Positions 1-64,000 of a stretch of 64,000 nucleotides of DNA are shown here, one piece after another. Under the pieces are notes generated by a model. The model searched no databases. It was not told the DNA's origin and was given only the letters and a program-made list of their open reading frames with translations. The translations under genes were made by a program, and so were the position numbers. The stretch spans positions 124,001-188,000 of the forward strand of contig JAGYIJ010000002.1 in assembly GCA_018402685.1 (NCBI GenBank), read 5' to 3'. Numbering within the stretch: position 1 is the stretch's first letter; every line of letters starts with the position of its first letter. The DNA is from Aquiluna sp. (GTDB lineage Bacteria > Actinomycetota > Actinomycetes > Actinomycetales > Microbacteriaceae).

Positions 1-161
1 TTGCTGAGTGAGAAAAGATCGCTGATTGGTTGGAGTAGTTGAGGCGGCAGGTTGTCGATTACATACCAACCCTGATCCTCAAGGGCGTTTCCGACTGTGG
101 AGCGACCAGCGCCCGACATACCCGTTACAACGAGTAATTCGGGCGTTCTTACGCTTTCCAT
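1..161 (-). CDS. rapZ: RapZ-family nucleotide-binding protein, N-terminal part only
   Basis: Only about the first 53 codons lie in the window; the gene runs off the left edge. The translation begins [20 protein letters not shown] and has the P-loop GMSGAGRST, followed by the family segment [15 protein letters not shown]. RapZ (YvcJ) proteins bind ATP and GTP; in enterobacteria RapZ is an RNase E adaptor, but the actinobacterial role is less clear. The ATG at 161 is preceded by GGGGAG at suitable spacing. It lies 28 bases downstream of uvrC, an adjacency also known in mycobacteria (uvrC followed by a rapZ homologue, then yvcK and whiA). Confidence 0.9.
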
Positions 162-189
162 GTCTCCCCTGTTTCGAATCAGCTCAAGG

Positions 190-2070
190 TTAGTCCTTCG
201 GCGTGTCGCGCGTATGAATAATTTCTGAATCCGCCAGATTTTCGTGCACAACCTGGGCAATCTTTGGCCCAAATCCCGGAAGTGAAGAAATTTCCTCAAC
301 GCTTGCAATTCGAATTCGCTTGAGGGAGCCAAACTTTCTCAAGAGCAATCTGGCTCGCTGCTCCCCCAGACCTGGAATCTCAACCAGCTGAGAGGCGATG
401 CCCTTGCTGCGCTTTTCTCGCTGAGCGGCAATGGCGAACCGGTGGGCCTCATCGCGAATTCGCTGCAACAAGAACAGCTCCTCGCTGGTCCTTGGCAGGA
501 TCACTGGGTAATCGCTGCCAGAGACAAAGACCTCCTCGAGGCGCTTTGCCAGGGTTGCCACCATGATGTCGTCGATGCCGGAGTCCTTGAGCGCCTTCAC
601 GGCAACGTTGCGCTGCGGTATTCCGCCGTCGATCAGCAACAGCGCGGGTCGATAGCTGAACTTCTCGGAGCTGTCCTCGCTGGTGAGGTATTTGAGTCTT
701 CGCATCAGCACCTCGTAGATCGACTCGGTGTCATCGGCGGTGTCGAGATTAAACCTTCGATAGTGATCCTTTTTCGGAAGCCCATCTTCAAAGACCACCA
801 TCGAACCCACGATGTTGGTGCCGGAGAGGTGTGAGATGTCGTAGCACTCGATGCGAAGCGGAGCGTTTTCCATTTTCAGCGCTCGTTGGATTCCACTGAG
901 CGCATCAGCGCGTGCGATGAAGTCGGAGCTGCGCCTGAGCTTGTAGCTCTGCAGCGCGGCCTGGGCATTGCGATTGGCGGTTTCCATCAGTTTTGCCTTG
1001 TCACCCCGCTGCGGAGTGGCGACATCCACTGCAGCGCCGCGGAGCTCCGAGAGCCAGTCCTGGAGGGCTTTGCGCTCACTGGGGAGCTCCGGGAGCAACA
1101 GACGCTTTGGCACCTCCACTGGCTCTGAGTTCTTTGATGGGGTGTAGATGCCTTGAATCAGGTACTCGAGTAACTCAGCATTTGGTCTATCAAGTTCAAG
1201 GTCCACGACCATCGAACGATTACCGCGGATTCTCCCGCCTCGAATCACGAAAATAGACACCGCTGCCGAGAGTTCATCACGACTGAGCCCAATCAGATCG
1301 GCATCGGTCTGATCAGAAAATACCAGGGTGCTTTTTTCCAAGACCTTTTCCAAAGCCGCAACATCGTCTCGGTAGTTTGCTGCCAGCTCGTAGTTCTCCT
1401 CCTGGCTGGCCTTTTGCATCCTCAGCTGGAGCTCTTGCAAGTGCGAGTCGTTTCCCGACCCAACAAAATCCCCAAGCCTCTTGGCAAGTGCTTTGTGGTC
1501 GGGTTTGGAAATCCGATCCACGCAGGGAGCTGAACACTTACCTATATCCGCAAGCAGGCAGGGTCGATTCTGGCGCTTTGCCCTTTGGAATACCCCTGAA
1601 CTGCAAGAGCGAACGGGGTAGACCTTCAAAAGCGTGTCTAGGGTTTCCCTGATTGCCCAGCTCTGGGTGTAGGGGCCGAAATACCTAACCTTTTTCAATT
1701 CACGATTTCTGGTTATGAAGGCCCTCGGGACATCATCCCCCATCGAGATTGCCAAATATGGATAGCTCTTGTCATCCCGGAATCGAACATTGAATGGCGG
1801 TTCAAACTCCTTGATCCACTGAAACTCAAGTTGCAGGGCGTCGTATTCGGTATCAACGATTGTCCACTTCACATCACGAGCGCTCAACAGCATGCGCTGG
1901 GTGCGCTCGTGCAGCTTGTGAAGAGGCCCAAAGTAGCTAGTGAGTCGAGATCTTAGGTTTTTAGCTTTGCCAACATAGAGAACTTTGTTGTTGGCATCAA
2001 CAAACCGATACACCCCGGGGTTGGTGGGAATCTCCGAGGTTTTTGGCCTGAAGCTCAGCTCGTTAGCCAT
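190..2070 (-). CDS. uvrC: Excinuclease ABC subunit C
   Basis: UvrC makes the dual incisions on both sides of a lesion in the UvrAB-DNA complex of nucleotide excision repair. The 626-residue protein has the GIY-YIG nuclease near residues 18-95 ([19 protein letters not shown]), a UVR motif near 200-240 that contacts UvrB, the RNase H-like nuclease in the second half ([18 protein letters not shown]), and C-terminal helix-hairpin-helix motifs ([20 protein letters not shown]). Length is normal. The ATG at 2070 lies inside the end of uvrA (8-base overlap), so the two are probably translationally coupled. Confidence 0.97.
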
Positions 2071-4921
2071 CTGCGGCGAGTAGCTCTTTCAAGAAGTGTC
2101 CGGTGTGACTTTTTTCAACCTTTGCAACCTGCTCAGGGGTTCCCTGCGCCACGACCATGCCTCCGCCAGAGCCACCCTCTGGACCCATGTCAACAATCCA
2201 GTCGCTGGAGCGAATCACGTCGAGGTTGTGCTCGATGACAATGACGGTGTTTCCCTTGTCAACCAGGGTGCCAAGCACCAACAGGAGCTTTCTGACATCT
2301 TCGAAGTGCAATCCGGTGGTTGGTTCATCGAGAACGTAGATGGTCTTGCCAGTCGAGCGACGCTGGAGCTCGGTGGCCAGCTTCACGCGCTGCGCCTCAC
2401 CACCCGAGAGGGTCGTTGCAGCCTGGCCAAGGCGAACATATCCAAGACCAACATCCACCAGGGTGTCTAGGTACCGGGAGATCTTGGAGATAGCTGCAAA
2501 AAACTCTGCGGCTTCGCTAATTGGCATGTTCAGCACGTCGCCAATTGATTTGCCCTTGTATTTCACCTGCAGGGTCTCTCGGTTATACCTAGCGCCCTTG
2601 CAGTCCTCACAAACCACATAGACATCGGGCAAGAAGTTCATTTCGATACGGATGGTGCCATCGCCGGAGCAGGTCTCACACCTACCGCCTTTGACGTTGA
2701 AGGAGAATCTGCCCTGGAGATAACCGCGAACCTTTGCCTCTTGGGTCTCCGCAAAGAGCTTTCTAATGTGGTCAAAGACTCCGGTGTAGGTGGCGGGGTT
2801 TGATCTCGGGGTTCTGCCAATTGGTGCTTGGTCAACGTGGACAACCTTGTCCAATAGCTCTAGGCCTTCGACTCTGACGTGCTTGCCGGCGACGTGCTTG
2901 GCGTTATTGAGCTTGTTGGCAAGCACGTGGTACAACACGTCATTAATCAGGGAGGATTTGCCAGACCCACTAACGCCGGTGACTGCCGTCATGACTCCAA
3001 GTGGCAGTTCGACATCGACGTTTTGCAGGTTGTTCTCTTTGGCTCCAACCACCTTGATCTTGCGGTTCTTGTCAATCTTGCGGCGCTTTTTTGGGGTCTC
3101 GATTTTGATCTTGCCGGAGAGGTAGTCGCCGGTGATCGAGTCCTTGTTTTTCAGGATGTCTTTGTAGCTTCCGGAGTGAACCACCTCGCCTCCGTGAGCT
3201 CCGGCACCAGGCCCAATGTCCACCAACCAGTCCGCAGCCTTGATGGTGTCCTCGTCGTGCTCCACGACAATCAAGGTGTTGCCAAGGTCGCGAAGTTTTA
3301 TGAGGGTTTCAATCAGCCTGCGATTATCGCGCTGATGCAATCCAATCGAGGGCTCATCCAATACGTAGAGCACGCCGGTCAACCCCGCACCAATCTGGGT
3401 GGCCAAACGAATCCGCTGCGCCTCACCGCCGGATAGCGAGCCAGCGCTTCGCTCGAGCGATAGATAGTCCAGACCAACAGCGAGCAAGAAATCGAGCCTT
3501 GCTCGAATCTCCCTAAGCACCTGAGCGGCGATCTGTGCCTCGCGCTGGGTGAGCTTTAGGGAATCAAAGAATTCGTGGCTCTTACCAAGCGAGAGCTGAG
3601 CGACATCGTGAATGGACTTACCGTGAACCTTTACCGCAAGCACCTCAGGGCGCAGCCTCGCGCCCTGACAGGCCGAACAGGGCACCTCGCGTAAGAACTC
3701 TGCCCACTTGCTGCGAGCCCAGTCGCTGTCGGATTCGAGATAGCGGCGCTCGACGTATGGCAGCACACCCTCAAACCCTGAGGTGTAGCGCATCTCGCGA
3801 CCATACTTGGAGCGCCAGCGCACCTGAACCTCGAAGTCATTGCCGTTCAGGATCGCATCCTGAGTTTCCTCGGAAAGCTTCTCCCAAGGGGTGTCCAGGC
3901 TGAAATCGATGTCCTTAGCAAGGCCGTCTAGTAGTCGAACAAAATACGAGTAGAGGCCCTTGCCTTGCGTGGACCAAGGCAAAAGCACGCCCTCCTTGAT
4001 GGATGCAGAGGGGTCCCCAATTACCAGTTCACCGTCAACTGCCATCTTGGTTCCAAGTCCCGTGCACTCTGGGCATGCCCCAAAGGGAGCGTTGAAGCTA
4101 AAGGTCCTGGGCTCGATCTCGGTTAGTGCAATCTCGTGCTCATTCGGACAACTCAACCGCTCGCTAAAGGTGCGCTGAGTCTTGTCGTCAATAAAGTCAA
4201 CGACCACCCGGCCATCGGCAAGCTTCAAAGCGGTCTCGACCGAGTCGGTTAGACGAGAAATGATGTCCTCTTTGATAACCAGGCGGTCCACCACCACCGA
4301 GATGTCGTGCTTGAAGCTCTTCTTGAGAGGCTTTGCCTCTGCCAGAACGACCGTCTCGCCATCCACCACCGCACGGGCATAACCTTGCGATTGCAAGGAT
4401 GCAAAGAGGTCTTGGAACTCCCCCTTTTTTTGCTGCACGATTGGTGCGAGAAGCTGAAAACGGGTGCCCTCGGCAAGAGTTAGCAGCTGGTCCACGATTG
4501 CTTGCGGGGTTTGCTTTGATATCACTTCACCGCACTGGTGGCAGTGTGGAATGCCAATGCGGGCCCATAGCAGCCTGAGATAGTCGTGAATCTCGGTGAT
4601 GGTTCCCACCGTTGAGCGCGGGTTTCTGTTGGTGGATTTTTGGTCAATAGAAACCGCAGGGCTTAGACCTTCAATGAAATCAACATCGGGCCTGTCGACC
4701 TGCCCTAGAAATTGCCTTGCGTAGGCACTCAGTGACTCGACATAGCGGCGCTGACCCTCAGCAAAAATGGTGTCAAAGGCAAGCGATGATTTACCGGAAC
4801 CGCTAAGGCCGGTGAAGACGATCATGGCGTCGCGGGGAATCTCGAGATTGAGGTTTTTGAGGTTGTGGACCCGAGCGCCCTTGATGGCGAGCTTTGAGCC
4901 TTTGGGTTGCTGGATTATCAC
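2063..4921 (-). CDS. uvrA: Excinuclease ABC subunit A
   Basis: UvrA is the damage-sensing ABC ATPase dimer that loads UvrB onto DNA. The 952-residue protein has two ATPase modules: Walker A at [12 protein letters not shown] near residue 40 and [11 protein letters not shown] near 650, with ABC signatures [12 protein letters not shown] and [12 protein letters not shown]. Zinc-binding cysteines are visible at HCHQCG (near 120) and at [14 protein letters not shown] near 735-765. The start is a GTG ten bases after the uvrB stop, with no obvious Shine-Dalgarno, so coupling to uvrB is likely. Full length, no damage. Confidence 0.97.
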
Positions 4922-4930
4922 CGTAGAAGT

Positions 4931-6997
4931 TTACGCATGGCCCGCTGCATCAAAGGCTCTTAGCTCTTTCTTTAGCTCGGCGATTTCGTCTCGTATTCTG
5001 GCGGCGAGTTCGAACTTAAGCTCTCTTGCTGCAAACTTCATTTGGGCATCGAGCTCAACTATGGTTTCCAGCAGCTGATCTATGCCCTCCTTGCCGATGG
5101 CCTTTCTGCCCCTCATCGGGGTGGAGCCAACCTTGCGCTTTGGCTCTTTGCGCAATTGCTCCATGAGCTTTTCAGTGTCAACCTCTTCACGCATCAGGGC
5201 ATCGGTGATATCGGCAATCTTCTTGCGCAGTGGTTGCGGGTCCACGCCGCGCTCTAGGTTGTAGGCGACCTGCTTCTCGCGCCTTCGGTTGGTCTCCTCG
5301 ATCGCGTTCACGATTGACTTGGTCATCACATCGGCATACATATGAACCTCGCCGTTCACGTTCCTGGCCGCACGGCCAATGGTTTGAATCAGCGATGTCG
5401 TGGAGCGCAAGAAGCCCTCCTTGTCGGCATCCAGAATCGACACCAGCGAGACCTCGGGTAGGTCAAGACCCTCTCTTAGCAGGTTGATTCCAACCAGCAC
5501 GTCAAAGAGCCCCTGCCTCAGCTCCCTTAGAAGCTCCACTCTTCTGAGGGTGTCGACATCGGAGTGCAGGTATCTGACCCTGACGCCCATCTCGGTGAAG
5601 TAGTCCGTGACCTCCTCCGCCAAGCGCTTGGTGAGAGTGGTGACTAGCACTCGCTCATCTCTTTCGACACGAAGTCTTATCTCTTCAAGCAGGTCGTCTA
5701 TTTGACCAGTGGATGGCTTCACCACGATCTTTGGATCAATCAGGCCGGTTGGGCGAATAATCTGCTCGACCACACCATCAGATTTCTCAAGCTCATACTT
5801 TGATGGCGTTGCCGAGAGGTAGACGGTTTGCCCGGTGCGCTCCAAAAACTCTTCAAACTTCAGTGGTCGGTTATCGAGCGCGGAGGGCAATCTAAAGCCG
5901 TGCTCCACGAGCGTGCGCTTTCTCGAGGAATCACCGGTATACATAGCGCCGACTTGGGGAACTGTGACGTGAGACTCGTCAATCACCGTGAGGAAATCCT
6001 CGGGGAAGTAATCCAACAGGCAAGCCGGAGGATCACCTTGCTCTCGGCCATCGATGTGTCGAGAGTAGTTCTCAATCCCCGAGCAAAAACCCAGCTCCCT
6101 AATCATCTCGAGGTCAAAGGTGGTGCGCATCTTGATGCGCTGAGCCTCGAGGAGCTTGCCTTGTGACTCAAGCTCGCGATAGCGGACCTCGAGCTCGTTC
6201 TCAATCTTTTCAATTGCCTCCGCCATCCGCTCAGCGGGGGCGACGTAGTAGGAGGCGGGATAGATGGCGACCGAGTCGCGCTCCATCAGAATCTCTCCGG
6301 TCAGCGGGTGAATGCGATAAATCTTTTCGATTTCATCGCCAAAGAACTCGATGCGGGTGGCTTCTTCGTCATAGACGGCGATCACCTCGACGGTGTCGCC
6401 CTTGACTCTAAAGTTGCCGCGGGTGAACTCGATGTCGTTGCGCTGGTATTGAATGTTTACCAAATCCCGAATCAGCTCATCGCGATCGATACGCTGCCCC
6501 ACCTGCAGTGGTAGCGACTGAGCTAGGTACTCCTTTGGAGCACCGAGGCCGTAGATGCAGGAAACCGTTGCCACAACAATCACGTCACGCCTTGACAATA
6601 ACGACATGGTCGCGGAATACCTAAGCCTCTCGACCTCCTCGTTAATTGTGGAGTCCTTCTCGATAAAGGTGTCGGTCTGCGGGACGTAGGCCTCGGGTTG
6701 GTAGTAGTCGTAGTAGGAAACAAAGTATTCGACTGCGTTCTCTGGAAACATCTCGCGCAGTTCGCTGGCCAGCTGCGCGGCCAGGGTCTTGTTGTGGGCA
6801 ATCACCAGGGTTGGGCGCTGGAGTTTTTCGACTAGCCAGGCGGTGGTGGCGCTTTTGCCGGTTCCAGTTGCTCCCAATAACACAACGTCTTTTTCACCGT
6901 TATTTAGTCGTTCGGTCAGCTCAGCTATCGCTGTTGGTTGATCACCCGCGGGTTGATAATCGCTAACAACCTTGAATGGCTTTTGTTCTTGGGTCAT
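4931..6997 (-). CDS. uvrB: Excinuclease ABC subunit B
   Basis: UvrB is the helicase-like subunit that verifies damage and recruits UvrC. The 688-residue protein shows Walker [12 protein letters not shown] near 44, the beta-hairpin region with [13 protein letters not shown] near 95, the DExH-type box VIDESH near 340, helicase motif [11 protein letters not shown] near 540, and a C-terminal UVR motif ([20 protein letters not shown]) that binds UvrC. The ATG overlaps the coaE stop by four bases (ATGA), with GAGG seven bases upstream. Order coaE-uvrB-uvrA-uvrC suggests one repair transcript. Confidence 0.97.
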
Positions 6998-7578
6998 TTA
7001 GTTGCCTCATGAAAAACCCTGTCGACCTGATCCAGTAGCTCTTGCATTGAGCAATCAGAGTTGATTACGAAGTCGGCAATTGCCTCTCGCTCTTCATCGC
7101 TGGCCTGAGCCGCGATTCGCTCTTTAGCCTGTTGCTCTGACATCCCCCGGGATGCCATCAAGCGCTCAATGCGGATTCGTTCAGGGGCACTGATCGTGAT
7201 GATCTTGTCAAAGGGCAATGAGGAGTTAGTTTCAACCAAGAGCGGGATTGTGTAGACAACGAGTCCGGAGAGGGCACCTATTTTCTCCCGAGAGAGCTTT
7301 TGAATCAGCGGGTGAAGAATCCCCTCCAGGTCCTTGCGATCTGCCTCACTGGCAAATGCTCGCTGAGCCAAAAGTGCTCTGTCCAGCGAGCCATCGGCGG
7401 TGATTAGGTCTTCTCCAAAGCGCCCCGCAACCTCTTTGATCCCGAGCGTGTTTGGCGCCACCACCTCGCGAGCTAGGACATCCGCGTCGATCTCCGTGGC
7501 ACCAAGCTCTGTGAGGCGCTTTGCAACTGTGGATTTACCAGATCCAATACCGCCGGTGAGTCCTATTAGCACCCCCAA
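6994..7578 (-). CDS. coaE: Dephospho-CoA kinase
   Basis: CoaE phosphorylates the ribose 3'-OH of dephospho-CoA, the last step of coenzyme A synthesis. The 194-residue protein begins with [16 protein letters not shown] (P-loop) and keeps the lid and base-binding segments typical of the family. It is the plain kinase, without the extra C-terminal domain carried by mycobacterial CoaE. The start is uncertain: TTG at 7578 or GTG at 7572 (giving MLIGLTGG), neither with a convincing Shine-Dalgarno. It lies directly downstream of the rpsA terminator, so it needs read-through or its own promoter. Confidence 0.95.
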
Positions 7579-7584
7579 AGGATA

Positions 7585-7615
7585 AACGAAAACGGGGCTG
7601 CCAATGGCAACCCCG
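7585..7615 (-). terminator. Rho-independent terminator after rpsA
   Basis: On the minus strand a 10-base-pair stem (7593-7602 with 7606-7615, including one G-U pair) closes a three-base ATT loop. It is rich in G-C and followed by a T-rich tail (7585-7592). It sits 17 bases after the rpsA stop and just before coaE. It should separate the abundant rpsA message from the coaE-uvr genes. Confidence 0.85.
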
Positions 7616-7631
7616 CTTGTCGTAGCTAGTT

Positions 7632-9089
7632 CTACTTGTCCTCGGAGAGCTTGTCTCTTAGGGCAGCCAGTGACTCGTCGTCGGCCAGGGTTCCCTGGTC
7701 GTCGGCTTCACCAGCAGAGGAGGATGGCTCCTGGGCTGGGGCTGAGTCTGGCAGGGTGGCAAGGTGCTCGAAGGCGGCCTTGGCCTGAAGCTTGTGACGC
7801 TCCCAGCGGGCGTGGGCTTCGGAGTACTCCGCTTCCCACTTGGTGCGTGCCTCTTCGTAGCCTGACTTCCATTCGGAGGTGGCTGGGTCGAAGCCCTCTG
7901 GGTAACGGTACTGACCGTTCTCGTCGTAGTCGGCGCTCATGCCATACAAAACAGGGTTGAAGTCGGTTCCGGCAGGGTCGACCTCGTCGAGTGCCTGCTT
8001 TAGCGACAGCGAGATTCTGCGACGCTCTAGGTCGATGTCAATCAGCTTGACAAATACGTCCTGGTTCACAGTCACGACCTGGTCGGCGTGCTCAACGTGC
8101 TTGGAGGAAAGCTCTGAGATGTGCACTAGACCCTCGATACCGTCTGCAACACGAACGAATGCACCGAATGGAACGATCTTGGTGACCTTTCCAGGGATGT
8201 ACTGTCCGATTGCGTGGGTGCGAGCAAATAGCTGCCATGGGTCTTCCTGAGTTGCCTTCAACGAAAGCGAGACGCGCTCACGGTCGTTGTCAACCTCGAG
8301 AACCTCAACGGTTACCTCTTGGCCAACCTCGACAACCTCAGAGGCGTGCTCAATGTGCTTCCAGCTCAACTCTGAAACGTGGACTAGACCGTCTACGCCA
8401 CCAAGGTCGATGAAGGCACCGAAGTTTACGATCGAGGAAACCACACCGGTGCGTACCTGGCCCTTGGCTAGGTCGTTTAGGAAGGTGGTGCGGTTTGCAC
8501 TCTGGGACTCCTCTAGGAGTGCACGACGAGAAAGCACAACGTTGTTGCGGTTCTTGTCTAGCTCCAAGATCTTGGCCTCAACCTCGGTACCGAGGTATGG
8601 GCCCAGGTCGCGAACGCGACGAAGTTCGATTAGTGAGGCAGGTAGGAAGCCGCGTAGACCGATGTCCACGATGACTCCACCCTTGACGACCTCGATGACG
8701 ACACCCTTTACGATGCCATCGGCCTCCTTGATGCGCTCCACATCGCCCCATGCACGCTCGTACTGAGCGCGCTTCTTGGAAAGGATTAGGCGGCCTTCTT
8801 TGTCTTCCTTTTGTAAAACAAGGGCCTCGATTGCGTCGCCGACCTTGACGATGTCATTTGGGTCTGCGTCTTGGCGAATGGAAAGTTCGCGGGATGGAAT
8901 TACACCTTCGGTCTTGTAACCGACATCTAGCAGCACCTCATCGCGGTCAATCTTGACCACGGTGCCGGAGATTAGGTCTCCATCGTTGAAAAATTTGAGA
9001 GTTGCTTCGACCGCAGCTAGGAAGTCCTCTGCTGAACCGATGTCGTTGACTGCTACCTGCTTAGGCTTCGCGGTCGATTTGGTTGCCAT
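7632..9089 (-). CDS. rpsA: 30S ribosomal protein S1
   Basis: S1 binds mRNA on the 30S subunit and helps initiation. The 485-residue protein has four S1 (OB-fold) repeats, near residues 33-105, 120-188, 207-273 and 290-362; the last two are the most canonical (SIVNFGAFIDLGGVDGLVHV, KIVPFGAFVRVADGIEGLVH). A long acidic and alanine-rich C-terminal tail follows, as usual in actinobacterial S1. Start ATG with GGAG eleven bases upstream. The 129-base gap to polA is among the longest in the window and must hold the rpsA promoter; I could not place it convincingly. Confidence 0.97.
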   Translation of the reverse strand: MATKSTAKPKQVAVNDIGSAEDFLAAVEATLKFFNDGDLISGTVVKIDRDEVLLDVGYKTEGVIPSRELSIRQDADPNDIVKVGDAIEALVLQKEDKEGRLILSKKRAQYERAWGDVERIKEADGIVKGVVIEVVKGGVIVDIGLRGFLPASLIELRRVRDLGPYLGTEVEAKILELDKNRNNVVLSRRALLEESQSANRTTFLNDLAKGQVRTGVVSSIVNFGAFIDLGGVDGLVHVSELSWKHIEHASEVVEVGQEVTVEVLEVDNDRERVSLSLKATQEDPWQLFARTHAIGQYIPGKVTKIVPFGAFVRVADGIEGLVHISELSSKHVEHADQVVTVNQDVFVKLIDIDLERRRISLSLKQALDEVDPAGTDFNPVLYGMSADYDENGQYRYPEGFDPATSEWKSGYEEARTKWEAEYSEAHARWERHKLQAKAAFEHLATLPDSAPAQEPSSSAGEADDQGTLADDESLAALRDKLSEDK

Positions 9090-9181
9090 ATTTGTGGTTA
9101 CTCCACTTTGTTTTACTCGGGTCGCGCCTCAACCAACAACTCAAAGCTCTTGATTTTGGCCCGACAAACGGACATGAATTT

Positions 9182-9197
9182 GTGCCCCGAAGGACAC
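9182..9197 (-). other. Small UUCG-loop hairpin between polA and rpsA
   Basis: On the minus strand GTGTCC and GGGCAC pair (one G-U) around a TTCG tetraloop, 22 bases after the polA stop. UUCG loops are unusually stable in RNA. No T-run follows, so this is not a classic terminator. It could pause or process the polA transcript, or belong to the rpsA leader. Confidence 0.3.
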
Positions 9198-9218
9198 CTG
9201 CAAAGCTTAGCGATAAAT

Positions 9219-11903
9219 TTAGTGCCCCGCTAGCTCCCAGTTGGCCCCGATACCTATGTGGACATCAAGTGGGACCGAGAGTTTTGCCACCGAGGACATT
9301 TGCCGGATCGCCATTTCTTGCAAGACATCCAACTCCCCCGGAGCGACTGCAAAAACCAATTCGTCATGAACCTGCAAGAGCAGCTGAGATCTCAGGTTCT
9401 TTTCGACCATCTCGTTTCTAACCGCAATCATCGCAAGCTTCATGATGTCGGCAGCCGTTCCCTGAATGGGCGCGTTTAGTGCAGCTCTTCTGGCGTTTTC
9501 GCGAATCTGGAAGATCTTGGAGTTCAGATCCGGGAACGGGCGCCTTCTGCCATAGACGGTGGTGGTGAAGCCGTTGGCCTTGGCCAACTGAACCACCTGA
9601 TCTAAATAGCGCTTCACTCCCCCGAAGCGCGCAAAGTAGTCGGCCATCAACTGCTTGGCCTCGGCGCCCGTGATTCTCAACTGTCTTGCAAGTCCGTATT
9701 CGCTCAAACCATAGACCAGGCCATAGCTCATTGCCTTCACCTTTGAGCGCATTGCACCACTCACCTCCGAAGGTTCGACTCCGTAGAGCCTGGCTCCGAC
9801 AAAATTGTGCAGGTCTTCACCGATGTTGAAGGCCTCTATCAGCCCCTCGTCCTCGGAGAGGTGGGCCATGATCCGCATTTCAATCTGCGAGTAGTCCGCG
9901 GTCAAAAGGGTTTCAAAGCCTTCACCTGCGACAAATGCAGATCTCAGGCGCTGACCACGCTCGGTCTTGATTGGAATGTTCTGCAGGTTGGGGTTCTCGC
10001 TCGAGAGCCTTCCGGTCGAGGTACCGGTTTGTGAGTATGTGGTGTGGATTCGGCCATCTGTCTCGACCGCTTTCAGCAGGGTCTCGGTGATCTGCCTGAG
10101 TTTGGTGGAGTCTCGGTGGGCCAACAGGCGCTCTAAAAATGGGTGCTCGGTTTGCTCAAAGAGTGTTGTGAGTGCTTCGGCATTGGTTGAGTAGCCCGTC
10201 TTCACGCTCTTGGTGCCCTGCATGCCGAGCTCTTCAAACAAAACGGTTTGCAATTGCTTGGGAGAGGCAAGGTTGACCTCGTGACCTATGATCTCGTAGG
10301 CCTGGCGAGCAATCTCATCGACCTCCTCAGTTAGAGAATCAAACTGGTTCTGCAGCACGGTCTTGTCGACCGCTATGCCCGTGATTTCCATATGGGAAAG
10401 CACTCTTGCCACCGGCATCTCGATGTCTCGATAGACGCCATCCTGGTCATCGGTGACTAATTCCGGCTCTAGAACATGACATAAAACGGCATAGATCCAG
10501 GCGTCCAAGGAAGGATCTGATTCGGCTAGTAGCTGGTTGGCGTCCTGCCTCAGAACGTCAATCCCGGCATACTGCCGGATGAGAGCATCGGGGATTAGAT
10601 CCTTGGTGGTGGGGTCTGTGACATAGGCAGCCAAAAGCGCATCTGCAACTGTCGGCCCAAGTTTTATGCCTTGGGCACTCAGCCTGCGATTTAGGTTTTT
10701 TTGATCCCAGCAGCCAAAACCACCGGCTTCAATGAGCTCTTTGGCCGCTTCGAGCTGCTGACCGTCCCAACTCAGCCGGGTTGATATCGTTGCGGCCCCC
10801 AGTCCAATTAGTCCGGCCTCGGAGAGCTCGACATGCAAAAAGGCTTTTTCGCTCTTGAGGAGCTCCTTGATTTGACCAATGCTGGCAATAGCTGATGGCA
10901 CCGGCTCGGTCGGTAGGTTTTCGATTATTCGTTCGGTGGTTTTGGAAATCGTGGACTCGGCCTCGATGGCTTCAGCTGGAACATTTGCAACTGATGCCAC
11001 ATGCTGAGAGCCATTGCTGCCGCGAAGCTTGAGAACGCGAGTCAGCAAAGTGCGGAAGGAAAGCTTCTCAAAGACCTCTTTGAGCTCCTCCTCGTTCACT
11101 GCCCCCAACTTGAGATCTTCGAGGCTGAAATCAAATTCCAGATCGGTCAAGAGGTGATTCAGCCTTCGGTTTCGAACCGCTAACTCCTGGTGTTCGCGAA
11201 GTGACTCGCCAACCTTGCCAGGGATCTCGGCTGCGTTTTCCAAGATGCCACCCAGTGAGCCATACTGCACAATCCACTTTGCAGCGGTCTTTGGTCCAAC
11301 CCCTGGGATGCCCTTGAGGTTATCCGAGGTCTCGCCAACAAGTGCCGCGAGTTCTGGGTATTGCTTGGCATGAATGCCGTATTTCTCGACCACCGCGGCA
11401 TCATCCATGCGAGCGAGATTCATCACTCCCTTGACTGGGTAGAGGACCGTGACGTTATCGGTAATGAGCTGGAAGGTGTCTCTGTCCCCCGATACCACCA
11501 AGACCCGGTACCCCTTGGCCTCTCCTTGTGTCGCGAGTGATGCAAGTAGGTCGTCGGCCTCGTAGTTTTCTCGGGAAACCGAGGTGATGCGCATTGCCTT
11601 TAGCGCCTCTACCAGCAGCTCCGTCTGGCCAATGAACTCCTCTGGCGTTTCACCACGGGTGCCCTTGTATTCTGGAAGCTCCTGGGTTCTAAAGCTCTCT
11701 CTGGAGACGTCGAAGGCGACGCAGAGGTGGGTTGGTTTTTCACCCTCGAGAATGTTGAGCAGCATCGAGATAAAGCCGTGAATGGCATTGGTGTGTTGAC
11801 CGCTTGCGTTTTTGAAGTTCTCAGGACTGAGTGCGTAGAAGGCTCTGAATGCCAGCGAATGGCCATCAATTAGCAAAAGGGTAGGCTTTTCAGAGGCGCT
11901 CAT
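9219..11903 (-). CDS. polA: DNA polymerase I
   Basis: Pol I fills gaps and removes RNA primers. The 894-residue protein has an N-terminal 5'-3' exonuclease (LLLIDGHSLAFRAF; YEADDLLASLA; VSGDRDTFQL; helix-hairpin-helix GIPGVGPKTA) and a C-terminal family A polymerase (TADYSQIEMRIMAHLSEDE; SKVKAMSYGLVYG; LLQVHDELVF). The middle 3'-5' exonuclease region, near residues 335-480, lacks the metal-binding DxE motif, so proofreading is probably absent, as in many actinobacterial Pol I enzymes. The ATG lies 33 bases from the divergent thioesterase gene, so their promoters must overlap. Confidence 0.97.
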   Translation of the reverse strand: MSASEKPTLLLIDGHSLAFRAFYALSPENFKNASGQHTNAIHGFISMLLNILEGEKPTHLCVAFDVSRESFRTQELPEYKGTRGETPEEFIGQTELLVEALKAMRITSVSRENYEADDLLASLATQGEAKGYRVLVVSGDRDTFQLITDNVTVLYPVKGVMNLARMDDAAVVEKYGIHAKQYPELAALVGETSDNLKGIPGVGPKTAAKWIVQYGSLGGILENAAEIPGKVGESLREHQELAVRNRRLNHLLTDLEFDFSLEDLKLGAVNEEELKEVFEKLSFRTLLTRVLKLRGSNGSQHVASVANVPAEAIEAESTISKTTERIIENLPTEPVPSAIASIGQIKELLKSEKAFLHVELSEAGLIGLGAATISTRLSWDGQQLEAAKELIEAGGFGCWDQKNLNRRLSAQGIKLGPTVADALLAAYVTDPTTKDLIPDALIRQYAGIDVLRQDANQLLAESDPSLDAWIYAVLCHVLEPELVTDDQDGVYRDIEMPVARVLSHMEITGIAVDKTVLQNQFDSLTEEVDEIARQAYEIIGHEVNLASPKQLQTVLFEELGMQGTKSVKTGYSTNAEALTTLFEQTEHPFLERLLAHRDSTKLRQITETLLKAVETDGRIHTTYSQTGTSTGRLSSENPNLQNIPIKTERGQRLRSAFVAGEGFETLLTADYSQIEMRIMAHLSEDEGLIEAFNIGEDLHNFVGARLYGVEPSEVSGAMRSKVKAMSYGLVYGLSEYGLARQLRITGAEAKQLMADYFARFGGVKRYLDQVVQLAKANGFTTTVYGRRRPFPDLNSKIFQIRENARRAALNAPIQGTAADIMKLAMIAVRNEMVEKNLRSQLLLQVHDELVFAVAPGELDVLQEMAIRQMSSVAKLSVPLDVHIGIGANWELAGH

Positions 11904-11936
11904 GGCCCTAAGCCTACTGATTGAAAAGAGTTCAAA

Positions 11937-12365
11937 TTGGCACCTGAATCTAACGAAGCTGCTGCTGCTGCGATGCTTGCCTCAATGCAACGAATGAGCC
12001 TTGGCCCACTGGCCGACAAAATGGGAATCCAGCTTCTCGAGCTCAGCGCCGAGCGAGCAGTGGCAACCATGCCGGTGGAGGGAAACACTCAACCAATTGG
12101 CCTAGTCCACGGCGGAGCATATGTTGTGCTGGGAGAGAGTCTTGGTTCAACCGCTGCCAATGTGCACGCTCAGCCAAATGGCTATGCGGTCGGCATCGAA
12201 ATCAACGCCACCCACCACAAGAGTGCGACTGAGGGGGTTGTTACCGGGACCTGTGAGGCTATCAAGCTCGGAAAAACTCTGACCTCTCACGAGATCAAAG
12301 TCACAAACGAGGCTGGCGAGCTGCTCTCAACGATTCGGATCACGAATCTGATTCGTCAGCGCTAG
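11937..12365 (+). CDS. PaaI-like hotdog-fold thioesterase
   Basis: A 142-residue hotdog-fold acyl-CoA thioesterase of the PaaI/YdiI/EntH type. The active-site region is clear: N(TQPIGL)VHGG near 55-62, then a helix with the catalytic acid in VVLGESLGSTAA. Family members hydrolyse aryl-CoA esters such as 1,4-dihydroxy-2-naphthoyl-CoA in menaquinone synthesis, or phenylacetyl-CoA intermediates; the substrate cannot be read from sequence. I chose the TTG at 11937 because AAAAGAG lies just upstream; an ATG at 11971 would give a shorter protein. Divergent from polA and ending flush against the pdtaR stop. Confidence 0.9.
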   Translation: MAPESNEAAAAAMLASMQRMSLGPLADKMGIQLLELSAERAVATMPVEGNTQPIGLVHGGAYVVLGESLGSTAANVHAQPNGYAVGIEINATHHKSATEGVVTGTCEAIKLGKTLTSHEIKVTNEAGELLSTIRITNLIRQR

Positions 12366-12944
12366 TTACTTCTCTCCGAGCTGCTCAATAACGGCCTTCG
12401 CGACCTGACCCATGGTGAGCCTGCGGTCCATCGAAGCCTTTTGTATCCAGCGGAAAGATTCGGGTTCGGAGAGGTTCATCTTGCTCTGCAATAGCCCCTT
12501 GGCGCGATCCATGAGTTTTCTGGTCTCAAGCCTGTCGCTCAGATCGGCGATTTCGGACTCAAGGGAGGCTAGCTCCTCGTGCCGGGAGAGGGCTATTTGA
12601 ATTGCGGGCAATAGATCTTGAGGTTTGAAGGGCTTGGTTACAAATGCCATTGCTCCAGCCTCGGCGGCTCGGGTGACCAGATCTGTTTGGCTGAAGGCCG
12701 TTAGCAGAACTACTGGAATCTTTAGCTCGGCGATCTTCTCGGCGGCAGTGATACCGTCCATCTTTGGCATCTTGATATCCATCACTACAAGATCCGGGGT
12801 TAGCTCGGTGGCAAGCTTGATTGCTTCTTCACCATCGGCGCCCTCACCGATTACCTCATAGCCGGCTTCTTGCAGGGTTGCCACCACATCCATGCGAATT
12901 AGAGCTTCGTCTTCTACTACTACAACCCTGAGCTTGTCTTCCAT
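12366..12944 (-). CDS. pdtaR: Response regulator with ANTAR RNA-binding domain (PdtaR type)
   Basis: N-terminal receiver domain (VVVVEDEALIRMD acidic pocket; phospho-acceptor Asp in VVMDIKMPKMDG; conserved Lys in AFVTKPFKP) joined to a C-terminal ANTAR domain (RKLMDRAKGLLQSKMNLSE; SMDRRLTMGQVAKAVIEQLG). ANTAR proteins bind paired RNA hairpins and act as antiterminators; the mycobacterial homologue is the partner of the kinase PdtaS. No histidine kinase is nearby. I start at the ATG at 12944 (192 residues); an in-frame GTG at 12977 would add 11 residues. Neither has a clear Shine-Dalgarno. Confidence 0.93.
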   Translation of the reverse strand: MEDKLRVVVVEDEALIRMDVVATLQEAGYEVIGEGADGEEAIKLATELTPDLVVMDIKMPKMDGITAAEKIAELKIPVVLLTAFSQTDLVTRAAEAGAMAFVTKPFKPQDLLPAIQIALSRHEELASLESEIADLSDRLETRKLMDRAKGLLQSKMNLSEPESFRWIQKASMDRRLTMGQVAKAVIEQLGEK

Positions 12945-12993
12945 GGGCACAACTTTATCGTGAGGGGGCAAATCCACTAGACTTGCCTAGCTT

Positions 12994-13075
12994 GCCGGGA
13001 TGGCGGAATGGTAGACGCGTCGCACTCAAAATGCGATGTCCTCTGGGCGTGTGGGTTCGAGTCCCACTCTCGGTA
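12994..13075 (+). tRNA. tRNA-Leu (anticodon CAA)
   Basis: A class II tRNA with a long variable arm. The acceptor stem pairs 12994-13000 with 13068-13074 (two G-U pairs), with discriminator base A at 13075. The anticodon stem TCGCA/TGCGA closes a CTCAAAA loop with anticodon CAA at 13027-13029, and the T arm is GTGGG-TTCGAGT-CCCAC. CCA is not encoded. It decodes UUG. The gene sits between the divergent pdtaR and the convergent pyk. Confidence 0.95.
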
Positions 13076-13085
13076 CAAAATATTT

Positions 13086-13120
13086 AGGGCGATGGGCGAC
13101 CATCGCCCTAAGTCGTTTTT
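13086..13120 (+). terminator. Terminator between tRNA-Leu and pyk
   Basis: A perfect 10-base-pair stem (13086-13095 with 13100-13109) has a GCGA loop and is followed on the plus strand by a short T-run ending at 13120. On the minus strand the tail is A/T-rich too. It lies between the convergent tRNA-Leu and pyk and probably serves both. Confidence 0.8.
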
Positions 13121-13123
13121 GGC

Positions 13124-14566
13124 CTAAATCGCATAGCCGGGAGCGGCCATGTGGACCGCGTCACCGACTCGGTGGACCCGAAGCGCATTGGTTGATCCAG
13201 GGATGCCCGGAGGAGATCCGGCAACGATCACAACTTCATCCCCCACGCGACATTTGCCGGAGGAAAGCACGAGCTCATCCACCTGCTTGACCATGTCATC
13301 GGTGTGCTTGACCTTCTCCACCAAGAATGTCGAGGCGCCCCAAACCAGAGAAAGCTTGCGACGGACGTCCTGGTTAGGCGTGAAGGCCAGAACCTGGACT
13401 CGGGAGCGGAGCCTAGAGACCCTTCTGAGGGTGTCGCCAGATTCAGTGAAAACGCAAACATACTTTGAACCCAAGAGCTCTGCTATGTCCATTGCTGCTC
13501 GAACCACCGCTCCGGAGTGGGTGTGAGGCTTGGTTCCCAGTGCGGGAATGCGCTCCAGACCGTTTTCCTCGGTTGACTCAATGATCCTTGCCATGGTCTG
13601 AACGGTCTCAATTGGGTACTGACCAACCGATGTCTCTCCAGAAAGCATTAGCGCGTCAGCACCATCAAGCACGGCATTGGCAACGTCTGAGGTCTCCGCA
13701 CGAGTCGGCCTCGAGGCGCTAATCATGCTCTCGAGCATCTGGGTTGCAACGATTACGGGCTTGGCCCAGCGCCTAGCGAGCTCGACGGCCCGCTTTTGAA
13801 CTAGCGGAACCTGCTCCAGTGGTAACTCGACTCCTAGGTCACCTCGGGCGACCATCACGCCATCAAAGGCGTCGATGATTTCCTCAAGTGCTGCGACCGC
13901 CTGAGGCTTTTCAATCTTGGCAATAACCGGGATGAACCGGCCCTCTTCGGCCATGATTTCGTGCACTCTAACTATGTCTTTTGCATTGCGCACAAAGCTC
14001 AAGGCAACCAGGTCCGCACCAAGCTTCAGGGCCCAACGCAAATCACCCTCGTCCTTTTCGCTAAGGGCGGGAACATTTACTGCAACACCTGGCAGGTTGA
14101 TGCCCTTGCTGTTCGAACACGGGCCGCCAATCTCAACTTCGGTGATGACCCTGTTGGCTTCGACCTTGGTGGCGCGAAGCTCAAGTCGACCGTCATCGAT
14201 TAGCAATTTGTCGCCAACCTTGACGTCTCCCGGAAGGCCCTTGTGGGTGGTGGAGCAGATCGTCTCATCGCCGATAACGTCATCGGTGGTGATGGTGAAG
14301 GTGGCACCGACAACAAGTTCAATCTTGTCGTCTTGAAACTTGCCAAGTCGGATCTTTGGGCCTTGCAAATCGACCAAGATTCCAACGGCCTTTCCGAGCT
14401 CTTCGGAGGCGGCGCGAATGGTCGCATAGGTGCCCTCGTGAACCTCGTGGCTGCCATGGCTGAGGTTCAGTCTTGCGACATCTGCCCCAGCTTCAATTAC
14501 TGCCTTGGTCTTTTCATAGTCCGCCAGGGCAGGACCGAAAGTTGCGACTATCTTTGCGCGTCTCAT
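13124..14566 (-). CDS. pyk: Pyruvate kinase
   Basis: Converts phosphoenolpyruvate and ADP to pyruvate and ATP, the last step of glycolysis. The 480-residue protein starts MRRAKIVATFGPA and has the substrate and metal residues in VIAKIEKPQAV, VMVARGDLGVE and the helix VIVATQMLESMI, with TRAETSDVANAVLDGADA after it; the C-terminal third is the regulatory domain. Length is typical. The ATG is used, with a weak AAGG about 13 bases upstream; gltD ends 21 bases before it. Confidence 0.97.
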   Translation of the reverse strand: MRRAKIVATFGPALADYEKTKAVIEAGADVARLNLSHGSHEVHEGTYATIRAASEELGKAVGILVDLQGPKIRLGKFQDDKIELVVGATFTITTDDVIGDETICSTTHKGLPGDVKVGDKLLIDDGRLELRATKVEANRVITEVEIGGPCSNSKGINLPGVAVNVPALSEKDEGDLRWALKLGADLVALSFVRNAKDIVRVHEIMAEEGRFIPVIAKIEKPQAVAALEEIIDAFDGVMVARGDLGVELPLEQVPLVQKRAVELARRWAKPVIVATQMLESMISASRPTRAETSDVANAVLDGADALMLSGETSVGQYPIETVQTMARIIESTEENGLERIPALGTKPHTHSGAVVRAAMDIAELLGSKYVCVFTESGDTLRRVSRLRSRVQVLAFTPNQDVRRKLSLVWGASTFLVEKVKHTDDMVKQVDELVLSSGKCRVGDEVVIVAGSPPGIPGSTNALRVHRVGDAVHMAAPGYAI

Positions 14567-14587
14567 TAGTTGCTAATTACCTTTTCT

Positions 14588-16045
14588 TTAGCTGTAAACC
14601 GCAAGCGGCTGATCAGTTGGCTTCACGGGGAATGGCAGCTGCGTCTCGCCTTCGAGATATTCATCAACCGCTGCGGCAGCTGCCCTGCCTTCAGCGATGG
14701 CCCAAACAATCAGGCTCTGACCCCTACCAGCATCTCCGGCTACAAAAACACCATCTTGATTCTGGTAACGATCGTCTCTCAACACATTAGTGCGTGAATC
14801 CAATTCCGTGCCAAGTTGGGACACCAAATGATCCGATTCGTTACCGGTGAAACCGAGTGCGAGTAGCACCAAATCCGCAGGAATGATTCGCTCGGTGCCC
14901 GGAGCCGGGACTCGCTTGCCATCCACAAACTGCGTGTCAGCGACTTTGAGTCCAGTTACCTGGCCATTTTCTGATACGAACTCGACGGTTGAGTGCAAAT
15001 ACTTACGCTCGCCAAACTCCTCGTGGGCACTTGCGACCTCGAAGAGGTTCGGCACCATTGGCCAAGGCTGATCTGCGCTTCTATCCTCTGGAGGCTTCTT
15101 GCCAATCGCGATGGTGGTAACGCTGAGCGCCCCTTGCCTGGTAGCTGTTCCCAGGCAGTCGGCTCCGGTGTCACCGCCACCCAAAATCACAACGTGCTTG
15201 CCCTCGGCGCTGATCTGGTCCTCAACCAAATCCCCGGCAACCGCCTTGTTTGACTGGGCCAGGTATTCCATTGCAAAGTGAACACCGCCTGCTTCTCTGC
15301 CCGCCACATCCAAATCTCTCGGCACTAGCGCACCTGTTGCAACCACCACTGCGTCGTAGCGGAGCTTGATTTCATCCCAGCTGATGTCAACACCGATGTT
15401 CACTCCGGTGCGGAACTTGGTTCCCTCGGCTTCCATCTGAGAGATGCGTCTATCTATGTGGCGCTTTTCCATCTTGAAATCCGGAATCCCATAGCGCAAG
15501 AGGCCACCAATTCGGTCATCGCGCTCAAATACCGCGACAGTGTGGCCGACTCGGGTCAGCTGCTGAGCTGCGGCTAGACCCGCGGGGCCAGAGCCAACGA
15601 CCGCAACGGTCTTGCCGGTGAGGCGCTCTGGAATGCTGGGTATCACGAAGCCCTGGTCAAAGGCATCGTCAATGATCGAGACTTCGATTTCCTTGATGGT
15701 TACCGGCGGCTGGTTAATTCCCAGCACGCAAGCGCTCTCACAGGGAGCCGGGCAAAGCCTTCCGGTGAACTCAGGAAAGTTATTGGTGGCGTGAAGTCTG
15801 TCAATCGCATCGCTCGAGCGACCCAGGTGGACCAGGTCATTCCACTCGGGAATTAGATTCCCAAGCGGACAGCCCTGATGGCAAAACGGAATCCCGCAAT
15901 CCATGCAGCGTGACGCCTGCTGTTTTACGACCTCACCGTTGCGCTCCGCATAAACCTCTTTCCAGTCCTTGATTCTGACCGGAACTGGTCGTCTAGGCGC
16001 GGTTTCGCGCTCGGTGACCTTGAGGAATCCTCTTGGATCAGCCAT
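14588..16045 (-). CDS. gltD: Glutamate synthase (NADPH), small subunit
   Basis: The flavoprotein subunit of GOGAT passes electrons from NADPH to the large subunit. The 485-residue protein has N-terminal Fe-S cysteines (CMDCGIPFCHQGCPLGN and further Cys in RLCPAPCESACVLG), an FAD fold (VAVVGSGPAGLAAAQQL near 148) and an NAD(P) fold (VVILGGGDTGADCLG near 288), and a final FAD segment (GVFVAGDAGRGQSLIVWAI). It overlaps the gltB end by eight bases; a strong GGAGGT sits five bases before the ATG, within gltB. Confidence 0.97.
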   Translation of the reverse strand: MADPRGFLKVTERETAPRRPVPVRIKDWKEVYAERNGEVVKQQASRCMDCGIPFCHQGCPLGNLIPEWNDLVHLGRSSDAIDRLHATNNFPEFTGRLCPAPCESACVLGINQPPVTIKEIEVSIIDDAFDQGFVIPSIPERLTGKTVAVVGSGPAGLAAAQQLTRVGHTVAVFERDDRIGGLLRYGIPDFKMEKRHIDRRISQMEAEGTKFRTGVNIGVDISWDEIKLRYDAVVVATGALVPRDLDVAGREAGGVHFAMEYLAQSNKAVAGDLVEDQISAEGKHVVILGGGDTGADCLGTATRQGALSVTTIAIGKKPPEDRSADQPWPMVPNLFEVASAHEEFGERKYLHSTVEFVSENGQVTGLKVADTQFVDGKRVPAPGTERIIPADLVLLALGFTGNESDHLVSQLGTELDSRTNVLRDDRYQNQDGVFVAGDAGRGQSLIVWAIAEGRAAAAAVDEYLEGETQLPFPVKPTDQPLAVYS

Positions 16046-19000
16046 TGCTCACCTCCAGGATCTGGGTCCAGACCTCATCACCATCGGGTTCGTAGCCGGA
16101 GATAATGGCGTTTTGCTGAATCTCCATCACTCTGGCGTAGTCGCGAGGCAAAACCTTCACGAAGTTGGAAAGCTCTTGATCAAAGTTGTCGAGAATGCTC
16201 TTTGCCAAAACCGAACCGGTCTCAGTGAAGTGCTCCTGAATGATTGCTCTTAGCTCCACAGCATCCTCACCGGATGTGCTGGAGAGGGTGATTTCGCCAA
16301 GCTGGAGTGCCTCACGGTTCACCCTGGCCTCGGAGAGTTTGTAGACATAGGCAATTCCACCGCTCATTCCCGCACCGAGATTGATCCCGGTCTTGCCTAA
16401 AATGATCGCTCTGCCACCGGTCATGTATTCCAGGGCGTGGTCTCCCACTCCCTCAACCACGGCCGTGACACCGGAGTTGCGAACTAGGAAGCGCTCTCCA
16501 ACAATGCCGTTGAGGAAGATTTTGCCCGAGGTCGCGCCGTAGCCAATCACGTTGCCCGCAATCACGTTCTCGCTGGCAATAAAACCTGCACCATCTGGTG
16601 GTCTCACGACGATGGTGCCGCCGGAAAGCCCCTTGCCGACATAGTCGTTGCAGTCCCCAACCACCGTGATCTTGATGCCCCTTGGCACAAAAGCGCCCAG
16701 TGACTGTCCGGCGTGACCTGCGAGCTTGAGTTCCAACGTGTCAGGGTTTAGACCCTGCTCGCCCCAGCGCTGGGTCAGCTCATTGCCGAGCATGGTGCCA
16801 ATGGCCTGCTGGGTGTTGTTGATCTCCGCCTCAATCGTGAAGGGCTTGCCCTCTTTCAGGGCAGGAGCTGCGCTGTCGATGTATGGGAAGTCAAAGTGGT
16901 TCTCGAGCTCGTGGTCTTGGTGAGTGGTGCGACGCATGTTTAGCTCGGTGCCCATGTCCTTCGAGGCAAAAATTGGACTGAGGTCCAAACCATCTGCCTT
17001 CCAGTGGTGAATAGCTTCGTTGACATCAAGCAGCTCAACGTGACCGATGGCCTCATCGAGAGACCTAAAGCCCAACTGCGCAAGGTATTCGCGAATCTCC
17101 TGGGCTAGGAACTCAAAGAAGTTCACGACGTGATCCGCCTGACCCTTGAATCTTGCTCGCAGGTCTGGGTTCTGGGTTGCAACACCAACGGGGCAGGTGT
17201 CCAGGTGGCAAACGCGCATCAGGATGCAGCCCTCAACCACCAGTGGAGCGGTTGCAAAACCGTACTCCTCAGCCCCGAGTAGTGCCGCGATAACAACGTC
17301 CCGACCGGTCTTCATTGAACCATCAACCTGAACCGTGATGCGGTCACGCAACCCATTCAGTAGCAGCGTTTGCTGGGTCTCGGCCAGTCCAAGTTCCCAA
17401 GGGGTGCCGGCGTGCTTGAGTGAGTTCAGTGGGCTAGCTCCGGTGCCGCCATCGTGCCCTGAAATCAAAACCACATCGGCCTTCGACTTAGCAACACCAG
17501 CTGCCACCGTGCCAACCCCAAACTGGCTAACCAGTTTGACGTGGACTCGAGCCTTGCGGTTGGCACGCTTGAGGTCAAAGATCAACTGCTTCAGATCCTC
17601 GATGGAGTAAATGTCGTGGTGAGGTGGTGGGGAGATTAGTCCAACTCCAGGTGTGGAGTGGCGCAACTGAGCAATCCAGGGGTAGACCTTGTGTGGTGGC
17701 AGCTGACCGCCCTCGCCGGGCTTAGCTCCCTGAGCCATCTTGATCTGGATGTCGTCGGCGTGGGTCAGATACATCGAGGTGACACCAAAGCGACCGGAGG
17801 CAACCTGCTTCACAGCAGAGCGGCGCTCTCTGTCCAATAGCCTCTCGACAGACTCTCCGCCCTCACCTGTGTTCGACTTGCCGCCAATTCTGTTCATGGC
17901 AATCGCAAGGGTCTCGTGAGCCTCTGGTGAAATTGCTCCGAGGCTCATCGCTCCGGTTGAGAATCGCTTTACGATCTCCGAGATCGGCTCAACTTCTTCG
18001 ATTGGAATTGGGGTTCTCAGGTCATCGCGGAATTTAAACAGTCCACGAAGCGTCATCAGGCGCTGGGCTTGATCATCTACAGCCTTGGTGTATTGCTTGA
18101 AGATGTCATAGCTTTTTTGCCTAGTGGAGTGCTGAAGCTTAAAGATTGTCTCTGGGTTAAACAGGTGTGGAGGTCCCTCACGGCGCCACTTCATCTCGCC
18201 GCCAACCTCTAGCGGGAGGTGCACAGTCGAAGCTGACTCCAGCGGGTATGCAGCGAGGTGACGTTTTTCGATTTCGATGTGCAGGATTTCGAGCCCAACT
18301 CCACCAAGCTTCGTGATAGTTCCAGTGAAGTAGCGATCAACCAGTTCCTGGCTCAGTCCAATGGCTTCAAAACATTGCGCTCCGCCATAGCTGGCAATGG
18401 TTGAAATGCCCATCTTGGACATGATCTTTAGCACGCCCTTGCCGAGCGCCTTCACCATGTTCTTGCTGGAGCGTTCTGGGGTAATGCCCTGCACCACTCC
18501 GCGAATAACCATGTCCTCTGCGGTCTCGAGAGCGAGGTAGGGGTTGATTCCTGAAGCGCCAAACCCAATCAGGGTCGCCATGTGGTGCACGTCTCTGGCA
18601 TCACCGCACTCGACCACGATGCCCGCTCTTGAGCGGGTTCCCTTGCGGATCAGGTGGTGGTGCATCGCAGAGATGCTCAAAAGCGATGGAATCGGAGCAA
18701 GCTCTCGGTTGGAATCACGGTCGGAGAGAATGATGAATGTCGCACCATCTTCCAGCGCTTGGTCAATCTCCTGGGCCATTGCATCTAGGCGAGCCTCGAG
18801 AGCTTTGGCTCCCTGGTCGACCCGATACAAACCGCTGATTGTCACCGCTTTGCCGATGTCGTTGCCGCGATTGATGTTCTTGATTCTCGCCAACTCGTCG
18901 TTGGTGAGAATCGGGTAATCCAGCACCAGCTGCTTGGCGTGCTCGGGAGTTGCCTCCAAAAGGTTCAATACCGGCCCAATGCTGGTTGTCAGCGATGTGA

Positions 19001-20591
19001 CAACCTCCTCGCGGATTGCATCTAGAGGGGGGTTGGTGACCTGGGCAAACTGCTGGGTGAAATAGTCAAACAAGAGCCTTGGACGGTCTGAGATCGCGGC
19101 AATGGGAGTGTCGGTGCCCATGGCACCGATTGGCTCCTGCCCCATGCGGGCCATCGGGGCAATGAATTCTTTTAGGTCTTCCTCGGTGTAGCCGAAGACC
19201 CGCTGGCGCCGGTTCACCGAAGCGGATGAATACCTCACGTGTTCGCGCTCTGGCAGGTCTCGAAGGTTGATCCTTCTCGAATCCAACCACTTGCCCCAGG
19301 GCTCAAGAGCTGAAACCTCGCGCTTGATTTCATCATCTTCGATGATCTGACCCTTTGCGGTGTCGATGAGGAACATCTTTCCCGGCTGCAGTCTGCCCTT
19401 GCGGACAATGCGGTCGGCAGGGATGTGGGCAACGCCAATCTCGGAGGCGAGGATGACAAAGCCATCCTCGGTAACTACAAAGCGTCCTGGTCGAAGACCG
19501 TTGCGGTCCAGGGTTGCTCCGACAAGAGTGCCATCGGTGAACACCACTGCTGCTGGGCCATCCCAGGGTTCCATGATCATCGAGTGATACTCAAAGAAAT
19601 CCCGCAGCTTGGGTTCGATGTCGAGCTGCTTCTCCCAAGCTCCTGGAATCATCATCATCATGGCGTGTGGAAGTGAGCGCCCGGACAGAACCAGTAGCTC
19701 TAGCACCTCGTCAAAGGTTGCCGAGTCCGAGGCTCCGGGGGTAACGATTGGCTTGATCTGATCCAAATCACCAAGCAGTTCGGACTCGAGCAGTGACTCA
19801 CGAGCGGCCATCCAGTTGGCATTTCCCTTGACGGTGTTGATCTCGCCGTTGTGGGCAATAAATCTAAACGGGTGAGCTAGTGGCCAGGATGGGAAGGTGT
19901 TCGTGGAGAACCTCGAGTGCACCAAAGCCAACTGCGACTCAAAGCGCTCGTCAGAGAGGTCCAAGAAAAAAGGCTCCAACTGCAAGGTGGTAACCATGCC
20001 CTTGTAGACAATGGTTCGTATCGAAAGCGAGGGGTGGTAGATGCCAATCTCGCGCTCGCTTCGCTTGCGTAACCTAAACAGCCTGCGCTCTAGCTCTAGA
20101 CCATGGCTTTCATCATTCGCCACGACAAAAACCTGCTCGATTTGCGGCATGGCCTCTCTGGCCTGATCGCCCAAAACTGCTGGGTCAGTCGGAGGCACGC
20201 GCCAACCGAGGACCTTGAGATTTTCTTCGATTGCAATTTTTTCGAAGCTGGCCCGGTCTTTAGCTGCCGACTGAGCTTCGAAGAAGACCAGTCCGGCTCC
20301 ATAGGAGCCAAGGGACGGAAGTTCAAATGAAACCACGTCGCGGAAGAATTTGTCCGGAAGCTGGGTGAGGATACCGGCACCATCTCCGGTGCCAGCATCT
20401 GAACCAACAGCACCGCGGTGCTCGAGGTTTCTAAGTGAAGAGAGCGCCATGTCAACAATGTCGTGCCCGCCATAGCCCCTGAGGGTTGCGACCATAGCCA
20501 GGCCGCAGGCGTCCTTCTCGCTCTCAGGGCTGTAAAGCCCCTGTGCGTCGGGGCCGACGTTGAATCGCGTAAAGGGACTCAATGTGCTCAT
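16038..20591 (-). CDS. gltB: Glutamate synthase, large subunit
   Basis: Makes two glutamates from glutamine and 2-oxoglutarate. I start at the ATG at 20591 (1517 residues), since GGAGAG lies just upstream; an in-frame TTG at 20603 is less likely. The expected mature N-terminus is Cys29 (KDACGLAM), the glutaminase nucleophile after propeptide removal. Later come the FMN site (SGHDGGTGASP) and Fe-S cysteines (RVCHLDTCPVGVATQ), then a C-terminal GXGXG beta-helix domain. With gltD it assimilates ammonia at low concentration. The 57-base gap to lgt may hold a promoter, but none is clear. Confidence 0.97.
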   Translation of the reverse strand: MSTLSPFTRFNVGPDAQGLYSPESEKDACGLAMVATLRGYGGHDIVDMALSSLRNLEHRGAVGSDAGTGDGAGILTQLPDKFFRDVVSFELPSLGSYGAGLVFFEAQSAAKDRASFEKIAIEENLKVLGWRVPPTDPAVLGDQAREAMPQIEQVFVVANDESHGLELERRLFRLRKRSEREIGIYHPSLSIRTIVYKGMVTTLQLEPFFLDLSDERFESQLALVHSRFSTNTFPSWPLAHPFRFIAHNGEINTVKGNANWMAARESLLESELLGDLDQIKPIVTPGASDSATFDEVLELLVLSGRSLPHAMMMMIPGAWEKQLDIEPKLRDFFEYHSMIMEPWDGPAAVVFTDGTLVGATLDRNGLRPGRFVVTEDGFVILASEIGVAHIPADRIVRKGRLQPGKMFLIDTAKGQIIEDDEIKREVSALEPWGKWLDSRRINLRDLPEREHVRYSSASVNRRQRVFGYTEEDLKEFIAPMARMGQEPIGAMGTDTPIAAISDRPRLLFDYFTQQFAQVTNPPLDAIREEVVTSLTTSIGPVLNLLEATPEHAKQLVLDYPILTNDELARIKNINRGNDIGKAVTISGLYRVDQGAKALEARLDAMAQEIDQALEDGATFIILSDRDSNRELAPIPSLLSISAMHHHLIRKGTRSRAGIVVECGDARDVHHMATLIGFGASGINPYLALETAEDMVIRGVVQGITPERSSKNMVKALGKGVLKIMSKMGISTIASYGGAQCFEAIGLSQELVDRYFTGTITKLGGVGLEILHIEIEKRHLAAYPLESASTVHLPLEVGGEMKWRREGPPHLFNPETIFKLQHSTRQKSYDIFKQYTKAVDDQAQRLMTLRGLFKFRDDLRTPIPIEEVEPISEIVKRFSTGAMSLGAISPEAHETLAIAMNRIGGKSNTGEGGESVERLLDRERRSAVKQVASGRFGVTSMYLTHADDIQIKMAQGAKPGEGGQLPPHKVYPWIAQLRHSTPGVGLISPPPHHDIYSIEDLKQLIFDLKRANRKARVHVKLVSQFGVGTVAAGVAKSKADVVLISGHDGGTGASPLNSLKHAGTPWELGLAETQQTLLLNGLRDRITVQVDGSMKTGRDVVIAALLGAEEYGFATAPLVVEGCILMRVCHLDTCPVGVATQNPDLRARFKGQADHVVNFFEFLAQEIREYLAQLGFRSLDEAIGHVELLDVNEAIHHWKADGLDLSPIFASKDMGTELNMRRTTHQDHELENHFDFPYIDSAAPALKEGKPFTIEAEINNTQQAIGTMLGNELTQRWGEQGLNPDTLELKLAGHAGQSLGAFVPRGIKITVVGDCNDYVGKGLSGGTIVVRPPDGAGFIASENVIAGNVIGYGATSGKIFLNGIVGERFLVRNSGVTAVVEGVGDHALEYMTGGRAIILGKTGINLGAGMSGGIAYVYKLSEARVNREALQLGEITLSSTSGEDAVELRAIIQEHFTETGSVLAKSILDNFDQELSNFVKVLPRDYARVMEIQQNAIISGYEPDGDEVWTQILEVSNG

Positions 20592-20648
20592 GCCACTCTC
20601 CAATCAAATTTCATTGATGGGGACTTCATTGGCCCGCAGATTATTGCG

Positions 20649-21542
20649 TTAGTTAGATTCTTTCGCAGTCGTATTATCTTCGACTGGCTCCTCGGTTACA
20701 GGTTCTCTGCCCGGGGTGAAGACTGATGGTTCGAGGCCTGGGTGTCGGCGTGTTTGAACGAAGAAGATTATCAGTCCTACTGCAATGCCGATCAGCGCTG
20801 ACCAGACATTTATGCGTAGGCCAAGAATAATCTCACTTGGGTCAATTCGGATACTTTCTATCCAAACTCGGCCTAGGGAATATGTAACCAGGTAGAGGGC
20901 AAAAACCTTTCCCCACTGCAGCTTTAGCTTGTTTCCAAGCCAAATCAGCGCCAGTGCACCTGTGATATTCCAGATCATTTCATACAAAAATGTCGGGTGG
21001 AAAGTGAGCCCATCGGGCAAACCGGAGGGATATGCGGGATTAGAACTTGGGATCTCCAAGCCCCAGGGCAGCTCGGTTGGTAGGCCAAAGAGCTCCTGGT
21101 TGAAATAGTTACCCAAGCGACCAATTCCTTGAGCAAGCAAAATCCCGGGCGCAACCGCATCGGCGACTGTGAGGAATCTAAGACCAGCTTGCCTGGTGCC
21201 GATGTAGACGCCAACGGCACCTAGCATCAGGGCGCCATAGATTGCCAAGCCACCCTCCCAGATTCTGAATACCGCCAGTAGGTCAGCACCCTCATAGAAG
21301 TAATCACGCGGGTGGGTGATGACGTGGAAGAACCGGCCACCAAGAATTCCAAACGGAACTGCCCAAAGAGCAATGTCTAAAAAGACACCCTTTTCCGCTC
21401 CACGCCTCGAGAGCCTGTAGTCAGCCAGGATTGTCGCCACCACGATTCCGGTCAGAATAAACAGCGCGTAAAAGTGGATTCGCACTGGACCGAGGTCTAG
21501 GTAGCTAATGTCCGGGGAGGGGATGCTCAAAAGAAAATTCAC
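20649..21542 (-). CDS. lgt: Prolipoprotein diacylglyceryl transferase
   Basis: An integral membrane enzyme that transfers diacylglycerol from phosphatidylglycerol to the lipobox cysteine of prolipoproteins, the first step of lipoprotein maturation. The 297-residue protein has about seven hydrophobic segments and the Lgt signature around GRLGNYFNQELFGLPTELPW, with FHPTFLYEMIWN after it. The charged C-terminal tail (VTEEPVEDNTTAKESN) is variable in the family. GTG start at 21542, four bases after trpA, an adjacency known in other actinobacteria. Confidence 0.96.
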   Translation of the reverse strand: MNFLLSIPSPDISYLDLGPVRIHFYALFILTGIVVATILADYRLSRRGAEKGVFLDIALWAVPFGILGGRFFHVITHPRDYFYEGADLLAVFRIWEGGLAIYGALMLGAVGVYIGTRQAGLRFLTVADAVAPGILLAQGIGRLGNYFNQELFGLPTELPWGLEIPSSNPAYPSGLPDGLTFHPTFLYEMIWNITGALALIWLGNKLKLQWGKVFALYLVTYSLGRVWIESIRIDPSEIILGLRINVWSALIGIAVGLIIFFVQTRRHPGLEPSVFTPGREPVTEEPVEDNTTAKESN

Positions 21543-21546
21543 GTGT

Positions 21547-22326
21547 TCATCCTAGACCGCGAGCTAGCTCGCGGGTTTTCTCGGTAAGGCCCTCGAGGCC
21601 CCCCGATTCATAGGCCTTCACAAATGCTGTCCCAACAATCGCACCATCGGCATAGGAATTGACTTCTCTAACCTGCTCGGCGCTGGAAATACCCACTCCA
21701 ACGCAGGTTGGAGCGGTTCCAAGGTCTTTGACTTTGCCCACGACCTGGCGGGCTAGCTGGTCTAGGTTTGCCCGCTCCCCCGTGATGCCCATCGTCGAAA
21801 CCGAGTAGACAAACCCTTGGGAGGCAGCGCTGTTTGCCTTGACTCTGGCATCAGAGGAAGAGGGGGCGACCAAGAACACGTGGTCTAGGTCTCTCTTTGT
21901 AGCCGCATCGATCCAGCTGGCACCCTCATCTGGAATCAGATCTGGAGTGATCATGCCCTGAGCTCCGGAATCTTCGAGAGCTTGGGCGAAATTGTCAACG
22001 CCATACCTCAACACCGGATTCCAGTAGCTCATCACCAGCATCGGGGTGTCTACCTGCTCGCGAACCTTCCTAATTACCTCGAAGGTCTCGCTGAGGCGAA
22101 AGCCGTTGGCGAGTGCCTTTTCAGTTGCCTGCTGGATAACGAGCCCGTCCATCACGGGATCAGAATAGGGAACCCCAACTTCCAAAATGTCGCAGCCGTT
22201 CTTGGCCATCGCGACAAAGGCTGCCACCGAATCATCAAGTGTTGGATATCCCGCGGGGAAATATCCCACCAGCGTTCCGCGGCCGCTGTCACGGTTTTGG
22301 CGAAGAATGGTTTCGACTTTGCTCAT
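21547..22326 (-). CDS. trpA: Tryptophan synthase, alpha subunit
   Basis: Cleaves indole-3-glycerol phosphate to indole and glyceraldehyde 3-phosphate; indole is channelled to TrpB. The 259-residue TIM barrel has the catalytic glutamate in CDILEVGVPYSDPVMDG and the catalytic aspartate in the QGMITPDLIPDEGASW segment, with phosphate-binding glycines (GVGISS, GAIVGTAFV). ATG three bases after the trpB stop. Complete. Confidence 0.97.
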   Translation of the reverse strand: MSKVETILRQNRDSGRGTLVGYFPAGYPTLDDSVAAFVAMAKNGCDILEVGVPYSDPVMDGLVIQQATEKALANGFRLSETFEVIRKVREQVDTPMLVMSYWNPVLRYGVDNFAQALEDSGAQGMITPDLIPDEGASWIDAATKRDLDHVFLVAPSSSDARVKANSAASQGFVYSVSTMGITGERANLDQLARQVVGKVKDLGTAPTCVGVGISSAEQVREVNSYADGAIVGTAFVKAYESGGLEGLTEKTRELARGLG

Positions 22327-22329
22327 GGC

Positions 22330-23526
22330 TTAGATCAGTCCAAAGTATCGACCGGCGGTCTCCATGTCCTTATCTCCCCTACCGGAGAGGTTCACAAGAA
22401 CATGAGCACCTTTTGGCAGCACCTTGGAAAGGTGTTCCATGCCGGCAAGGGCGTGAGCGGTTTCAATAGCTGGGATGATTCCCTCGGTCTGACTCATTAG
22501 CTTCATGGCATCCATAGCTTGAGCATCGGTAATACCAAAGTAGTTTGCTCTCCCAAGGTCTTTTAGCCAGGAGTGCTCAGGTCCCACGCCCGGGTAGTCA
22601 AGACCTGCAGAGATCGAGTGCGACTCCGAGGTCTGACCATCTGCATCCTGCAGCATGTAGCTCATGGCTCCGTGCAAAACGCCTGGAACTCCCCTGTTCA
22701 GGGTAGCTGCGTGGTGCGGGGTGTCGATACCGTCTCCGGCAGCTTCAAAGCCCCAAAGCTGAACGGCCTCATCGTCCAAAAACGCGTGGAAAATGCCAAT
22801 GGCGTTTGAGCCACCACCAACACAGGCAGCGATCGCATCCGGCAACCTTCCAGTGAGCGCAAGCATCTGCTCTTTTGACTCTTTGCCAATCACCGAGTGA
22901 AAATCACGAACCATCGTTGGGAAAGGGTGCGGGCCTGCGACCGTGCCCAGCAGGTAGTGAGTGCTATCCACATTTGCGACCCAGTCTCGAAGTGCCTCGT
23001 TGATGGCATCTTTCAGGGTTCTAGAGCCAGTTGTGACAGCCACCACCTCGGCACCCAAAAGCTTCATACGCGCCACGTTCAACGCCTGGCGCTCGGTGTC
23101 GACCTCGCCCATGTAAACCACGCAGTCAAGACCAAAGTAAGCAGCAGCGGTTGCGCTGGCAACGCCGTGCTGGCCCGCGCCGGTTTCGGCGATGATGCGC
23201 TTTTTGCCCATTCTCTTGGCAAGGAGCGCTTGCCCCATCACGTTGTTGATCTTGTGGCTACCGGTGTGGTTTAGGTCTTCGCGCTTTAGAAACACTCGAA
23301 TGTCGCCAAACTGGGCGGCAAAGCGCTTCGCCTCTGTGATGATCGATGGCCGTCCGGTGTATTCCAAGTGCAGTTGAGCCAATTCGTTAGTGAAGCTCTC
23401 GTCTTTGCGGGCAGCTTGGTAGGTGGCATCCAGTTCATCGAGTGCAGCAATGAGTGGCTCAGGCACGAACCTGCCACCGAACTGTCCAAAATATGGACCA
23501 ACCTGCGCACTTAGCTTTGGAGTCAT
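22330..23526 (-). CDS. trpB: Tryptophan synthase, beta subunit
   Basis: PLP enzyme that joins indole and serine to give tryptophan. The 398-residue protein begins with the typical [14 protein letters not shown] segment. The PLP lysine lies in [15 protein letters not shown], the catalytic Glu region in [10 protein letters not shown], and the phosphate loop in [13 protein letters not shown] lies upstream of the ATG. It sits between trpC and trpA. Confidence 0.98.
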
Positions 23527-23536
23527 GCGCTAAATC

Positions 23537-24310
23537 CTAAGCAACAGAAACGATTTCGGGTATCAGTTTCAGATAATCCCCAGTTACCAGTGCTTCACCA
23601 ACCAAAACCGCGTCTGCACCGGCAGCCCGATAGCGCTTGACGTCCTCAATGTTTTTCACACTGGACTCTGCAATCCGCACGCAACCCGCAGGGAGCCTGG
23701 TTGCCAGCTTCTCGAACAAGCCAATGTCGGTTTGAAATGTTTCTAGGTCCCGAGTATTGATACCTATCAGCTTTGCTCCAGATTCGGCAGCGGTCTCGAT
23801 TTCTTTTTCGGTGTGGGTTTCAACCAAAACCTTCAGTCCTATTTGTTCCGCAAAGTTCTTGAGCCTTAGGTAGTCACTAGTTTCCAAACCAGCCAGAATC
23901 AATAGCGCCATCGCGGCGCCGTTGGAGCGTGCCTCCAAGAGTTGATACTCAGTTGAGATGAAGTCTTTTCTCAGTGTTGGGATTGTGGTTGCGTCACTGA
24001 CGCTGGCGAGGTCTTCGAGACTGCCCTTGAACCCAGTGCGCTCGGTGAGAACCGAGATCGCATCAGCTCCTGCCTTTTGATAACCAAGTCCCAGAGTCGC
24101 TGCATCTTGGATTGGAGCCAGATCACCCCTGGAGGGAGAAGCGCGCTTGATCTCGGCTATAAGCCGGATTCGGTCGGTTTTCTCGAGTGCGAGCTCCGCG
24201 TTCACGGCAGCCGGCATGGTTCTAACCAGCTGCTCAAGCTCTTCAAAAGGGAGCTTTCGCTCCCGCAACTTAGAGTCCTCGAGTGCGGCCTGGAAGAGAC
24301 CTGCTAGCAC
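23537..24310 (-). CDS. trpC: Indole-3-glycerol phosphate synthase
   Basis: Closes the indole ring in tryptophan synthesis. The 257-residue barrel has the catalytic LIAEIKRASPSRG segment, LRKDFISTEYQL, the IGINTRDLETF strand and the terminal AVLVGEALV. It is not fused to TrpF; in many actinobacteria that step is done by the bifunctional PriA/HisA isomerase, which is not in this window. GTG start shares one base with the upstream stop (TAGTG), so it is coupled to the small membrane protein. Confidence 0.96.
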   Translation of the reverse strand: MLAGLFQAALEDSKLRERKLPFEELEQLVRTMPAAVNAELALEKTDRIRLIAEIKRASPSRGDLAPIQDAATLGLGYQKAGADAISVLTERTGFKGSLEDLASVSDATTIPTLRKDFISTEYQLLEARSNGAAMALLILAGLETSDYLRLKNFAEQIGLKVLVETHTEKEIETAAESGAKLIGINTRDLETFQTDIGLFEKLATRLPAGCVRIAESSVKNIEDVKRYRAAGADAVLVGEALVTGDYLKLIPEIVSVA

Positions 24311-24534
24311 TAGTGAGTCTTGGTCTTAGATCCGCCGACTCCGTAGCCAGCTCGCTTCATCGCTAGCCCAACTACTGGGCCCAATAAAGCAAGGCCAGCC
24401 GAGGCCCAGACCACTGCGGGCATGTCGAACCAGAAAAATAGGGTGCCAATTGTGAACGCCACCATGACGATTGTTACGGTTGCCCAGGCAGCTGGTGAGT
24501 GGCCGTGTCCTGGCTCTTCGCTCGATTGTGACAT
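24310..24534 (-). CDS. Small two-helix membrane protein in the trp operon
   Basis: A 74-residue protein. It starts with a polar stretch containing PGHGHSPAAW, then two hydrophobic helices near 19-36 and 40-58 and a basic tail. It resembles the short HGH-motif membrane proteins of actinobacteria (DUF6704-like, from memory); no function is known. It has a strong GGAGAAGG site and overlaps trpC by one base. Its place between the Trp-associated membrane protein and trpC suggests co-expression with tryptophan genes. Confidence 0.85.
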   Translation of the reverse strand: MSQSSEEPGHGHSPAAWATVTIVMVAFTIGTLFFWFDMPAVVWASAGLALLGPVVGLAMKRAGYGVGGSKTKTH

Positions 24535-24560
24535 TGGTTTCCTTCTCCTAAAACTCGACT

Positions 24561-24566
24561 ATTCTA
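24561..24566 (-). promoter_or_regulatory. Possible -10 box before the small membrane protein and trpC
   Basis: TAGAAT on the minus strand (five of six to TATAAT) lies in the 38-base gap, about 27 bases before the ATG. No good -35 box stands at 16-18 bases. A possible internal promoter for the trpCBA half, read from pattern only. Confidence 0.3.
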
Positions 24567-24572
24567 ACCGCT

Positions 24573-25073
24573 CTAATTCTGGGAATCCCAGAGCGACTTC
24601 GGGTCTGAGGGATCCTCTTCTAGTTTCTCGGCCGATTTCTTAGGTTCGCTTGTTCTAGAGAAGGCAGCTAAGACCGAGAGAATGACCACACCTAGGCTCA
24701 TTACCAGGTAGGCGGTTGGTGCCAAGGTGGTTGATGCAGTTCCTACGGTGCCGGCAATGCCGGTTAGTTTTTCAAGACCATCAACCGCGGCAGGACTGGC
24801 CGCCGGGTTCAGGCTAAAGGCCAAATACGCAGACCAAAGCGCGACCAGCGCGGCAAAGATCATGATTTGATTCGGAATCTTGCGATACCTAGCAATCAGA
24901 GCAACCAAAATCACTATTGCCGGGGTGAGAACAAGGGTTTGGCTCAGCTCTGAGCCCGCCAGTTCAAAACTGGTCCCATCGGTGTGAGCATCGGAGATAG
25001 TGGCCCAGGTGAACAGGATCGTTGACCACCAGGCGGCAGCCAGCAAGGTTGTCAGGTTCAGGTATCGATTCAT
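24573..25073 (-). CDS. Tryptophan-operon-associated membrane protein
   Basis: A 166-residue membrane protein with about four hydrophobic helices (near 4-24, 47-64, 71-90 and 117-139) and a charged C-terminal tail with KKSAEKLEEDPSDPK. Its position right after trpE (ATGA overlap) matches the Trp_oprn_chp family, which sits between trpE and trpC in many actinobacteria, including Rv1610 of M. tuberculosis. Function is unknown; a role in transport or complex formation is only a guess. Confidence 0.88.
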   Translation of the reverse strand: MNRYLNLTTLLAAAWWSTILFTWATISDAHTDGTSFELAGSELSQTLVLTPAIVILVALIARYRKIPNQIMIFAALVALWSAYLAFSLNPAASPAAVDGLEKLTGIAGTVGTASTTLAPTAYLVMSLGVVILSVLAAFSRTSEPKKSAEKLEEDPSDPKSLWDSQN

Positions 25074-26524
25074 TTGGCCATCTCATTTGCACTAGCCACT
25101 GCCCGCAGAACAACTGCAGCCTTGGCAAGGGTCTCTTGGTATTCACTTTCGGGGTCGGAATCTAGAACAATTCCCGCGCCCGCTTGAATCCTGGCAACGC
25201 CATCTCGAATCAGTGCCGTTCGAATAGCGATAGCTAGATCGGCGTTGCCCTGGAAATCAAAGTAGCCAACTACGCCTCCAAAGAGCCCTCTGGCGGTGGG
25301 TTCGAGGTCGTGAATGATCTCGAGAGCTCTGGGCTTGGGTGCTCCGGAGAGGGTCCCCGCTGGAAATGTTGCTAGTAGCGCCCTCACCAGTGAGGTGTTG
25401 GTCCTAAGAGTTCCCTCAACGGTCGAGACCAGGTGCATGATGTGTGAAAAACGATGGATCTCCATGAATTCACTAACCAACAGGCTTGAGGGATCACAAA
25501 CCTTCAGGAGGTCATTGCGTGCAAGGTCAACGAGCATCAGGTGTTCACTACGCTCTTTGGCATCTTGCAACAAGTCCTCAGCCAGCTGCATATCCGTTGC
25601 AGTGTCACTGCCTCTTGGCCTTGAGCCCGCAATCGGGTGAGTAATCACCCGATCGCCGGTCACCTTGATAAGCGCCTCGGGAGACGATCCAACAATCGAG
25701 AATTCGCCACCGGAGTCTTCCCACCTGGTTAGGTACATATACGGAGATGGATTGATTGCTCTCAGTGAGCTGTAGACATCCAGGGCATCGGCGCTGACCT
25801 GCTGGTCAAATCGTTGCGAGATGACCACCTGGAATACATCCCCGAGCCTCACGTGATGCTTGGCTGTCTCCACCGCACTCAAAAACTCCGGCTTGGTGGA
25901 GCGTATTGAATACTCCGGCTCGGGCCATTGTGGTTCTGCGAGCCTTGCAGCAGTGGGCTGCGCGATCTTGGCCTGCAGTTCATCGAGCCTGATTGCCGCT
26001 TCAGCTAGCTTCTCCTCGCGAGAGCCAACGCCATCTAGAAAGACAACGCTGACCAGAATCAGCTCAGACTTTTGGTGATCCAGCACAACAAGCTCGGAGA
26101 ACTGGTTGAAACCAAACAGCGGTAATTCGTAGTCTTTGGTCTTTGGCTCCGGGAGTTTTTCAATCAGTTCGGTGAGCCCCCAGCCGGCAAAGCCAACCAG
26201 GCCGCTCGAGAGCGGAAACTCGGCACTGTCTGATACCCAGCCCTGCTGCAGCGCTTCTAAAGCACTGATGGGATCTTTTGGTAGCTCGGCACCAGTGGGC
26301 AATGCAGGGTGCTCCGAGACCCAGGTTGCCTCAGTGGCGGATGCCACAAGTTGCCCTCTGGATTGCACTCCAACGAATGAGTAGCGACCCCAAACCCCCT
26401 GCTCGGCAGATTCCAACAGGAAGGTATTTGGGGCGGTGCCGCAAAGTTTCTGGTACAGCCCAAGCGGAGTCTCAGTGCCAGAAAACAGCCTGCGAATTAC
26501 CGGAATGACGTTGGCGCTAGGCAT
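25070..26524 (-). CDS. trpE: Anthranilate synthase component I
   Basis: Makes anthranilate from chorismate, with ammonia from a TrpG partner that is not in this window. I start at the ATG at 26524 (484 residues, [16 protein letters not shown]), which has GAGGAG upstream and overlaps the hisI stop by eight bases; a longer frame to 26605 runs into hisI. The LLES tryptophan-feedback motif is present near residue 34, and the catalytic chorismate-binding end shows HPIAGSRPRG, FPAGTLSGAPK and QAGAGIVLDSDPESE. Feedback inhibition by tryptophan is therefore expected. Confidence 0.96.
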   Translation of the reverse strand: MPSANVIPVIRRLFSGTETPLGLYQKLCGTAPNTFLLESAEQGVWGRYSFVGVQSRGQLVASATEATWVSEHPALPTGAELPKDPISALEALQQGWVSDSAEFPLSSGLVGFAGWGLTELIEKLPEPKTKDYELPLFGFNQFSELVVLDHQKSELILVSVVFLDGVGSREEKLAEAAIRLDELQAKIAQPTAARLAEPQWPEPEYSIRSTKPEFLSAVETAKHHVRLGDVFQVVISQRFDQQVSADALDVYSSLRAINPSPYMYLTRWEDSGGEFSIVGSSPEALIKVTGDRVITHPIAGSRPRGSDTATDMQLAEDLLQDAKERSEHLMLVDLARNDLLKVCDPSSLLVSEFMEIHRFSHIMHLVSTVEGTLRTNTSLVRALLATFPAGTLSGAPKPRALEIIHDLEPTARGLFGGVVGYFDFQGNADLAIAIRTALIRDGVARIQAGAGIVLDSDPESEYQETLAKAAVVLRAVASANEMAK

Positions 26525-26846
26525 CCTCGGGCTCCTCGAAGCAGGTTGTGGTGCCATTGTGGCAAGCAGGACCAAGTGGCCTGACCATCGCGAGAACTGT
26601 GTCATCGTCGCAGTCCTGAACCAAGTCGATTAGCTCCAGATAGTTGCCAGAAGTCTCACCCTTTAGCCAGCGCTGGTTGCGAGAGCGTGAGAAAAACACC
26701 ATCTTTGCTGTCTCCTGACTCTCAATCAGAGTCTCTTTGGTTGCAAAGGCAAGCATTAGCACGGCCTTGGTGTCGAAATCCTGAGCTATTACTGGCACCA
26801 GGCCCTTGTCATCAAAGTTGATCTTCTCGATGTCTAAAACTCTCAT
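26517..26846 (-). CDS. hisI: Phosphoribosyl-AMP cyclohydrolase
   Basis: Third step of histidine synthesis, opening the adenine ring of phosphoribosyl-AMP. The 109-residue protein has [29 protein letters not shown] and the metal ligands in VQDCDDD and [10 protein letters not shown]. It is the stand-alone cyclohydrolase; the HisE pyrophosphohydrolase is separate. The ATG overlaps hisF by four bases (ATGA). Confidence 0.97.
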
Positions 26847-27598
26847 CGGATTTCAACACCCGCCTTTCGAAGTGCATCCTTTACCTGGCTAATTGTGAAC
26901 TTATTGTCGTGGAAAACGCTGGCAGCCAGTAGCGCATCCGCTCCAGTCTGCGCCGCCTCCACAAAGTGCTCTAGTTCTCCGGCTCCCCCGGAGGCTATAA
27001 CTGGCACGCTCGATAGCTCCTTCACCTTTGAGGTGAGGACCAGATCAAAGCCATCCTTGGTGCCATCGGCATCGATGCTGTTCACCAGCAGTTCCCCGGC
27101 ACCAAGGGTTTGAACCTTTTCAATCCACTCGAATGCATCGAGCTCTGTCAGCACTCGGCCACCATGCGTTGTGACTCCAAAGCCACTTTTGGTGTCAGCG
27201 CGCTTGATGTCGAGCGAAATCACCAGCACCTGTGAGCCATGCTCCTGAGAGATCTCTCTGAGTAGCTCTGGTCTTGCAATGCCGGCAGAGCCAACCGAGA
27301 CCTTGTCCGCACCGCTAGCCAGCAGCCTTGATACATCGGCGAGCTCGCGGACACCACCACCAACAGTCAGCGGGATAAATACCTGTTCCGCGCAAGATGA
27401 AACAACATCCATCATCGTGCCGCGGTTTTGAACCGTGGCCGAGACATCCAAAAAGGTAATCTCATCAGCCGACTGCGCGTAATAGTTCGCAGCTAGTTCC
27501 ACGGGGTCACCGCTATCGCGAAGGTTTTCAAAATTAACCCCCTTCACGACTCTGCCGGCTGCGACATCAAGGCAGGGAATCACCCTAAGCGCAGGCAC
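26843..27598 (-). CDS. hisF: Imidazole glycerol phosphate synthase, cyclase subunit
   Basis: HisF joins ammonia (from HisH, not in the window) to the ribulosyl intermediate, giving imidazole glycerol phosphate and AICAR. The 251-residue barrel has catalytic Asp11 in [15 protein letters not shown], the phosphate loops VGGGVR and ASGGAGE, and [16 protein letters not shown]. The GTG start follows the hisG stop without a gap. Confidence 0.97.
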
Positions 27599-28441
27599 CT
27601 AGATCCTCGCGGCGTGGATGGCACTGACCAGAATTGCCTTGGCGCCGAGTTCGTAAAGCTCATCCATTAACCGGTTGGTCTCCGAGCTCTTTACCAAAGC
27701 TCTAACAGCAACCCAGTCTGGGTCTGCCAGCGGGGAGATTGTTGGCGACTCGATTCCTGGAGTGATCTTGGAGGCGGCCTCGACAATCGAGCGCGGGCAG
27801 TCGTAGTCAAAAATGACGTATTCGCGCGCCACGATTACTCCCTGCAACCTGCGAAGGAGCTTCTCGGCGTCGCGCTCTTTTCCCGGAGCGGCAATGAGTC
27901 TTGCGGTTGAGGCAAGAATCACCGGACCGAAGATTGTTAGTCCCGCCTTGCGCAAAGTGTTTCCGGTGGAGACCACATCCGCAACAGCATCGGCCACTCC
28001 TAGCCGGACGGCTGATTCCACCGCGCCATCGAGTGTCACAATTTCACACTCAATCCCCTGCTCCTTTAGGTAGTTGCCAATCAGTTTTGGGTAGGCGGTC
28101 GCGAGACGCTTGCCGGCGAGATCTGAAAGAGAACCAAAGCCAGCATCACTCGGAGCAGCAAAGCGGAAGGTTGAGCCGCCAAAGCCCAAATCGGCAATCT
28201 CGGTGGCCTCCGATTCCGAGTCCTTCAGCAGATCCAATCCGGTGAGGCCAACATCAAGTGACCCGGAGCCAACGTAGGTGGCGATATCTCGCGGCCGCAG
28301 ATAGAAAAACTCAATCTGGTTCTCGGCATCAACCAAGTGCAGCTCGGATTGCTCACGACGGGTTTGATAACCAGCCTCTTTCAGCATCGAGATTGCTGAT
28401 TCCGAGAGGATTCCCTTATTGGGGACGGCAACTCTAAGCAT
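27599..28441 (-). CDS. hisG: ATP phosphoribosyltransferase, long form
   Basis: First and feedback-controlled step of histidine synthesis (ATP plus PRPP). At 280 residues it is the long form with the C-terminal regulatory domain, so it should not need HisZ. It begins [17 protein letters not shown] and has RPRDIATYVGSGSLDVGLTG, ATAYPKLIGNYL and the PRPP-binding region around DVVSTGNTLRKAGL. It shares one base with the hisE stop (TAATG). Confidence 0.97.
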   Translation of the reverse strand: MLRVAVPNKGILSESAISMLKEAGYQTRREQSELHLVDAENQIEFFYLRPRDIATYVGSGSLDVGLTGLDLLKDSESEATEIADLGFGGSTFRFAAPSDAGFGSLSDLAGKRLATAYPKLIGNYLKEQGIECEIVTLDGAVESAVRLGVADAVADVVSTGNTLRKAGLTIFGPVILASTARLIAAPGKERDAEKLLRRLQGVIVAREYVIFDYDCPRSIVEAASKITPGIESPTISPLADPDWVAVRALVKSSETNRLMDELYELGAKAILVSAIHAARI

Positions 28442-28704
28442 TAGAGAACCTCCTCAACCCTTTGCATCGGCACTTTTCGAGCCACCAGCATTAGTTGGGC
28501 GTAGTAGAGAAGCTGTGAGACCTCGAGTGCGAGTTGCTCATCTGATTCGTGCTCCGCTGCCATCCACACCTCGGCAGCCTCCTCCACCAACTTCTTGCCA
28601 ATTGCATGCACTCCGCCTGAGAGCAGCTCGGCGGTGCCGGAGTGCTCGGGACGAGTAGCGTCAATTTCTAAGAGCTCTTGGTAGAGCGAATCAAAGGACT
28701 TCAT
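28441..28704 (-). CDS. hisE: Phosphoribosyl-ATP pyrophosphohydrolase
   Basis: Second step of histidine synthesis, removing pyrophosphate from phosphoribosyl-ATP. The 87-residue all-helical MazG-like protein has [20 protein letters not shown] with the metal-binding EExxE pattern. First gene of the hisE-G-F-I run, ten bases after rpe. Confidence 0.96.
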
Positions 28705-28714
28705 GCCCTATAGG

Positions 28715-29371
28715 TTAGCTGGAGTGGGCCTTTGCCAAGGCTCGAAGTTCTGAGATCTGCTCGTTCCGGTCTGGATTCTTGAACACGGCCGACCCCGCAA
28801 CAAAAACATCGGCTCCTAATTTGGCCAACTCACCGATGTTGTCTTCGGTAACCCCACCATCAACCTGGAGCGCAATTTCAAGCCCCGAATTGCGTATTTC
28901 GCTGCGGGCTTGAGAAATCTTAGAGAGCGTGGACTGAATCAACGCCTGCCCACCAAAGCCCGGCTCCACCGTCATGATCAAGAGCATGTCGATTTCTGGA
29001 AGCAGCTCGACCACATCTTCAACCGAAGTGTTTGGCTTTATCGCAATGGCCGATCGAGATCCCAGTTTCCTGAGCTCTCTGGCAAGCCAGATTGGGTCAT
29101 TCGAGGCCTCTAGGTGAAAAGTCACCGACTCGGCACCCGCGGCAGCGTATTCGGGAGCCCAGCGCTCGGGGTTTTCAATCATTAGGTGGATATCCAGTGG
29201 CAAGTCACTGACCTTCTTTAGCGCCTGAACCAACCCAAGACCGAAGGTTAGGTTTGGCACAAAGTGATTGTCCATTACGTCCACATGCGCAGCATCGGCA
29301 CTTGAGATGCTTTTCAGATCACGTTCGAAGTTCGCGTAGTCGGCGCTCAAGATGGATGGGTGAATGTGCAT
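28715..29371 (-). CDS. rpe: Ribulose-phosphate 3-epimerase
   Basis: Interconverts ribulose 5-phosphate and xylulose 5-phosphate in the pentose phosphate pathway. The 218-residue barrel shows HPSILSADYANF, HVDVMDNHFVPNLTFG with the catalytic Asp and metal His, MTVEPGFGGQALI and LQVDGGVTEDNI. ATG start, ten bases after the rsmB stop. It may supply pentose phosphate for PRPP, which the downstream his and trp pathways use; this is inference. Confidence 0.97.
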   Translation of the reverse strand: MHIHPSILSADYANFERDLKSISSADAAHVDVMDNHFVPNLTFGLGLVQALKKVSDLPLDIHLMIENPERWAPEYAAAGAESVTFHLEASNDPIWLARELRKLGSRSAIAIKPNTSVEDVVELLPEIDMLLIMTVEPGFGGQALIQSTLSKISQARSEIRNSGLEIALQVDGGVTEDNIGELAKLGADVFVAGSAVFKNPDRNEQISELRALAKAHSS

Positions 29372-29380
29372 AAAACCAGC

Positions 29381-30697
29381 CTAGGGCTTTCTAAGAATTG
29401 CAATAAACATTGCGTCGGTGGAGTGCAGGTGTGTCCAGAGTTGAACCGTTTTTCGATCGGGGTTGACCTCGATATCTGGAGCCAAACTTCCGAGTACTTC
29501 TTTGGCGTCCACCAACTCCAGTCCCGGGTTGGCGTCCAGTGCGATTCGAATCTGGGTATTCGTCTCGGGAATCAAGGGTGAGCAGGTCGAATAGAGCAGG
29601 TAGCCGCCGGACTTGAGGGAATCAATTCCAGCTTGCAATAACTCCTGCTGCAGATTGGTCAACTGCGGCAGTTGCGAGGGTTCTTTTCGCCATCTGGATT
29701 CCGGCTTTCTGCGCACCGAACCAAGCCCTGAGCATGGAGCGTCTAGCAAGACCGCGTCATAGCTGTTCGGCTTGGAGTTTTGACCAAGGTCCACGATCAC
29801 GTTGGTTTCTGATTCGCCAGTGAGTGCCCGCTCCACCATCTGAGCTCTTTGCGGAACGGGCTCCATGCAATCTAAGACTCCCCCGCTTGCGGCAATACCG
29901 GACTGCAAAATTGCTGACTTGCCTCCGGGTCCCGAGCACATGTCTAGCCACCGACCCGCGCGGTTACCAACTTCCAACAAAGCCAACGCCACCAACTGAG
30001 AACCTTGATCCTGAACTCTGACGCCGGGCTGGTCCAAGAGCGGCTCGGGGTTGCCATGAAGGAGGTAGCCAATTGGTGACGCTCCGCCTTTTTCGAGTCC
30101 GAGCTCGTCAAGATAGTTTTTGGCAGCTGGGTTTATTGCGGCCAGGTTCACAACCGGAGTCTCATTATTGGACTCCAGCAAGGCTTTTAGTTCGGTCTCT
30201 TTCCCATCGAGCTCAAGAGCTTGCTTCAGGGCGCGGATAACCCATATCGGGTGCGAGTATTCAATCGCCAATGCCTCCAGCTCAGGCTTGTCCTTCAGGG
30301 AATCCTGCAACAGCGCGTCAAAGCCCTTGCGATCGGCATTTCTGAGCACCGCGTTTGCCAAGCCCGCTGCCCGCTTTTCTATCTCTTTGACAAGTTCGAC
30401 GCTTTCGTGAATGGCTGCGTGAGATGGGACGCGCATGCGAAACAGCTGGTGCAAGCCAAGCTGAAGACAAAACCGCAGCTCATCTGAAAGCGTCTTACCT
30501 TGCGTGAACTGCTCGATAAAGCTGTCGTATTGATATTTCCAGCGAAGCGATCCGTAGCTGAGCTCCTGAATCAGCCCACGGTCCGCATCCGATAGTGACT
30601 GGTCTCCCAAGACCTTTGGCATCAGAAGGTTGATGTAGCTATCTGATTTTTGGACCCTAATCAAAAGCTCGAGCGCAATTTTTCTGGCGTTAGTCAA
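29381..30697 (-). CDS. rsmB: 16S rRNA m5C967 methyltransferase
   Basis: SAM-dependent methyltransferase of the RsmB/Sun family. The 438-residue protein has an N-terminal NusB-like RNA-binding domain (about 1-140) and a C-terminal methyltransferase domain with the SAM motif DMCSGPGGKSAIL near 248, DAPCSGLGSVRR near 317 and the catalytic cysteine in LLYSTCSP near 378. TTG start at 30697 with AAGGTGAG upstream, overlapping the fmt end by eight bases. Confidence 0.95.
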   Translation of the reverse strand: MTNARKIALELLIRVQKSDSYINLLMPKVLGDQSLSDADRGLIQELSYGSLRWKYQYDSFIEQFTQGKTLSDELRFCLQLGLHQLFRMRVPSHAAIHESVELVKEIEKRAAGLANAVLRNADRKGFDALLQDSLKDKPELEALAIEYSHPIWVIRALKQALELDGKETELKALLESNNETPVVNLAAINPAAKNYLDELGLEKGGASPIGYLLHGNPEPLLDQPGVRVQDQGSQLVALALLEVGNRAGRWLDMCSGPGGKSAILQSGIAASGGVLDCMEPVPQRAQMVERALTGESETNVIVDLGQNSKPNSYDAVLLDAPCSGLGSVRRKPESRWRKEPSQLPQLTNLQQELLQAGIDSLKSGGYLLYSTCSPLIPETNTQIRIALDANPGLELVDAKEVLGSLAPDIEVNPDRKTVQLWTHLHSTDAMFIAILRKP

Positions 30698-31599
30698 GGC
30701 TCACCTTGCCCTGTTGACCCCGGATAAATTCAAGCGCGGTCATCGGTTTCTTGCCGGCTGGCTGCAGCTCGATCAGCTCCAACCTCGTACCTCCGCCGCA
30801 CCCTACGAGCACTCGGTTCTCGTCTTGCCACATCAACCCCGGTTCACCAAGGGAATCTAGAGCCTCCCAGTCCACAGACCCCAGACTCTTTGCTCGCAAT
30901 AGTTTTAGAGGCTGACCTGCGAAGTTGGCCCAGGCGGTGGGTTCCGGGTTGAGAGCGTGAATGATTCTCTCAATCCGGTCCGCTGACTCATTGAAGTCAA
31001 TCTTGGCCTCGGCTCGCGAGATCTTCGGCGCTAAGGATGGCTCACCTTGCTGGTTGGTTGGTTCTGGCTTTGTCTTGAGGGCCTCTAGAAGAAGATTGGT
31101 CCCTTTGGTAGTAAACCGACTAAGCGCCTCGGACGCTATTTCCTGCGGGAGAAACTCCATTGGCACTGAGCTAATAATCGGTCCAGTGTCCAAGCCTTTT
31201 TCAAGTTCAAATATCGTTATTCCGATACCACTGTCGTGAATCATCGAATGCTGCAACGGGGTTGCCCCGCGCCATTCTGGCAGCAGGCTGTAGTGGAGGT
31301 TCCACCAGGGCATGATTTCAAGCGCACTCGGCGGCACAAGTGCCCCGTAGGCAACAACTACCGCTAGCTCGGCATCGGCACCAGCAATCTCTTCGAGGTG
31401 ATCTGTGACCCTGGATGTCTTCAGGGTCTTGATGCCCAGCTCGCTCAGCGCTTTGCGCCACAGCCGAGGGGGTGATGACTCGCTTGCGACCAACTGGCGC
31501 ATCTTCTCTTGTAATTGCGAGCACGATTTCGTGATGACGACTTAGCTCTTCGAGCGCCTGCGCCGCAATGGCGGGCGTTCCAGCAAAAATCAGTCGCAT
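30690..31599 (-). CDS. fmt: Methionyl-tRNA formyltransferase, frameshifted as sequenced
   Basis: Formylates initiator Met-tRNA. The reading frame is broken. The first part (from ATG 31599) reads MRLIFAGTPAIAAQALEEL and ends its family homology at TPSAVAQ. The rest continues one frame over as ALSELGIKTLKTSRV and carries the active-site NLHYSLLPEWRGATP and GLDTGPI segments. Removing one base from the T-run 31452-31454 (AAA on the coding strand) gives AVAQALSELGIK and 302 codons plus stop, the normal length. All motifs survive, so a sequencing error or a very recent mutation is likelier than an old pseudogene. Ten bases after priA. Confidence 0.9.
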
Positions 31600-31608
31600 C
31601 TGAAAAAC

Positions 31609-33447
31609 CTACAGCGCATCCGGGTCATCCATGACCACTCTGAGACCCCGGCGCTTACTGCCACCTTGAACCCGAGCCGAGCTCTTCAGGGCGACCGCCC
31701 TGAGGGATTTGGAAATCTCGGGAGCGTCTTGATAGCCAAAGCTAATCAGGATCTTGGAATTTGCGACATCAACGTTTAGCACCTTGGCTTTAGCCGCTCT
31801 GGCAATCTCCAAAACCTGTTGCTGCTGATCGGGTGCAGTTTCGATGGTTGCAATTCGCACAGCAGGTGGTAATCCAACTGAGCGAAGCTCAACCAGCTGC
31901 GCCTTTGCAAGCTGTCGGTGCTGTTGCATCGCAAAAGCCTGCCCAATTTGAGAGTCCACGCCTGAAAGAACCGCCCTGCCGTCACTGGCCAACAACTCCA
32001 GCGCTCCGGTCCAATCCCTAAACGCCAACTGCTCGGCGGCCAGTGATTGTCTTGCAAGCCAGATATCACAATCCAGGATCAAAAGCGCTGAGTAGCCAGG
32101 GTTCACCTTTGGGGCTGCACCGGGTGTCGCAACGACAATCTGATTCTTGCTTTTTAGACCAGAGGGTGTTTTTTCACTGGTTGCCTCGCTGATGGCAACT
32201 TGTGGGAAGACTTTTCCAAGTTCACTCACGGTTCGAGTGCTTCCGGTTCTACCGCGCTTGAATGCAACGGACTGGCACGCATTGCACTTCACGTGAGGTT
32301 TCGAGCAGATTCGACACACGGCCTTGTTCTCGCTTGGCTCCCAGATCATGCCTCCGCAACTGCAGCGCTGGCGCTCTCCGCAGCCCTGGCAGTAGAGGGC
32401 AGCTGAGCTGCCCTTGCGAGGCAAAAGCACGAGCACCGGCCCTGCGCTCAATCGCTCTCGCACCAGCTTGAAGGAGCTCTCGTCGAACCGAACACCGGGT
32501 TCGGTGTAGGAGATTCTGACAGGCGGTGCAATAACGTCGTGATCGCTCAGATAGCCAATTTCAACAAGCCTTTGAACCTCAACCGAGCGATAGGGCGCGA
32601 CCAGGAGCACCTCGAGGTCTTTGCCAGCTCGCATCATGGCCAGTTCTCTGGCATGGGTGAAAGGCGAGCCCTGCTCCCTTAGCGAGTCATCAAGATCGTC
32701 ATAGAGAGCAATTAGCCCGAGGTTAGAAACCGGTGCGTAGATCGCGGATCGAGTCCCAATCACAAGCGACTCGCTCTGGTTTAGAACTTTATGGAAGCTC
32801 TTAAACCGATCAGACTTCTTTGCAGCCGGCAGGTAGCTAATGACCCATGGTCCTAGACCAACCAGCTCTGCAAGCCCCACAAGTTCGTCAATGTCCTTCT
32901 GGTCTGGCACTATCAGAATTGCGCTTTTGCCCTCAGCTAGTTGCTCTGATGCTCTTTGCAACAGTAAATATGCCCAATCTCCAAAGCTTTGGCCCTCAAT
33001 TGCAAAGGATTTCGCAGCAGATAGCACGGCTGATTTTTTGCTCAGCGCGGGCTTGATTTCAAAGGGCAGCGATATGGGCTGTGCGCTACCTAGGCTTGCG
33101 ACATCCTCGATTGAGGTTCTGGCCATGTGGTCCGGCACGGCAGCAGACAGGATCTCGCCGATCGCGACGCACTGCCGGTCCGCAATTTGACGGGCAAAGC
33201 TGTAGATCTCTGGAGTCAGCACCTGAGCCGGATGTGTGATTGCTTCGAGCTCGCTGGTGGCATAGTCACTTTTATCGCTCAACCCAACGACAAAACCGTG
33301 CTGTGGTTTTTTGGCACGGCCGAAGGGGAAGCTGACCTGCTGACCTATTTTGATTGCGTCTGCTAGCTGCTCAGGGATGACAAAGTCGAATACTCGATCC
33401 AGTTGAATCAGATTCGACTTTGCCACCACCTGAGCAAAGCGGGGCAT
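31609..33447 (-). CDS. priA: PriA-like primosomal protein N' without helicase motifs
   Basis: A 612-residue PriA homologue of the actinobacterial kind. The N-terminal DNA-binding part (RFAQVVAKSNLIQLDRVFDF; VSFPFGRAKKPQHGFVVG) and eight zinc-site cysteines near 355-395 (CQGCGERQRCSCGG, CRICSKPHVKCNACQ) are present. The Walker A GxTGSGKT is replaced by LAEGKSAILIVPDQ and the DEEH box by YDDLDDS. ATP-driven helicase activity is therefore unlikely; it may act as a replication-restart scaffold. Starts one base after the metK stop, with AGGA upstream of the ATG. Confidence 0.92.
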   Translation of the reverse strand: MPRFAQVVAKSNLIQLDRVFDFVIPEQLADAIKIGQQVSFPFGRAKKPQHGFVVGLSDKSDYATSELEAITHPAQVLTPEIYSFARQIADRQCVAIGEILSAAVPDHMARTSIEDVASLGSAQPISLPFEIKPALSKKSAVLSAAKSFAIEGQSFGDWAYLLLQRASEQLAEGKSAILIVPDQKDIDELVGLAELVGLGPWVISYLPAAKKSDRFKSFHKVLNQSESLVIGTRSAIYAPVSNLGLIALYDDLDDSLREQGSPFTHARELAMMRAGKDLEVLLVAPYRSVEVQRLVEIGYLSDHDVIAPPVRISYTEPGVRFDESSFKLVRERLSAGPVLVLLPRKGSSAALYCQGCGERQRCSCGGMIWEPSENKAVCRICSKPHVKCNACQSVAFKRGRTGSTRTVSELGKVFPQVAISEATSEKTPSGLKSKNQIVVATPGAAPKVNPGYSALLILDCDIWLARQSLAAEQLAFRDWTGALELLASDGRAVLSGVDSQIGQAFAMQQHRQLAKAQLVELRSVGLPPAVRIATIETAPDQQQQVLEIARAAKAKVLNVDVANSKILISFGYQDAPEISKSLRAVALKSSARVQGGSKRRGLRVVMDDPDAL

Positions 33448-34635
33448 TTAGCGTCCTGCTGCCTCGGCAAGGGCGCTTGCCCGGTCAGTTTTCTCCCAGC
33501 TGAATTCAGCCAGTTCCCTACCAAAGTGACCGTAGGCAGCTGTCTTTGCATAGATCGGGCGCTTTAGATCCAACTCGCGAATGATTGCGGCGGGACGAAG
33601 ATCGAACACTTGCTGAATCGCTCTTTCAATCGCACTGGTTTCGACCTTCTCGGTGCCGAAAGTCTCAACAAACACCGCAACCGGCTCCGCAACACCAATG
33701 GCATAGGCAACCTGGATTTCAGCACGGTCCGCAAGGCCAGCGGCAACCACATTCTTGGCAACCCAGCGCATTGCATAGGCTGCCGAACGGTCAACCTTTG
33801 AGGGGTCCTTGCCGCTAAATGCGCCGCCACCGTGGCGAGCCATGCCGCCATAGGTGTCGACGATGATCTTGCGGCCGGTAAGACCCGCATCTCCCTGCGG
33901 CCCTCCGATTACGAAGCGTCCCGAAGGGTTGATGATGTAGCGGGTGTTATCAAAGGGCAGGTTGCCCTCCTTGAGAACAGGTCTTATGACCCTGTCCAAA
34001 ATTAGGTTCGCAAGATCGTCTTGAGAGATGTCTGGGTGGTGCTGTGTTGATAACACCACGGTGTTGATACCTACCGGGTTAGAACCCTCGTAATCAACTG
34101 AAACCTGGGCTTTTCCGTCCGGGCGCAGCCTGCCATCGTTCAGCTCTCTCCTAACCTCAGAGAGCTTCTCGGTGATGCGGTGTGAAAGCAGGATCGGAGT
34201 TGGCATCAAAACGTCAGTTTCATTGCTGGCGTAGCCAAACATCATGCCCTGGTCACCAGCACCGAGCTTGGAATCGGCGTCTTCGACGCCAGATCTAGCC
34301 TCGAGGGCGTCATCGACTCCCCCGGCAATGTCTGGTGATTGCGCTCCAATGGAAACGGATACTCCACAGGAATTGCCATCAAAGCCAATTTCGGAGGAGT
34401 TGTAGCCGATATCTAAAACCTTCTGGCGAACCAGCTGAGGAATCTCAACGTAGCCGGAGGTGGTTACCTCGCCAGCAACGTGGACTAAGCCAGTAGTTAC
34501 CAGGGTTTCAACGGCGACACGTGCATCTGGATCCTGCAAAAGCATGGCATCCAAGATGGTGTCGGAGATCTGATCACAGATCTTGTCGGGGTGGCCTTCA
34601 GTGACCGATTCAGATGTAAATGTGCGTAGCGTCAT
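33448..34635 (-). CDS. metK: S-adenosylmethionine synthetase
   Basis: Makes SAM from methionine and ATP. Motifs: [19 protein letters not shown] at the start, [12 protein letters not shown] near 120, [14 protein letters not shown] and the P-loop-like [18 protein letters not shown] near 260-280. I start at the ATG at 34635 (MTLRTFTSE, 395 residues); the frame is open to 34686, but that extension has no family counterpart. The Shine-Dalgarno is weak. Nineteen bases after coaBC. Confidence 0.97.
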
Positions 34636-34654
34636 AACGCCAAAGTTTATTGGT

Positions 34655-35797
34655 CTAGACCGACACTGATTGGGAAATAAACGCAACTAGCGCTTTTGCA
34701 ACCTCTTGTTTGGTTCCTGTTAGCTCGCTAGCTTTATCGTTTTCAACCAGCAGCACGCTGGTGTCTTTGGTGCCAAGAGCGCTCACCCGATTTCCAACCA
34801 CCAGCTTGAGACCCTTGTCCCAAAGCTTTTGGCGCGCCACTTGCTCCAGATCGGCATCGTTATCGGCGAGGGCGAAGCCCACGCAGTAAGCGTTCTGGTG
34901 GTTTGCAGAGTAGGCAGCGATCAGATCCTTGGTTGCGGTGAGGGTCAGCTCCATGGACCCCGAGCGCTTTAGCTTTCCTGGGTAGGGCTTTTCCACCTTG
35001 AAATCGCTCACGGCAGCAGCCATCACCAAAATATCGCTTGGGTGATCCATTGCTATTTCTAGATCATCGACCGTTGAGACGTGTTCAATTTTGATGCCAG
35101 CGGGCAGCACTGCTTCGATGTTTGCGGCAATCAATGTCACATCAGCACCTTGGTCTCTGGCGGCCTTGGCAATTTCGATGCCCATTCGGCCCGAGGAGGA
35201 GTTTCCGATATAGCGAACCGCATCTATCGGCTCTCTGGTTCCACCAGCGGTGACGATTACCTTTTTGCCCCGAAGCGCGCCTAAAGAGAGGACGAAGTCA
35301 AAAATCTCCTCGACCTCGGGCATTCGACCAGGTCCGGAATCCTCTCCGGTAAGCCGACCCGAAGCCGGTTCCATGATTCGGATGCCACGCTCTTCGAGCG
35401 TTTGAATGTTTGCTCTGGTTGCCGGGTTTTGCCACATCTCTGTGTGCATTGCGGGAGCCAGGAAGATCGGCGCCTCACTTGCCAAAATGGCATTCATCAA
35501 AAGATCATCGGCAATGCCTGCTGCAAGCCGTCCTAAAAAGGCCGCGGTAGCAGGAGCCACCACGATAGCGTCGGCATCTTGACCTAAGGAGACGTGTCGA
35601 ACCTTTTCAACATCTGAATACATGTCGATGTCGATGTTGTGCCCGCTGAGGGCCTCGAGGGTTGGTTGTCCGATGAACCTAAGGGCGTTCTCAGTTGGCA
35701 AGACAGTAACTTCGTGGCCAGCCTCGGAGAAGGCTCGGATTAGATTGGCTGCCTTGTAGGCAGCAATTCCGCCGGTGATTCCAAGCAGAATGCGCAA
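34655..35797 (-). CDS. coaBC: Bifunctional phosphopantothenoylcysteine decarboxylase/synthetase
   Basis: Two steps of coenzyme A synthesis. The N-terminal CoaC flavin domain shows [15 protein letters not shown], the catalytic His in [20 protein letters not shown] and the PAMHTEMW motif. The C-terminal CoaB domain starts near [20 protein letters not shown] with SSGRMG. I start at the TTG at 35797 ([10 protein letters not shown], 380 residues), eight bases after AGGA and ten after the rpoZ stop; the longer frame to 35860 would overlap rpoZ deeply. Confidence 0.95.
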
Positions 35798-35807
35798 AGG
35801 GGTAGTC

Positions 35808-36062
35808 CTAGCTAAGAGGTTTTCTCTCGAGCTTGTCTGCGTAGATCTCGTGCAGCGCAATGCTCAAAGGCTTGTCATCAATTGAAGAGTCGACCAGCGG
35901 TCCAACGTAGTTGAACAGGCTGCCCTCGTGCAGGGCGCTGTAGTACTCGTTGATCTGGCGTGCTCGCTTGGAGGCGAAGATCACTAGCTGGTAGTTGGAG
36001 TCAACCTTGTCCAGCACGGAATCGATTGGTGGAAAAACGATGCCATCGCCTTTTTCAGTCAT
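35808..36062 (-). CDS. rpoZ: RNA polymerase omega subunit
   Basis: Omega helps assemble RNA polymerase by binding the beta' subunit. The 84-residue protein has [29 protein letters not shown], the conserved core of the family, and [15 protein letters not shown] near the end. It overlaps gmk by eight bases. The gmk-rpoZ-coaBC-metK-priA order is shared with mycobacteria and streptomycetes. Confidence 0.96.
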
Positions 36063-36612
36063 TTGCTGCCTCTTTCACAATCTTGATGATCTCTTGCGCA
36101 CAAAACTCTAAGTCGTCATTTATCAACTGGAAATCGAATTCATTCGCAGCCTCAAGTTCTCTGCGCGCGGTGGTTAGTCTAGTTTGAATTTCAGATTCTG
36201 TCTCGGTCGCTCTATTTCTTAGCCTTCGTTCGAGCTCTTCCCAGCTCGGCGGGGTGATGAAGATGCTGATTACCTCTGGGTGAGACTCTTGCACCTGCCT
36301 GGCTCCCTGCAGGTCGATTTCGAGTAGCAAGTGCTTCTCAAGCTCGCTGGCTCTGTCAAGTTCTGATTTGAGCGTGCCGTAGTAGTTGTGGTTGTGCACT
36401 TGCGCCCACTCTAGAAAATCACCTGCCGCAATGCCGGCCTCAAAGCGCTCGGTAGTCACAAAGTGGTAGTGAACACCGTCTTGTTCGCCAGGTCTTGGTG
36501 ATCTGGTGGTGGCGGAAACCGAAAGCATGAAGTTCGGATCATTGGCGATAATCCATTTCACCAGCGAGCCTTTGCCCACGCCGGCAGGACCCGCAATGAC
36601 AACTAGCTTCAT
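36055..36612 (-). CDS. gmk: Guanylate kinase
   Basis: Phosphorylates GMP to GDP. The 185-residue protein has the P-loop [15 protein letters not shown], the GMP-binding segment [20 protein letters not shown], and the [13 protein letters not shown] strand. It overlaps the pyrF stop by four bases (ATGA). In most actinobacteria the integration host factor gene mihF sits directly upstream of gmk; here there is no room for it. Confidence 0.97.
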
Positions 36613-37412
36613 AGCTCCAACTTAGCCCGGTCTATCTCTTGGACCAGCTGGGAGCTGCCCTGCGATGTGATGGCTCTTGAGACATTTGCCACCACTCGGT
36701 TTGCAGAGGCTCCGAAGATATCCTTCAAATCGGATAACTTTGCGCCCTGAAAGCCAAAGCCCGGGGCCAGAATCGGTATCTCAATGTCTTTGGTTCGAAT
36801 CCAGTCGATTCCAAATGTCGCCAAATCCTGAGTCGCACCTATCACCACCCCGGCATCTTTGTTGCCGATTTCCTTGGCGCCTTCAATCACCAATTGGCTC
36901 ACCGTTGCTTTTCCGCTTTTAGCGGTCTGCAGCTCCTCGGCTTCAGGGTTTGAGGTTGCCGCCAATAGGAATATGCCGGCGTTAATGTCCTTGGCATATC
37001 CCATCAGTTCTCGAAGTGAGCCCGTGCCCATGTAGGGGCTGAGCGTCATTGCGTCTGAGCGCAGTGGAGAGTCATCCCCGAACCAGGCCTGGGCGTAACC
37101 AATCAGTGTTGAGCCAATATCCCCGCGCTTGACATCCGAGATGATCATCAGTGAAGCCGCTCTGGCGGTGGTGTAGACCTCTTCCAATGCGAGGTAGCCA
37201 GCCGAGCCAAAGCGCTCGAAGTAGGCAATCTGGGGTTTGATGATGCCAACCCTGGACTCACACGCATCAATGATCCTGAGTGCATAATCTCTGGCTCCAA
37301 TTGCGGTGTCAGGGAGTCCGAAATTGCTCAGTTCAGATTCAGACGGGTCAATTCCGACGCAGAGCCTAGATTGCTCCATCGCCTTGGTCAATCGAACCGA
37401 AAAACTAGCCAC
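36609..37412 (-). CDS. pyrF: Orotidine 5'-phosphate decarboxylase (long subfamily)
   Basis: Last step of UMP synthesis. The 267-residue protein belongs to the longer OMPDC subfamily found in actinobacteria. It shows [25 protein letters not shown], the catalytic Lys/Asp pattern in [28 protein letters not shown], and the closing [11 protein letters not shown]. It overlaps the carB end by eight bases, the last gene of the pyr operon. Confidence 0.96.
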
Positions 37413-40400
37413 CGATCAGGGCCTTTCTCTCTAGTGCGTGCTGCTGCAGTGGTTTGACTCTAAAGCGTCCCTCCCGAACCGCCTCAAAGGAACCAATCGC
37501 AGCGCTCAGTTGAGCGGCCGTGGTGAAGATTGGCTTATCTGCTGCGGTGGTGGCGGCTCGGATTTCATAGCCATCGACCCGGGCATCTGCTCCTGATGGT
37601 GTGTTCACCACAACATCGACCTCACCCGCGGTGATCATGTCCACAATCGAGCGCTGATCACCCTGAGCCTGGGAGTGCTTGATGACCTCCTCGGCAACGA
37701 TGCCGTGACGGCCAAGCATTCTTGCAGTTCCGGAGGTGGCCAGGATTCTAAAGCCGAGCTGCGAGAGCCTGCGAACAGGAAGCAACAGTTGCGGCTTGTC
37801 TCGATCGGCGACCGAAACGAACACCGTGCCACTTAGTGGAAGTGCTGAACCGGCTCCGGCCTGCGACTTAGCGAATGCGGTTGGGAAATCGGAATCAATC
37901 CCCATCACCTCGCCGGTGGAGCGCATCTCGGGGCCAAGCAGTGAGTCAACAAAGCGGCCGTCCTTGGTGGCAAACCGCTTGAAGGGCAAGACCGCTTCCT
38001 TGACCGAGACCGATGTTCCCGGCGGCAAGAACCTGCCGTCGTGCTTTGGAAGGTGACCCTCTGAGACCAGCTCCCTAATGGTTTTACCAATCATGACCAA
38101 GGAGGCTGCCTTGGCGAGCGTAATACCAAGTGCCTTAGAGACAAAGGGCACCGTTCTAGAAGCTCTTGGGTTTGCTTCGAGCACGTAGAGCACATCTGAG
38201 GCAAGAGCAAACTGCACGTTTATTAGCCCCTTCACATCTAGGCCCTCGGCAATCAGCTTGGTCGCACTAGCGACCCTCTCGATTTGAGCATCGCTCAGGG
38301 TGATTGGCGGCAGGGTGCAGCTGGAGTCTCCGGAGTGGATACCGGCCTCTTCGATGTGCTCCATGACGCCACCGACATAAAGTTCGTGACCGTCATAGAG
38401 CGCGTCAATGTCAATTTCGATCGCGTCATCTAGGAATCGATCAACCAGTAGTGGGTGCGTTGCATCCACCAGCGCGTGCTCGGCAATGCGATCGAAGTAG
38501 CCGCCAAGTGACTTTTCGTCATAGACAATCTCCATGCCTCGTCCGCCGAGCACAAAGCTTGGCCTAACCAGCACCGGGTATCCAATTCGGTTCGCTACCG
38601 CAACCGCACTTGGCAGGTCTGTTGCAATGCCGTTTGCCGGAGCCAATAGACCAGCTGCATCCAGGATCTGCTGGAACTGACCGCGCTCTTCGGCGCGGTC
38701 AATCGAATCTGGGCTGGTTCCCAAGATTGGGATCCCAGCTTCTTTGATGCCCTGAGCCAACCCGAGCGCGGTTTGGCCGCCGAGTTGAACAAGAACCCCC
38801 ATTAGCTCACCAGAAGCGCGCTCGGCCTCGATCACCTCAAGAACATCTTCCAGGGTGAGCGGCTCGAAGTAGAGCCGGTCCGAGGTGTCGTAGTCGGTAG
38901 AAACCGTCTCGGGGTTGCAGTTGATCATGATGGTCTCGAAACCCGCATCTCGCAGTGCGAATGCTGCATGCACGCAGGAGTAGTCAAACTCGACCCCCTG
39001 ACCGATTCGGTTTGGACCACTTCCCAAAATCACTACCTTCTTGCGATCTGAGGGCACCACCTCGGTGAATTGCTCATACGAGGAGTAGTGATATGGAGTC
39101 AGCGCGGGGAACTCCCCCGCACAGGTGTCTACGGTCTTGAAGATTGGCCGAAGGTTTAGTTCATAGCGCAGGCTTCTCATGGTCTTTTCATCGGTTTGGC
39201 GCAGCTGGGCAAGCTGGGCATCGCTGAAACCGTGTTCCTTTGCTCGCTTCAGCGAGTCTCGGTCAATCTCAGGAAGCTTTTGGAACCAGTCGGCGATCTC
39301 ATTGATTAGCACCACCTGGTCGATGAACCAGGGATCAATCTTGGTTGCCTCAAATACCTCTTCCGCAGTTGCTCCAGCACGAAGTGCTTGCTGCAACTGA
39401 ACCAGTCGTGCATCGGTTGGGGTGGCAATGGCGGTTAGCAAATCTTCCTTGCTGGCAGGGATCTCTCCCCAGTGGAAACTCGAGCCACGCTTCTCCAATG
39501 ACCGCAATGCCTTTTGCAGGGCCTGAGTGAAGGTCCTTCCAATGGCCATCGCTTCACCGACGCTCTTCATGGTCGTGGTCAAGGTGGTGTCGGCAGCGGG
39601 GAACTTCTCAAAGGCAAATCTTGGTACTTTCACGACTATGTAGTCCAGGGTCGGTTCAAATGAAGCCGGGGTGACCTTGGTGATGTCGTTTGGAATTTCA
39701 TCGAGGGTGTAGCCAATGGCTAGCTTTGCCGCAATCTTGGCAATTGGGAAACCGGTCGCCTTGGATGCCAAAGCGGAAGAGCGCGAGACTCTCGGGTTCA
39801 TTTCAATGACGATTACCCTGCCGTCTTTCGGGTCAACCGCGAATTGAATGTTGCAACCTCCGGTGTCGACACCAACGTCGCGGATGATTCGGATTGAGAT
39901 GTCCCTGAGGTTCTGATACTCGCGGTCCGTGAGAGTCAAGGCTGGTGCAACGGTGATTGAGTCACCGGTGTGAACACCGACGGGATCGAAGTTCTCAATC
40001 GAACAAACCACCACTGAGTTATCGTTCTTATCTCGCATGAGCTCTAGCTCATACTCTTTCCAGCCCAGGATTGACTCCTCCAGGAGCACTTCGGAGGTCG
40101 GAGACGCCTGTATGCCCGCTCCAGCGATTCGACGCAGGTCCTTCTCGTCATAGGCAAAGCCAGAACCGAGTCCACCCATGGTGAAGCTTGGGCGGACCAC
40201 TAGCGGGTAACCCAGCTTGGCTGCTCCTTCCAGGACTTCTTCCATGTTGTGAGCGATGTAGCTCTTGGCTACATCTGCGCCGGCGTCTAGAACGAGCTGT
40301 TTGAATTCCTGGCGGTCCTCGCCGGCTCGAATCGCTGCAACATTGGCACCAATCAGCTCAACCCCGTACTTCTCGAGTGAACCGCGCTCATAGAGCGCCA

Positions 40401-40698
40401 TGGCCGCATTGAGAGCGGTCTGACCACCAAGGGTCGGCAAGATTGCATCCGGCTTCTCCTTTTCGATAATTGCCTCAATCACCTCAGGGGTGATTGGTTC
40501 GACGTAGGTGGCATCTGCGAAGTCGGGATCGGTCATGATGGTGGCGGGGTTCGAGTTGATCAGGATGACCCTGATGCCTTCTTCCTGCAACACCCGGCAC
40601 GCTTGGGTACCCGAGTAGTCAAACTCACAGGCCTGTCCAATCACGATTGGGCCAGAACCAATTACCAGAACGGAATTTATGTCTGGTCTTTTGGGCAT
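37405..40698 (-). CDS. carB: Carbamoyl phosphate synthase, large subunit
   Basis: Makes carbamoyl phosphate from bicarbonate, ammonia and two ATP, for pyrimidines and arginine. The 1097-residue protein has the two homologous ATP-grasp halves, each starting with a PreATP-grasp fold ([40 protein letters not shown]) and holding [14 protein letters not shown] and [16 protein letters not shown]-terminal MGS-like allosteric domain follows. Shares one base with the carA stop (TAATG). No frame damage, unlike its upstream neighbours. Confidence 0.98.
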
Positions 40699-41810
40699 TA
40701 GTTCTTCTCCTGAATCATGCTGACAAACTTGTCAAATAGGTAGTGCGAATCGTGCGGGCCGGCCGCGGCTTCGGGGTGGTACTGGACTGAGAAGGCTCTG
40801 ATGTCTTCACACTCGAGCCCTTCGACCACGCCATCGTTCAGGCCGCGGTGAGAAACCCGGACGTTGCCAAAGCCCTGAGGGCTTTGAGCTTCATCTTCCT
40901 CAAACTTGACGGCGAAGCCGTGATTGTGTGCAGTGACCTCGACCTGACCGGTGGCCTTTTGCATCACCGGTTGATTTATGCCGCGATGGCCAAAGTCAAG
41001 TTTGTAGGTGTCAAAACCAAGCGCCCTACCAAGAAGCTGATTTCCAAAGCAGATGCCAAAGAACGGCACGTCTTTTCTGAGAACCTCCCGAAGCATCTTT
41101 ACCTGATCCTCGCTTGCCTCCGGGTCACCCGGGCCATTTGAGAAAAACACTCCGTCTGGGCTAGCACTGAGAATCTCCTCAGCCGTTGCACTGGCTGGAA
41201 AGACCTCCATCTCAACACCGCGGGATGCCAGGTGCTCGAGAGTCGACTTTTTGATCCCCAAATCCAAGATTGCAACCTTGCCGATTCTCTCCCCCTCGGC
41301 CGCAATGATGTAGCTGTTCGGTGTTGTTACGACGTCGCTTAGTTTCAGTCCGGCCATCTTGGGCGCTGTTTGAACCTGTTCGAGCATTTGTTCCTGAGTG
41401 AGATCCAGGTTTGAAAAGATTCCTGCCCGCATTGCTCCGAGTGATCGGATTTTCAGGGTGAGAGCTCTGGTGTCCAAGTTTGAGATTCCAACAATCCCCT
41501 GTGACTCTAGGTCTGACTGAAGGGTTCGCTCAGATCTGAAGTTGGAGGCCATTCGAGAGGGTTCTTTCACCACGTAACCGGCAACCCAGATCTGGGAGGA
41601 CTCCTCGTCGCGCGCGTTCATTCCTACGATGCCAATGTGGGGGGCGGTCTGCAACACGATCTGCCCCGCATAGCTTGGGTCGGTGATGGTCTCTTGGTAG
41701 CCGGTCATGCCGGTTGCAAATACCAGCTCCCCGGTTGTCTTTCCCGTGGCTCCAAGAGGTTCACCCTCGAATACGGTTCCGTCTTCCAATACCAAATAGG
41801 CCTCAGCCAC
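40698..41810 (-). CDS. carA: Carbamoyl phosphate synthase, small subunit
   Basis: Glutaminase subunit feeding ammonia to CarB. The 370-residue protein has the N-terminal CPSase domain ([37 protein letters not shown]) and a class I glutamine amidotransferase domain with nucleophile Cys in [16 protein letters not shown] and the His-Glu pair in [16 protein letters not shown] start at 41810 with AGGGG upstream, overlapping the membrane-protein gene by eight bases. Confidence 0.97.
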
Positions 41811-42292
41811 GTTTTACCCCTGTCACTTTTTCGATTGCGTCTTCATACTCTTTGCGCTTGCTAGCGCTAACCACCCTGAGATTCGTCATTACCTCTAGAT
41901 CTCCCAAGCGCCAAACCAAGACCATCAGTCCGTCGCGCTCAACACCCTTGTCGATTGTTGCGCTAGCGCGAGTTAGCGCAATCAGGTCGTTTTTGGGAAT
42001 GTGCAAGCTTGGTTCGCCGACTCGCTCAATCGAGATGCCCGCCTCAGATAAAAAGATCTTGGCCTTGCCTCGGCCGCCGAGTCGGTGCGCCCAGACTCTA
42101 GAAAGTGGGCTGATCGCAAACACGGTGCTGGCATAAAAGGCGTCTCCGAGTTCAACCCCGCCGACACTCTGAGCTGGAGCGGGGATGGTCAACTGCTGCT
42201 CCTGCTTACGTCTTTGCACAGAGCGATAAACCCGCCAGGCAATCAAAAACACCAGCGCAACCAATGAGCGTGCCAATTACTTCGCGAATCAT
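41803..42292 (-). CDS. Small membrane protein between pyrC and carA, frameshifted as sequenced
   Basis: An N-terminal helix followed by a soluble domain of about 120 residues, resembling the membrane protein at the same place in mycobacteria (Rv1382, between pyrC and carA). The visible frame starts only at a TTG at 42276. An ATG at 42292 overlaps the pyrC stop as ATGA and reads [11 protein letters not shown], then slips. Dropping one base from 42259-42260 joins it to [14 protein letters not shown] and gives 162 residues. The joined helix is continuous, so I take 42292 as the true start. Function unknown. Confidence 0.8.
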
Positions 42293-43556
42293 TTCGCAAC
42301 CAACTTTCGGTCCTCAACGGTGAAGCGGCCGCGGTAAATGGTCATGACTACCTCGCCGGGCAGCTTCATGCCGGCGAAGGGATTGTTGTGGCTCTTGGAG
42401 TGCGTGCTCGGGCTGATAGTTCTCGCTGAAGCCGGGTCAATCAGCGTTAGGTTGGCAACTGCACCAACAGCAATTTGCCCATGATCACTCAGACCGGCTA
42501 TTTGCGCGGGCTTTTCGCTAAGTACCGATTGGAATCGCTCCCAGTTTGACTTGCCAGAATCAATAAGGACCTGCTGGAGAACGCTGGCGGCATTCTCAAG
42601 ACCCACCATTCCAAATGCTGCGCTGTCCCACTCGCACTCCTTTTTCTCGGCTGAGTGCGGGGCGTGGTCGGTGCCAACAACGTCGATGGTTCCATCGATT
42701 AGGGCCTCTTGCAGAGCTTTGGTGTCTTCGCTTTTGCGAAGCGGCGGATTGACCTTGTAGACCGGGTCGTAACTTCGAACCAGATCCTCGGTTAGCAACA
42801 GGTGGTGCGGAGTGACCTCTGCAGTTAGGTCAATGCCCTGCTTTTTGCCCAGCGCACCACATCCACCGCTCCTGCGGTGGTGAGGTGACAGACGTGCAGT
42901 CTCGAGCCCGTCTTTTGAGCAAGCAGAGCATCGCGCTCGATGATCTTCTCCTCGGCCTCGGCTGGCCAGCCTGTGAGTCCAAGTTCGGTGGCCAGTGCAC
43001 CCTCGTTCATTTGCGCACCTGGAGTCAAAGTGGGGTCCTGAGCGTGCTGGGCGATCACTCCCCCAAACTTCTTCACGGCAACTAGTGCCTGCTCCATTAG
43101 CTTTTCGTCAAAGACACAGACTCCATCGTCGCTAAAGACCTTCACATTTGCCTTCGAGGACGCCATCTCGGTAATGGCTGATAGCTCTTTGCCCAAAAGT
43201 CCTTTTGTCACCGCTCCGATTGGTTGAACGTCCACATACCCGGCAGCTAGCCCAAGTTCGTAGACCTCTTCAACCAGCTCGGCAGTGTCCGAGACCGGAG
43301 CGGTATTTGCCATCGACAACACTGCGGTGTAGCCGCCGGCGGCGGCTGATCGCGATCCGGTCAGCACCGTTTCGCTTGCCTCGAACCCGGGCTCTCGAAG
43401 GTGAGTGTGAACATCAACGAAGCCTGGAAGTACCACCAGCCCAGTGCAATCAATACCAGGTTCAGAGAGCTTCCCGATTTCGACTATCACTCCCTTGTCA
43501 ATCTTGATGTCGACAATCTCTGCTTTAGCGTTCTGAGCATTTTTGAGAATGATCAT
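42289..43556 (-). CDS. pyrC: Dihydroorotase, frameshifted as sequenced
   Basis: Ring closure of carbamoyl aspartate to dihydroorotate. The first part (to about 42840) holds the metal site PGFVDVHTHLREPG, IAQHAQDP and LHVCHLTTAGAVDVVRWAK, then stops. The second part continues as LLTEDLVRSYDPVYKVNPPL with the catalytic Asp in VGTDHAPHS. Adding one A to the coding-strand A5 run (T-run 42842-42846) gives KKQGIDLTAEVTPHHLLL and 422 residues. This is the only apparent deletion among the breaks. The ATG shares one base with the pyrB stop. Confidence 0.92.
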
Positions 43557-44489
43557 CAGGCATCCCCTCCGGCTAGAACCTGATACAAAACCGCCATTCG
43601 AACCGAGACCCCATTGGCGACCTGCTCCAAGATGGCAGCTCTTGGGTCATCTGCGGCCTCCGAGGAGATTTCTAGTCCCCGGTTCATCGGACCCGGATGC
43701 AAGATCAAGCAGTCTTTCTTTAGCGAGGCGAGCCTTTGGTCCGCCAAGGACCAGTTCGCCGCATACTCCCGCTCTGAACCAAGACGATTCTCAGTCATCC
43801 GCTCACGCTGGACTCTGAGCATCATCACAACATCCGGCTGGTGGGAAAGTGATTCTTCAAAACTCAGCGAGGTCTTCACTCCCAGCTTCTCAATGCCAAT
43901 TGGCATCAAGGTCTTCGGGCCCAGCAACCTCAACTTTGGCACCGAGCGTTTGCAGTAGGTGAATGTTTGAACGGGCGACTCTGGAGTGCTTGATGTCCCC
44001 GACAATCAAAACCTTTATGCCCTTTAGATCGGATCCAGGTGCGAGGCGCTGGCGAATTGTCATTGCATCCAAAAGGGCTTGGGTCGGGTGTTCGTGAGAG
44101 CCATCACCGGCGTTCACGATCGAGGCCGAAATCCAGCCCCGGTGGGCGAGGTTGTGTGCGGCACCAGATGCCGGATGGCGAATCACAATGGCATCGGCCC
44201 CCAGGGCCTCAAGGGTCTGCGCGGTGTCTTTGAGGCTCTCACCCTTTGATAGTGACGAGGTTGCCGCCGAGAAGTTGATGACGTCGGCGCTGAGTCTGGT
44301 GGCCGCGATTTCAAAGCTGATGCGAGTTCTGGTGGAGTTCTCCACAAAGAGGTTGACAATCGTCTTTCCTCTAAGAGCGGGCAACCGTTTCACCTCGCGC
44401 TGTGAAACAGCACCAAGCTCTTGGGCGTTGTCGAGCAGTCCAAGTGCCTGATCTTTGGTTAGGTCCGCTGTCGAAATCAAGTGCTTCAC
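43556..44489 (-). CDS. pyrB: Aspartate carbamoyltransferase, frameshifted as sequenced
   Basis: Joins carbamoyl phosphate and aspartate, the first committed step of pyrimidine synthesis. The first part has the carbamoyl phosphate site [20 protein letters not shown] and [18 protein letters not shown], and runs to AKVEVAGP. The second part goes on as [15 protein letters not shown] with [12 protein letters not shown] near the end. Removing one base from GGGCCC at 43917-43922 joins [12 protein letters not shown] and gives 310 residues, a normal length. The ATG overlaps pyrR by four bases. No regulatory subunit gene is seen, as usual outside enterics and archaea. Confidence 0.92.
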
Positions 44490-45016
44490 TGGTCAATCAC
44501 CACCAGGTCGTCAGTATCGATCTCTTTCAAAAACACCGAGACCCGCTCTTTTGTTGAGGTCGGTAGATTCTTTCCAACAAAATCCGGGCGGATTGGTAGC
44601 TCTCGGTGTCCACGGTCTGCCAGGACAGCGAGCTTCACCTGGCGGGGTCGTCCGATGTTGGTAATCGCATCGAGCGCTGCGCGAACCGTTCTGCCCGAAA
44701 ACAGCACATCATCGACCAACACGACCACTTTGCCCTCGAGAGATGCGGTTGGAATATCCGTGGGAGCCATTCTGCGCTCTTTGGACACAAGGTCATCGCG
44801 ATACATCGTGATGTCCAAAACCCCAGCGGGAGTTTGGTACTCGGGTTCAATCTGGGTAATGATTTTGGCAATGCGATTGGCCAAGTGGATTCCACGAGTG
44901 GGAATTCCGAGAATGATTAGGTCTTGAAAACCCTCGTTAGCTTCGAGGATTTCGTGAGCGATTCGCCTGAGGCATCGCTCGATGTCTTGTGCATCAAGCA
45001 CGGTTCGTTGGCTCAT
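44486..45016 (-). CDS. pyrR: PyrR pyrimidine operon regulator and uracil phosphoribosyltransferase
   Basis: RNA-binding regulator that senses UMP/UTP and has weak uracil phosphoribosyltransferase activity. The 176-residue protein has the PRPP-binding motif [19 protein letters not shown] near 95-113, [12 protein letters not shown] and DITMYRDDL. First gene of pyrR-B-C-(membrane)-carA-carB-pyrF. ATG at 45016 with AAGGAG six bases upstream; this site lies within a PyrR-binding loop, so it probably represses its own translation. Confidence 0.97.
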
Positions 45017-45023
45017 GGCCAGC

Positions 45024-45044
45024 TCCTTCTTCGCCTCGCTGGAC
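45024..45044 (-). promoter_or_regulatory. PyrR-binding loop over the pyrR ribosome-binding site
   Basis: On the minus strand this reads GTCCAGCGAGGCG then AAGAAGGA. It matches the PyrR-binding consensus of Bacillus and mycobacteria (AGUCCAGAGAGGCU, then an AGAAGGA-like segment). The AAGGAG ribosome-binding site of pyrR overlaps its 3' end. No terminator hairpin follows, so translational repression, as shown for Mycobacterium smegmatis pyrR, is the likely mode rather than attenuation. Confidence 0.75.
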
Positions 45045-45080
45045 GAATTTAAAGGACATTTGCGCTAAAGCATAACAGCT

Positions 45081-45500
45081 CTAAAGAGCTGCGCCTCCTT
45101 TTGCAAGGCGAGCCAGAACGCCGTTGATAAATTTTGGAGAATCGTCTGTTGAATACTCGCTTGCTAGGGCAACCGCTTCGGCAATGGCCACCTCGTTGGG
45201 AACCTCTTCGTTATGCAAGATCTCCCATGCGCCCAATCTCAGAATCGCCCTATCGACATTGGGCATGCGCTCAAGGCTCCAGCCATCCGAGAGCATCTTG
45301 AGTTCGTTGTCAATTTGGTCGGCGTTGGTGAAATAGCCCATAAGCAGCATCTCTGCGTAATCGAAGATTGCTTCTTGGTTCTGGCGATCGGCTACCTCGT
45401 CATTGGTCTCTTTGAGAAGCAGCAGTGCGTCATCCTGGCGAACACCAGCTGCGTAGAGTGCGTCCAGAGCTCTTTTGCGTGCTTTGGTGCGGGCGCTCAA
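45081..45500 (-). CDS. nusB: Transcription antitermination factor NusB
   Basis: Binds boxA RNA with S10 (NusE) in rRNA antitermination. The 139-residue all-helical protein begins MSARTKARKRALDALYAA and has the conserved DRAILRLGAWEILH and PNEVAIAEAVALASEYST with PKFINGVLARLA. TTG start directly after the efp stop, so it is coupled to efp. The 64-base gap after it carries the pyrR leader. Confidence 0.96.
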   Translation of the reverse strand: MSARTKARKRALDALYAAGVRQDDALLLLKETNDEVADRQNQEAIFDYAEMLLMGYFTNADQIDNELKMLSDGWSLERMPNVDRAILRLGAWEILHNEEVPNEVAIAEAVALASEYSTDDSPKFINGVLARLAKGGAAL

Positions 45501-46064
45501 CTATTCGCTCACTCGGCCTAGGTATTCACCGGTTCTGGTGTCTACCTTGACCTTGGTGTTGTTCTCGATAAACAGTGGCACCTGAATCTGGTGACCGGTC
45601 TCGACGGTTGCGGGCTTGGTGCCACCACTTGAGCGATCCCCCTGCAGCCCAGGCTCGGTGAAGGTGATCTCCAAAACCACTGATGCTGGTAGTTCAACAT
45701 ATAGCGGGTTCCCCTCGTGCAGGGCAACTGTGGCCAGTTGGTTCTCTAAAAGGAAGTTGCTGGTCTCACCCATCACTGTGGCATCCACCGTGATCTGCTC
45801 GTAGTTGGTGCTGTCCATAAATACGTAACCGGAGCCATCGTTGTAGAGATACTGCATGTCTCTGCGGTCCACGTTGGCGGTCTCTATCTTGATGCCAGCG
45901 TTGAAAGTCTTGTCGACAACCTTGCCGCTTGTAACATTGCGCAGCTTGGTGCGCACAAAAGCTGGACCCTTGCCTGGCTTGACGTGCTGAAACTCGATAA
46001 CACTCCAGAGTTGGTTTTCAATCGAGAGCACCATGCCGTTTTTAAGATCGTTTGAGGTTGCCAT
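45501..46064 (-). CDS. efp: Elongation factor P
   Basis: Relieves ribosome stalling at polyproline. The 187-residue protein has the three beta-barrel domains of EF-P: the N-terminal loop in [16 protein letters not shown] carries the lysine modified in other bacteria, followed by [13 protein letters not shown] and the C-terminal [20 protein letters not shown]. Strong AAGGAG five bases before the ATG. Order efp-nusB is common in actinobacteria and firmicutes. Confidence 0.97.
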
Positions 46065-46091
46065 TTTTCTCCTTGTTAGGCCTCTGAGATT

Positions 46092-46526
46092 CTAGCCGCG
46101 AGCCAGTTGCTCGATTGCTAGCAGGTAGCTATCGAGGCCAAACCCTGCGATGACGCCGGTGGCAACCGCTGAGATAACACTGGTCTGTCGGAACTCTTCG
46201 CGGGCGTGCGGATTGGAAATGTGTACCTCAATCAACTTGTTGCCAGCGGAGGTGTGAGCCGCGCAAGCATCCCTGAGCGCATAGGAGTAGTGGGTGAAGG
46301 CTGCTGGGTTCAAAACCACCGCAAGCTTGTTGGTGAATGCCTCGTGGATCCAACCAATTAGCTCATCTTCAGAGTTGGTTTGCCTGAAGTCAACTTCAAT
46401 ACCGAGCTCGTTAGCTCTACTCGTTATTGCCTTGTCGAACGCTTGTAGGTCCATGTCTCCATAGACTTCGGGCTCTCTTGCACCGAGCAAGTTCAGGTTG
46501 GGGCCATTCAAAACCAGGATCTTCAT
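46092..46526 (-). CDS. aroQ: 3-Dehydroquinate dehydratase, type II
   Basis: Third step of the shikimate pathway. The 144-residue protein has LNGPNLNLLGAREPEVYG with the catalytic Arg and Tyr, VLNPAAFTHYSYALRDA, the catalytic His in EVHISNPHAREEFR, and ISAVATGVIAGFG. Type II forms a dodecamer. Ten bases after aroB. Intact. Confidence 0.97.
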   Translation of the reverse strand: MKILVLNGPNLNLLGAREPEVYGDMDLQAFDKAITSRANELGIEVDFRQTNSEDELIGWIHEAFTNKLAVVLNPAAFTHYSYALRDACAAHTSAGNKLIEVHISNPHAREEFRQTSVISAVATGVIAGFGLDSYLLAIEQLARG

Positions 46527-46535
46527 GGCTAAACG

Positions 46536-47574
46536 CTATTCCACAATCGACTGAAAAGCCGTAAATAGCAGTTCTTTGGTCGGGGCATTCAGAATCGCTG
46601 GCTTTCCGATTCGCTCCAGAACAACAAACCGTAGTGAACCCGAGCGGCTCTTCTTGTCCCGCTGCATGGTCGCATAGAGCGGTTCCCAACGGTCTGCTCG
46701 ATAGCTAAGTGGAAGACCTAGGCCGCCCAGCACACTGCGATGTCTCTCGACATCAGCTTCACTGAGCCTTCCGGAGAGCAGAGCCAGCTCAGCGGCATAG
46801 ACCATGCCGATCGAAATCGCTGCTCCGTGACGCCAGTTGTAGCGCTCGGCATGCTCGATTGCATGGCCGAGGGTGTGGCCGTAATTCAGAAACTCCCGCT
46901 CACCAGTTTCTTTAAAATCAGCAAGGGTGATTCTTTCCTTGATGGCCACTGATCGTTTGGATGATTTCACGGAAGGTGTCGGAGCTGACATCGGTGGCTG
47001 CATCCCCTGACTCAATCGCTTCAAGAATCCAGGGATCTTCAATAAAGCCATACTTTGCGACCTCGGCCATTCCGGCCAGTAACTCGTTGCGAGGAAGGCT
47101 GTGCAGGGTGTCGAGGTCGATAAATACCTGGTGCGGCATGTGGAAAACCCCGACAAGATTCTTGCCCTCTTGGGTGTTTATACCCGTTTTGCCGCCAACC
47201 GCTGCATCCACCATGCCTAAAAGGGTGGTTGGTATCAGGATTGACCTAACTCCCCTGAGCCAAGTTGCTGCCACAAAACCGGATAGGTCGGTGGTGGAGC
47301 CACCACCGAGGCCGATAACGGCATCATTTCTCTGGAAATCAGCCTGCCCCATGATGTCCCAGCAGAATGCTGCCACCTCAACTCGCTTCGCTGCCTCAGC
47401 CGCCGGCACCTCGGCCAAGAGCGCTTCGAAACCCTGAGTAACGAGGGTTTCCCTCAGCACCTCGGCGGTGGCGGCTAGTGGTTGCGGATAAACAATCAGA
47501 GCCTTTTTGACTCCGTCTAGAGATCCGGCAACGTCCTCGAGCAGGCCGCGACCAATAATCGCGTTAGTTTTCAA
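46536..47574 (-). CDS. aroB: 3-Dehydroquinate synthase, frameshifted as sequenced
   Basis: Second step of the shikimate pathway, NAD- and metal-dependent. The first part has GLGGGSTTDLSGFVAATW, TTLLGMVDAAVGGKTGIN and EVAKYGFIEDP, and runs to FREIIQ. The rest continues one frame over as RSVAIKERITLADFKETG with the metal ligands in FLNYGHTLGHAIEH. Dropping one base from the T-run 46956-46958 gives EIIQRSVAIKER and 345 residues, a normal length. TTG start with GAGGAG upstream, overlapping aroK by 11 bases. Confidence 0.92.
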
Positions 47575-48059
47575 CGGCTAGCTCCTCGAGTTCGGTCATA
47601 AGAGTTCTGATTGGTCTAGAACCTGTGAACAGTGTGGCATCTGCGGCAAGTCGGTATGCCTCGACTCGCTCTGCATAAATTCTCTCCCAAGCCTCCGGGT
47701 CATTTTTTAGAAGCGGCCTTTTATCCAAGTTGATTTTTCCCAGCACAGATTGGGCATCAGTGTCTAAGAAGATAACGCGGTGACCCCTTGAGGAGTTCGC
47801 GGTTGGCCTCCTTGAGTAGCACACCACCGCCGGTGGCAACCACGTCAAACTCGCTAAGAGCTCGCTCTAGGGCTTTGGTTTCGAGGGTTCGAAAGTGTTC
47901 CTCACCATGCTTTTCAAAGATTCTGGTTATTGAGCCATGACGAGCACCAATCAAGCGATCGGTGTCGGCAAAGGAGACACCAAGTCGTTTTGCGAGTTTT
48001 TTGCCCAGCGTGGTTTTGCCGGCTCCCATGGGGCCAACCAGCACAATTGCCCGGGACAT
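47564..48059 (-). CDS. aroK: Shikimate kinase, frameshifted as sequenced
   Basis: Phosphorylates shikimate. The first part has the P-loop LVGPMGAGKTTLGKKLA, the DTD motif in FADTDRLI, and VVATGGGVLLKEANRELLK. The second part continues as HRVIFLDTDAQSVLGKI with LDKRPLL. Removing one base from the C-run 47784-47787 gives RELLKGHRVIFL and 164 residues, a normal length. The ATG shares one base with the aroC stop (TAATG). Confidence 0.92.
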
Positions 48060-49257
48060 TACGGCCTAACGATGCGGGAGCGAAGCGTCTCGGGGATATT
48101 GGCAAGGTAGCTATCAAGGTTGCGCTTTGTCTCACCAAGAGAATCGCCACCGAATTTTTCCAAAACAGCGTCTGCCAGCACCAGCGCGACCATTGCTTCG
48201 ACCACGATTCCGGCCGCCGGAACCGCGCAAACATCGCTGCGCTGGTGGTGGGCGGTCGAAGACTCTCCAGTGGCGGTATCAATGGTTTGCAGTGCTTTTG
48301 GCACGGTGCTGATTGGCTTCATGCCTGCTCTAACGCGAATGATCTCGCCGTTGGACATTCCGCCTTCGATGCCTCCGGCACGGTCTGTGGCGCGGCTTGC
48401 CTCGCCATCGGCGGTGACTATTTCGTCGTGGGCAACTGAGCCACGACGACGCGTGGTTTCAAGACCGTCCCCAATCTCGACAGACTTCATTGCCTGAATC
48501 CCCATAACTGCACCTGCGAGCTTGGAATCAAGCCTGCGGTCAGAGTGGACGTAACTACCAAGCCCTGGAGGGCAGCCATAGACCAGATGTCTCAACTACT
48601 CCGCCAATGGTGTCGCCACTCGAGTGGCACTCGTCAATCTCAGCGACCATGGCATCGGATGCAGCCTTTGTCAAAAGCGCGAACCGGATCCTCGTCGAGT
48701 TTCGAGACGTCCTTTGGCCTTGGTAGTTCAATCGAGTCGCTAATTGCTGTTCCGATTGCAACGGTGTGAGTCACAAGCTCAATGCCGAGCTCGCGTAGGA
48801 AATTCTGTGCCACTCTGCCTAGGGCGACCCTGGTTGCGGTCTCCCTCGCGCTAGCGCGTTCCAGAACTGGACGAGCCTCATCAAAGTCGTATTTCTGCAT
48901 GCCGGTGAAGTCGGCGTGTCCAGGCCTTGGCCTGGTAAGGGCTGCGCCTCTGGCTCCGGTGAGCTCTTCGGGGTCAACCGGTGCCGCACTCATGACCTTT
49001 TCCCACTTCGGCCACTCGGTGTTGGCGATGCGAATGGCAATTGGGCCGCCTTGGCTCAGACCATGGCGGATTCCGGTCGAGAGGGTTACCTCGTCTTTTT
49101 CAAACTTCATTCTTGCGCCGCGACCATAGCCCAAACGCCTGCGAGCAAGTGCGTCTTGGATTTCTTCGGCGAGCACGGGAACGCCAGCAGGAAGCCCCTC
49201 CATTACTCCAATGAGTTCGGGACCGTGTGATTCTCCAGCAGTTATCCAGCGCAGCAT
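48059..49257 (-). CDS. aroC: Chorismate synthase, two frameshifts as sequenced
   Basis: Makes chorismate, using reduced FMN. Three frame segments together form one normal protein. Segment one has [36 protein letters not shown] and [12 protein letters not shown], to VRAFDK. Segment two is [20 protein letters not shown] then GGVVE. Segment three is [20 protein letters not shown] onward, with [17 protein letters not shown]. One extra base sits in 48667-48669 and one between about 48575 and 48590; without them the gene has 398 residues. Every family motif remains. Confidence 0.92.
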
Positions 49258-49261
49258 CAGA

Positions 49262-50014
49262 CTATTTTGCCACTAATAAAAGCTCAAAGAGTTCTTCTAT
49301 CAACTCTGGCTCATTTCTAAGCACGGTTTCCTCGTCAGCGAAGTTGAAAATTCGCTGTTGGTAGATCGCTTGATGAATAAGCATTTCAAGACCAGAGATG
49401 TATCTCTCGGCTGGAATCTCGGGGTTTGTGTAGGCAACATCCAAAACGCTCTGCAGCGGCTCACCAGTTGGAATTAGCTCTGGGAGAACCCCCTTTGGCA
49501 AGGTGCTGATCACGAGCTCCTTGCTCAAAGCATCAGCTAGCGAAACAACAGTTGCATCAAACTCTTTTGCTAGCTCAGCGGCCAGCTCCTGGTTTCTGGC
49601 GTAGATGACTTTTCTTGCGCCATCGAATGCGGCCAGCGCGCTTCGTGCCGTTGCACCAGAACCTAAAACTGCCACCTCTTGGGGTTTATGGCTGACGGCT
49701 TTTTGAATGCCAAAAACATCGGTATTAAAACCCTTGTAACCATCCTTGGTTCTGAGCAGAGTATTCGCGCTTCTCGTTTTTGCAGCCAGGGGCGACAGAG
49801 AAGTTGCCAGTTCAAATGCCTGATCCTTTAGCGGCATAGTCAGGCTAAAGCCTGCGTAGTCAGGCTTATCGGCTAGAAACTGGGCGAGGTTGTCCTGAAC
49901 CTCAAAGGACTCGTAGCTAGCGGATGAACTAAGTCGCGAGAAAACGAGATTGTGGATTTTTGGGGATAGCGAGTGCTGAATTGGAGAGCCCAACACCGCG
50001 TATTTATCAGTCAT
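49262..50014 (-). CDS. aroE: Shikimate dehydrogenase
   Basis: Reduces 3-dehydroshikimate to shikimate with NADPH. The 250-residue protein begins with [18 protein letters not shown], has the catalytic Lys in [26 protein letters not shown] with the substrate-binding Asp, and the cofactor fold [16 protein letters not shown]. It is slightly short but complete, and it has no frame break although its neighbours do. Overlaps the mltG stop by eight bases. Confidence 0.95.
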
Positions 50015-51082
50015 AATCCGGGTTATCTCGAAGCCACTGGCGATAAAGCTCCGCAGCTCTTTCGTGCTCGGCGAGGGTTTCAGAGAAGACGGTCTCGCCT
50101 GTGATTAGGTTGATCGAAACGAAATACAGCCAGTTTCCCTCTGCTGGCCGAAGGGTCGCTTCAATGGCCAACGATCCTGGAGATGCTATGGGCCCTGGTG
50201 GGAGCCCTGGGTTGTAGTAGGTGTTGAAGGGGTTCTCCTCATCGGCCATTCCTTCTTGGAATGAGTCGATAGAACCTTCGTAGTAGTACTTCACAGTTGG
50301 GTCAGACTGCAGCGCGATGTTGCGATCCAAACGATTGGCAAACACCCTGGAGATCTTGAACAGGTCCGATTCAATTAGCCCCTCGAGCTGCACTATTGAG
50401 GCCAGCGTGAGAACCGACATGGATTCTTTGAGGGTTAGGTCGTAGTCGTCGAGCTCTGCCGCCATGCGATCGAGCATGGTGTTGATGACCGTATCGGCAG
50501 TTACACCCGGGTTAAAGGTGTAGGTGGCGGGAAACAAAAAGCCCTCAATGCTCACTGCTGCATCCGGGAGACGCTCCATCGCGTTCTCGATAGCCGTTTC
50601 CAAATCAGCCCGCGTAAGGCCCAGGTCGTTCTCGAGCCTGGGGATGATCTCCGCAACTGTGAAGCCCTCTGGGATGGTGGTCTGCACCACCACCTTGTTG
50701 GTATTAGACAGCAGTAACTGCAACGCCCTGGCTGCAGGTATTTGAGACGGGTACTCATAGACGCCAGGGAAGATTGTTGGGTCAGCAGCGATCATGTCTC
50801 GATAGATTGCCTCGAAGCTCTTTATGACATCGGCCTCGACCAGCTTGTTCGCAACATCACGCCCGGTGTCACCGGGTTCGATGGTGATCTGGACCATCGG
50901 GCCACCAGTGCCGTCGTAGTCCTCAACCTGAAACCTGGAGATGAAATCATTAATGGAGTCTCGAGCAACCATGTAGCCACCGGCGACCAATCCCAGCCAA
51001 GATTCCAATCGAGATTATTGCCGCGAGAGCGCCCTTCACTCGGTTTCTTCGGAGCGGTCGATTGCTCAAACTCATCCAGCAT
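50007..51082 (-). CDS. mltG: Endolytic murein transglycosylase MltG, two frameshifts as sequenced
   Basis: Membrane enzyme that cuts nascent peptidoglycan. The visible frame lacks a proper N-terminus, but three frames assemble one: MLDEFEQSTAPK from the ATG at 51082, NRVKGALAAIISIGILAGIG as the membrane helix, then LVAGGYMVARDSINDF and the YceG domain. Extra bases are inferred at 51044-51046 and near 50986-50994; corrected, it has 357 residues. The catalytic region reads ASIVQLEG, against ASIVExE in E. coli, so the second glutamate is kept. The ATG overlaps ruvX by 11 bases. Confidence 0.88.
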
Positions 51083-51512
51083 CGATTTCCTCCAAGCTCT
51101 TTCCTGCGAAATTCTCGCGCTCGCTACTCAGGGCAAACTCCAAAATCATCGCTGCCGCACTGGCGTCAATTATGCCCTTTTGTTGCCTTGAGTTTTTGCC
51201 TGCCTGTCTAAGTGCACTGCTCGCGGCCTTGGAGGTTAGCCGCTCGTCAATTAGCCGAATCGGAACCTCGACAGTTGCTGATAGTTCGCGGGCGAAATCT
51301 ATAGCCATTTTGGTACTGGCTGTGTGATCCCCCGACAGCGAGAGCGGCAGGCCAACATAAATACATTCCGGCTTCTCCAAAGCAATCAGTTCAGAAAGTG
51401 CTGACAGTGCTCTTTGATCGTTGGGGATTACCGAGTGCGGCAGGCTTAGTGAGTCTTGCGAAATGGCCACGCCAATCCGTGCTTGACCGATATCGAGTGC
51501 GAGCTTGCGCAC
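51072..51512 (-). CDS. ruvX: RuvX/YqgF family RNase H-like protein
   Basis: Putative pre-16S rRNA 5'-end nuclease or Holliday junction resolvase homologue. The 146-residue protein has the RNase H-like start LALDIGQARIGVAIS, the ECIYVGLPLSLSGDHTAST segment, RLIDERLTSKAA and a final DASAAAMILEFAL, with the usual acidic residues. GTG start sharing one base with the alaS stop. The alaS-ruvX-mltG order is typical. Confidence 0.94.
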   Translation of the reverse strand: MRKLALDIGQARIGVAISQDSLSLPHSVIPNDQRALSALSELIALEKPECIYVGLPLSLSGDHTASTKMAIDFARELSATVEVPIRLIDERLTSKAASSALRQAGKNSRQQKGIIDASAAAMILEFALSSERENFAGKSLEEIDAG

Positions 51513-54142
51513 TAGAGGCTGCTAACTGCCTTGTCGATAGCGCTCTGCAGTAGCTTGGCGTTTGGCCCGCCACCCTGAGCGAAGTCAGGTCGGCCACCAC
51601 CGCCACCGCCAAGCACCTCGGAGGCTAGCTTGACCAATCCCCCGGCGTTCGCCTTTGATTGAGCGGCTTTTCCAACCGCGACCATGACAACCGCTCTGCC
51701 TTCGGTTTCAACGCCCAAGATTGCAACCGAGTTCTCACCAAGCTGGTTTGAAAGCTTTGTGGTCAGATCCCTAAGCCCATCACTACTAACATTTTCAATC
51801 CTGGTTGCCACCACGTCTAGGCCAGCAACAGATTGCTTTGCTGCGACGAGCTCAGGCAGCTGTGCGAGTGCAAGCTGGCTTTGCAGGGCTGTAAGTTCGC
51901 GCTGGGTGCTTCGCAGCTCCTCTAGGGAATCAGCGATGCGGTTTTCAAGCTCATTGGCTGGAGATTTCAAGCTAGCTGAGAGTCTGCGAATTAGATCGCG
52001 CTCTTGATGAAGCGCAGTTAGTGCCTCAAAGCCAACTACCGCTTCGATCCTGCGAGATCCGGCTCCAACCGAGCTTTCCGAGGTCAGGCTCACCAGTCCA
52101 ATTTGAGAGGATCTCGAGACGTGGGTGCCACCACAAAGCTCTCTTGACCAGGGGCCTCCAACCTGAACGACCCTGACGTCCTCGTCGTAGGTTTCACCAA
52201 AGAGTGCAATTGCGCCCCAGGCCTTGGCATCTGGAAGACTCATAAATGCCGCGCTGACGGCAAGATCGGCTCGAATCGCGAGGTTTGAGACCTCTTCGAT
52301 TTCACTTTTGGACTCATCGCTTAGAGCCTGGGCCCAGTTGAAGTCGAGTCTCATGTAGCCGGGCTTGTTGAACGAACCCGACTGCAAGGCCTCTGGACCT
52401 AACACCTGCCTTAGAGCTGCGTGCACAACGTGAGTCGCAGAGTGCGCTTGGCAAGCGCCCAGACGCCACTCAGAATCAACCAGAGTCTGGGCCTGCTGGC
52501 CAGTTTTGACCTCGCCTTTGGTCACTCTCACCTTGTGTGAGAAAAGTCCCTTAACAGGTTTTTGAACATCCAATACTTCTAGCTCGAAGCCATCCCCCAC
52601 GATCACGCCGGAGTCGGCTGCTTGCCCGCCAGATTCTGCGTATAGCGATGTCTTGTCAATGAAGAGCTCGCCTAATTGGCCCTCGACGAGTGAATCTGCT
52701 GTTTGTCCGTCTCGAATTAGCCCAAGAATCTCGCCTTGCGCATCAAGTGACTCATAGCCCAGAAACTGGGTTTGACCCTTGGCGCGGAATTCGCTGTAGA
52801 CCTGAAGGCCCGCTGAGCCAACCTTTTTGCTCTTCGCATCATCCTTCGCCCTTGAGCGTTGCTCCTGCATCAGGGCGTCAAAACCAACTCTGTCAACGCT
52901 CTTGCCGGCTTCTTCCGCAATCTCAATGGTGAGATCGATTGGAAAGCCGAAGGTGTCATGCAGTTGGAATGCGATCGCTCCCGAGAGAACCGGGCCGGAA
53001 TCCTTGAGCGCTGCATCTAGCACCTCGGTGCCGCTGGCGAGAGTGCGCAAGAAGCCAGCTTCTTCGGCCACTGCTGCTCTGTGAACTCGCTCGAAGCTCT
53101 CTTCGAGTTCGGGGTAGGCCTCGACCATGGCGTTTTTGGATTCAGTGAACAACTCTCCGAGGCTTGGCTTTTCGACGCCAAGCAGTCTCAGTGCCCTGAC
53201 AACTCTTCTGAGCAGTCTCCTGAGCACATAGCCGCGTCCCTCATTCGATACCGTCACGCCATCACTCATAAGCATTAGGGCTGATCTCACGTGATCGGCG
53301 ATGACTCGCATGCGAACGTCGTCGGTCTCGTTTTTGCCATAGACCTTGCCGCTGAGTTTGCTAGCTAAATCAATAAGCGGACGAACCTGATCAATCTCAT
53401 AGATGTTGTCAACGCCCTGCAGCAAAAATGCCACGCGCTCTAGACCCATGCCGGTGTCAATGTTCTTGCTTGGCAGCTCCCCCAGAATCTCAAAGTGATC
53501 CTTGGTGCCACCATCGGCTCTCTCGTACTGCATGAACACGAGGTTCCAGATCTCGATGTAGCGATCCTCATCGGCCTCTGGCCCACCCTCGCTGCCATAC
53601 TCCGGGCCGCGGTCAAAGTAGATCTCGCTGCAGGGTCCCGCAGGCCCGCGTTGCCCGGTGGACCAGTAGTTATCGGCCATGCCGCGCTTTTGAATGCGCT
53701 CTCTGGGTATTGAGGTCTCTGCTAGCCAATAGTCGATTGACTCATCATCATCTTCATAAACAGTTACCCAGAGTTTCTCTGGGTCAAAACCTAGACCGCC
53801 ATCGGCCTCTGATTTAGTAAGCAGTTCCCAGGCATAGCCGATGGCTTCTTTTTTGAAGTAGTCACCAAAAGAGAAGTTTCCATTCATCTGGAAAAAGGTG
53901 CCGTGCCTGGTGGTCTTGCCGACCTCGTCAATATCTAGGGTTCGAACGCACTTTTGAACGCTGGTTGCGCGCTTGTAGGGGGCGGGTTCGACACCTGTCA
54001 TAAAGGGAATGAATGGCACCATGCCGGCTACCACAAACATCAAAGTTGGGTCTTGGCTTATCAGTGGTGCGCTGGGAACCACCGTGTGGTTTTTGGACTC
54101 AAAGAATTCGAGCCAGCGCCGCTTAATCTCAGCGGTCTTCAT
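51512..54142 (-). CDS. alaS: Alanyl-tRNA synthetase
   Basis: Charges tRNA-Ala. The 876-residue protein has the class II catalytic domain (FFESKNHTVVPSAPLI; FQMNGNFSFGDYFKKEAI; GMGLERVAFLLQG), the tRNA-recognition part, the editing domain with zinc-type HSATHVVHAALRQ and CGGTHVSRSSQIG, and a C-terminal coiled coil plus a glycine-rich GGGGGGRPDFAQGGG end. Full length with ATG start. Three bases after the small YtxH-like gene. Confidence 0.97.
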   Translation of the reverse strand: MKTAEIKRRWLEFFESKNHTVVPSAPLISQDPTLMFVVAGMVPFIPFMTGVEPAPYKRATSVQKCVRTLDIDEVGKTTRHGTFFQMNGNFSFGDYFKKEAIGYAWELLTKSEADGGLGFDPEKLWVTVYEDDDESIDYWLAETSIPRERIQKRGMADNYWSTGQRGPAGPCSEIYFDRGPEYGSEGGPEADEDRYIEIWNLVFMQYERADGGTKDHFEILGELPSKNIDTGMGLERVAFLLQGVDNIYEIDQVRPLIDLASKLSGKVYGKNETDDVRMRVIADHVRSALMLMSDGVTVSNEGRGYVLRRLLRRVVRALRLLGVEKPSLGELFTESKNAMVEAYPELEESFERVHRAAVAEEAGFLRTLASGTEVLDAALKDSGPVLSGAIAFQLHDTFGFPIDLTIEIAEEAGKSVDRVGFDALMQEQRSRAKDDAKSKKVGSAGLQVYSEFRAKGQTQFLGYESLDAQGEILGLIRDGQTADSLVEGQLGELFIDKTSLYAESGGQAADSGVIVGDGFELEVLDVQKPVKGLFSHKVRVTKGEVKTGQQAQTLVDSEWRLGACQAHSATHVVHAALRQVLGPEALQSGSFNKPGYMRLDFNWAQALSDESKSEIEEVSNLAIRADLAVSAAFMSLPDAKAWGAIALFGETYDEDVRVVQVGGPWSRELCGGTHVSRSSQIGLVSLTSESSVGAGSRRIEAVVGFEALTALHQERDLIRRLSASLKSPANELENRIADSLEELRSTQRELTALQSQLALAQLPELVAAKQSVAGLDVVATRIENVSSDGLRDLTTKLSNQLGENSVAILGVETEGRAVVMVAVGKAAQSKANAGGLVKLASEVLGGGGGGRPDFAQGGGPNAKLLQSAIDKAVSSL

Positions 54143-54145
54143 GGA

Positions 54146-54349
54146 CTACTTCTTAGCTGCTGGGCGCTTCTTAGGTGCCTTGATCTCGGCTTCGCGCTCT
54201 TGGTAGCCCTCGGCGATCGAAGCGCCGAAATCCTTAGCGGCGGAAACCGCCTCGTCTACCGCTTCCCGAGCCTGAGGATTGTCTCGGTACTGGATAAGTC
54301 CCATTGCACCGATTCCGATGCCAACCAAAAACCAACCTAGTTTCGACAT
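54146..54349 (-). CDS. Small YtxH-like membrane protein
   Basis: A 67-residue protein: a glycine-rich helix (LGWFLVGIGIGAMGLIQY) followed by a polar helix and a lysine/alanine-rich tail (KAPKKRPAAKK). It resembles YtxH-like or DUF948-companion proteins often found beside alaS in actinobacteria; the function is unknown. Between the DUF948 gene and alaS with gaps of five and three bases, so probably co-translated. Confidence 0.8.
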   Translation of the reverse strand: MSKLGWFLVGIGIGAMGLIQYRDNPQAREAVDEAVSAAKDFGASIAEGYQEREAEIKAPKKRPAAKK

Positions 54350-54354
54350 TTTTA

Positions 54355-54702
54355 CTACCTCCGCTTACCCAGGGCCTTGAATGTTCCCTGCAGCACACCA
54401 ACCAGTTTAGTTAGTGGCGCTCCCACCGAAGCTGTGAAGATGGCCACCAGAGAATTGATGTTCTCGGTGACCTGCTCCACGTCCTCAGTGATTTGATCAA
54501 TCCGCTTTAGCTGCTTGTTTGCCTCGGCCAAAGTCTGTTTGGTCTCAGCAAGAATTGGCTCGAACTCTTTGTTGAAGGTCTTGACGGTGTTCGAGGTCTC
54601 GTCAATCAGACGACCAAGCTTGACCAGGGGAACTCCAATGAATAGAACCAGCAGTGCTACTGCCGATGCTAAAACGAGCCCTGCGATCTCGCCACCAGTC
54701 AT
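54355..54702 (-). CDS. DUF948 membrane protein
   Basis: A 115-residue protein with one N-terminal helix (near 4-26) and a coiled-coil stretch (ETSNTVKTFNKEFEPILAET, ANKQLKRIDQITEDVEQVTE). This is the DUF948 layout, also annotated in some genomes as general stress protein-like. Function unknown. Five bases after rpsD and paired with the YtxH-like gene before alaS. Confidence 0.85.
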   Translation of the reverse strand: MTGGEIAGLVLASAVALLVLFIGVPLVKLGRLIDETSNTVKTFNKEFEPILAETKQTLAEANKQLKRIDQITEDVEQVTENINSLVAIFTASVGAPLTKLVGVLQGTFKALGKRR

Positions 54703-54707
54703 AGTGA

Positions 54708-55337
54708 TTACCTAGCTGCGTAGAACTCAACCACGAGCTGAACTTCAGCGGTAACAGGAACTTCAACACGCTTTGGACGACGAACCAGGGTCGCCTGCAG
54801 CTTGTCAAGATCCACGCTTAGGTACTCAGGGGTCTTGTTCAATACGTCGGAGTGACCTCCGCCTGCTGCAACCTGGAACGGCTCAGTCTTTTCGCTCTTC
54901 TCAGCAACGTGAATCATCTGTCCTGGCTTTAGGCGGAAGGACGGACGGTCAACGCGCTCGCCGTCAACGAGGATGTGGCGGTGCACAACCATCTGACGGG
55001 CCTGAGCAATCGTGCGAGCAAAGCCCGAACGAAGAACTAGTGCGTCAAGGCGCATCTCCAACAGCTCAACCAGGTTCTCACCGGTTAGACCATCTGCGCG
55101 CTTTGCCTCCTGGAACACCTTGCGAAGCTGAGCCTCGCGGATTCCGTACTGCGCCCTTAGACGCTGCTTCTCGCGCAGACGGACTGCGTAGTCGGAGTCG
55201 CTCTTGCGCTTGGTGCGGCCGTGCTGACCCGGTCCATAGGGTCTTTTTTCCATATACTTAGCAGCCTTTGGAGTTAGCGCGATGCCTAGGGCACGCGACA
55301 GCCTCGTCTTGCTGCGGGATCTAGTTGTCTTCGACAA
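54708..55337 (-). CDS. rpsD: 30S ribosomal protein S4
   Basis: Primary 16S rRNA-binding protein that nucleates assembly of the 30S body. I start at the TTG at 55337 (MSKTTRSRSK, 209 residues), with AAAGG at good spacing; the open frame extends to a TTG at 55352 that would add MKGTF. The N-terminal actinobacterial form lacks the usual zinc cysteines. The S4 RNA-binding domain is at about 95-160 (RLDALVLRSGFARTIAQARQ; HILVDGERVDRPSF). Here rpsD stands outside the ribosomal protein operons, between rarA and DUF948/alaS. Confidence 0.96.
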   Translation of the reverse strand: MSKTTRSRSKTRLSRALGIALTPKAAKYMEKRPYGPGQHGRTKRKSDSDYAVRLREKQRLRAQYGIREAQLRKVFQEAKRADGLTGENLVELLEMRLDALVLRSGFARTIAQARQMVVHRHILVDGERVDRPSFRLKPGQMIHVAEKSEKTEPFQVAAGGGHSDVLNKTPEYLSVDLDKLQATLVRRPKRVEVPVTAEVQLVVEFYAAR

Positions 55338-55372
55338 AAAGGTACCTTTCAAACTTTGAGTTGGATTTTCTT

Positions 55373-55408
55373 AGGTTGTAGATTCCAGCCGCTGAATCTA
55401 AACAACCT
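55373..55408 (-). promoter_or_regulatory. Hairpin in the rpsD leader
   Basis: On the minus strand AGGTTGT plus AGATTC pair with GAATCT plus ACAACCT: 13 base pairs with a two-T bulge and an eight-base loop. It would stand at the very 5' end of the message from the proposed promoter, about 36 bases before the TTG start. There is no T-run, so not a terminator. S4 represses its own translation in other bacteria; whether this structure takes part is a guess. Confidence 0.45.
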
Positions 55409-55413
55409 GACGA

Positions 55414-55442
55414 ATACTAGCAGTTTGCTAGCTGGAAGTCAC
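55414..55442 (-). promoter_or_regulatory. Probable rpsD promoter
   Basis: On the minus strand GTGACT (-35, four of six to TTGACA; 55437-55442) and TAGTAT (-10, four of six; 55414-55419) are 17 bases apart. The -35 box overlaps the rarA stop codon. Start of transcription would be near 55407, about 70 bases before the rpsD start. Confidence 0.5.
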
Positions 55443-56673
55443 TACCCCTCGAGTATTTCTCGGATCAGGCGCAATCGCTCCTGGAGCGTTTTTTCAAACC
55501 CGTGATCCGAGGGTTGGTAGTAGCGAGAATCTAGCTCCGCATAGCGCTGTTTCAGAATCCCCTTGGGGTCATCATGCGGGTACTTATAGCCAACAGCCCC
55601 GGTTGAGCGAAGCGGAGCCGGAACCGGCTTCACGGTTTTGTTCTGAACATCTTCTAAAGCTCTGTTGATCGCCTCGTAGGCACGATTTGATTTTGGGGCC
55701 AGTGCAAGATAAATCGTCACCTCGGCTAGTGGGATCCTGCCCTCCGGCATCCCGATTCTTTCCACCACGCCGGCTGCTGCCTCCGCAATCACCATTGCCT
55801 GGGGATCCGCCAAGCCCAATGTCTTCTGAGGCAAGAATCATCAACCTTCTAGCAATAAACCTGGGGTCCTCTCCCCCGGCAATCATTCTGGCCAGGTAGT
55901 GAATGGCCGCATCGGCATCTGAACCACGAACCGATTTGATAAAGGCGCTGATGGTGTCGTAGTGAACATCACCCTTGGCGTCATAGGCGATTACGTTCTC
56001 TGAGGCCGTCTTCGCAACCTCAAGATCAATCTGACGCACTTGCAAGAGAAGCCGCCTCCAGCAGGGTCAGCGCTCTGCGGGCATCACCGGACGAGATCTC
56101 GGATATGTAGTCAATCGCCTCCTCCGTGGCATTGGTGGATGCCAGAAGTGCATCGGTGGCAAGTGCACGCTGCAGGATCTGATTCACATCCATCACGCTC
56201 AGTGGCTCAAGGGCAATAACTAATGACCTTGAGATCAACGGTTTGATCACACTAAAGGACGGGTTCTCAGTTGTGGCGGCAACCAGAATCAAAACCCCAG
56301 ACTCCACTGCGCCCAACAGCGAATCCTGTTGCGCTTTAGAGAAGCGATGAATCTCGTCCAAGAACAAAACGGTGGTCTTATCGAACACATCTCTGCGACT
56401 CTGAGCTGCGGAAATTACCTCCCGAACCTGAGCGACACTGGCACTAACAGCGGATAATTCCTCGAAGTGGGCATCTTGTCGCTCGCCGATGAGTCTTGCC
56501 AAAGTGGTCTTGCCGCTACCGGGAGGCCCCCAGAGCAAAACTGAGGAGAAGCCGCCTTTTTCGCTCTGTACCAGCCTTCTTAGCGGACTGCCATCCTTGA
56601 GCGCCCTTTGCTGACCCAACACCTCGTTCAGAGATTTGGGTCGCATTCTGGAAGCTAATGGTTCTTGGGCCAC
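55442..56673 (-). CDS. rarA: Replication-associated recombination protein A (RarA/MgsA AAA+ ATPase), two frameshifts as sequenced
   Basis: AAA+ ATPase related to clamp loaders, acting at stalled forks. Segment one has [15 protein letters not shown], Walker [17 protein letters not shown] and Walker [13 protein letters not shown], to LLEAASLA. Segment two continues [12 protein letters not shown] and [13 protein letters not shown], and segment three [18 protein letters not shown] to the end, with [12 protein letters not shown]. Extra bases are inferred at 56040-56041 and 55810-55811; without them there are 409 residues, a normal length. GTG start at 56673, with a -10-like box about seven bases upstream, so the message may be leaderless. 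Confidence 0.9.
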
Positions 56674-56678
56674 ATGCG

Positions 56679-56701
56679 AATTCTAGGCAACGCCTAGAAT
56701 T
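56679..56701. repeat. Perfect inverted repeat with mirrored -10-like boxes between rarA and the cyclophilin gene
   Basis: AATTCTAGGC and GCCTAGAATT flank an AAC spacer: ten perfect base pairs. Each arm ends in TAGAAT, five of six to a -10 box, pointing outward on each strand (plus 56695-56700, minus 56680-56685). No good -35 boxes stand at 16-18 bases. It may be an operator over overlapping divergent promoters, or simply two back-to-back promoters. It lies in the only 52 bases between the two genes. Confidence 0.6.
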
Positions 56702-56725
56702 ACGAGTTGCAAAAGACGGTGAGAA

Positions 56726-57514
56726 ATGAAGAACGATTCCAAACTAGAAAATTACCTTGCAAAGCAAGAGCTCAAATCAAAGCGTGCCGATAAGGCAAAG
56801 CGTGACAACTTGCTCTTTCCTTCCATTGCCGCTGGCGCACTGACGCTTGCAATCCTTGGCCAACTCGCCTACTTCGGTTTTGGACCAGGCTCCATCGACG
56901 AGGCACCGCTGGCAGAGTCCGAGACCACTCAGACCGACCAGACTGAGGACATCGAGCCAGAGCCAGAGCCAGAGCGCACCAACGACCCTGAAGTTCCAGA
57001 TCCTGCGCTGAGTGAAGACCGTATCTGGACCGGGGCCATGAATCTCAACGAGGAACCTCTGGAGTTTGAACTCTATGGAGACCTAGCTCCCCAGGCAGTT
57101 GCCAACTTCGTTTCACTTTCCAATGAGGGTTACTTTGAGGACGTGAGTTGTCACCGTCTTGTGACAGCAGGCATTTTTGTCTTGCAGTGTGGTGACCCAG
57201 ATGGCACCGGTGCCGGTGGCCCTGGTTATAACTGGGGTCCAATCGAAAATGCACCGCTTGGCGATCTCTATGAAGAAGGTGTTATCGCAATGGCAAGAGT
57301 CGGTGGCAATGACTATTCGATGGGTTCACAGTTCTTCATTGTTTACGATGAGTCAACAATTCCTTCAGATTCGGTTGGTGGATACACCATCTTCGGTAAA
57401 GTCACCTCTGGACTGGATTCGGTCAAGGCAATTGCTGAGGCGGGAACATCATCTGGAAGCTCAGATGGCCCACCTCTAGAGCCAGTGGTCATGAGCGCGA
57501 TTTCGGTAGAGTAA
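56726..57514 (+). CDS. Membrane-anchored cyclophilin-type peptidyl-prolyl isomerase
   Basis: A 262-residue protein: a charged cytoplasmic N-terminus (rich in Lys), a membrane helix near 28-50, an acidic linker with an EPEPEPE repeat, then a cyclophilin domain from about residue 100. The domain shows FVSLSNEGYFEDVSCHRLV with the catalytic Arg, LQCGDPDGTGAGGPGYNWG, and GSQFFIVYDEST. The topology suggests it folds exported proteins outside the membrane. It starts with ATG after GGTGAG. A homologue sits near rel in many actinobacteria. Confidence 0.93.
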   Translation: MKNDSKLENYLAKQELKSKRADKAKRDNLLFPSIAAGALTLAILGQLAYFGFGPGSIDEAPLAESETTQTDQTEDIEPEPEPERTNDPEVPDPALSEDRIWTGAMNLNEEPLEFELYGDLAPQAVANFVSLSNEGYFEDVSCHRLVTAGIFVLQCGDPDGTGAGGPGYNWGPIENAPLGDLYEEGVIAMARVGGNDYSMGSQFFIVYDESTIPSDSVGGYTIFGKVTSGLDSVKAIAEAGTSSGSSDGPPLEPVVMSAISVE

Positions 57515-57537
57515 ACCTCGACTAATAGGAGAACCCC

Positions 57538-58752
57538 TTGCATTCCAACGAGTTTGGCCGCGTAGACGAAAACAACAACGTATTCGTCAACGACAACGGC
57601 ACTGAGCGTCAAGTCGGTCAGTATCCGAATGTGCCAGCCGAGGAAGCATTCGCCTACTTCGCCAAAAAGTTTGATGATTTAGAAGCTCAGGTTCGAATTT
57701 TGGAGCAGCGAGTTGCCTCTGGAGTCACTGACGCCAAGAGCCTCAAGGCTGCTCACGAGACCCTCTCCAAGGACCTCACCGAACCAAACGTGGTGGGAAA
57801 CATTCAGTATCTGCGAGACCGCGTCAGCAAGCTTGCTGACGCAATTGAAAAGACTTTCGAGAAAGTTGCCGAGGAAAGAGCCGAGGCAATAGCCAAGGCA
57901 CTGGTCCAAAAAGAGGAGATTGCCGCCAAAGCCGAAGCTATCGTGAAAAACCTCGGGGGCATCAATTGGAAGAAATCCGCGCAGGAGATGACCGAGCTAT
58001 TCGAGAGCTGGCAGCGATTGCAAAAAGAAGGACCAAAGGTCCCTAAATCCCAAACAGACCCGATTTGGAAGCGGTTCTCAACCGCTCGTGCGAAGTTTGA
58101 ATCCGGTCGACGTGCCTTCTTCTCTGAGATGGATGGCAAGTTCAAAGAGGCGAAGAAGCTCAAGACCGCGCTCACCGAGCAGGCAGAGGCTCTAGTCGGC
58201 AAGGGTTCTGAGGGAACCATGGAGTATCGAAAGCTTCAGGATCAGTGGAAGGCAGCCGGCAAGGCCGGCAAGGTTGAGGAATCACTCTGGACCCGCTTCC
58301 GCGCCGCTGGCGACACCATCTTTGCCGCCAAGAAGGAGCAGGACGCTGAGCTACGTCAGACTCAGGGCGAGAACCTAAAGCTAAAGCTCGAACTTCTAAC
58401 CAAGGCAGAGGCAATCGACACAACGGATATTGCCAAGGCAAAATCCGAGATGAGCAAGCTGCAGTCGGAATGGGTAAAGATTGGTCACGTTCCAAAGGAC
58501 GAGGTCCGCAAGGTCGAAGACCGGCTGCGCAAGGTCGAGAAGAAGATTTCAGATGCGCAAGCAGATGAGTGGCGTCGTTCCGACCCCGCGGCTAAGGCCA
58601 GGTCTAACTCACTCGTCGAACAGCTTGAGAGCGCTATTGCGGATTTAGAATCCGAACTGGCCGCAGCCCCTGCTACCAAGAAGAAGGACGTTCAGGCTCA
58701 GATCGATGCCAGAAAGTCCTGGCTAACCGCGGCCCAGGATGCGGTGAACTAA
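57538..58752 (+). CDS. DUF349 coiled-coil protein
   Basis: A 404-residue, highly charged, mostly helical protein with three DUF349-type repeats (W-containing segments near 150-215, 230-295 and 305-380, e.g. QTDPIWKRFSTARAKFESGR and ESLWTRFRAAGDTIFAA). DUF349 proteins are common in actinobacteria next to rel; no defined function. TTG start at 57538 with AGGAGA upstream, 23 bases after the cyclophilin gene. It is convergent with rel, and the stops overlap by three bases, leaving no room for a terminator. Confidence 0.9.
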   Translation: MHSNEFGRVDENNNVFVNDNGTERQVGQYPNVPAEEAFAYFAKKFDDLEAQVRILEQRVASGVTDAKSLKAAHETLSKDLTEPNVVGNIQYLRDRVSKLADAIEKTFEKVAEERAEAIAKALVQKEEIAAKAEAIVKNLGGINWKKSAQEMTELFESWQRLQKEGPKVPKSQTDPIWKRFSTARAKFESGRRAFFSEMDGKFKEAKKLKTALTEQAEALVGKGSEGTMEYRKLQDQWKAAGKAGKVEESLWTRFRAAGDTIFAAKKEQDAELRQTQGENLKLKLELLTKAEAIDTTDIAKAKSEMSKLQSEWVKIGHVPKDEVRKVEDRLRKVEKKISDAQADEWRRSDPAAKARSNSLVEQLESAIADLESELAAAPATKKKDVQAQIDARKSWLTAAQDAVN

Positions 58753-60974
58753 CTTCCCTTGATTCGATAGACGTCGTAGACGCCGTCGATTCTGCGCACC
58801 TGATTCAAAAGGTGATCCAGGTGACCGGGGTCCGCCATTTCAAAAACAAACTTACTGAGAGCTACTCGGTCGCGACCGGTGCTAACCGATGCGCTAAGGA
58901 TGTTCACGTGACTTTCGGTCAGAACTCTTGTGACATCGCTTAGTAGGCCCGATCTATCCAGGGCCTCGACCTGGATTTGGACCATAAACACGCCCTTGGT
59001 CTCGCTAGACCACTCGACCTCAACTACCCGCTCGGGATTGAGCCCACCAACATTGCTGCAGTCCTGGCGGTGAACTGACACTCCCTCACCGCGGGTTATA
59101 AAACCAACAATGGAATCTCCAGGGACCGGGGTGCAGCAACGAGCCATCTTTGTCATCACATCCTCGCTGCCCTTCACGAGGACGCCCTGGCTGGTTTGAC
59201 GAGGTCCACGAAGTGACTTTGGAACCTGGATTGGGATTTCTTCGGTCGCGGGGTCATCACCAAGACTTGTGAGCTGTTTAATTCGGTCGATGACTGAGGA
59301 GGTGGAGATCTGTCCCTGCCCAAGGGCATTGAACAGTGCCGTAATGTCAGCAAGCTTCTGCTCTGAAGCAATGGTGCTGAGGGTGTCTGAGTTTATGAGT
59401 GATTGAACCGGCAAACCCTGCCGTCTCAGACCCTTGATGAGGGCTTCTTTACCATCTTCGGTAGCGAGCTCTTTGCGCTCCTGGGTGAAGTGATGTTTGA
59501 TCTTCGCTCTGGCTCTTGGAGAAGCGACAAAGTTCAGCCAGTCTTTGGAAGGTCCTGCAGATTCGGACTTTGAGGTTAGAACCTCAACCGAGTCTCCAGC
59601 CTGAAGTTTTGATTCGAGTGGGACCAGCTTGCCGTTCACCTTCGCACCAATGGTCTTATGGCCAACCTCAGTGTGGACGGCATAGGCGAAATCAATCGGT
59701 GTGGAGCCAGCTGCAAGGCCGATGACCTTGCCCTTTGGGGTAAAGACGTAGAGCTCTTTTGCACCAATCTCAAAGCGCAGGTTGTCTAAAAACTCGCCAG
59801 GATCGGCGGTTTCCTCTTGCCAATCGCTGAGCTGTTTTAGCCAGGCGTAGTCGACATCGCCATCGGTCTTGCCGGCCTGGTTTTTATACTTCCAGTGCGC
59901 AGCAACACCAAATTCGGCCCTCTGGTGCATGTCCATAGTCCGTATTTGGATCTCAACAGCTCGACCATCTGGACCAATCACGGTTGTGTGAAGAGATTGA
60001 TAGAGGTTGAACTTTGGCATTGCGATGTAGTCCTTGAAGCGCCCCGGTAGTGGTGACCACCTGGCGTGGATTGCGCCAAGAGCTCCATAGCAGTCCTTAA
60101 CCGAAGAGACGATGACTCGAATCCCAACCAGGTCGTAGATGTCATCAAACTCTCGACCCCTTAGGACCATCTTTTGGTAGATGCTGTAGTACTGCTTTGG
60201 CCTGCCATCCAGCTTGGCTTTTACCTTGTTGTTTCGAAGCTCGGTGGAAATTTCCTCGATGGCGTTCTCCGTGTATTCCGAGCGAAGCGGATTGCGCTGA
60301 GTAACGAGCGAAACGATTTCCTCGTAAACCTTTGGATATAAAACAGCGAAGCTAATGTCTTCGAGTTCAGTTTTGATTGTTGAAATGCCTAGGCGGTGCG
60401 CCAGCGGTGCGTAAATCTCTAGTGTCTCCTGGGCCTTTCGCTTTGCAGATTCAATCGGAACGAAGCCCCAGGTTCTGGCATTGTGCAGCCGATCCGCGAG
60501 CTTGATAACCAAGACACGAACGTCCTTGCTCATGGCAACAACCATCTTGCGCATGGTCTCGGCCTGCGCGCTGTCTCCGAATTTCACCTTGTCGAGCTTT
60601 GTGACGCCATCAACTAAAAGCGCAACCTCTTCGCCAAAGTCGGTCTTCAGCAGCTGAAGTGAGTAGTCAGTGTCTTCCACTGTGTCATGCAATAGCGCAG
60701 CCGCTATTGTTGCCGGCCCCGATCCCAGGTCTGCCAGAATCCTGGCAACCGCGAGCGGGTGGGTGATGTATTCCTCACCACTTTTGCGCTTTTGGCCCTC
60801 GTGATACTTAGCTGCGACCCGGTATGCGCGGTCGATGACTTGGTAGTCAGCCTTGGGGTGGTTAGCCCTCACAACCTTGATTAGCTCAGCGAGATCGGTG
60901 CCATAAGAGGTGGATGATCGGGTAAAAATTTTCGGCAGTCTGGAGCGAAGTGATGTTGCCAGCGAATCGGACAT
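58749..60974 (-). CDS. rel: Bifunctional (p)ppGpp synthetase/hydrolase Rel
   Basis: Makes and breaks the alarmone ppGpp in the stringent response. I start at the ATG at 60974 (741 residues) because AAGGAG stands five bases upstream; GTG at 60980 overlaps that site. Domains: HD hydrolase with AAALLHDTVEDTDY near 85-100, synthetase with GREFDDIYDLVGIR and GRFKDYIAMPKFNLYQSLHT (the RFKD form typical of bifunctional enzymes), TGS (YVFTPKGKVIGLAAG), a zinc-finger-like region (ARCCTPVPGD) and a C-terminal ACT domain. After secF with no apt gene between them. Confidence 0.96.
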   Translation of the reverse strand: MSDSLATSLRSRLPKIFTRSSTSYGTDLAELIKVVRANHPKADYQVIDRAYRVAAKYHEGQKRKSGEEYITHPLAVARILADLGSGPATIAAALLHDTVEDTDYSLQLLKTDFGEEVALLVDGVTKLDKVKFGDSAQAETMRKMVVAMSKDVRVLVIKLADRLHNARTWGFVPIESAKRKAQETLEIYAPLAHRLGISTIKTELEDISFAVLYPKVYEEIVSLVTQRNPLRSEYTENAIEEISTELRNNKVKAKLDGRPKQYYSIYQKMVLRGREFDDIYDLVGIRVIVSSVKDCYGALGAIHARWSPLPGRFKDYIAMPKFNLYQSLHTTVIGPDGRAVEIQIRTMDMHQRAEFGVAAHWKYKNQAGKTDGDVDYAWLKQLSDWQEETADPGEFLDNLRFEIGAKELYVFTPKGKVIGLAAGSTPIDFAYAVHTEVGHKTIGAKVNGKLVPLESKLQAGDSVEVLTSKSESAGPSKDWLNFVASPRARAKIKHHFTQERKELATEDGKEALIKGLRRQGLPVQSLINSDTLSTIASEQKLADITALFNALGQGQISTSSVIDRIKQLTSLGDDPATEEIPIQVPKSLRGPRQTSQGVLVKGSEDVMTKMARCCTPVPGDSIVGFITRGEGVSVHRQDCSNVGGLNPERVVEVEWSSETKGVFMVQIQVEALDRSGLLSDVTRVLTESHVNILSASVSTGRDRVALSKFVFEMADPGHLDHLLNQVRRIDGVYDVYRIKGS

Positions 60975-61001
60975 GCTCACTCCTTAGATGTAGTGAGAAT
61001 T

Positions 61002-61976
61002 CTAAGCCCGAGAAGCCATAACCTTCTCTCTTGCTGCCTTGAGCGCAGGCTCATTCTCTCTAAGGTGTGCGTAGACCGGAGCCGCGATGAAGATTGACGA
61101 ATAGGTTCCAACAATGGTTCCAACGAACAATGCAAGCGCGATGTCCCGAAGTGTTCCAGCTCCCAGGATCAGTGATCCAATGAACAAAATTGAGCCAACC
61201 GGCAATACCGCCACCACCGAGGTGTTGATTGACCGAACCAGGGTTTGGTTCACAGCAAGGTTGACCATCTCCGAGAAGGTCCTGGTCTCCGAATACTCAA
61301 TCTCAAGAGTGTTCTCGCGCACCTTGTCAAACACGACCACGGTGTCATAGAGCGAATAACTCAGGATTGTTAAAAAGCCAATCACCGCAGCCGGTGTCAC
61401 CTCAAAGCCAATTGCCGCGTAAACGCCTGCCGTCAGAATCAGGTCGTGAGCAAGCGCTACAAGCGCCGCAACTGACATCTTCCAGGATCGGAAGTAGAAG
61501 GCCATCAGAAGGCTCACTAGCGCCAGGAAGACCACTAGACCGGTCAGGGCTTGCCTTGTGACATCAGCACCCCAGTTCGGGCCAATAAAGCTCGAGGCAA
61601 CCTCTTCGCCTGGCACTCCGTAGGCTTCACCGAGGGAAAGCCTGGCAGCCTCGGACTCGAGGTCAGCTAGCTGCTCCGTCTGGATTCGAAGATCGTTTGC
61701 ACCAACTCCGGTGACATTAACCTGAACTCCCGGGCGAATCTCCTGGATGACGTCTACAGCGAGCTGCTGAGGAAGGTTCTGGGAGTTTGTGAGGCGGAAC
61801 TCTGATCCGCCACGGAACTCGATGCCGAAGTTGAAGCCTCCCCTGACGATAGGGAGGGCAATTGCAAGAATGACTAGAACTGCACCAATTGTGTACCAAA
61901 GCTTGCGCTTTCCAACAAAGTTGTAGGAGCGCTCTCCTGAGTAAAGCTGGTTACCAATTTCGCGAAGCTTACTCAT
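61002..61976 (-). CDS. secF: Protein-export membrane protein SecF
   Basis: SecDF helps protein export with the proton gradient. The 324-residue protein has six hydrophobic helices, the first near 28-46 with RGGFNFGIEFRGGSEF after it, and the SecF signature around LVVFLALVSLLMAFYFRSWK, VGFLTILSYSLYDTVVVFDKVREN and NTSVVAVLPVGSILFIGS. ATG overlaps the secD stop by eight bases. Confidence 0.97.
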   Translation of the reverse strand: MSKLREIGNQLYSGERSYNFVGKRKLWYTIGAVLVILAIALPIVRGGFNFGIEFRGGSEFRLTNSQNLPQQLAVDVIQEIRPGVQVNVTGVGANDLRIQTEQLADLESEAARLSLGEAYGVPGEEVASSFIGPNWGADVTRQALTGLVVFLALVSLLMAFYFRSWKMSVAALVALAHDLILTAGVYAAIGFEVTPAAVIGFLTILSYSLYDTVVVFDKVRENTLEIEYSETRTFSEMVNLAVNQTLVRSINTSVVAVLPVGSILFIGSLILGAGTLRDIALALFVGTIVGTYSSIFIAAPVYAHLRENEPALKAAREKVMASRA

Positions 61977-63657
61977 CGCCGTCTCCCTTCGTTGCTAGCG
62001 CGGCTTTTCGCTCGGCTATGGTTTGGCGTTTCTGGGCCTCTTTGGAGGCCTTGGCTGCCTTGGTTTCGGGGACTGCCTTTGAGATCCTGAACTCGCCACG
62101 ACCCTTGTAGGACGCCTTTTGAGCTGTCAGGTCAAATCCCGACCAGCGGCTGCCGGAGGCAAAGAACTTGTTTCTTGCCAACAGCTGAACCATCGGGTGA
62201 GTGAACATGGTCACAACCAAAAGGTCTATCAGAGTCGTGAGACCAAGGGTGAATGCGAAGCCTCGCACCGAGCTTGATGTGAGTAGGTAAAGAACAACCG
62301 CAGCTGTGAAGCTCACCGCATCCGAGACCAAAATGGTTCGCAGGGCTCTCTTCCAGCCGGCCTCAACGGCAACCTCGAGGCTCTTGCCATCACGCAGCTC
62401 ATCTCGAATACGTTCGAAGTAGACAATGAAGGAGTCAGCAGTAATACCAATCGCAACAATCAAACCTGCAACACCGGCTAGCGATAGGCGGTAGCCCTGC
62501 CTCCATGACAAGAAGGCGATAAACAGGTAAACCAAGATCGCCGCAACAATCAAAGACCCTAAGACGATCGTGGCAAGACCTCGGTATTGGAAGGTCATGT
62601 ACGCAACGACGATGATCAGACCTATCAAACCGGCAAGCAAGCCAGAGCGCAGCGACTCATCACCCAGTGTTGCAGAGATGTTTTCCTGAGACTGAACCTC
62701 GAAGCCAATCGGCAAAGCACCATACTTCAGCTGGTCAGCAAGGATGGTCGCGCTTTCCTGCGTGAAGCTACCGGTGATTTGAGCCTGACCGTTGGTGATG
62801 ACTGCGTTTGTCGAAGGCGCCGTGATGATGATGCCATCCAGGGTGATTGCAAACTGATTCTGGGGCGAGGGGAAGCCAAACAGTCTTGCCGTGACGTTAC
62901 CAAAAGCAGTGGTGCCCTCAGCATCAAATTCCAGGTTTACCGCCCAGGTGTTGGTTGATGCTCCGGTTTGGGTCGTGATTGTTCCGGCTGAAGCGTCAGA
63001 GATGTTTAGACCCTGAACCTCAACTGGGCCAAGGATGTATTTGTTGGTCAAAGTCTCATCACAAGTGACTAGCGCAAGGTTCGGATCGTCAACCTGGCCT
63101 GGGCCCCTAAACGGAGTCGAGCAGTCAAGCTCTTCGAACTGGCGCTGGATTCGCTCCGAGATCCAGGCTGGATCAGAGGCGTTCACCGGTGTGGCGGTGG
63201 GTTCATTGCTAAGCGATTCGTAGTCAGAGAGCTCGGTTCCCTCGGCAAGCGGGGTTGAACCAGTGAAGGTGATGACCGGACGGAATTCGAGCAGTGCGCT
63301 CGCACGGATCAACTGAAGGGTGGTTGGGTTCGGAATGCCTGGGATTGCCACCACAATGTTTTCATTACCCTGAATCGAAACTTGTGATTCACCAACGCCC
63401 GAGCCGTCAATACGCTGACGAATAATGCTTACCGCCTGGCTCAGCTGCTCTTGAGATGCCTGCTGACCATCAGCGATGCTTGGGGTCAGGATGATCTGGG
63501 TGCCACCTTGCAAATCAAGGGCAAGTTCCGGGGCAAAGCTAGCTCCCGGCTGCGCCGTGACCACTCCCCAGACCATGAGGCCTGCAAAGAATGCGGCAAT
63601 ACCAGCTAGCCAGGAGACCTTCCGTTTTGCGGAGGCCGCCGTTGTATTTTCAGCCAA
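61969..63657 (-). CDS. secD: Protein-export membrane protein SecD
   Basis: Partner of SecF. The 562-residue protein has an N-terminal helix (near 14-34), a large periplasm-side part with LALDLQGGTQIILTP, and five C-terminal helices with GLIGLIIVVAYMTFQYRG, the SLAGVAGLIVAIGITADSFI signature and VYFERIRDELRDGKS. A long basic tail rich in Lys and Ala follows. TTG start at 63657 with AAGGAG upstream, three bases after the yajC stop. Confidence 0.97.
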   Translation of the reverse strand: MAENTTAASAKRKVSWLAGIAAFFAGLMVWGVVTAQPGASFAPELALDLQGGTQIILTPSIADGQQASQEQLSQAVSIIRQRIDGSGVGESQVSIQGNENIVVAIPGIPNPTTLQLIRASALLEFRPVITFTGSTPLAEGTELSDYESLSNEPTATPVNASDPAWISERIQRQFEELDCSTPFRGPGQVDDPNLALVTCDETLTNKYILGPVEVQGLNISDASAGTITTQTGASTNTWAVNLEFDAEGTTAFGNVTARLFGFPSPQNQFAITLDGIIITAPSTNAVITNGQAQITGSFTQESATILADQLKYGALPIGFEVQSQENISATLGDESLRSGLLAGLIGLIIVVAYMTFQYRGLATIVLGSLIVAAILVYLFIAFLSWRQGYRLSLAGVAGLIVAIGITADSFIVYFERIRDELRDGKSLEVAVEAGWKRALRTILVSDAVSFTAAVVLYLLTSSSVRGFAFTLGLTTLIDLLVVTMFTHPMVQLLARNKFFASGSRWSGFDLTAQKASYKGRGEFRISKAVPETKAAKASKEAQKRQTIAERKAALATKGDGDE

Positions 63658-63659
63658 AT

Positions 63660-63917
63660 CTAATTCTCCTTAGCGGGAACGATCTGTCGCACCGCTTGCC
63701 TAACCACCTTGAGCTTTACGCCAGGTGTTGTCTCAATCTCGATGTCCGACTCTTCGAGCAATTTAGTGATTTTGCCCTTAATTCCGGAGTGCAAAAGCAC
63801 CTCTGCGCCAACATCTAGCGAACTAACCAACAGCTCTGCCTCACGTTTGCGCTTCCGGTTCTGCGAGACCAAAAGAAGAATCATTACGGCGAGCACGCCG
63901 AGTAACAAAAGATCCAA
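63660..63917 (-). CDS. yajC: Preprotein translocase subunit YajC
   Basis: Small accessory protein of the SecDF complex. The 85-residue protein has one N-terminal helix (LLLLGVLAVMILLLVSQNRKRKR) and a short soluble domain with the family pattern VGAEVLLHSGIKGKITKLLE. TTG start with AGGAAAG upstream. It opens the yajC-secD-secF-rel group. Confidence 0.94.
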   Translation of the reverse strand: MDLLLLGVLAVMILLLVSQNRKRKREAELLVSSLDVGAEVLLHSGIKGKITKLLEESDIEIETTPGVKLKVVRQAVRQIVPAKEN

Positions 63918-63947
63918 AAGCTTTCCTCACCGATTCGGTACCCCGAA

Positions 63948-63953
63948 ATTATA
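63948..63953 (-). promoter_or_regulatory. Consensus -10 box upstream of yajC
   Basis: TATAAT on the minus strand, about 31 bases before the TTG start of yajC. There is no convincing TTGACA-like box 16-18 bases further upstream. It would drive yajC-secDF-rel with a short leader. Confidence 0.45.
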
Positions 63954-63975
63954 GGCGGATAAAGAACTTTCTGCC

Positions 63976-64000
63976 TCAAACAATCCCGAGGTGAACCAAT
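63976..64000 (-). CDS. ruvB: Probable last codons of ruvB (partial)
   Basis: In one minus-strand frame the final 25 bases read LVHLGIV and stop with TGA. This resembles the end of RuvB (AWxHLGL or AWxHFGI), and ruvB lies directly upstream of yajC in most actinobacteria. Only seven codons are visible, so the assignment rests mainly on context. Confidence 0.45.

Follow-up and report, generated by a model that had tools for sequence, protein, structure and literature searches.

Indel errors that fragment genes are reportedly a trait of unpolished or under-polished long-read assemblies, as Warr and Watson are said to have pointed out in 2019. Programmed ribosomal frameshifting, of the prfB or dnaX type, changes the reading frame within essential genes. 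As regards sequencing errors, the accessible sections of one report describe PacBio subreads that are rich in insertion errors, polishing that took out far more insertion than deletion errors, shortened gene calls and a residue of 22.78 indels per 100 kb in a polished mock viral community (PMC6487183). Those of another link deletions with long runs of a base, find many insertions unrelated to any given run, and describe a MinION assembly where the errors were mostly false deletions (PMC12007338).

The stretch of DNA analysed here (the window) comprises 64 000 nucleotides of contig C2 (C2:124001-188000) of a 1.48 Mb genome in three contigs, G000. The source is a small freshwater-type bacterium, an Aquiluna-like member of the Microbacteriaceae. 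Among the 80 named loci listed, the top match of its AlaS protein belongs to an uncultured Aquiluna, at 70% identity, and a DNA search with alaS gave a match in 19 of the 21 other genomes of the genus. Completeness of G000 is 93.25 and contamination 4.01, with 99 and 0 for the related genomes G001, G002 and G006. GC content is even across the window (0.526-0.567 in 2-kb steps). Contig C1 of the same genome starts inside a 23S rRNA gene (C1:1-2997), so that the assembly breaks at an rRNA operon. A search of the nanopore and long-read literature on Aquiluna found no paper naming this assembly; the accessible sections of one report deal with nanopore work and with Aquiluna MAGs, and show no link to this genome (PMC12584769).

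To detect frame breaks, the DNA of G000 was aligned with proteins from G006 and G002, two congeneric genomes that each consist of a single contig; the aligner permits single-base frame steps. A call is termed interior when 40 or more residues separate it from both ends of the relative's protein, and strict when, in addition, both relatives agree. The region examined contiguously spans 204 kb (C2:64001-268000), with about 182 kb of aligned gene. Counted from the listings, the comparison of G000 with G006 proteins produced 44 events in 184 genes (29 of them interior), and that with G002 proteins 37 events in 184 genes (28 interior). In the control, run between G002 and G006, the detector proved fairly clean: the two comparisons yielded 8 events (189 genes) and 7 events (191 genes), of which 2 and 0 were interior. 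Family names come from an NCBIfam search on the intact G006 copies, and for three breaks close to an N-terminus, one in a membrane protein and two in mltG, the three frames were also read against the N-termini of relatives.

All eleven frame breaks announced in the original prediction were recovered, between 42262 and 56037, in the same eight genes and with the same tally of ten insertions and one deletion. These genes all lie on the minus strand. A small membrane-type protein in the pyrC-carA interval (41803..42292; no NCBIfam match at E 1e-10) has one extra base near its N-terminus, at about 42262 (interval 42261-42272; both relatives). The gene for dihydroorotase, pyrC (42289..43556), carries the missing base at about 42841, in an A-run as had been foreseen (interval 42837-42846; both relatives). 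One extra base splits pyrB, for aspartate carbamoyltransferase (43556..44489; break at about 43908-43936, within it 43910-43919), aroB, for 3-dehydroquinate synthase (46536..47574; about 46956-46960), and aroK, for shikimate kinase (47564..48059; about 47783, interval 47782-47790). Two extra bases are found in aroC, for chorismate synthase (48059..49257; near 48584 and 48666, within about 48584-48588 and 48665-48670), two in the N-terminal and membrane segment of mltG, for endolytic transglycosylase (50007..51082; near 51003 and 51049, intervals 50996-51010 and 51048-51053, from the G002 alignment and the three-frame reading), and two in the gene of a RarA-like AAA ATPase (55442..56673; near 55814 and 56028-56037, intervals 55810-55821 and 56027-56050). 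Curated NCBIfam cut-offs were passed for pyrC, pyrB, aroB, aroC and mltG. Shikimate kinase models match aroK below their cut-offs, and so do the best models for the RarA-like protein, where a RarA model matches the C-terminal part. Eight of the eleven breaks are strict; the three near an N-terminus, 42262 (both relatives) and the mltG pair (G002 only), are placed less firmly. The window holds one other accepted break, the one already suspected in fmt, for methionyl-tRNA formyltransferase (30690..31599, minus strand; fmt model match below cut-off): one extra base at about 31440 (about 31437-31444; both relatives).

A comparison with the assemblies of close relatives, proposed along with the prediction, bears it out: the same genes are intact in G006 and G002 and broken in G000, where they align over their length to the intact copies once single-base frame steps are allowed. 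Single-ORF coverage was compared over 11 chosen loci, with L112 as reference. For pyrC, pyrB, aroB, aroK, aroC and rarA, the share of the reference protein covered by the best single ORF is 0.49-0.63 in G000; where the comparison loci have these genes, it is 0.87-1.00 (pyrC was not found in one locus). The membrane protein is a single ORF in seven of the 11 loci and was not found in the other four. Its coverage in G000 is 0.94 and that of mltG is 0.89, near the values of the comparison loci; both are hardly reduced because the breaks cut the N-terminus only. A further locus comparison, covering pyrB, aroB, aroK, aroC and rarA, involved nine relatives, four of them listed. Within the patch alaS (51512..54142, minus strand; 876 aa) is whole, a single ORF with 0.99 of the relative's protein, which tells us that the breaks are scattered and not present in every gene. 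Nine other genes of this stretch are single ORFs; we take them to be pyrR, nusB, efp, aroQ, aroE, ruvX, alaS, DUF948 and rpsD. A genome search found no second copy of the 42-56 kb patch in the G000 assembly.

This patch is the densest of the 204 kb examined contiguously. The accepted set counts 28 breaks: the strict calls plus four others, of which three are the N-terminal ones of the patch and the fourth, outside it, is close to a C-terminus. Eleven of the 28 fall in the 13.8-kb patch (scan P 0.00026, for windows of 13.8 kb), a count that favours the patch because the mltG breaks, called from G002 only, were admitted while one-relative calls elsewhere were omitted. The strict set, unbiased in this respect, places 8 of 24 in the patch (scan P 0.015). 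Per kb of aligned gene, the density of accepted breaks is 0.81 in the patch against 0.10 outside, where 17 occur in 168.6 kb (C2:64-268 kb), and that of strict breaks 0.59 against 0.09.

Several calls were discarded. The call at 213 results from an ORF of G002 that fuses UvrC and RapZ, and corresponds to a gene boundary in G000. A single 952-aa ORF spans the two in G002 (L148:2988-5846), whereas G006 has RapZ as an ORF of its own; either the fusion is real or the G002 sequence has an error in a frame or a stop. Another call, near 11950, lies upstream of the start of the PolA family in the relative's ORF. The segment 11904-12088, upstream of polA, displays similarity to the relatives' ORFs in another frame, and may be an over-extended ORF or a piece of another gene. 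Calls at ORF starts were rejected at 45017 (G006 only), at 12954 and 12991 (G006 only, compensating each other) and at 56725, the last one although it came from both relatives. C2:211887 and C2:211891 correspond to opposite-strand ORFs at one spot, and C2:214467 is close to a start. Among the uncounted one-relative calls are C2:83736, 85959, 251980, 252146 and 252953, together with short-ORF calls near C2:199 kb; C2:251980 and C2:252146, well within their gene, may be genuine breaks.

The original prediction had taken the patch for a low-quality stretch of the assembly. This view is supported but has to be widened: breaks appear elsewhere, on C2 and also on C1, and the patch is not a lone flaw in an otherwise clean genome. 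On C2, outside the patch, accepted breaks affect qcrA, lnt and zwf (two each), aconitase and others. In the flanks of the window, C2:64001-124000 and C2:188001-268000, the broken genes include qcrA, lnt, zwf, rapZ and aconitase, at about 0.1 break per kb. Four more 20-kb stretches, aligned with G006 only, together provide 67.2 kb of aligned gene and 11 interior breaks, distributed as 1, 6, 0 and 4, so that one stretch has none. Five extra bases are found in rpoC and one in the adjoining gene for EF-G (C1:314980-319157, equivalent to L127:14980-19157), and a search of G000 for rpoC found a single locus, in pieces. C1:312-319 kb is a second error patch. Breaks occur irrespective of gene function, in indispensable single-copy genes too (rpoC and EF-G; on C2 qcrA, lnt, zwf and aconitase). 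To our knowledge, no free-living bacterium can dispense with RNA polymerase, and neither rpoC nor EF-G can be lost. Since rpoC is indispensable, its breaks must be errors or somehow be read through, and the same has to be suspected for the 42-56 kb patch. The 23S rRNA gene has no single-base indel of its own in about 2.9 kb, but the background rate predicts about 0.3 and the gene is too short to tell.

The spectrum of the 28 accepted breaks is uneven, with 22 insertions and 6 deletions. All six deletions sit at runs of three to five bases (A or T in five cases); the mean longest run at these sites is 4.33 where 2.31 is expected, and none of 3000 resamples reached that value. Runs are not favoured by the insertions (mean longest run 2.18, expected 2.45). 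For the patch itself the idea that extra bases fall mostly in runs has to be given up (2.4, expected 2.48). Single-base indels that split otherwise normal genes are what long-read assembly errors look like. As far as the sections cited above go, the excess of insertions over deletions resembles the errors removed by polishing in one report (PMC6487183), and deletions in runs with many insertions outside them resemble the other (PMC12007338). With 28 breaks over the 182 kb of gene sequence aligned, G000 has about 15 per 100 kb as a lower bound, a frequency similar in magnitude to the 22.78 left in the mock viral community. Two features differ. Density is uneven, six to eight times higher in the patch than in the rest of the region, unlike in long-read error cases, and the insertion bias of G000 departs from the mostly deletion errors of PMC12007338, at least in the sections cited, which counts against an artefact.

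The breaks are present in the deposited sequence and they are clustered, so that one might think of real mutations, in a strain or subpopulation that has lost the corresponding pathways and retains the genes as young pseudogenes; it is general knowledge that small genomes commonly shed biosynthesis genes. Yet rpoC and EF-G, which cannot be shed, are broken likewise, and wherever a comparison locus contains one of the affected genes, that gene is a single ORF. Moreover, pseudogenes would show raised amino-acid change, and the patch does not: change found in G000 only, relative to the divergence between G006 and G002, amounts to 0.342 in the patch and 0.356 outside (raw shares 0.128 and 0.120), with no relaxed selection to be seen. 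Close to a break, up to 15 bases away, such change is slightly more frequent: it affects 0.163 of the columns in which both relatives agree, compared with 0.118 at a distance, and its ratios to divergence are 0.365 and 0.315. This rise probably reflects the uncertain placement of the breaks. We consider real loss of these genes very unlikely. A consensus mixing reads of co-occurring strains or species, merged in the patch with indels at the joins, would accord with the contamination estimate and with the general knowledge that strain mixtures may lower consensus quality. Divergence from the relatives is, however, much alike inside and outside the patch, GC content is flat, and the breaks are isolated single bases, not blocks. 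Such a mixture is improbable, if somewhat less so than gene loss.

That the indels be real but decoded through, by programmed frameshifting or polymerase slippage, has in its favour that essential genes are affected and that the downstream frames show normal conservation; slippage is even conceivable at the six deletions in runs. As in prfB and dnaX, the frame changes within essential genes. Unlike those cases, many unrelated genes are hit, the relatives compared keep them in a single frame, no common slip site appears and the breaks show no accumulation of stops. The 22 extra bases have no preference for runs, nor do they share a motif: around 24 insertions, 3-, 4- and 5-mers are not significantly enriched (P 0.78, 0.64 and 0.29). 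A stop within two codons in the old frame occurs at 4 of 31 breaks, 12.5% being expected under an insertion-only null. Three doubtful events were still on the list of 31 used to test for motifs, for stops and for change near the breaks; after they had been dropped, the counts and the run statistics were redone. We give decoding of this kind hardly any credence. Still less can be granted to a frame correction that would need no motif, acting at transcription or translation and making real indels tolerable in essential genes, RNA polymerase included: it is implausible in itself, and the spectrum of the indels resembles that of errors.

We are therefore highly confident that the breaks of the patch are consensus errors that have persisted in an assembly of the long-read type, made from an Aquiluna-like bacterium. 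Those of rpoC and EF-G, outside the window, are the strongest evidence for this artefact. Consensus errors also fit better because decay would raise amino-acid change and programmed frameshifting would need a site. The sequencing platform was probably of the long-read type. Low read depth over the patch, or failed polishing, may have let the errors through: at about 14 kb, the patch matches the span of one long read or a few, and too few reads might have set the consensus there.

The importance of the finding is limited to the data quality of this assembly, where gene calls, claims of pathway loss and pseudogene counts would be wrong. The approach used here, in which a genome is aligned with two complete relatives under frame steps and these relatives with each other as a control, could reveal such patches in other genomes that are the only ones of their species. 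As regards the organism, pyrimidine and shikimate synthesis would appear broken in the deposited sequence, while the genes are most likely intact: the bacterium itself would possess whole pyrimidine, shikimate, mltG and rarA genes.
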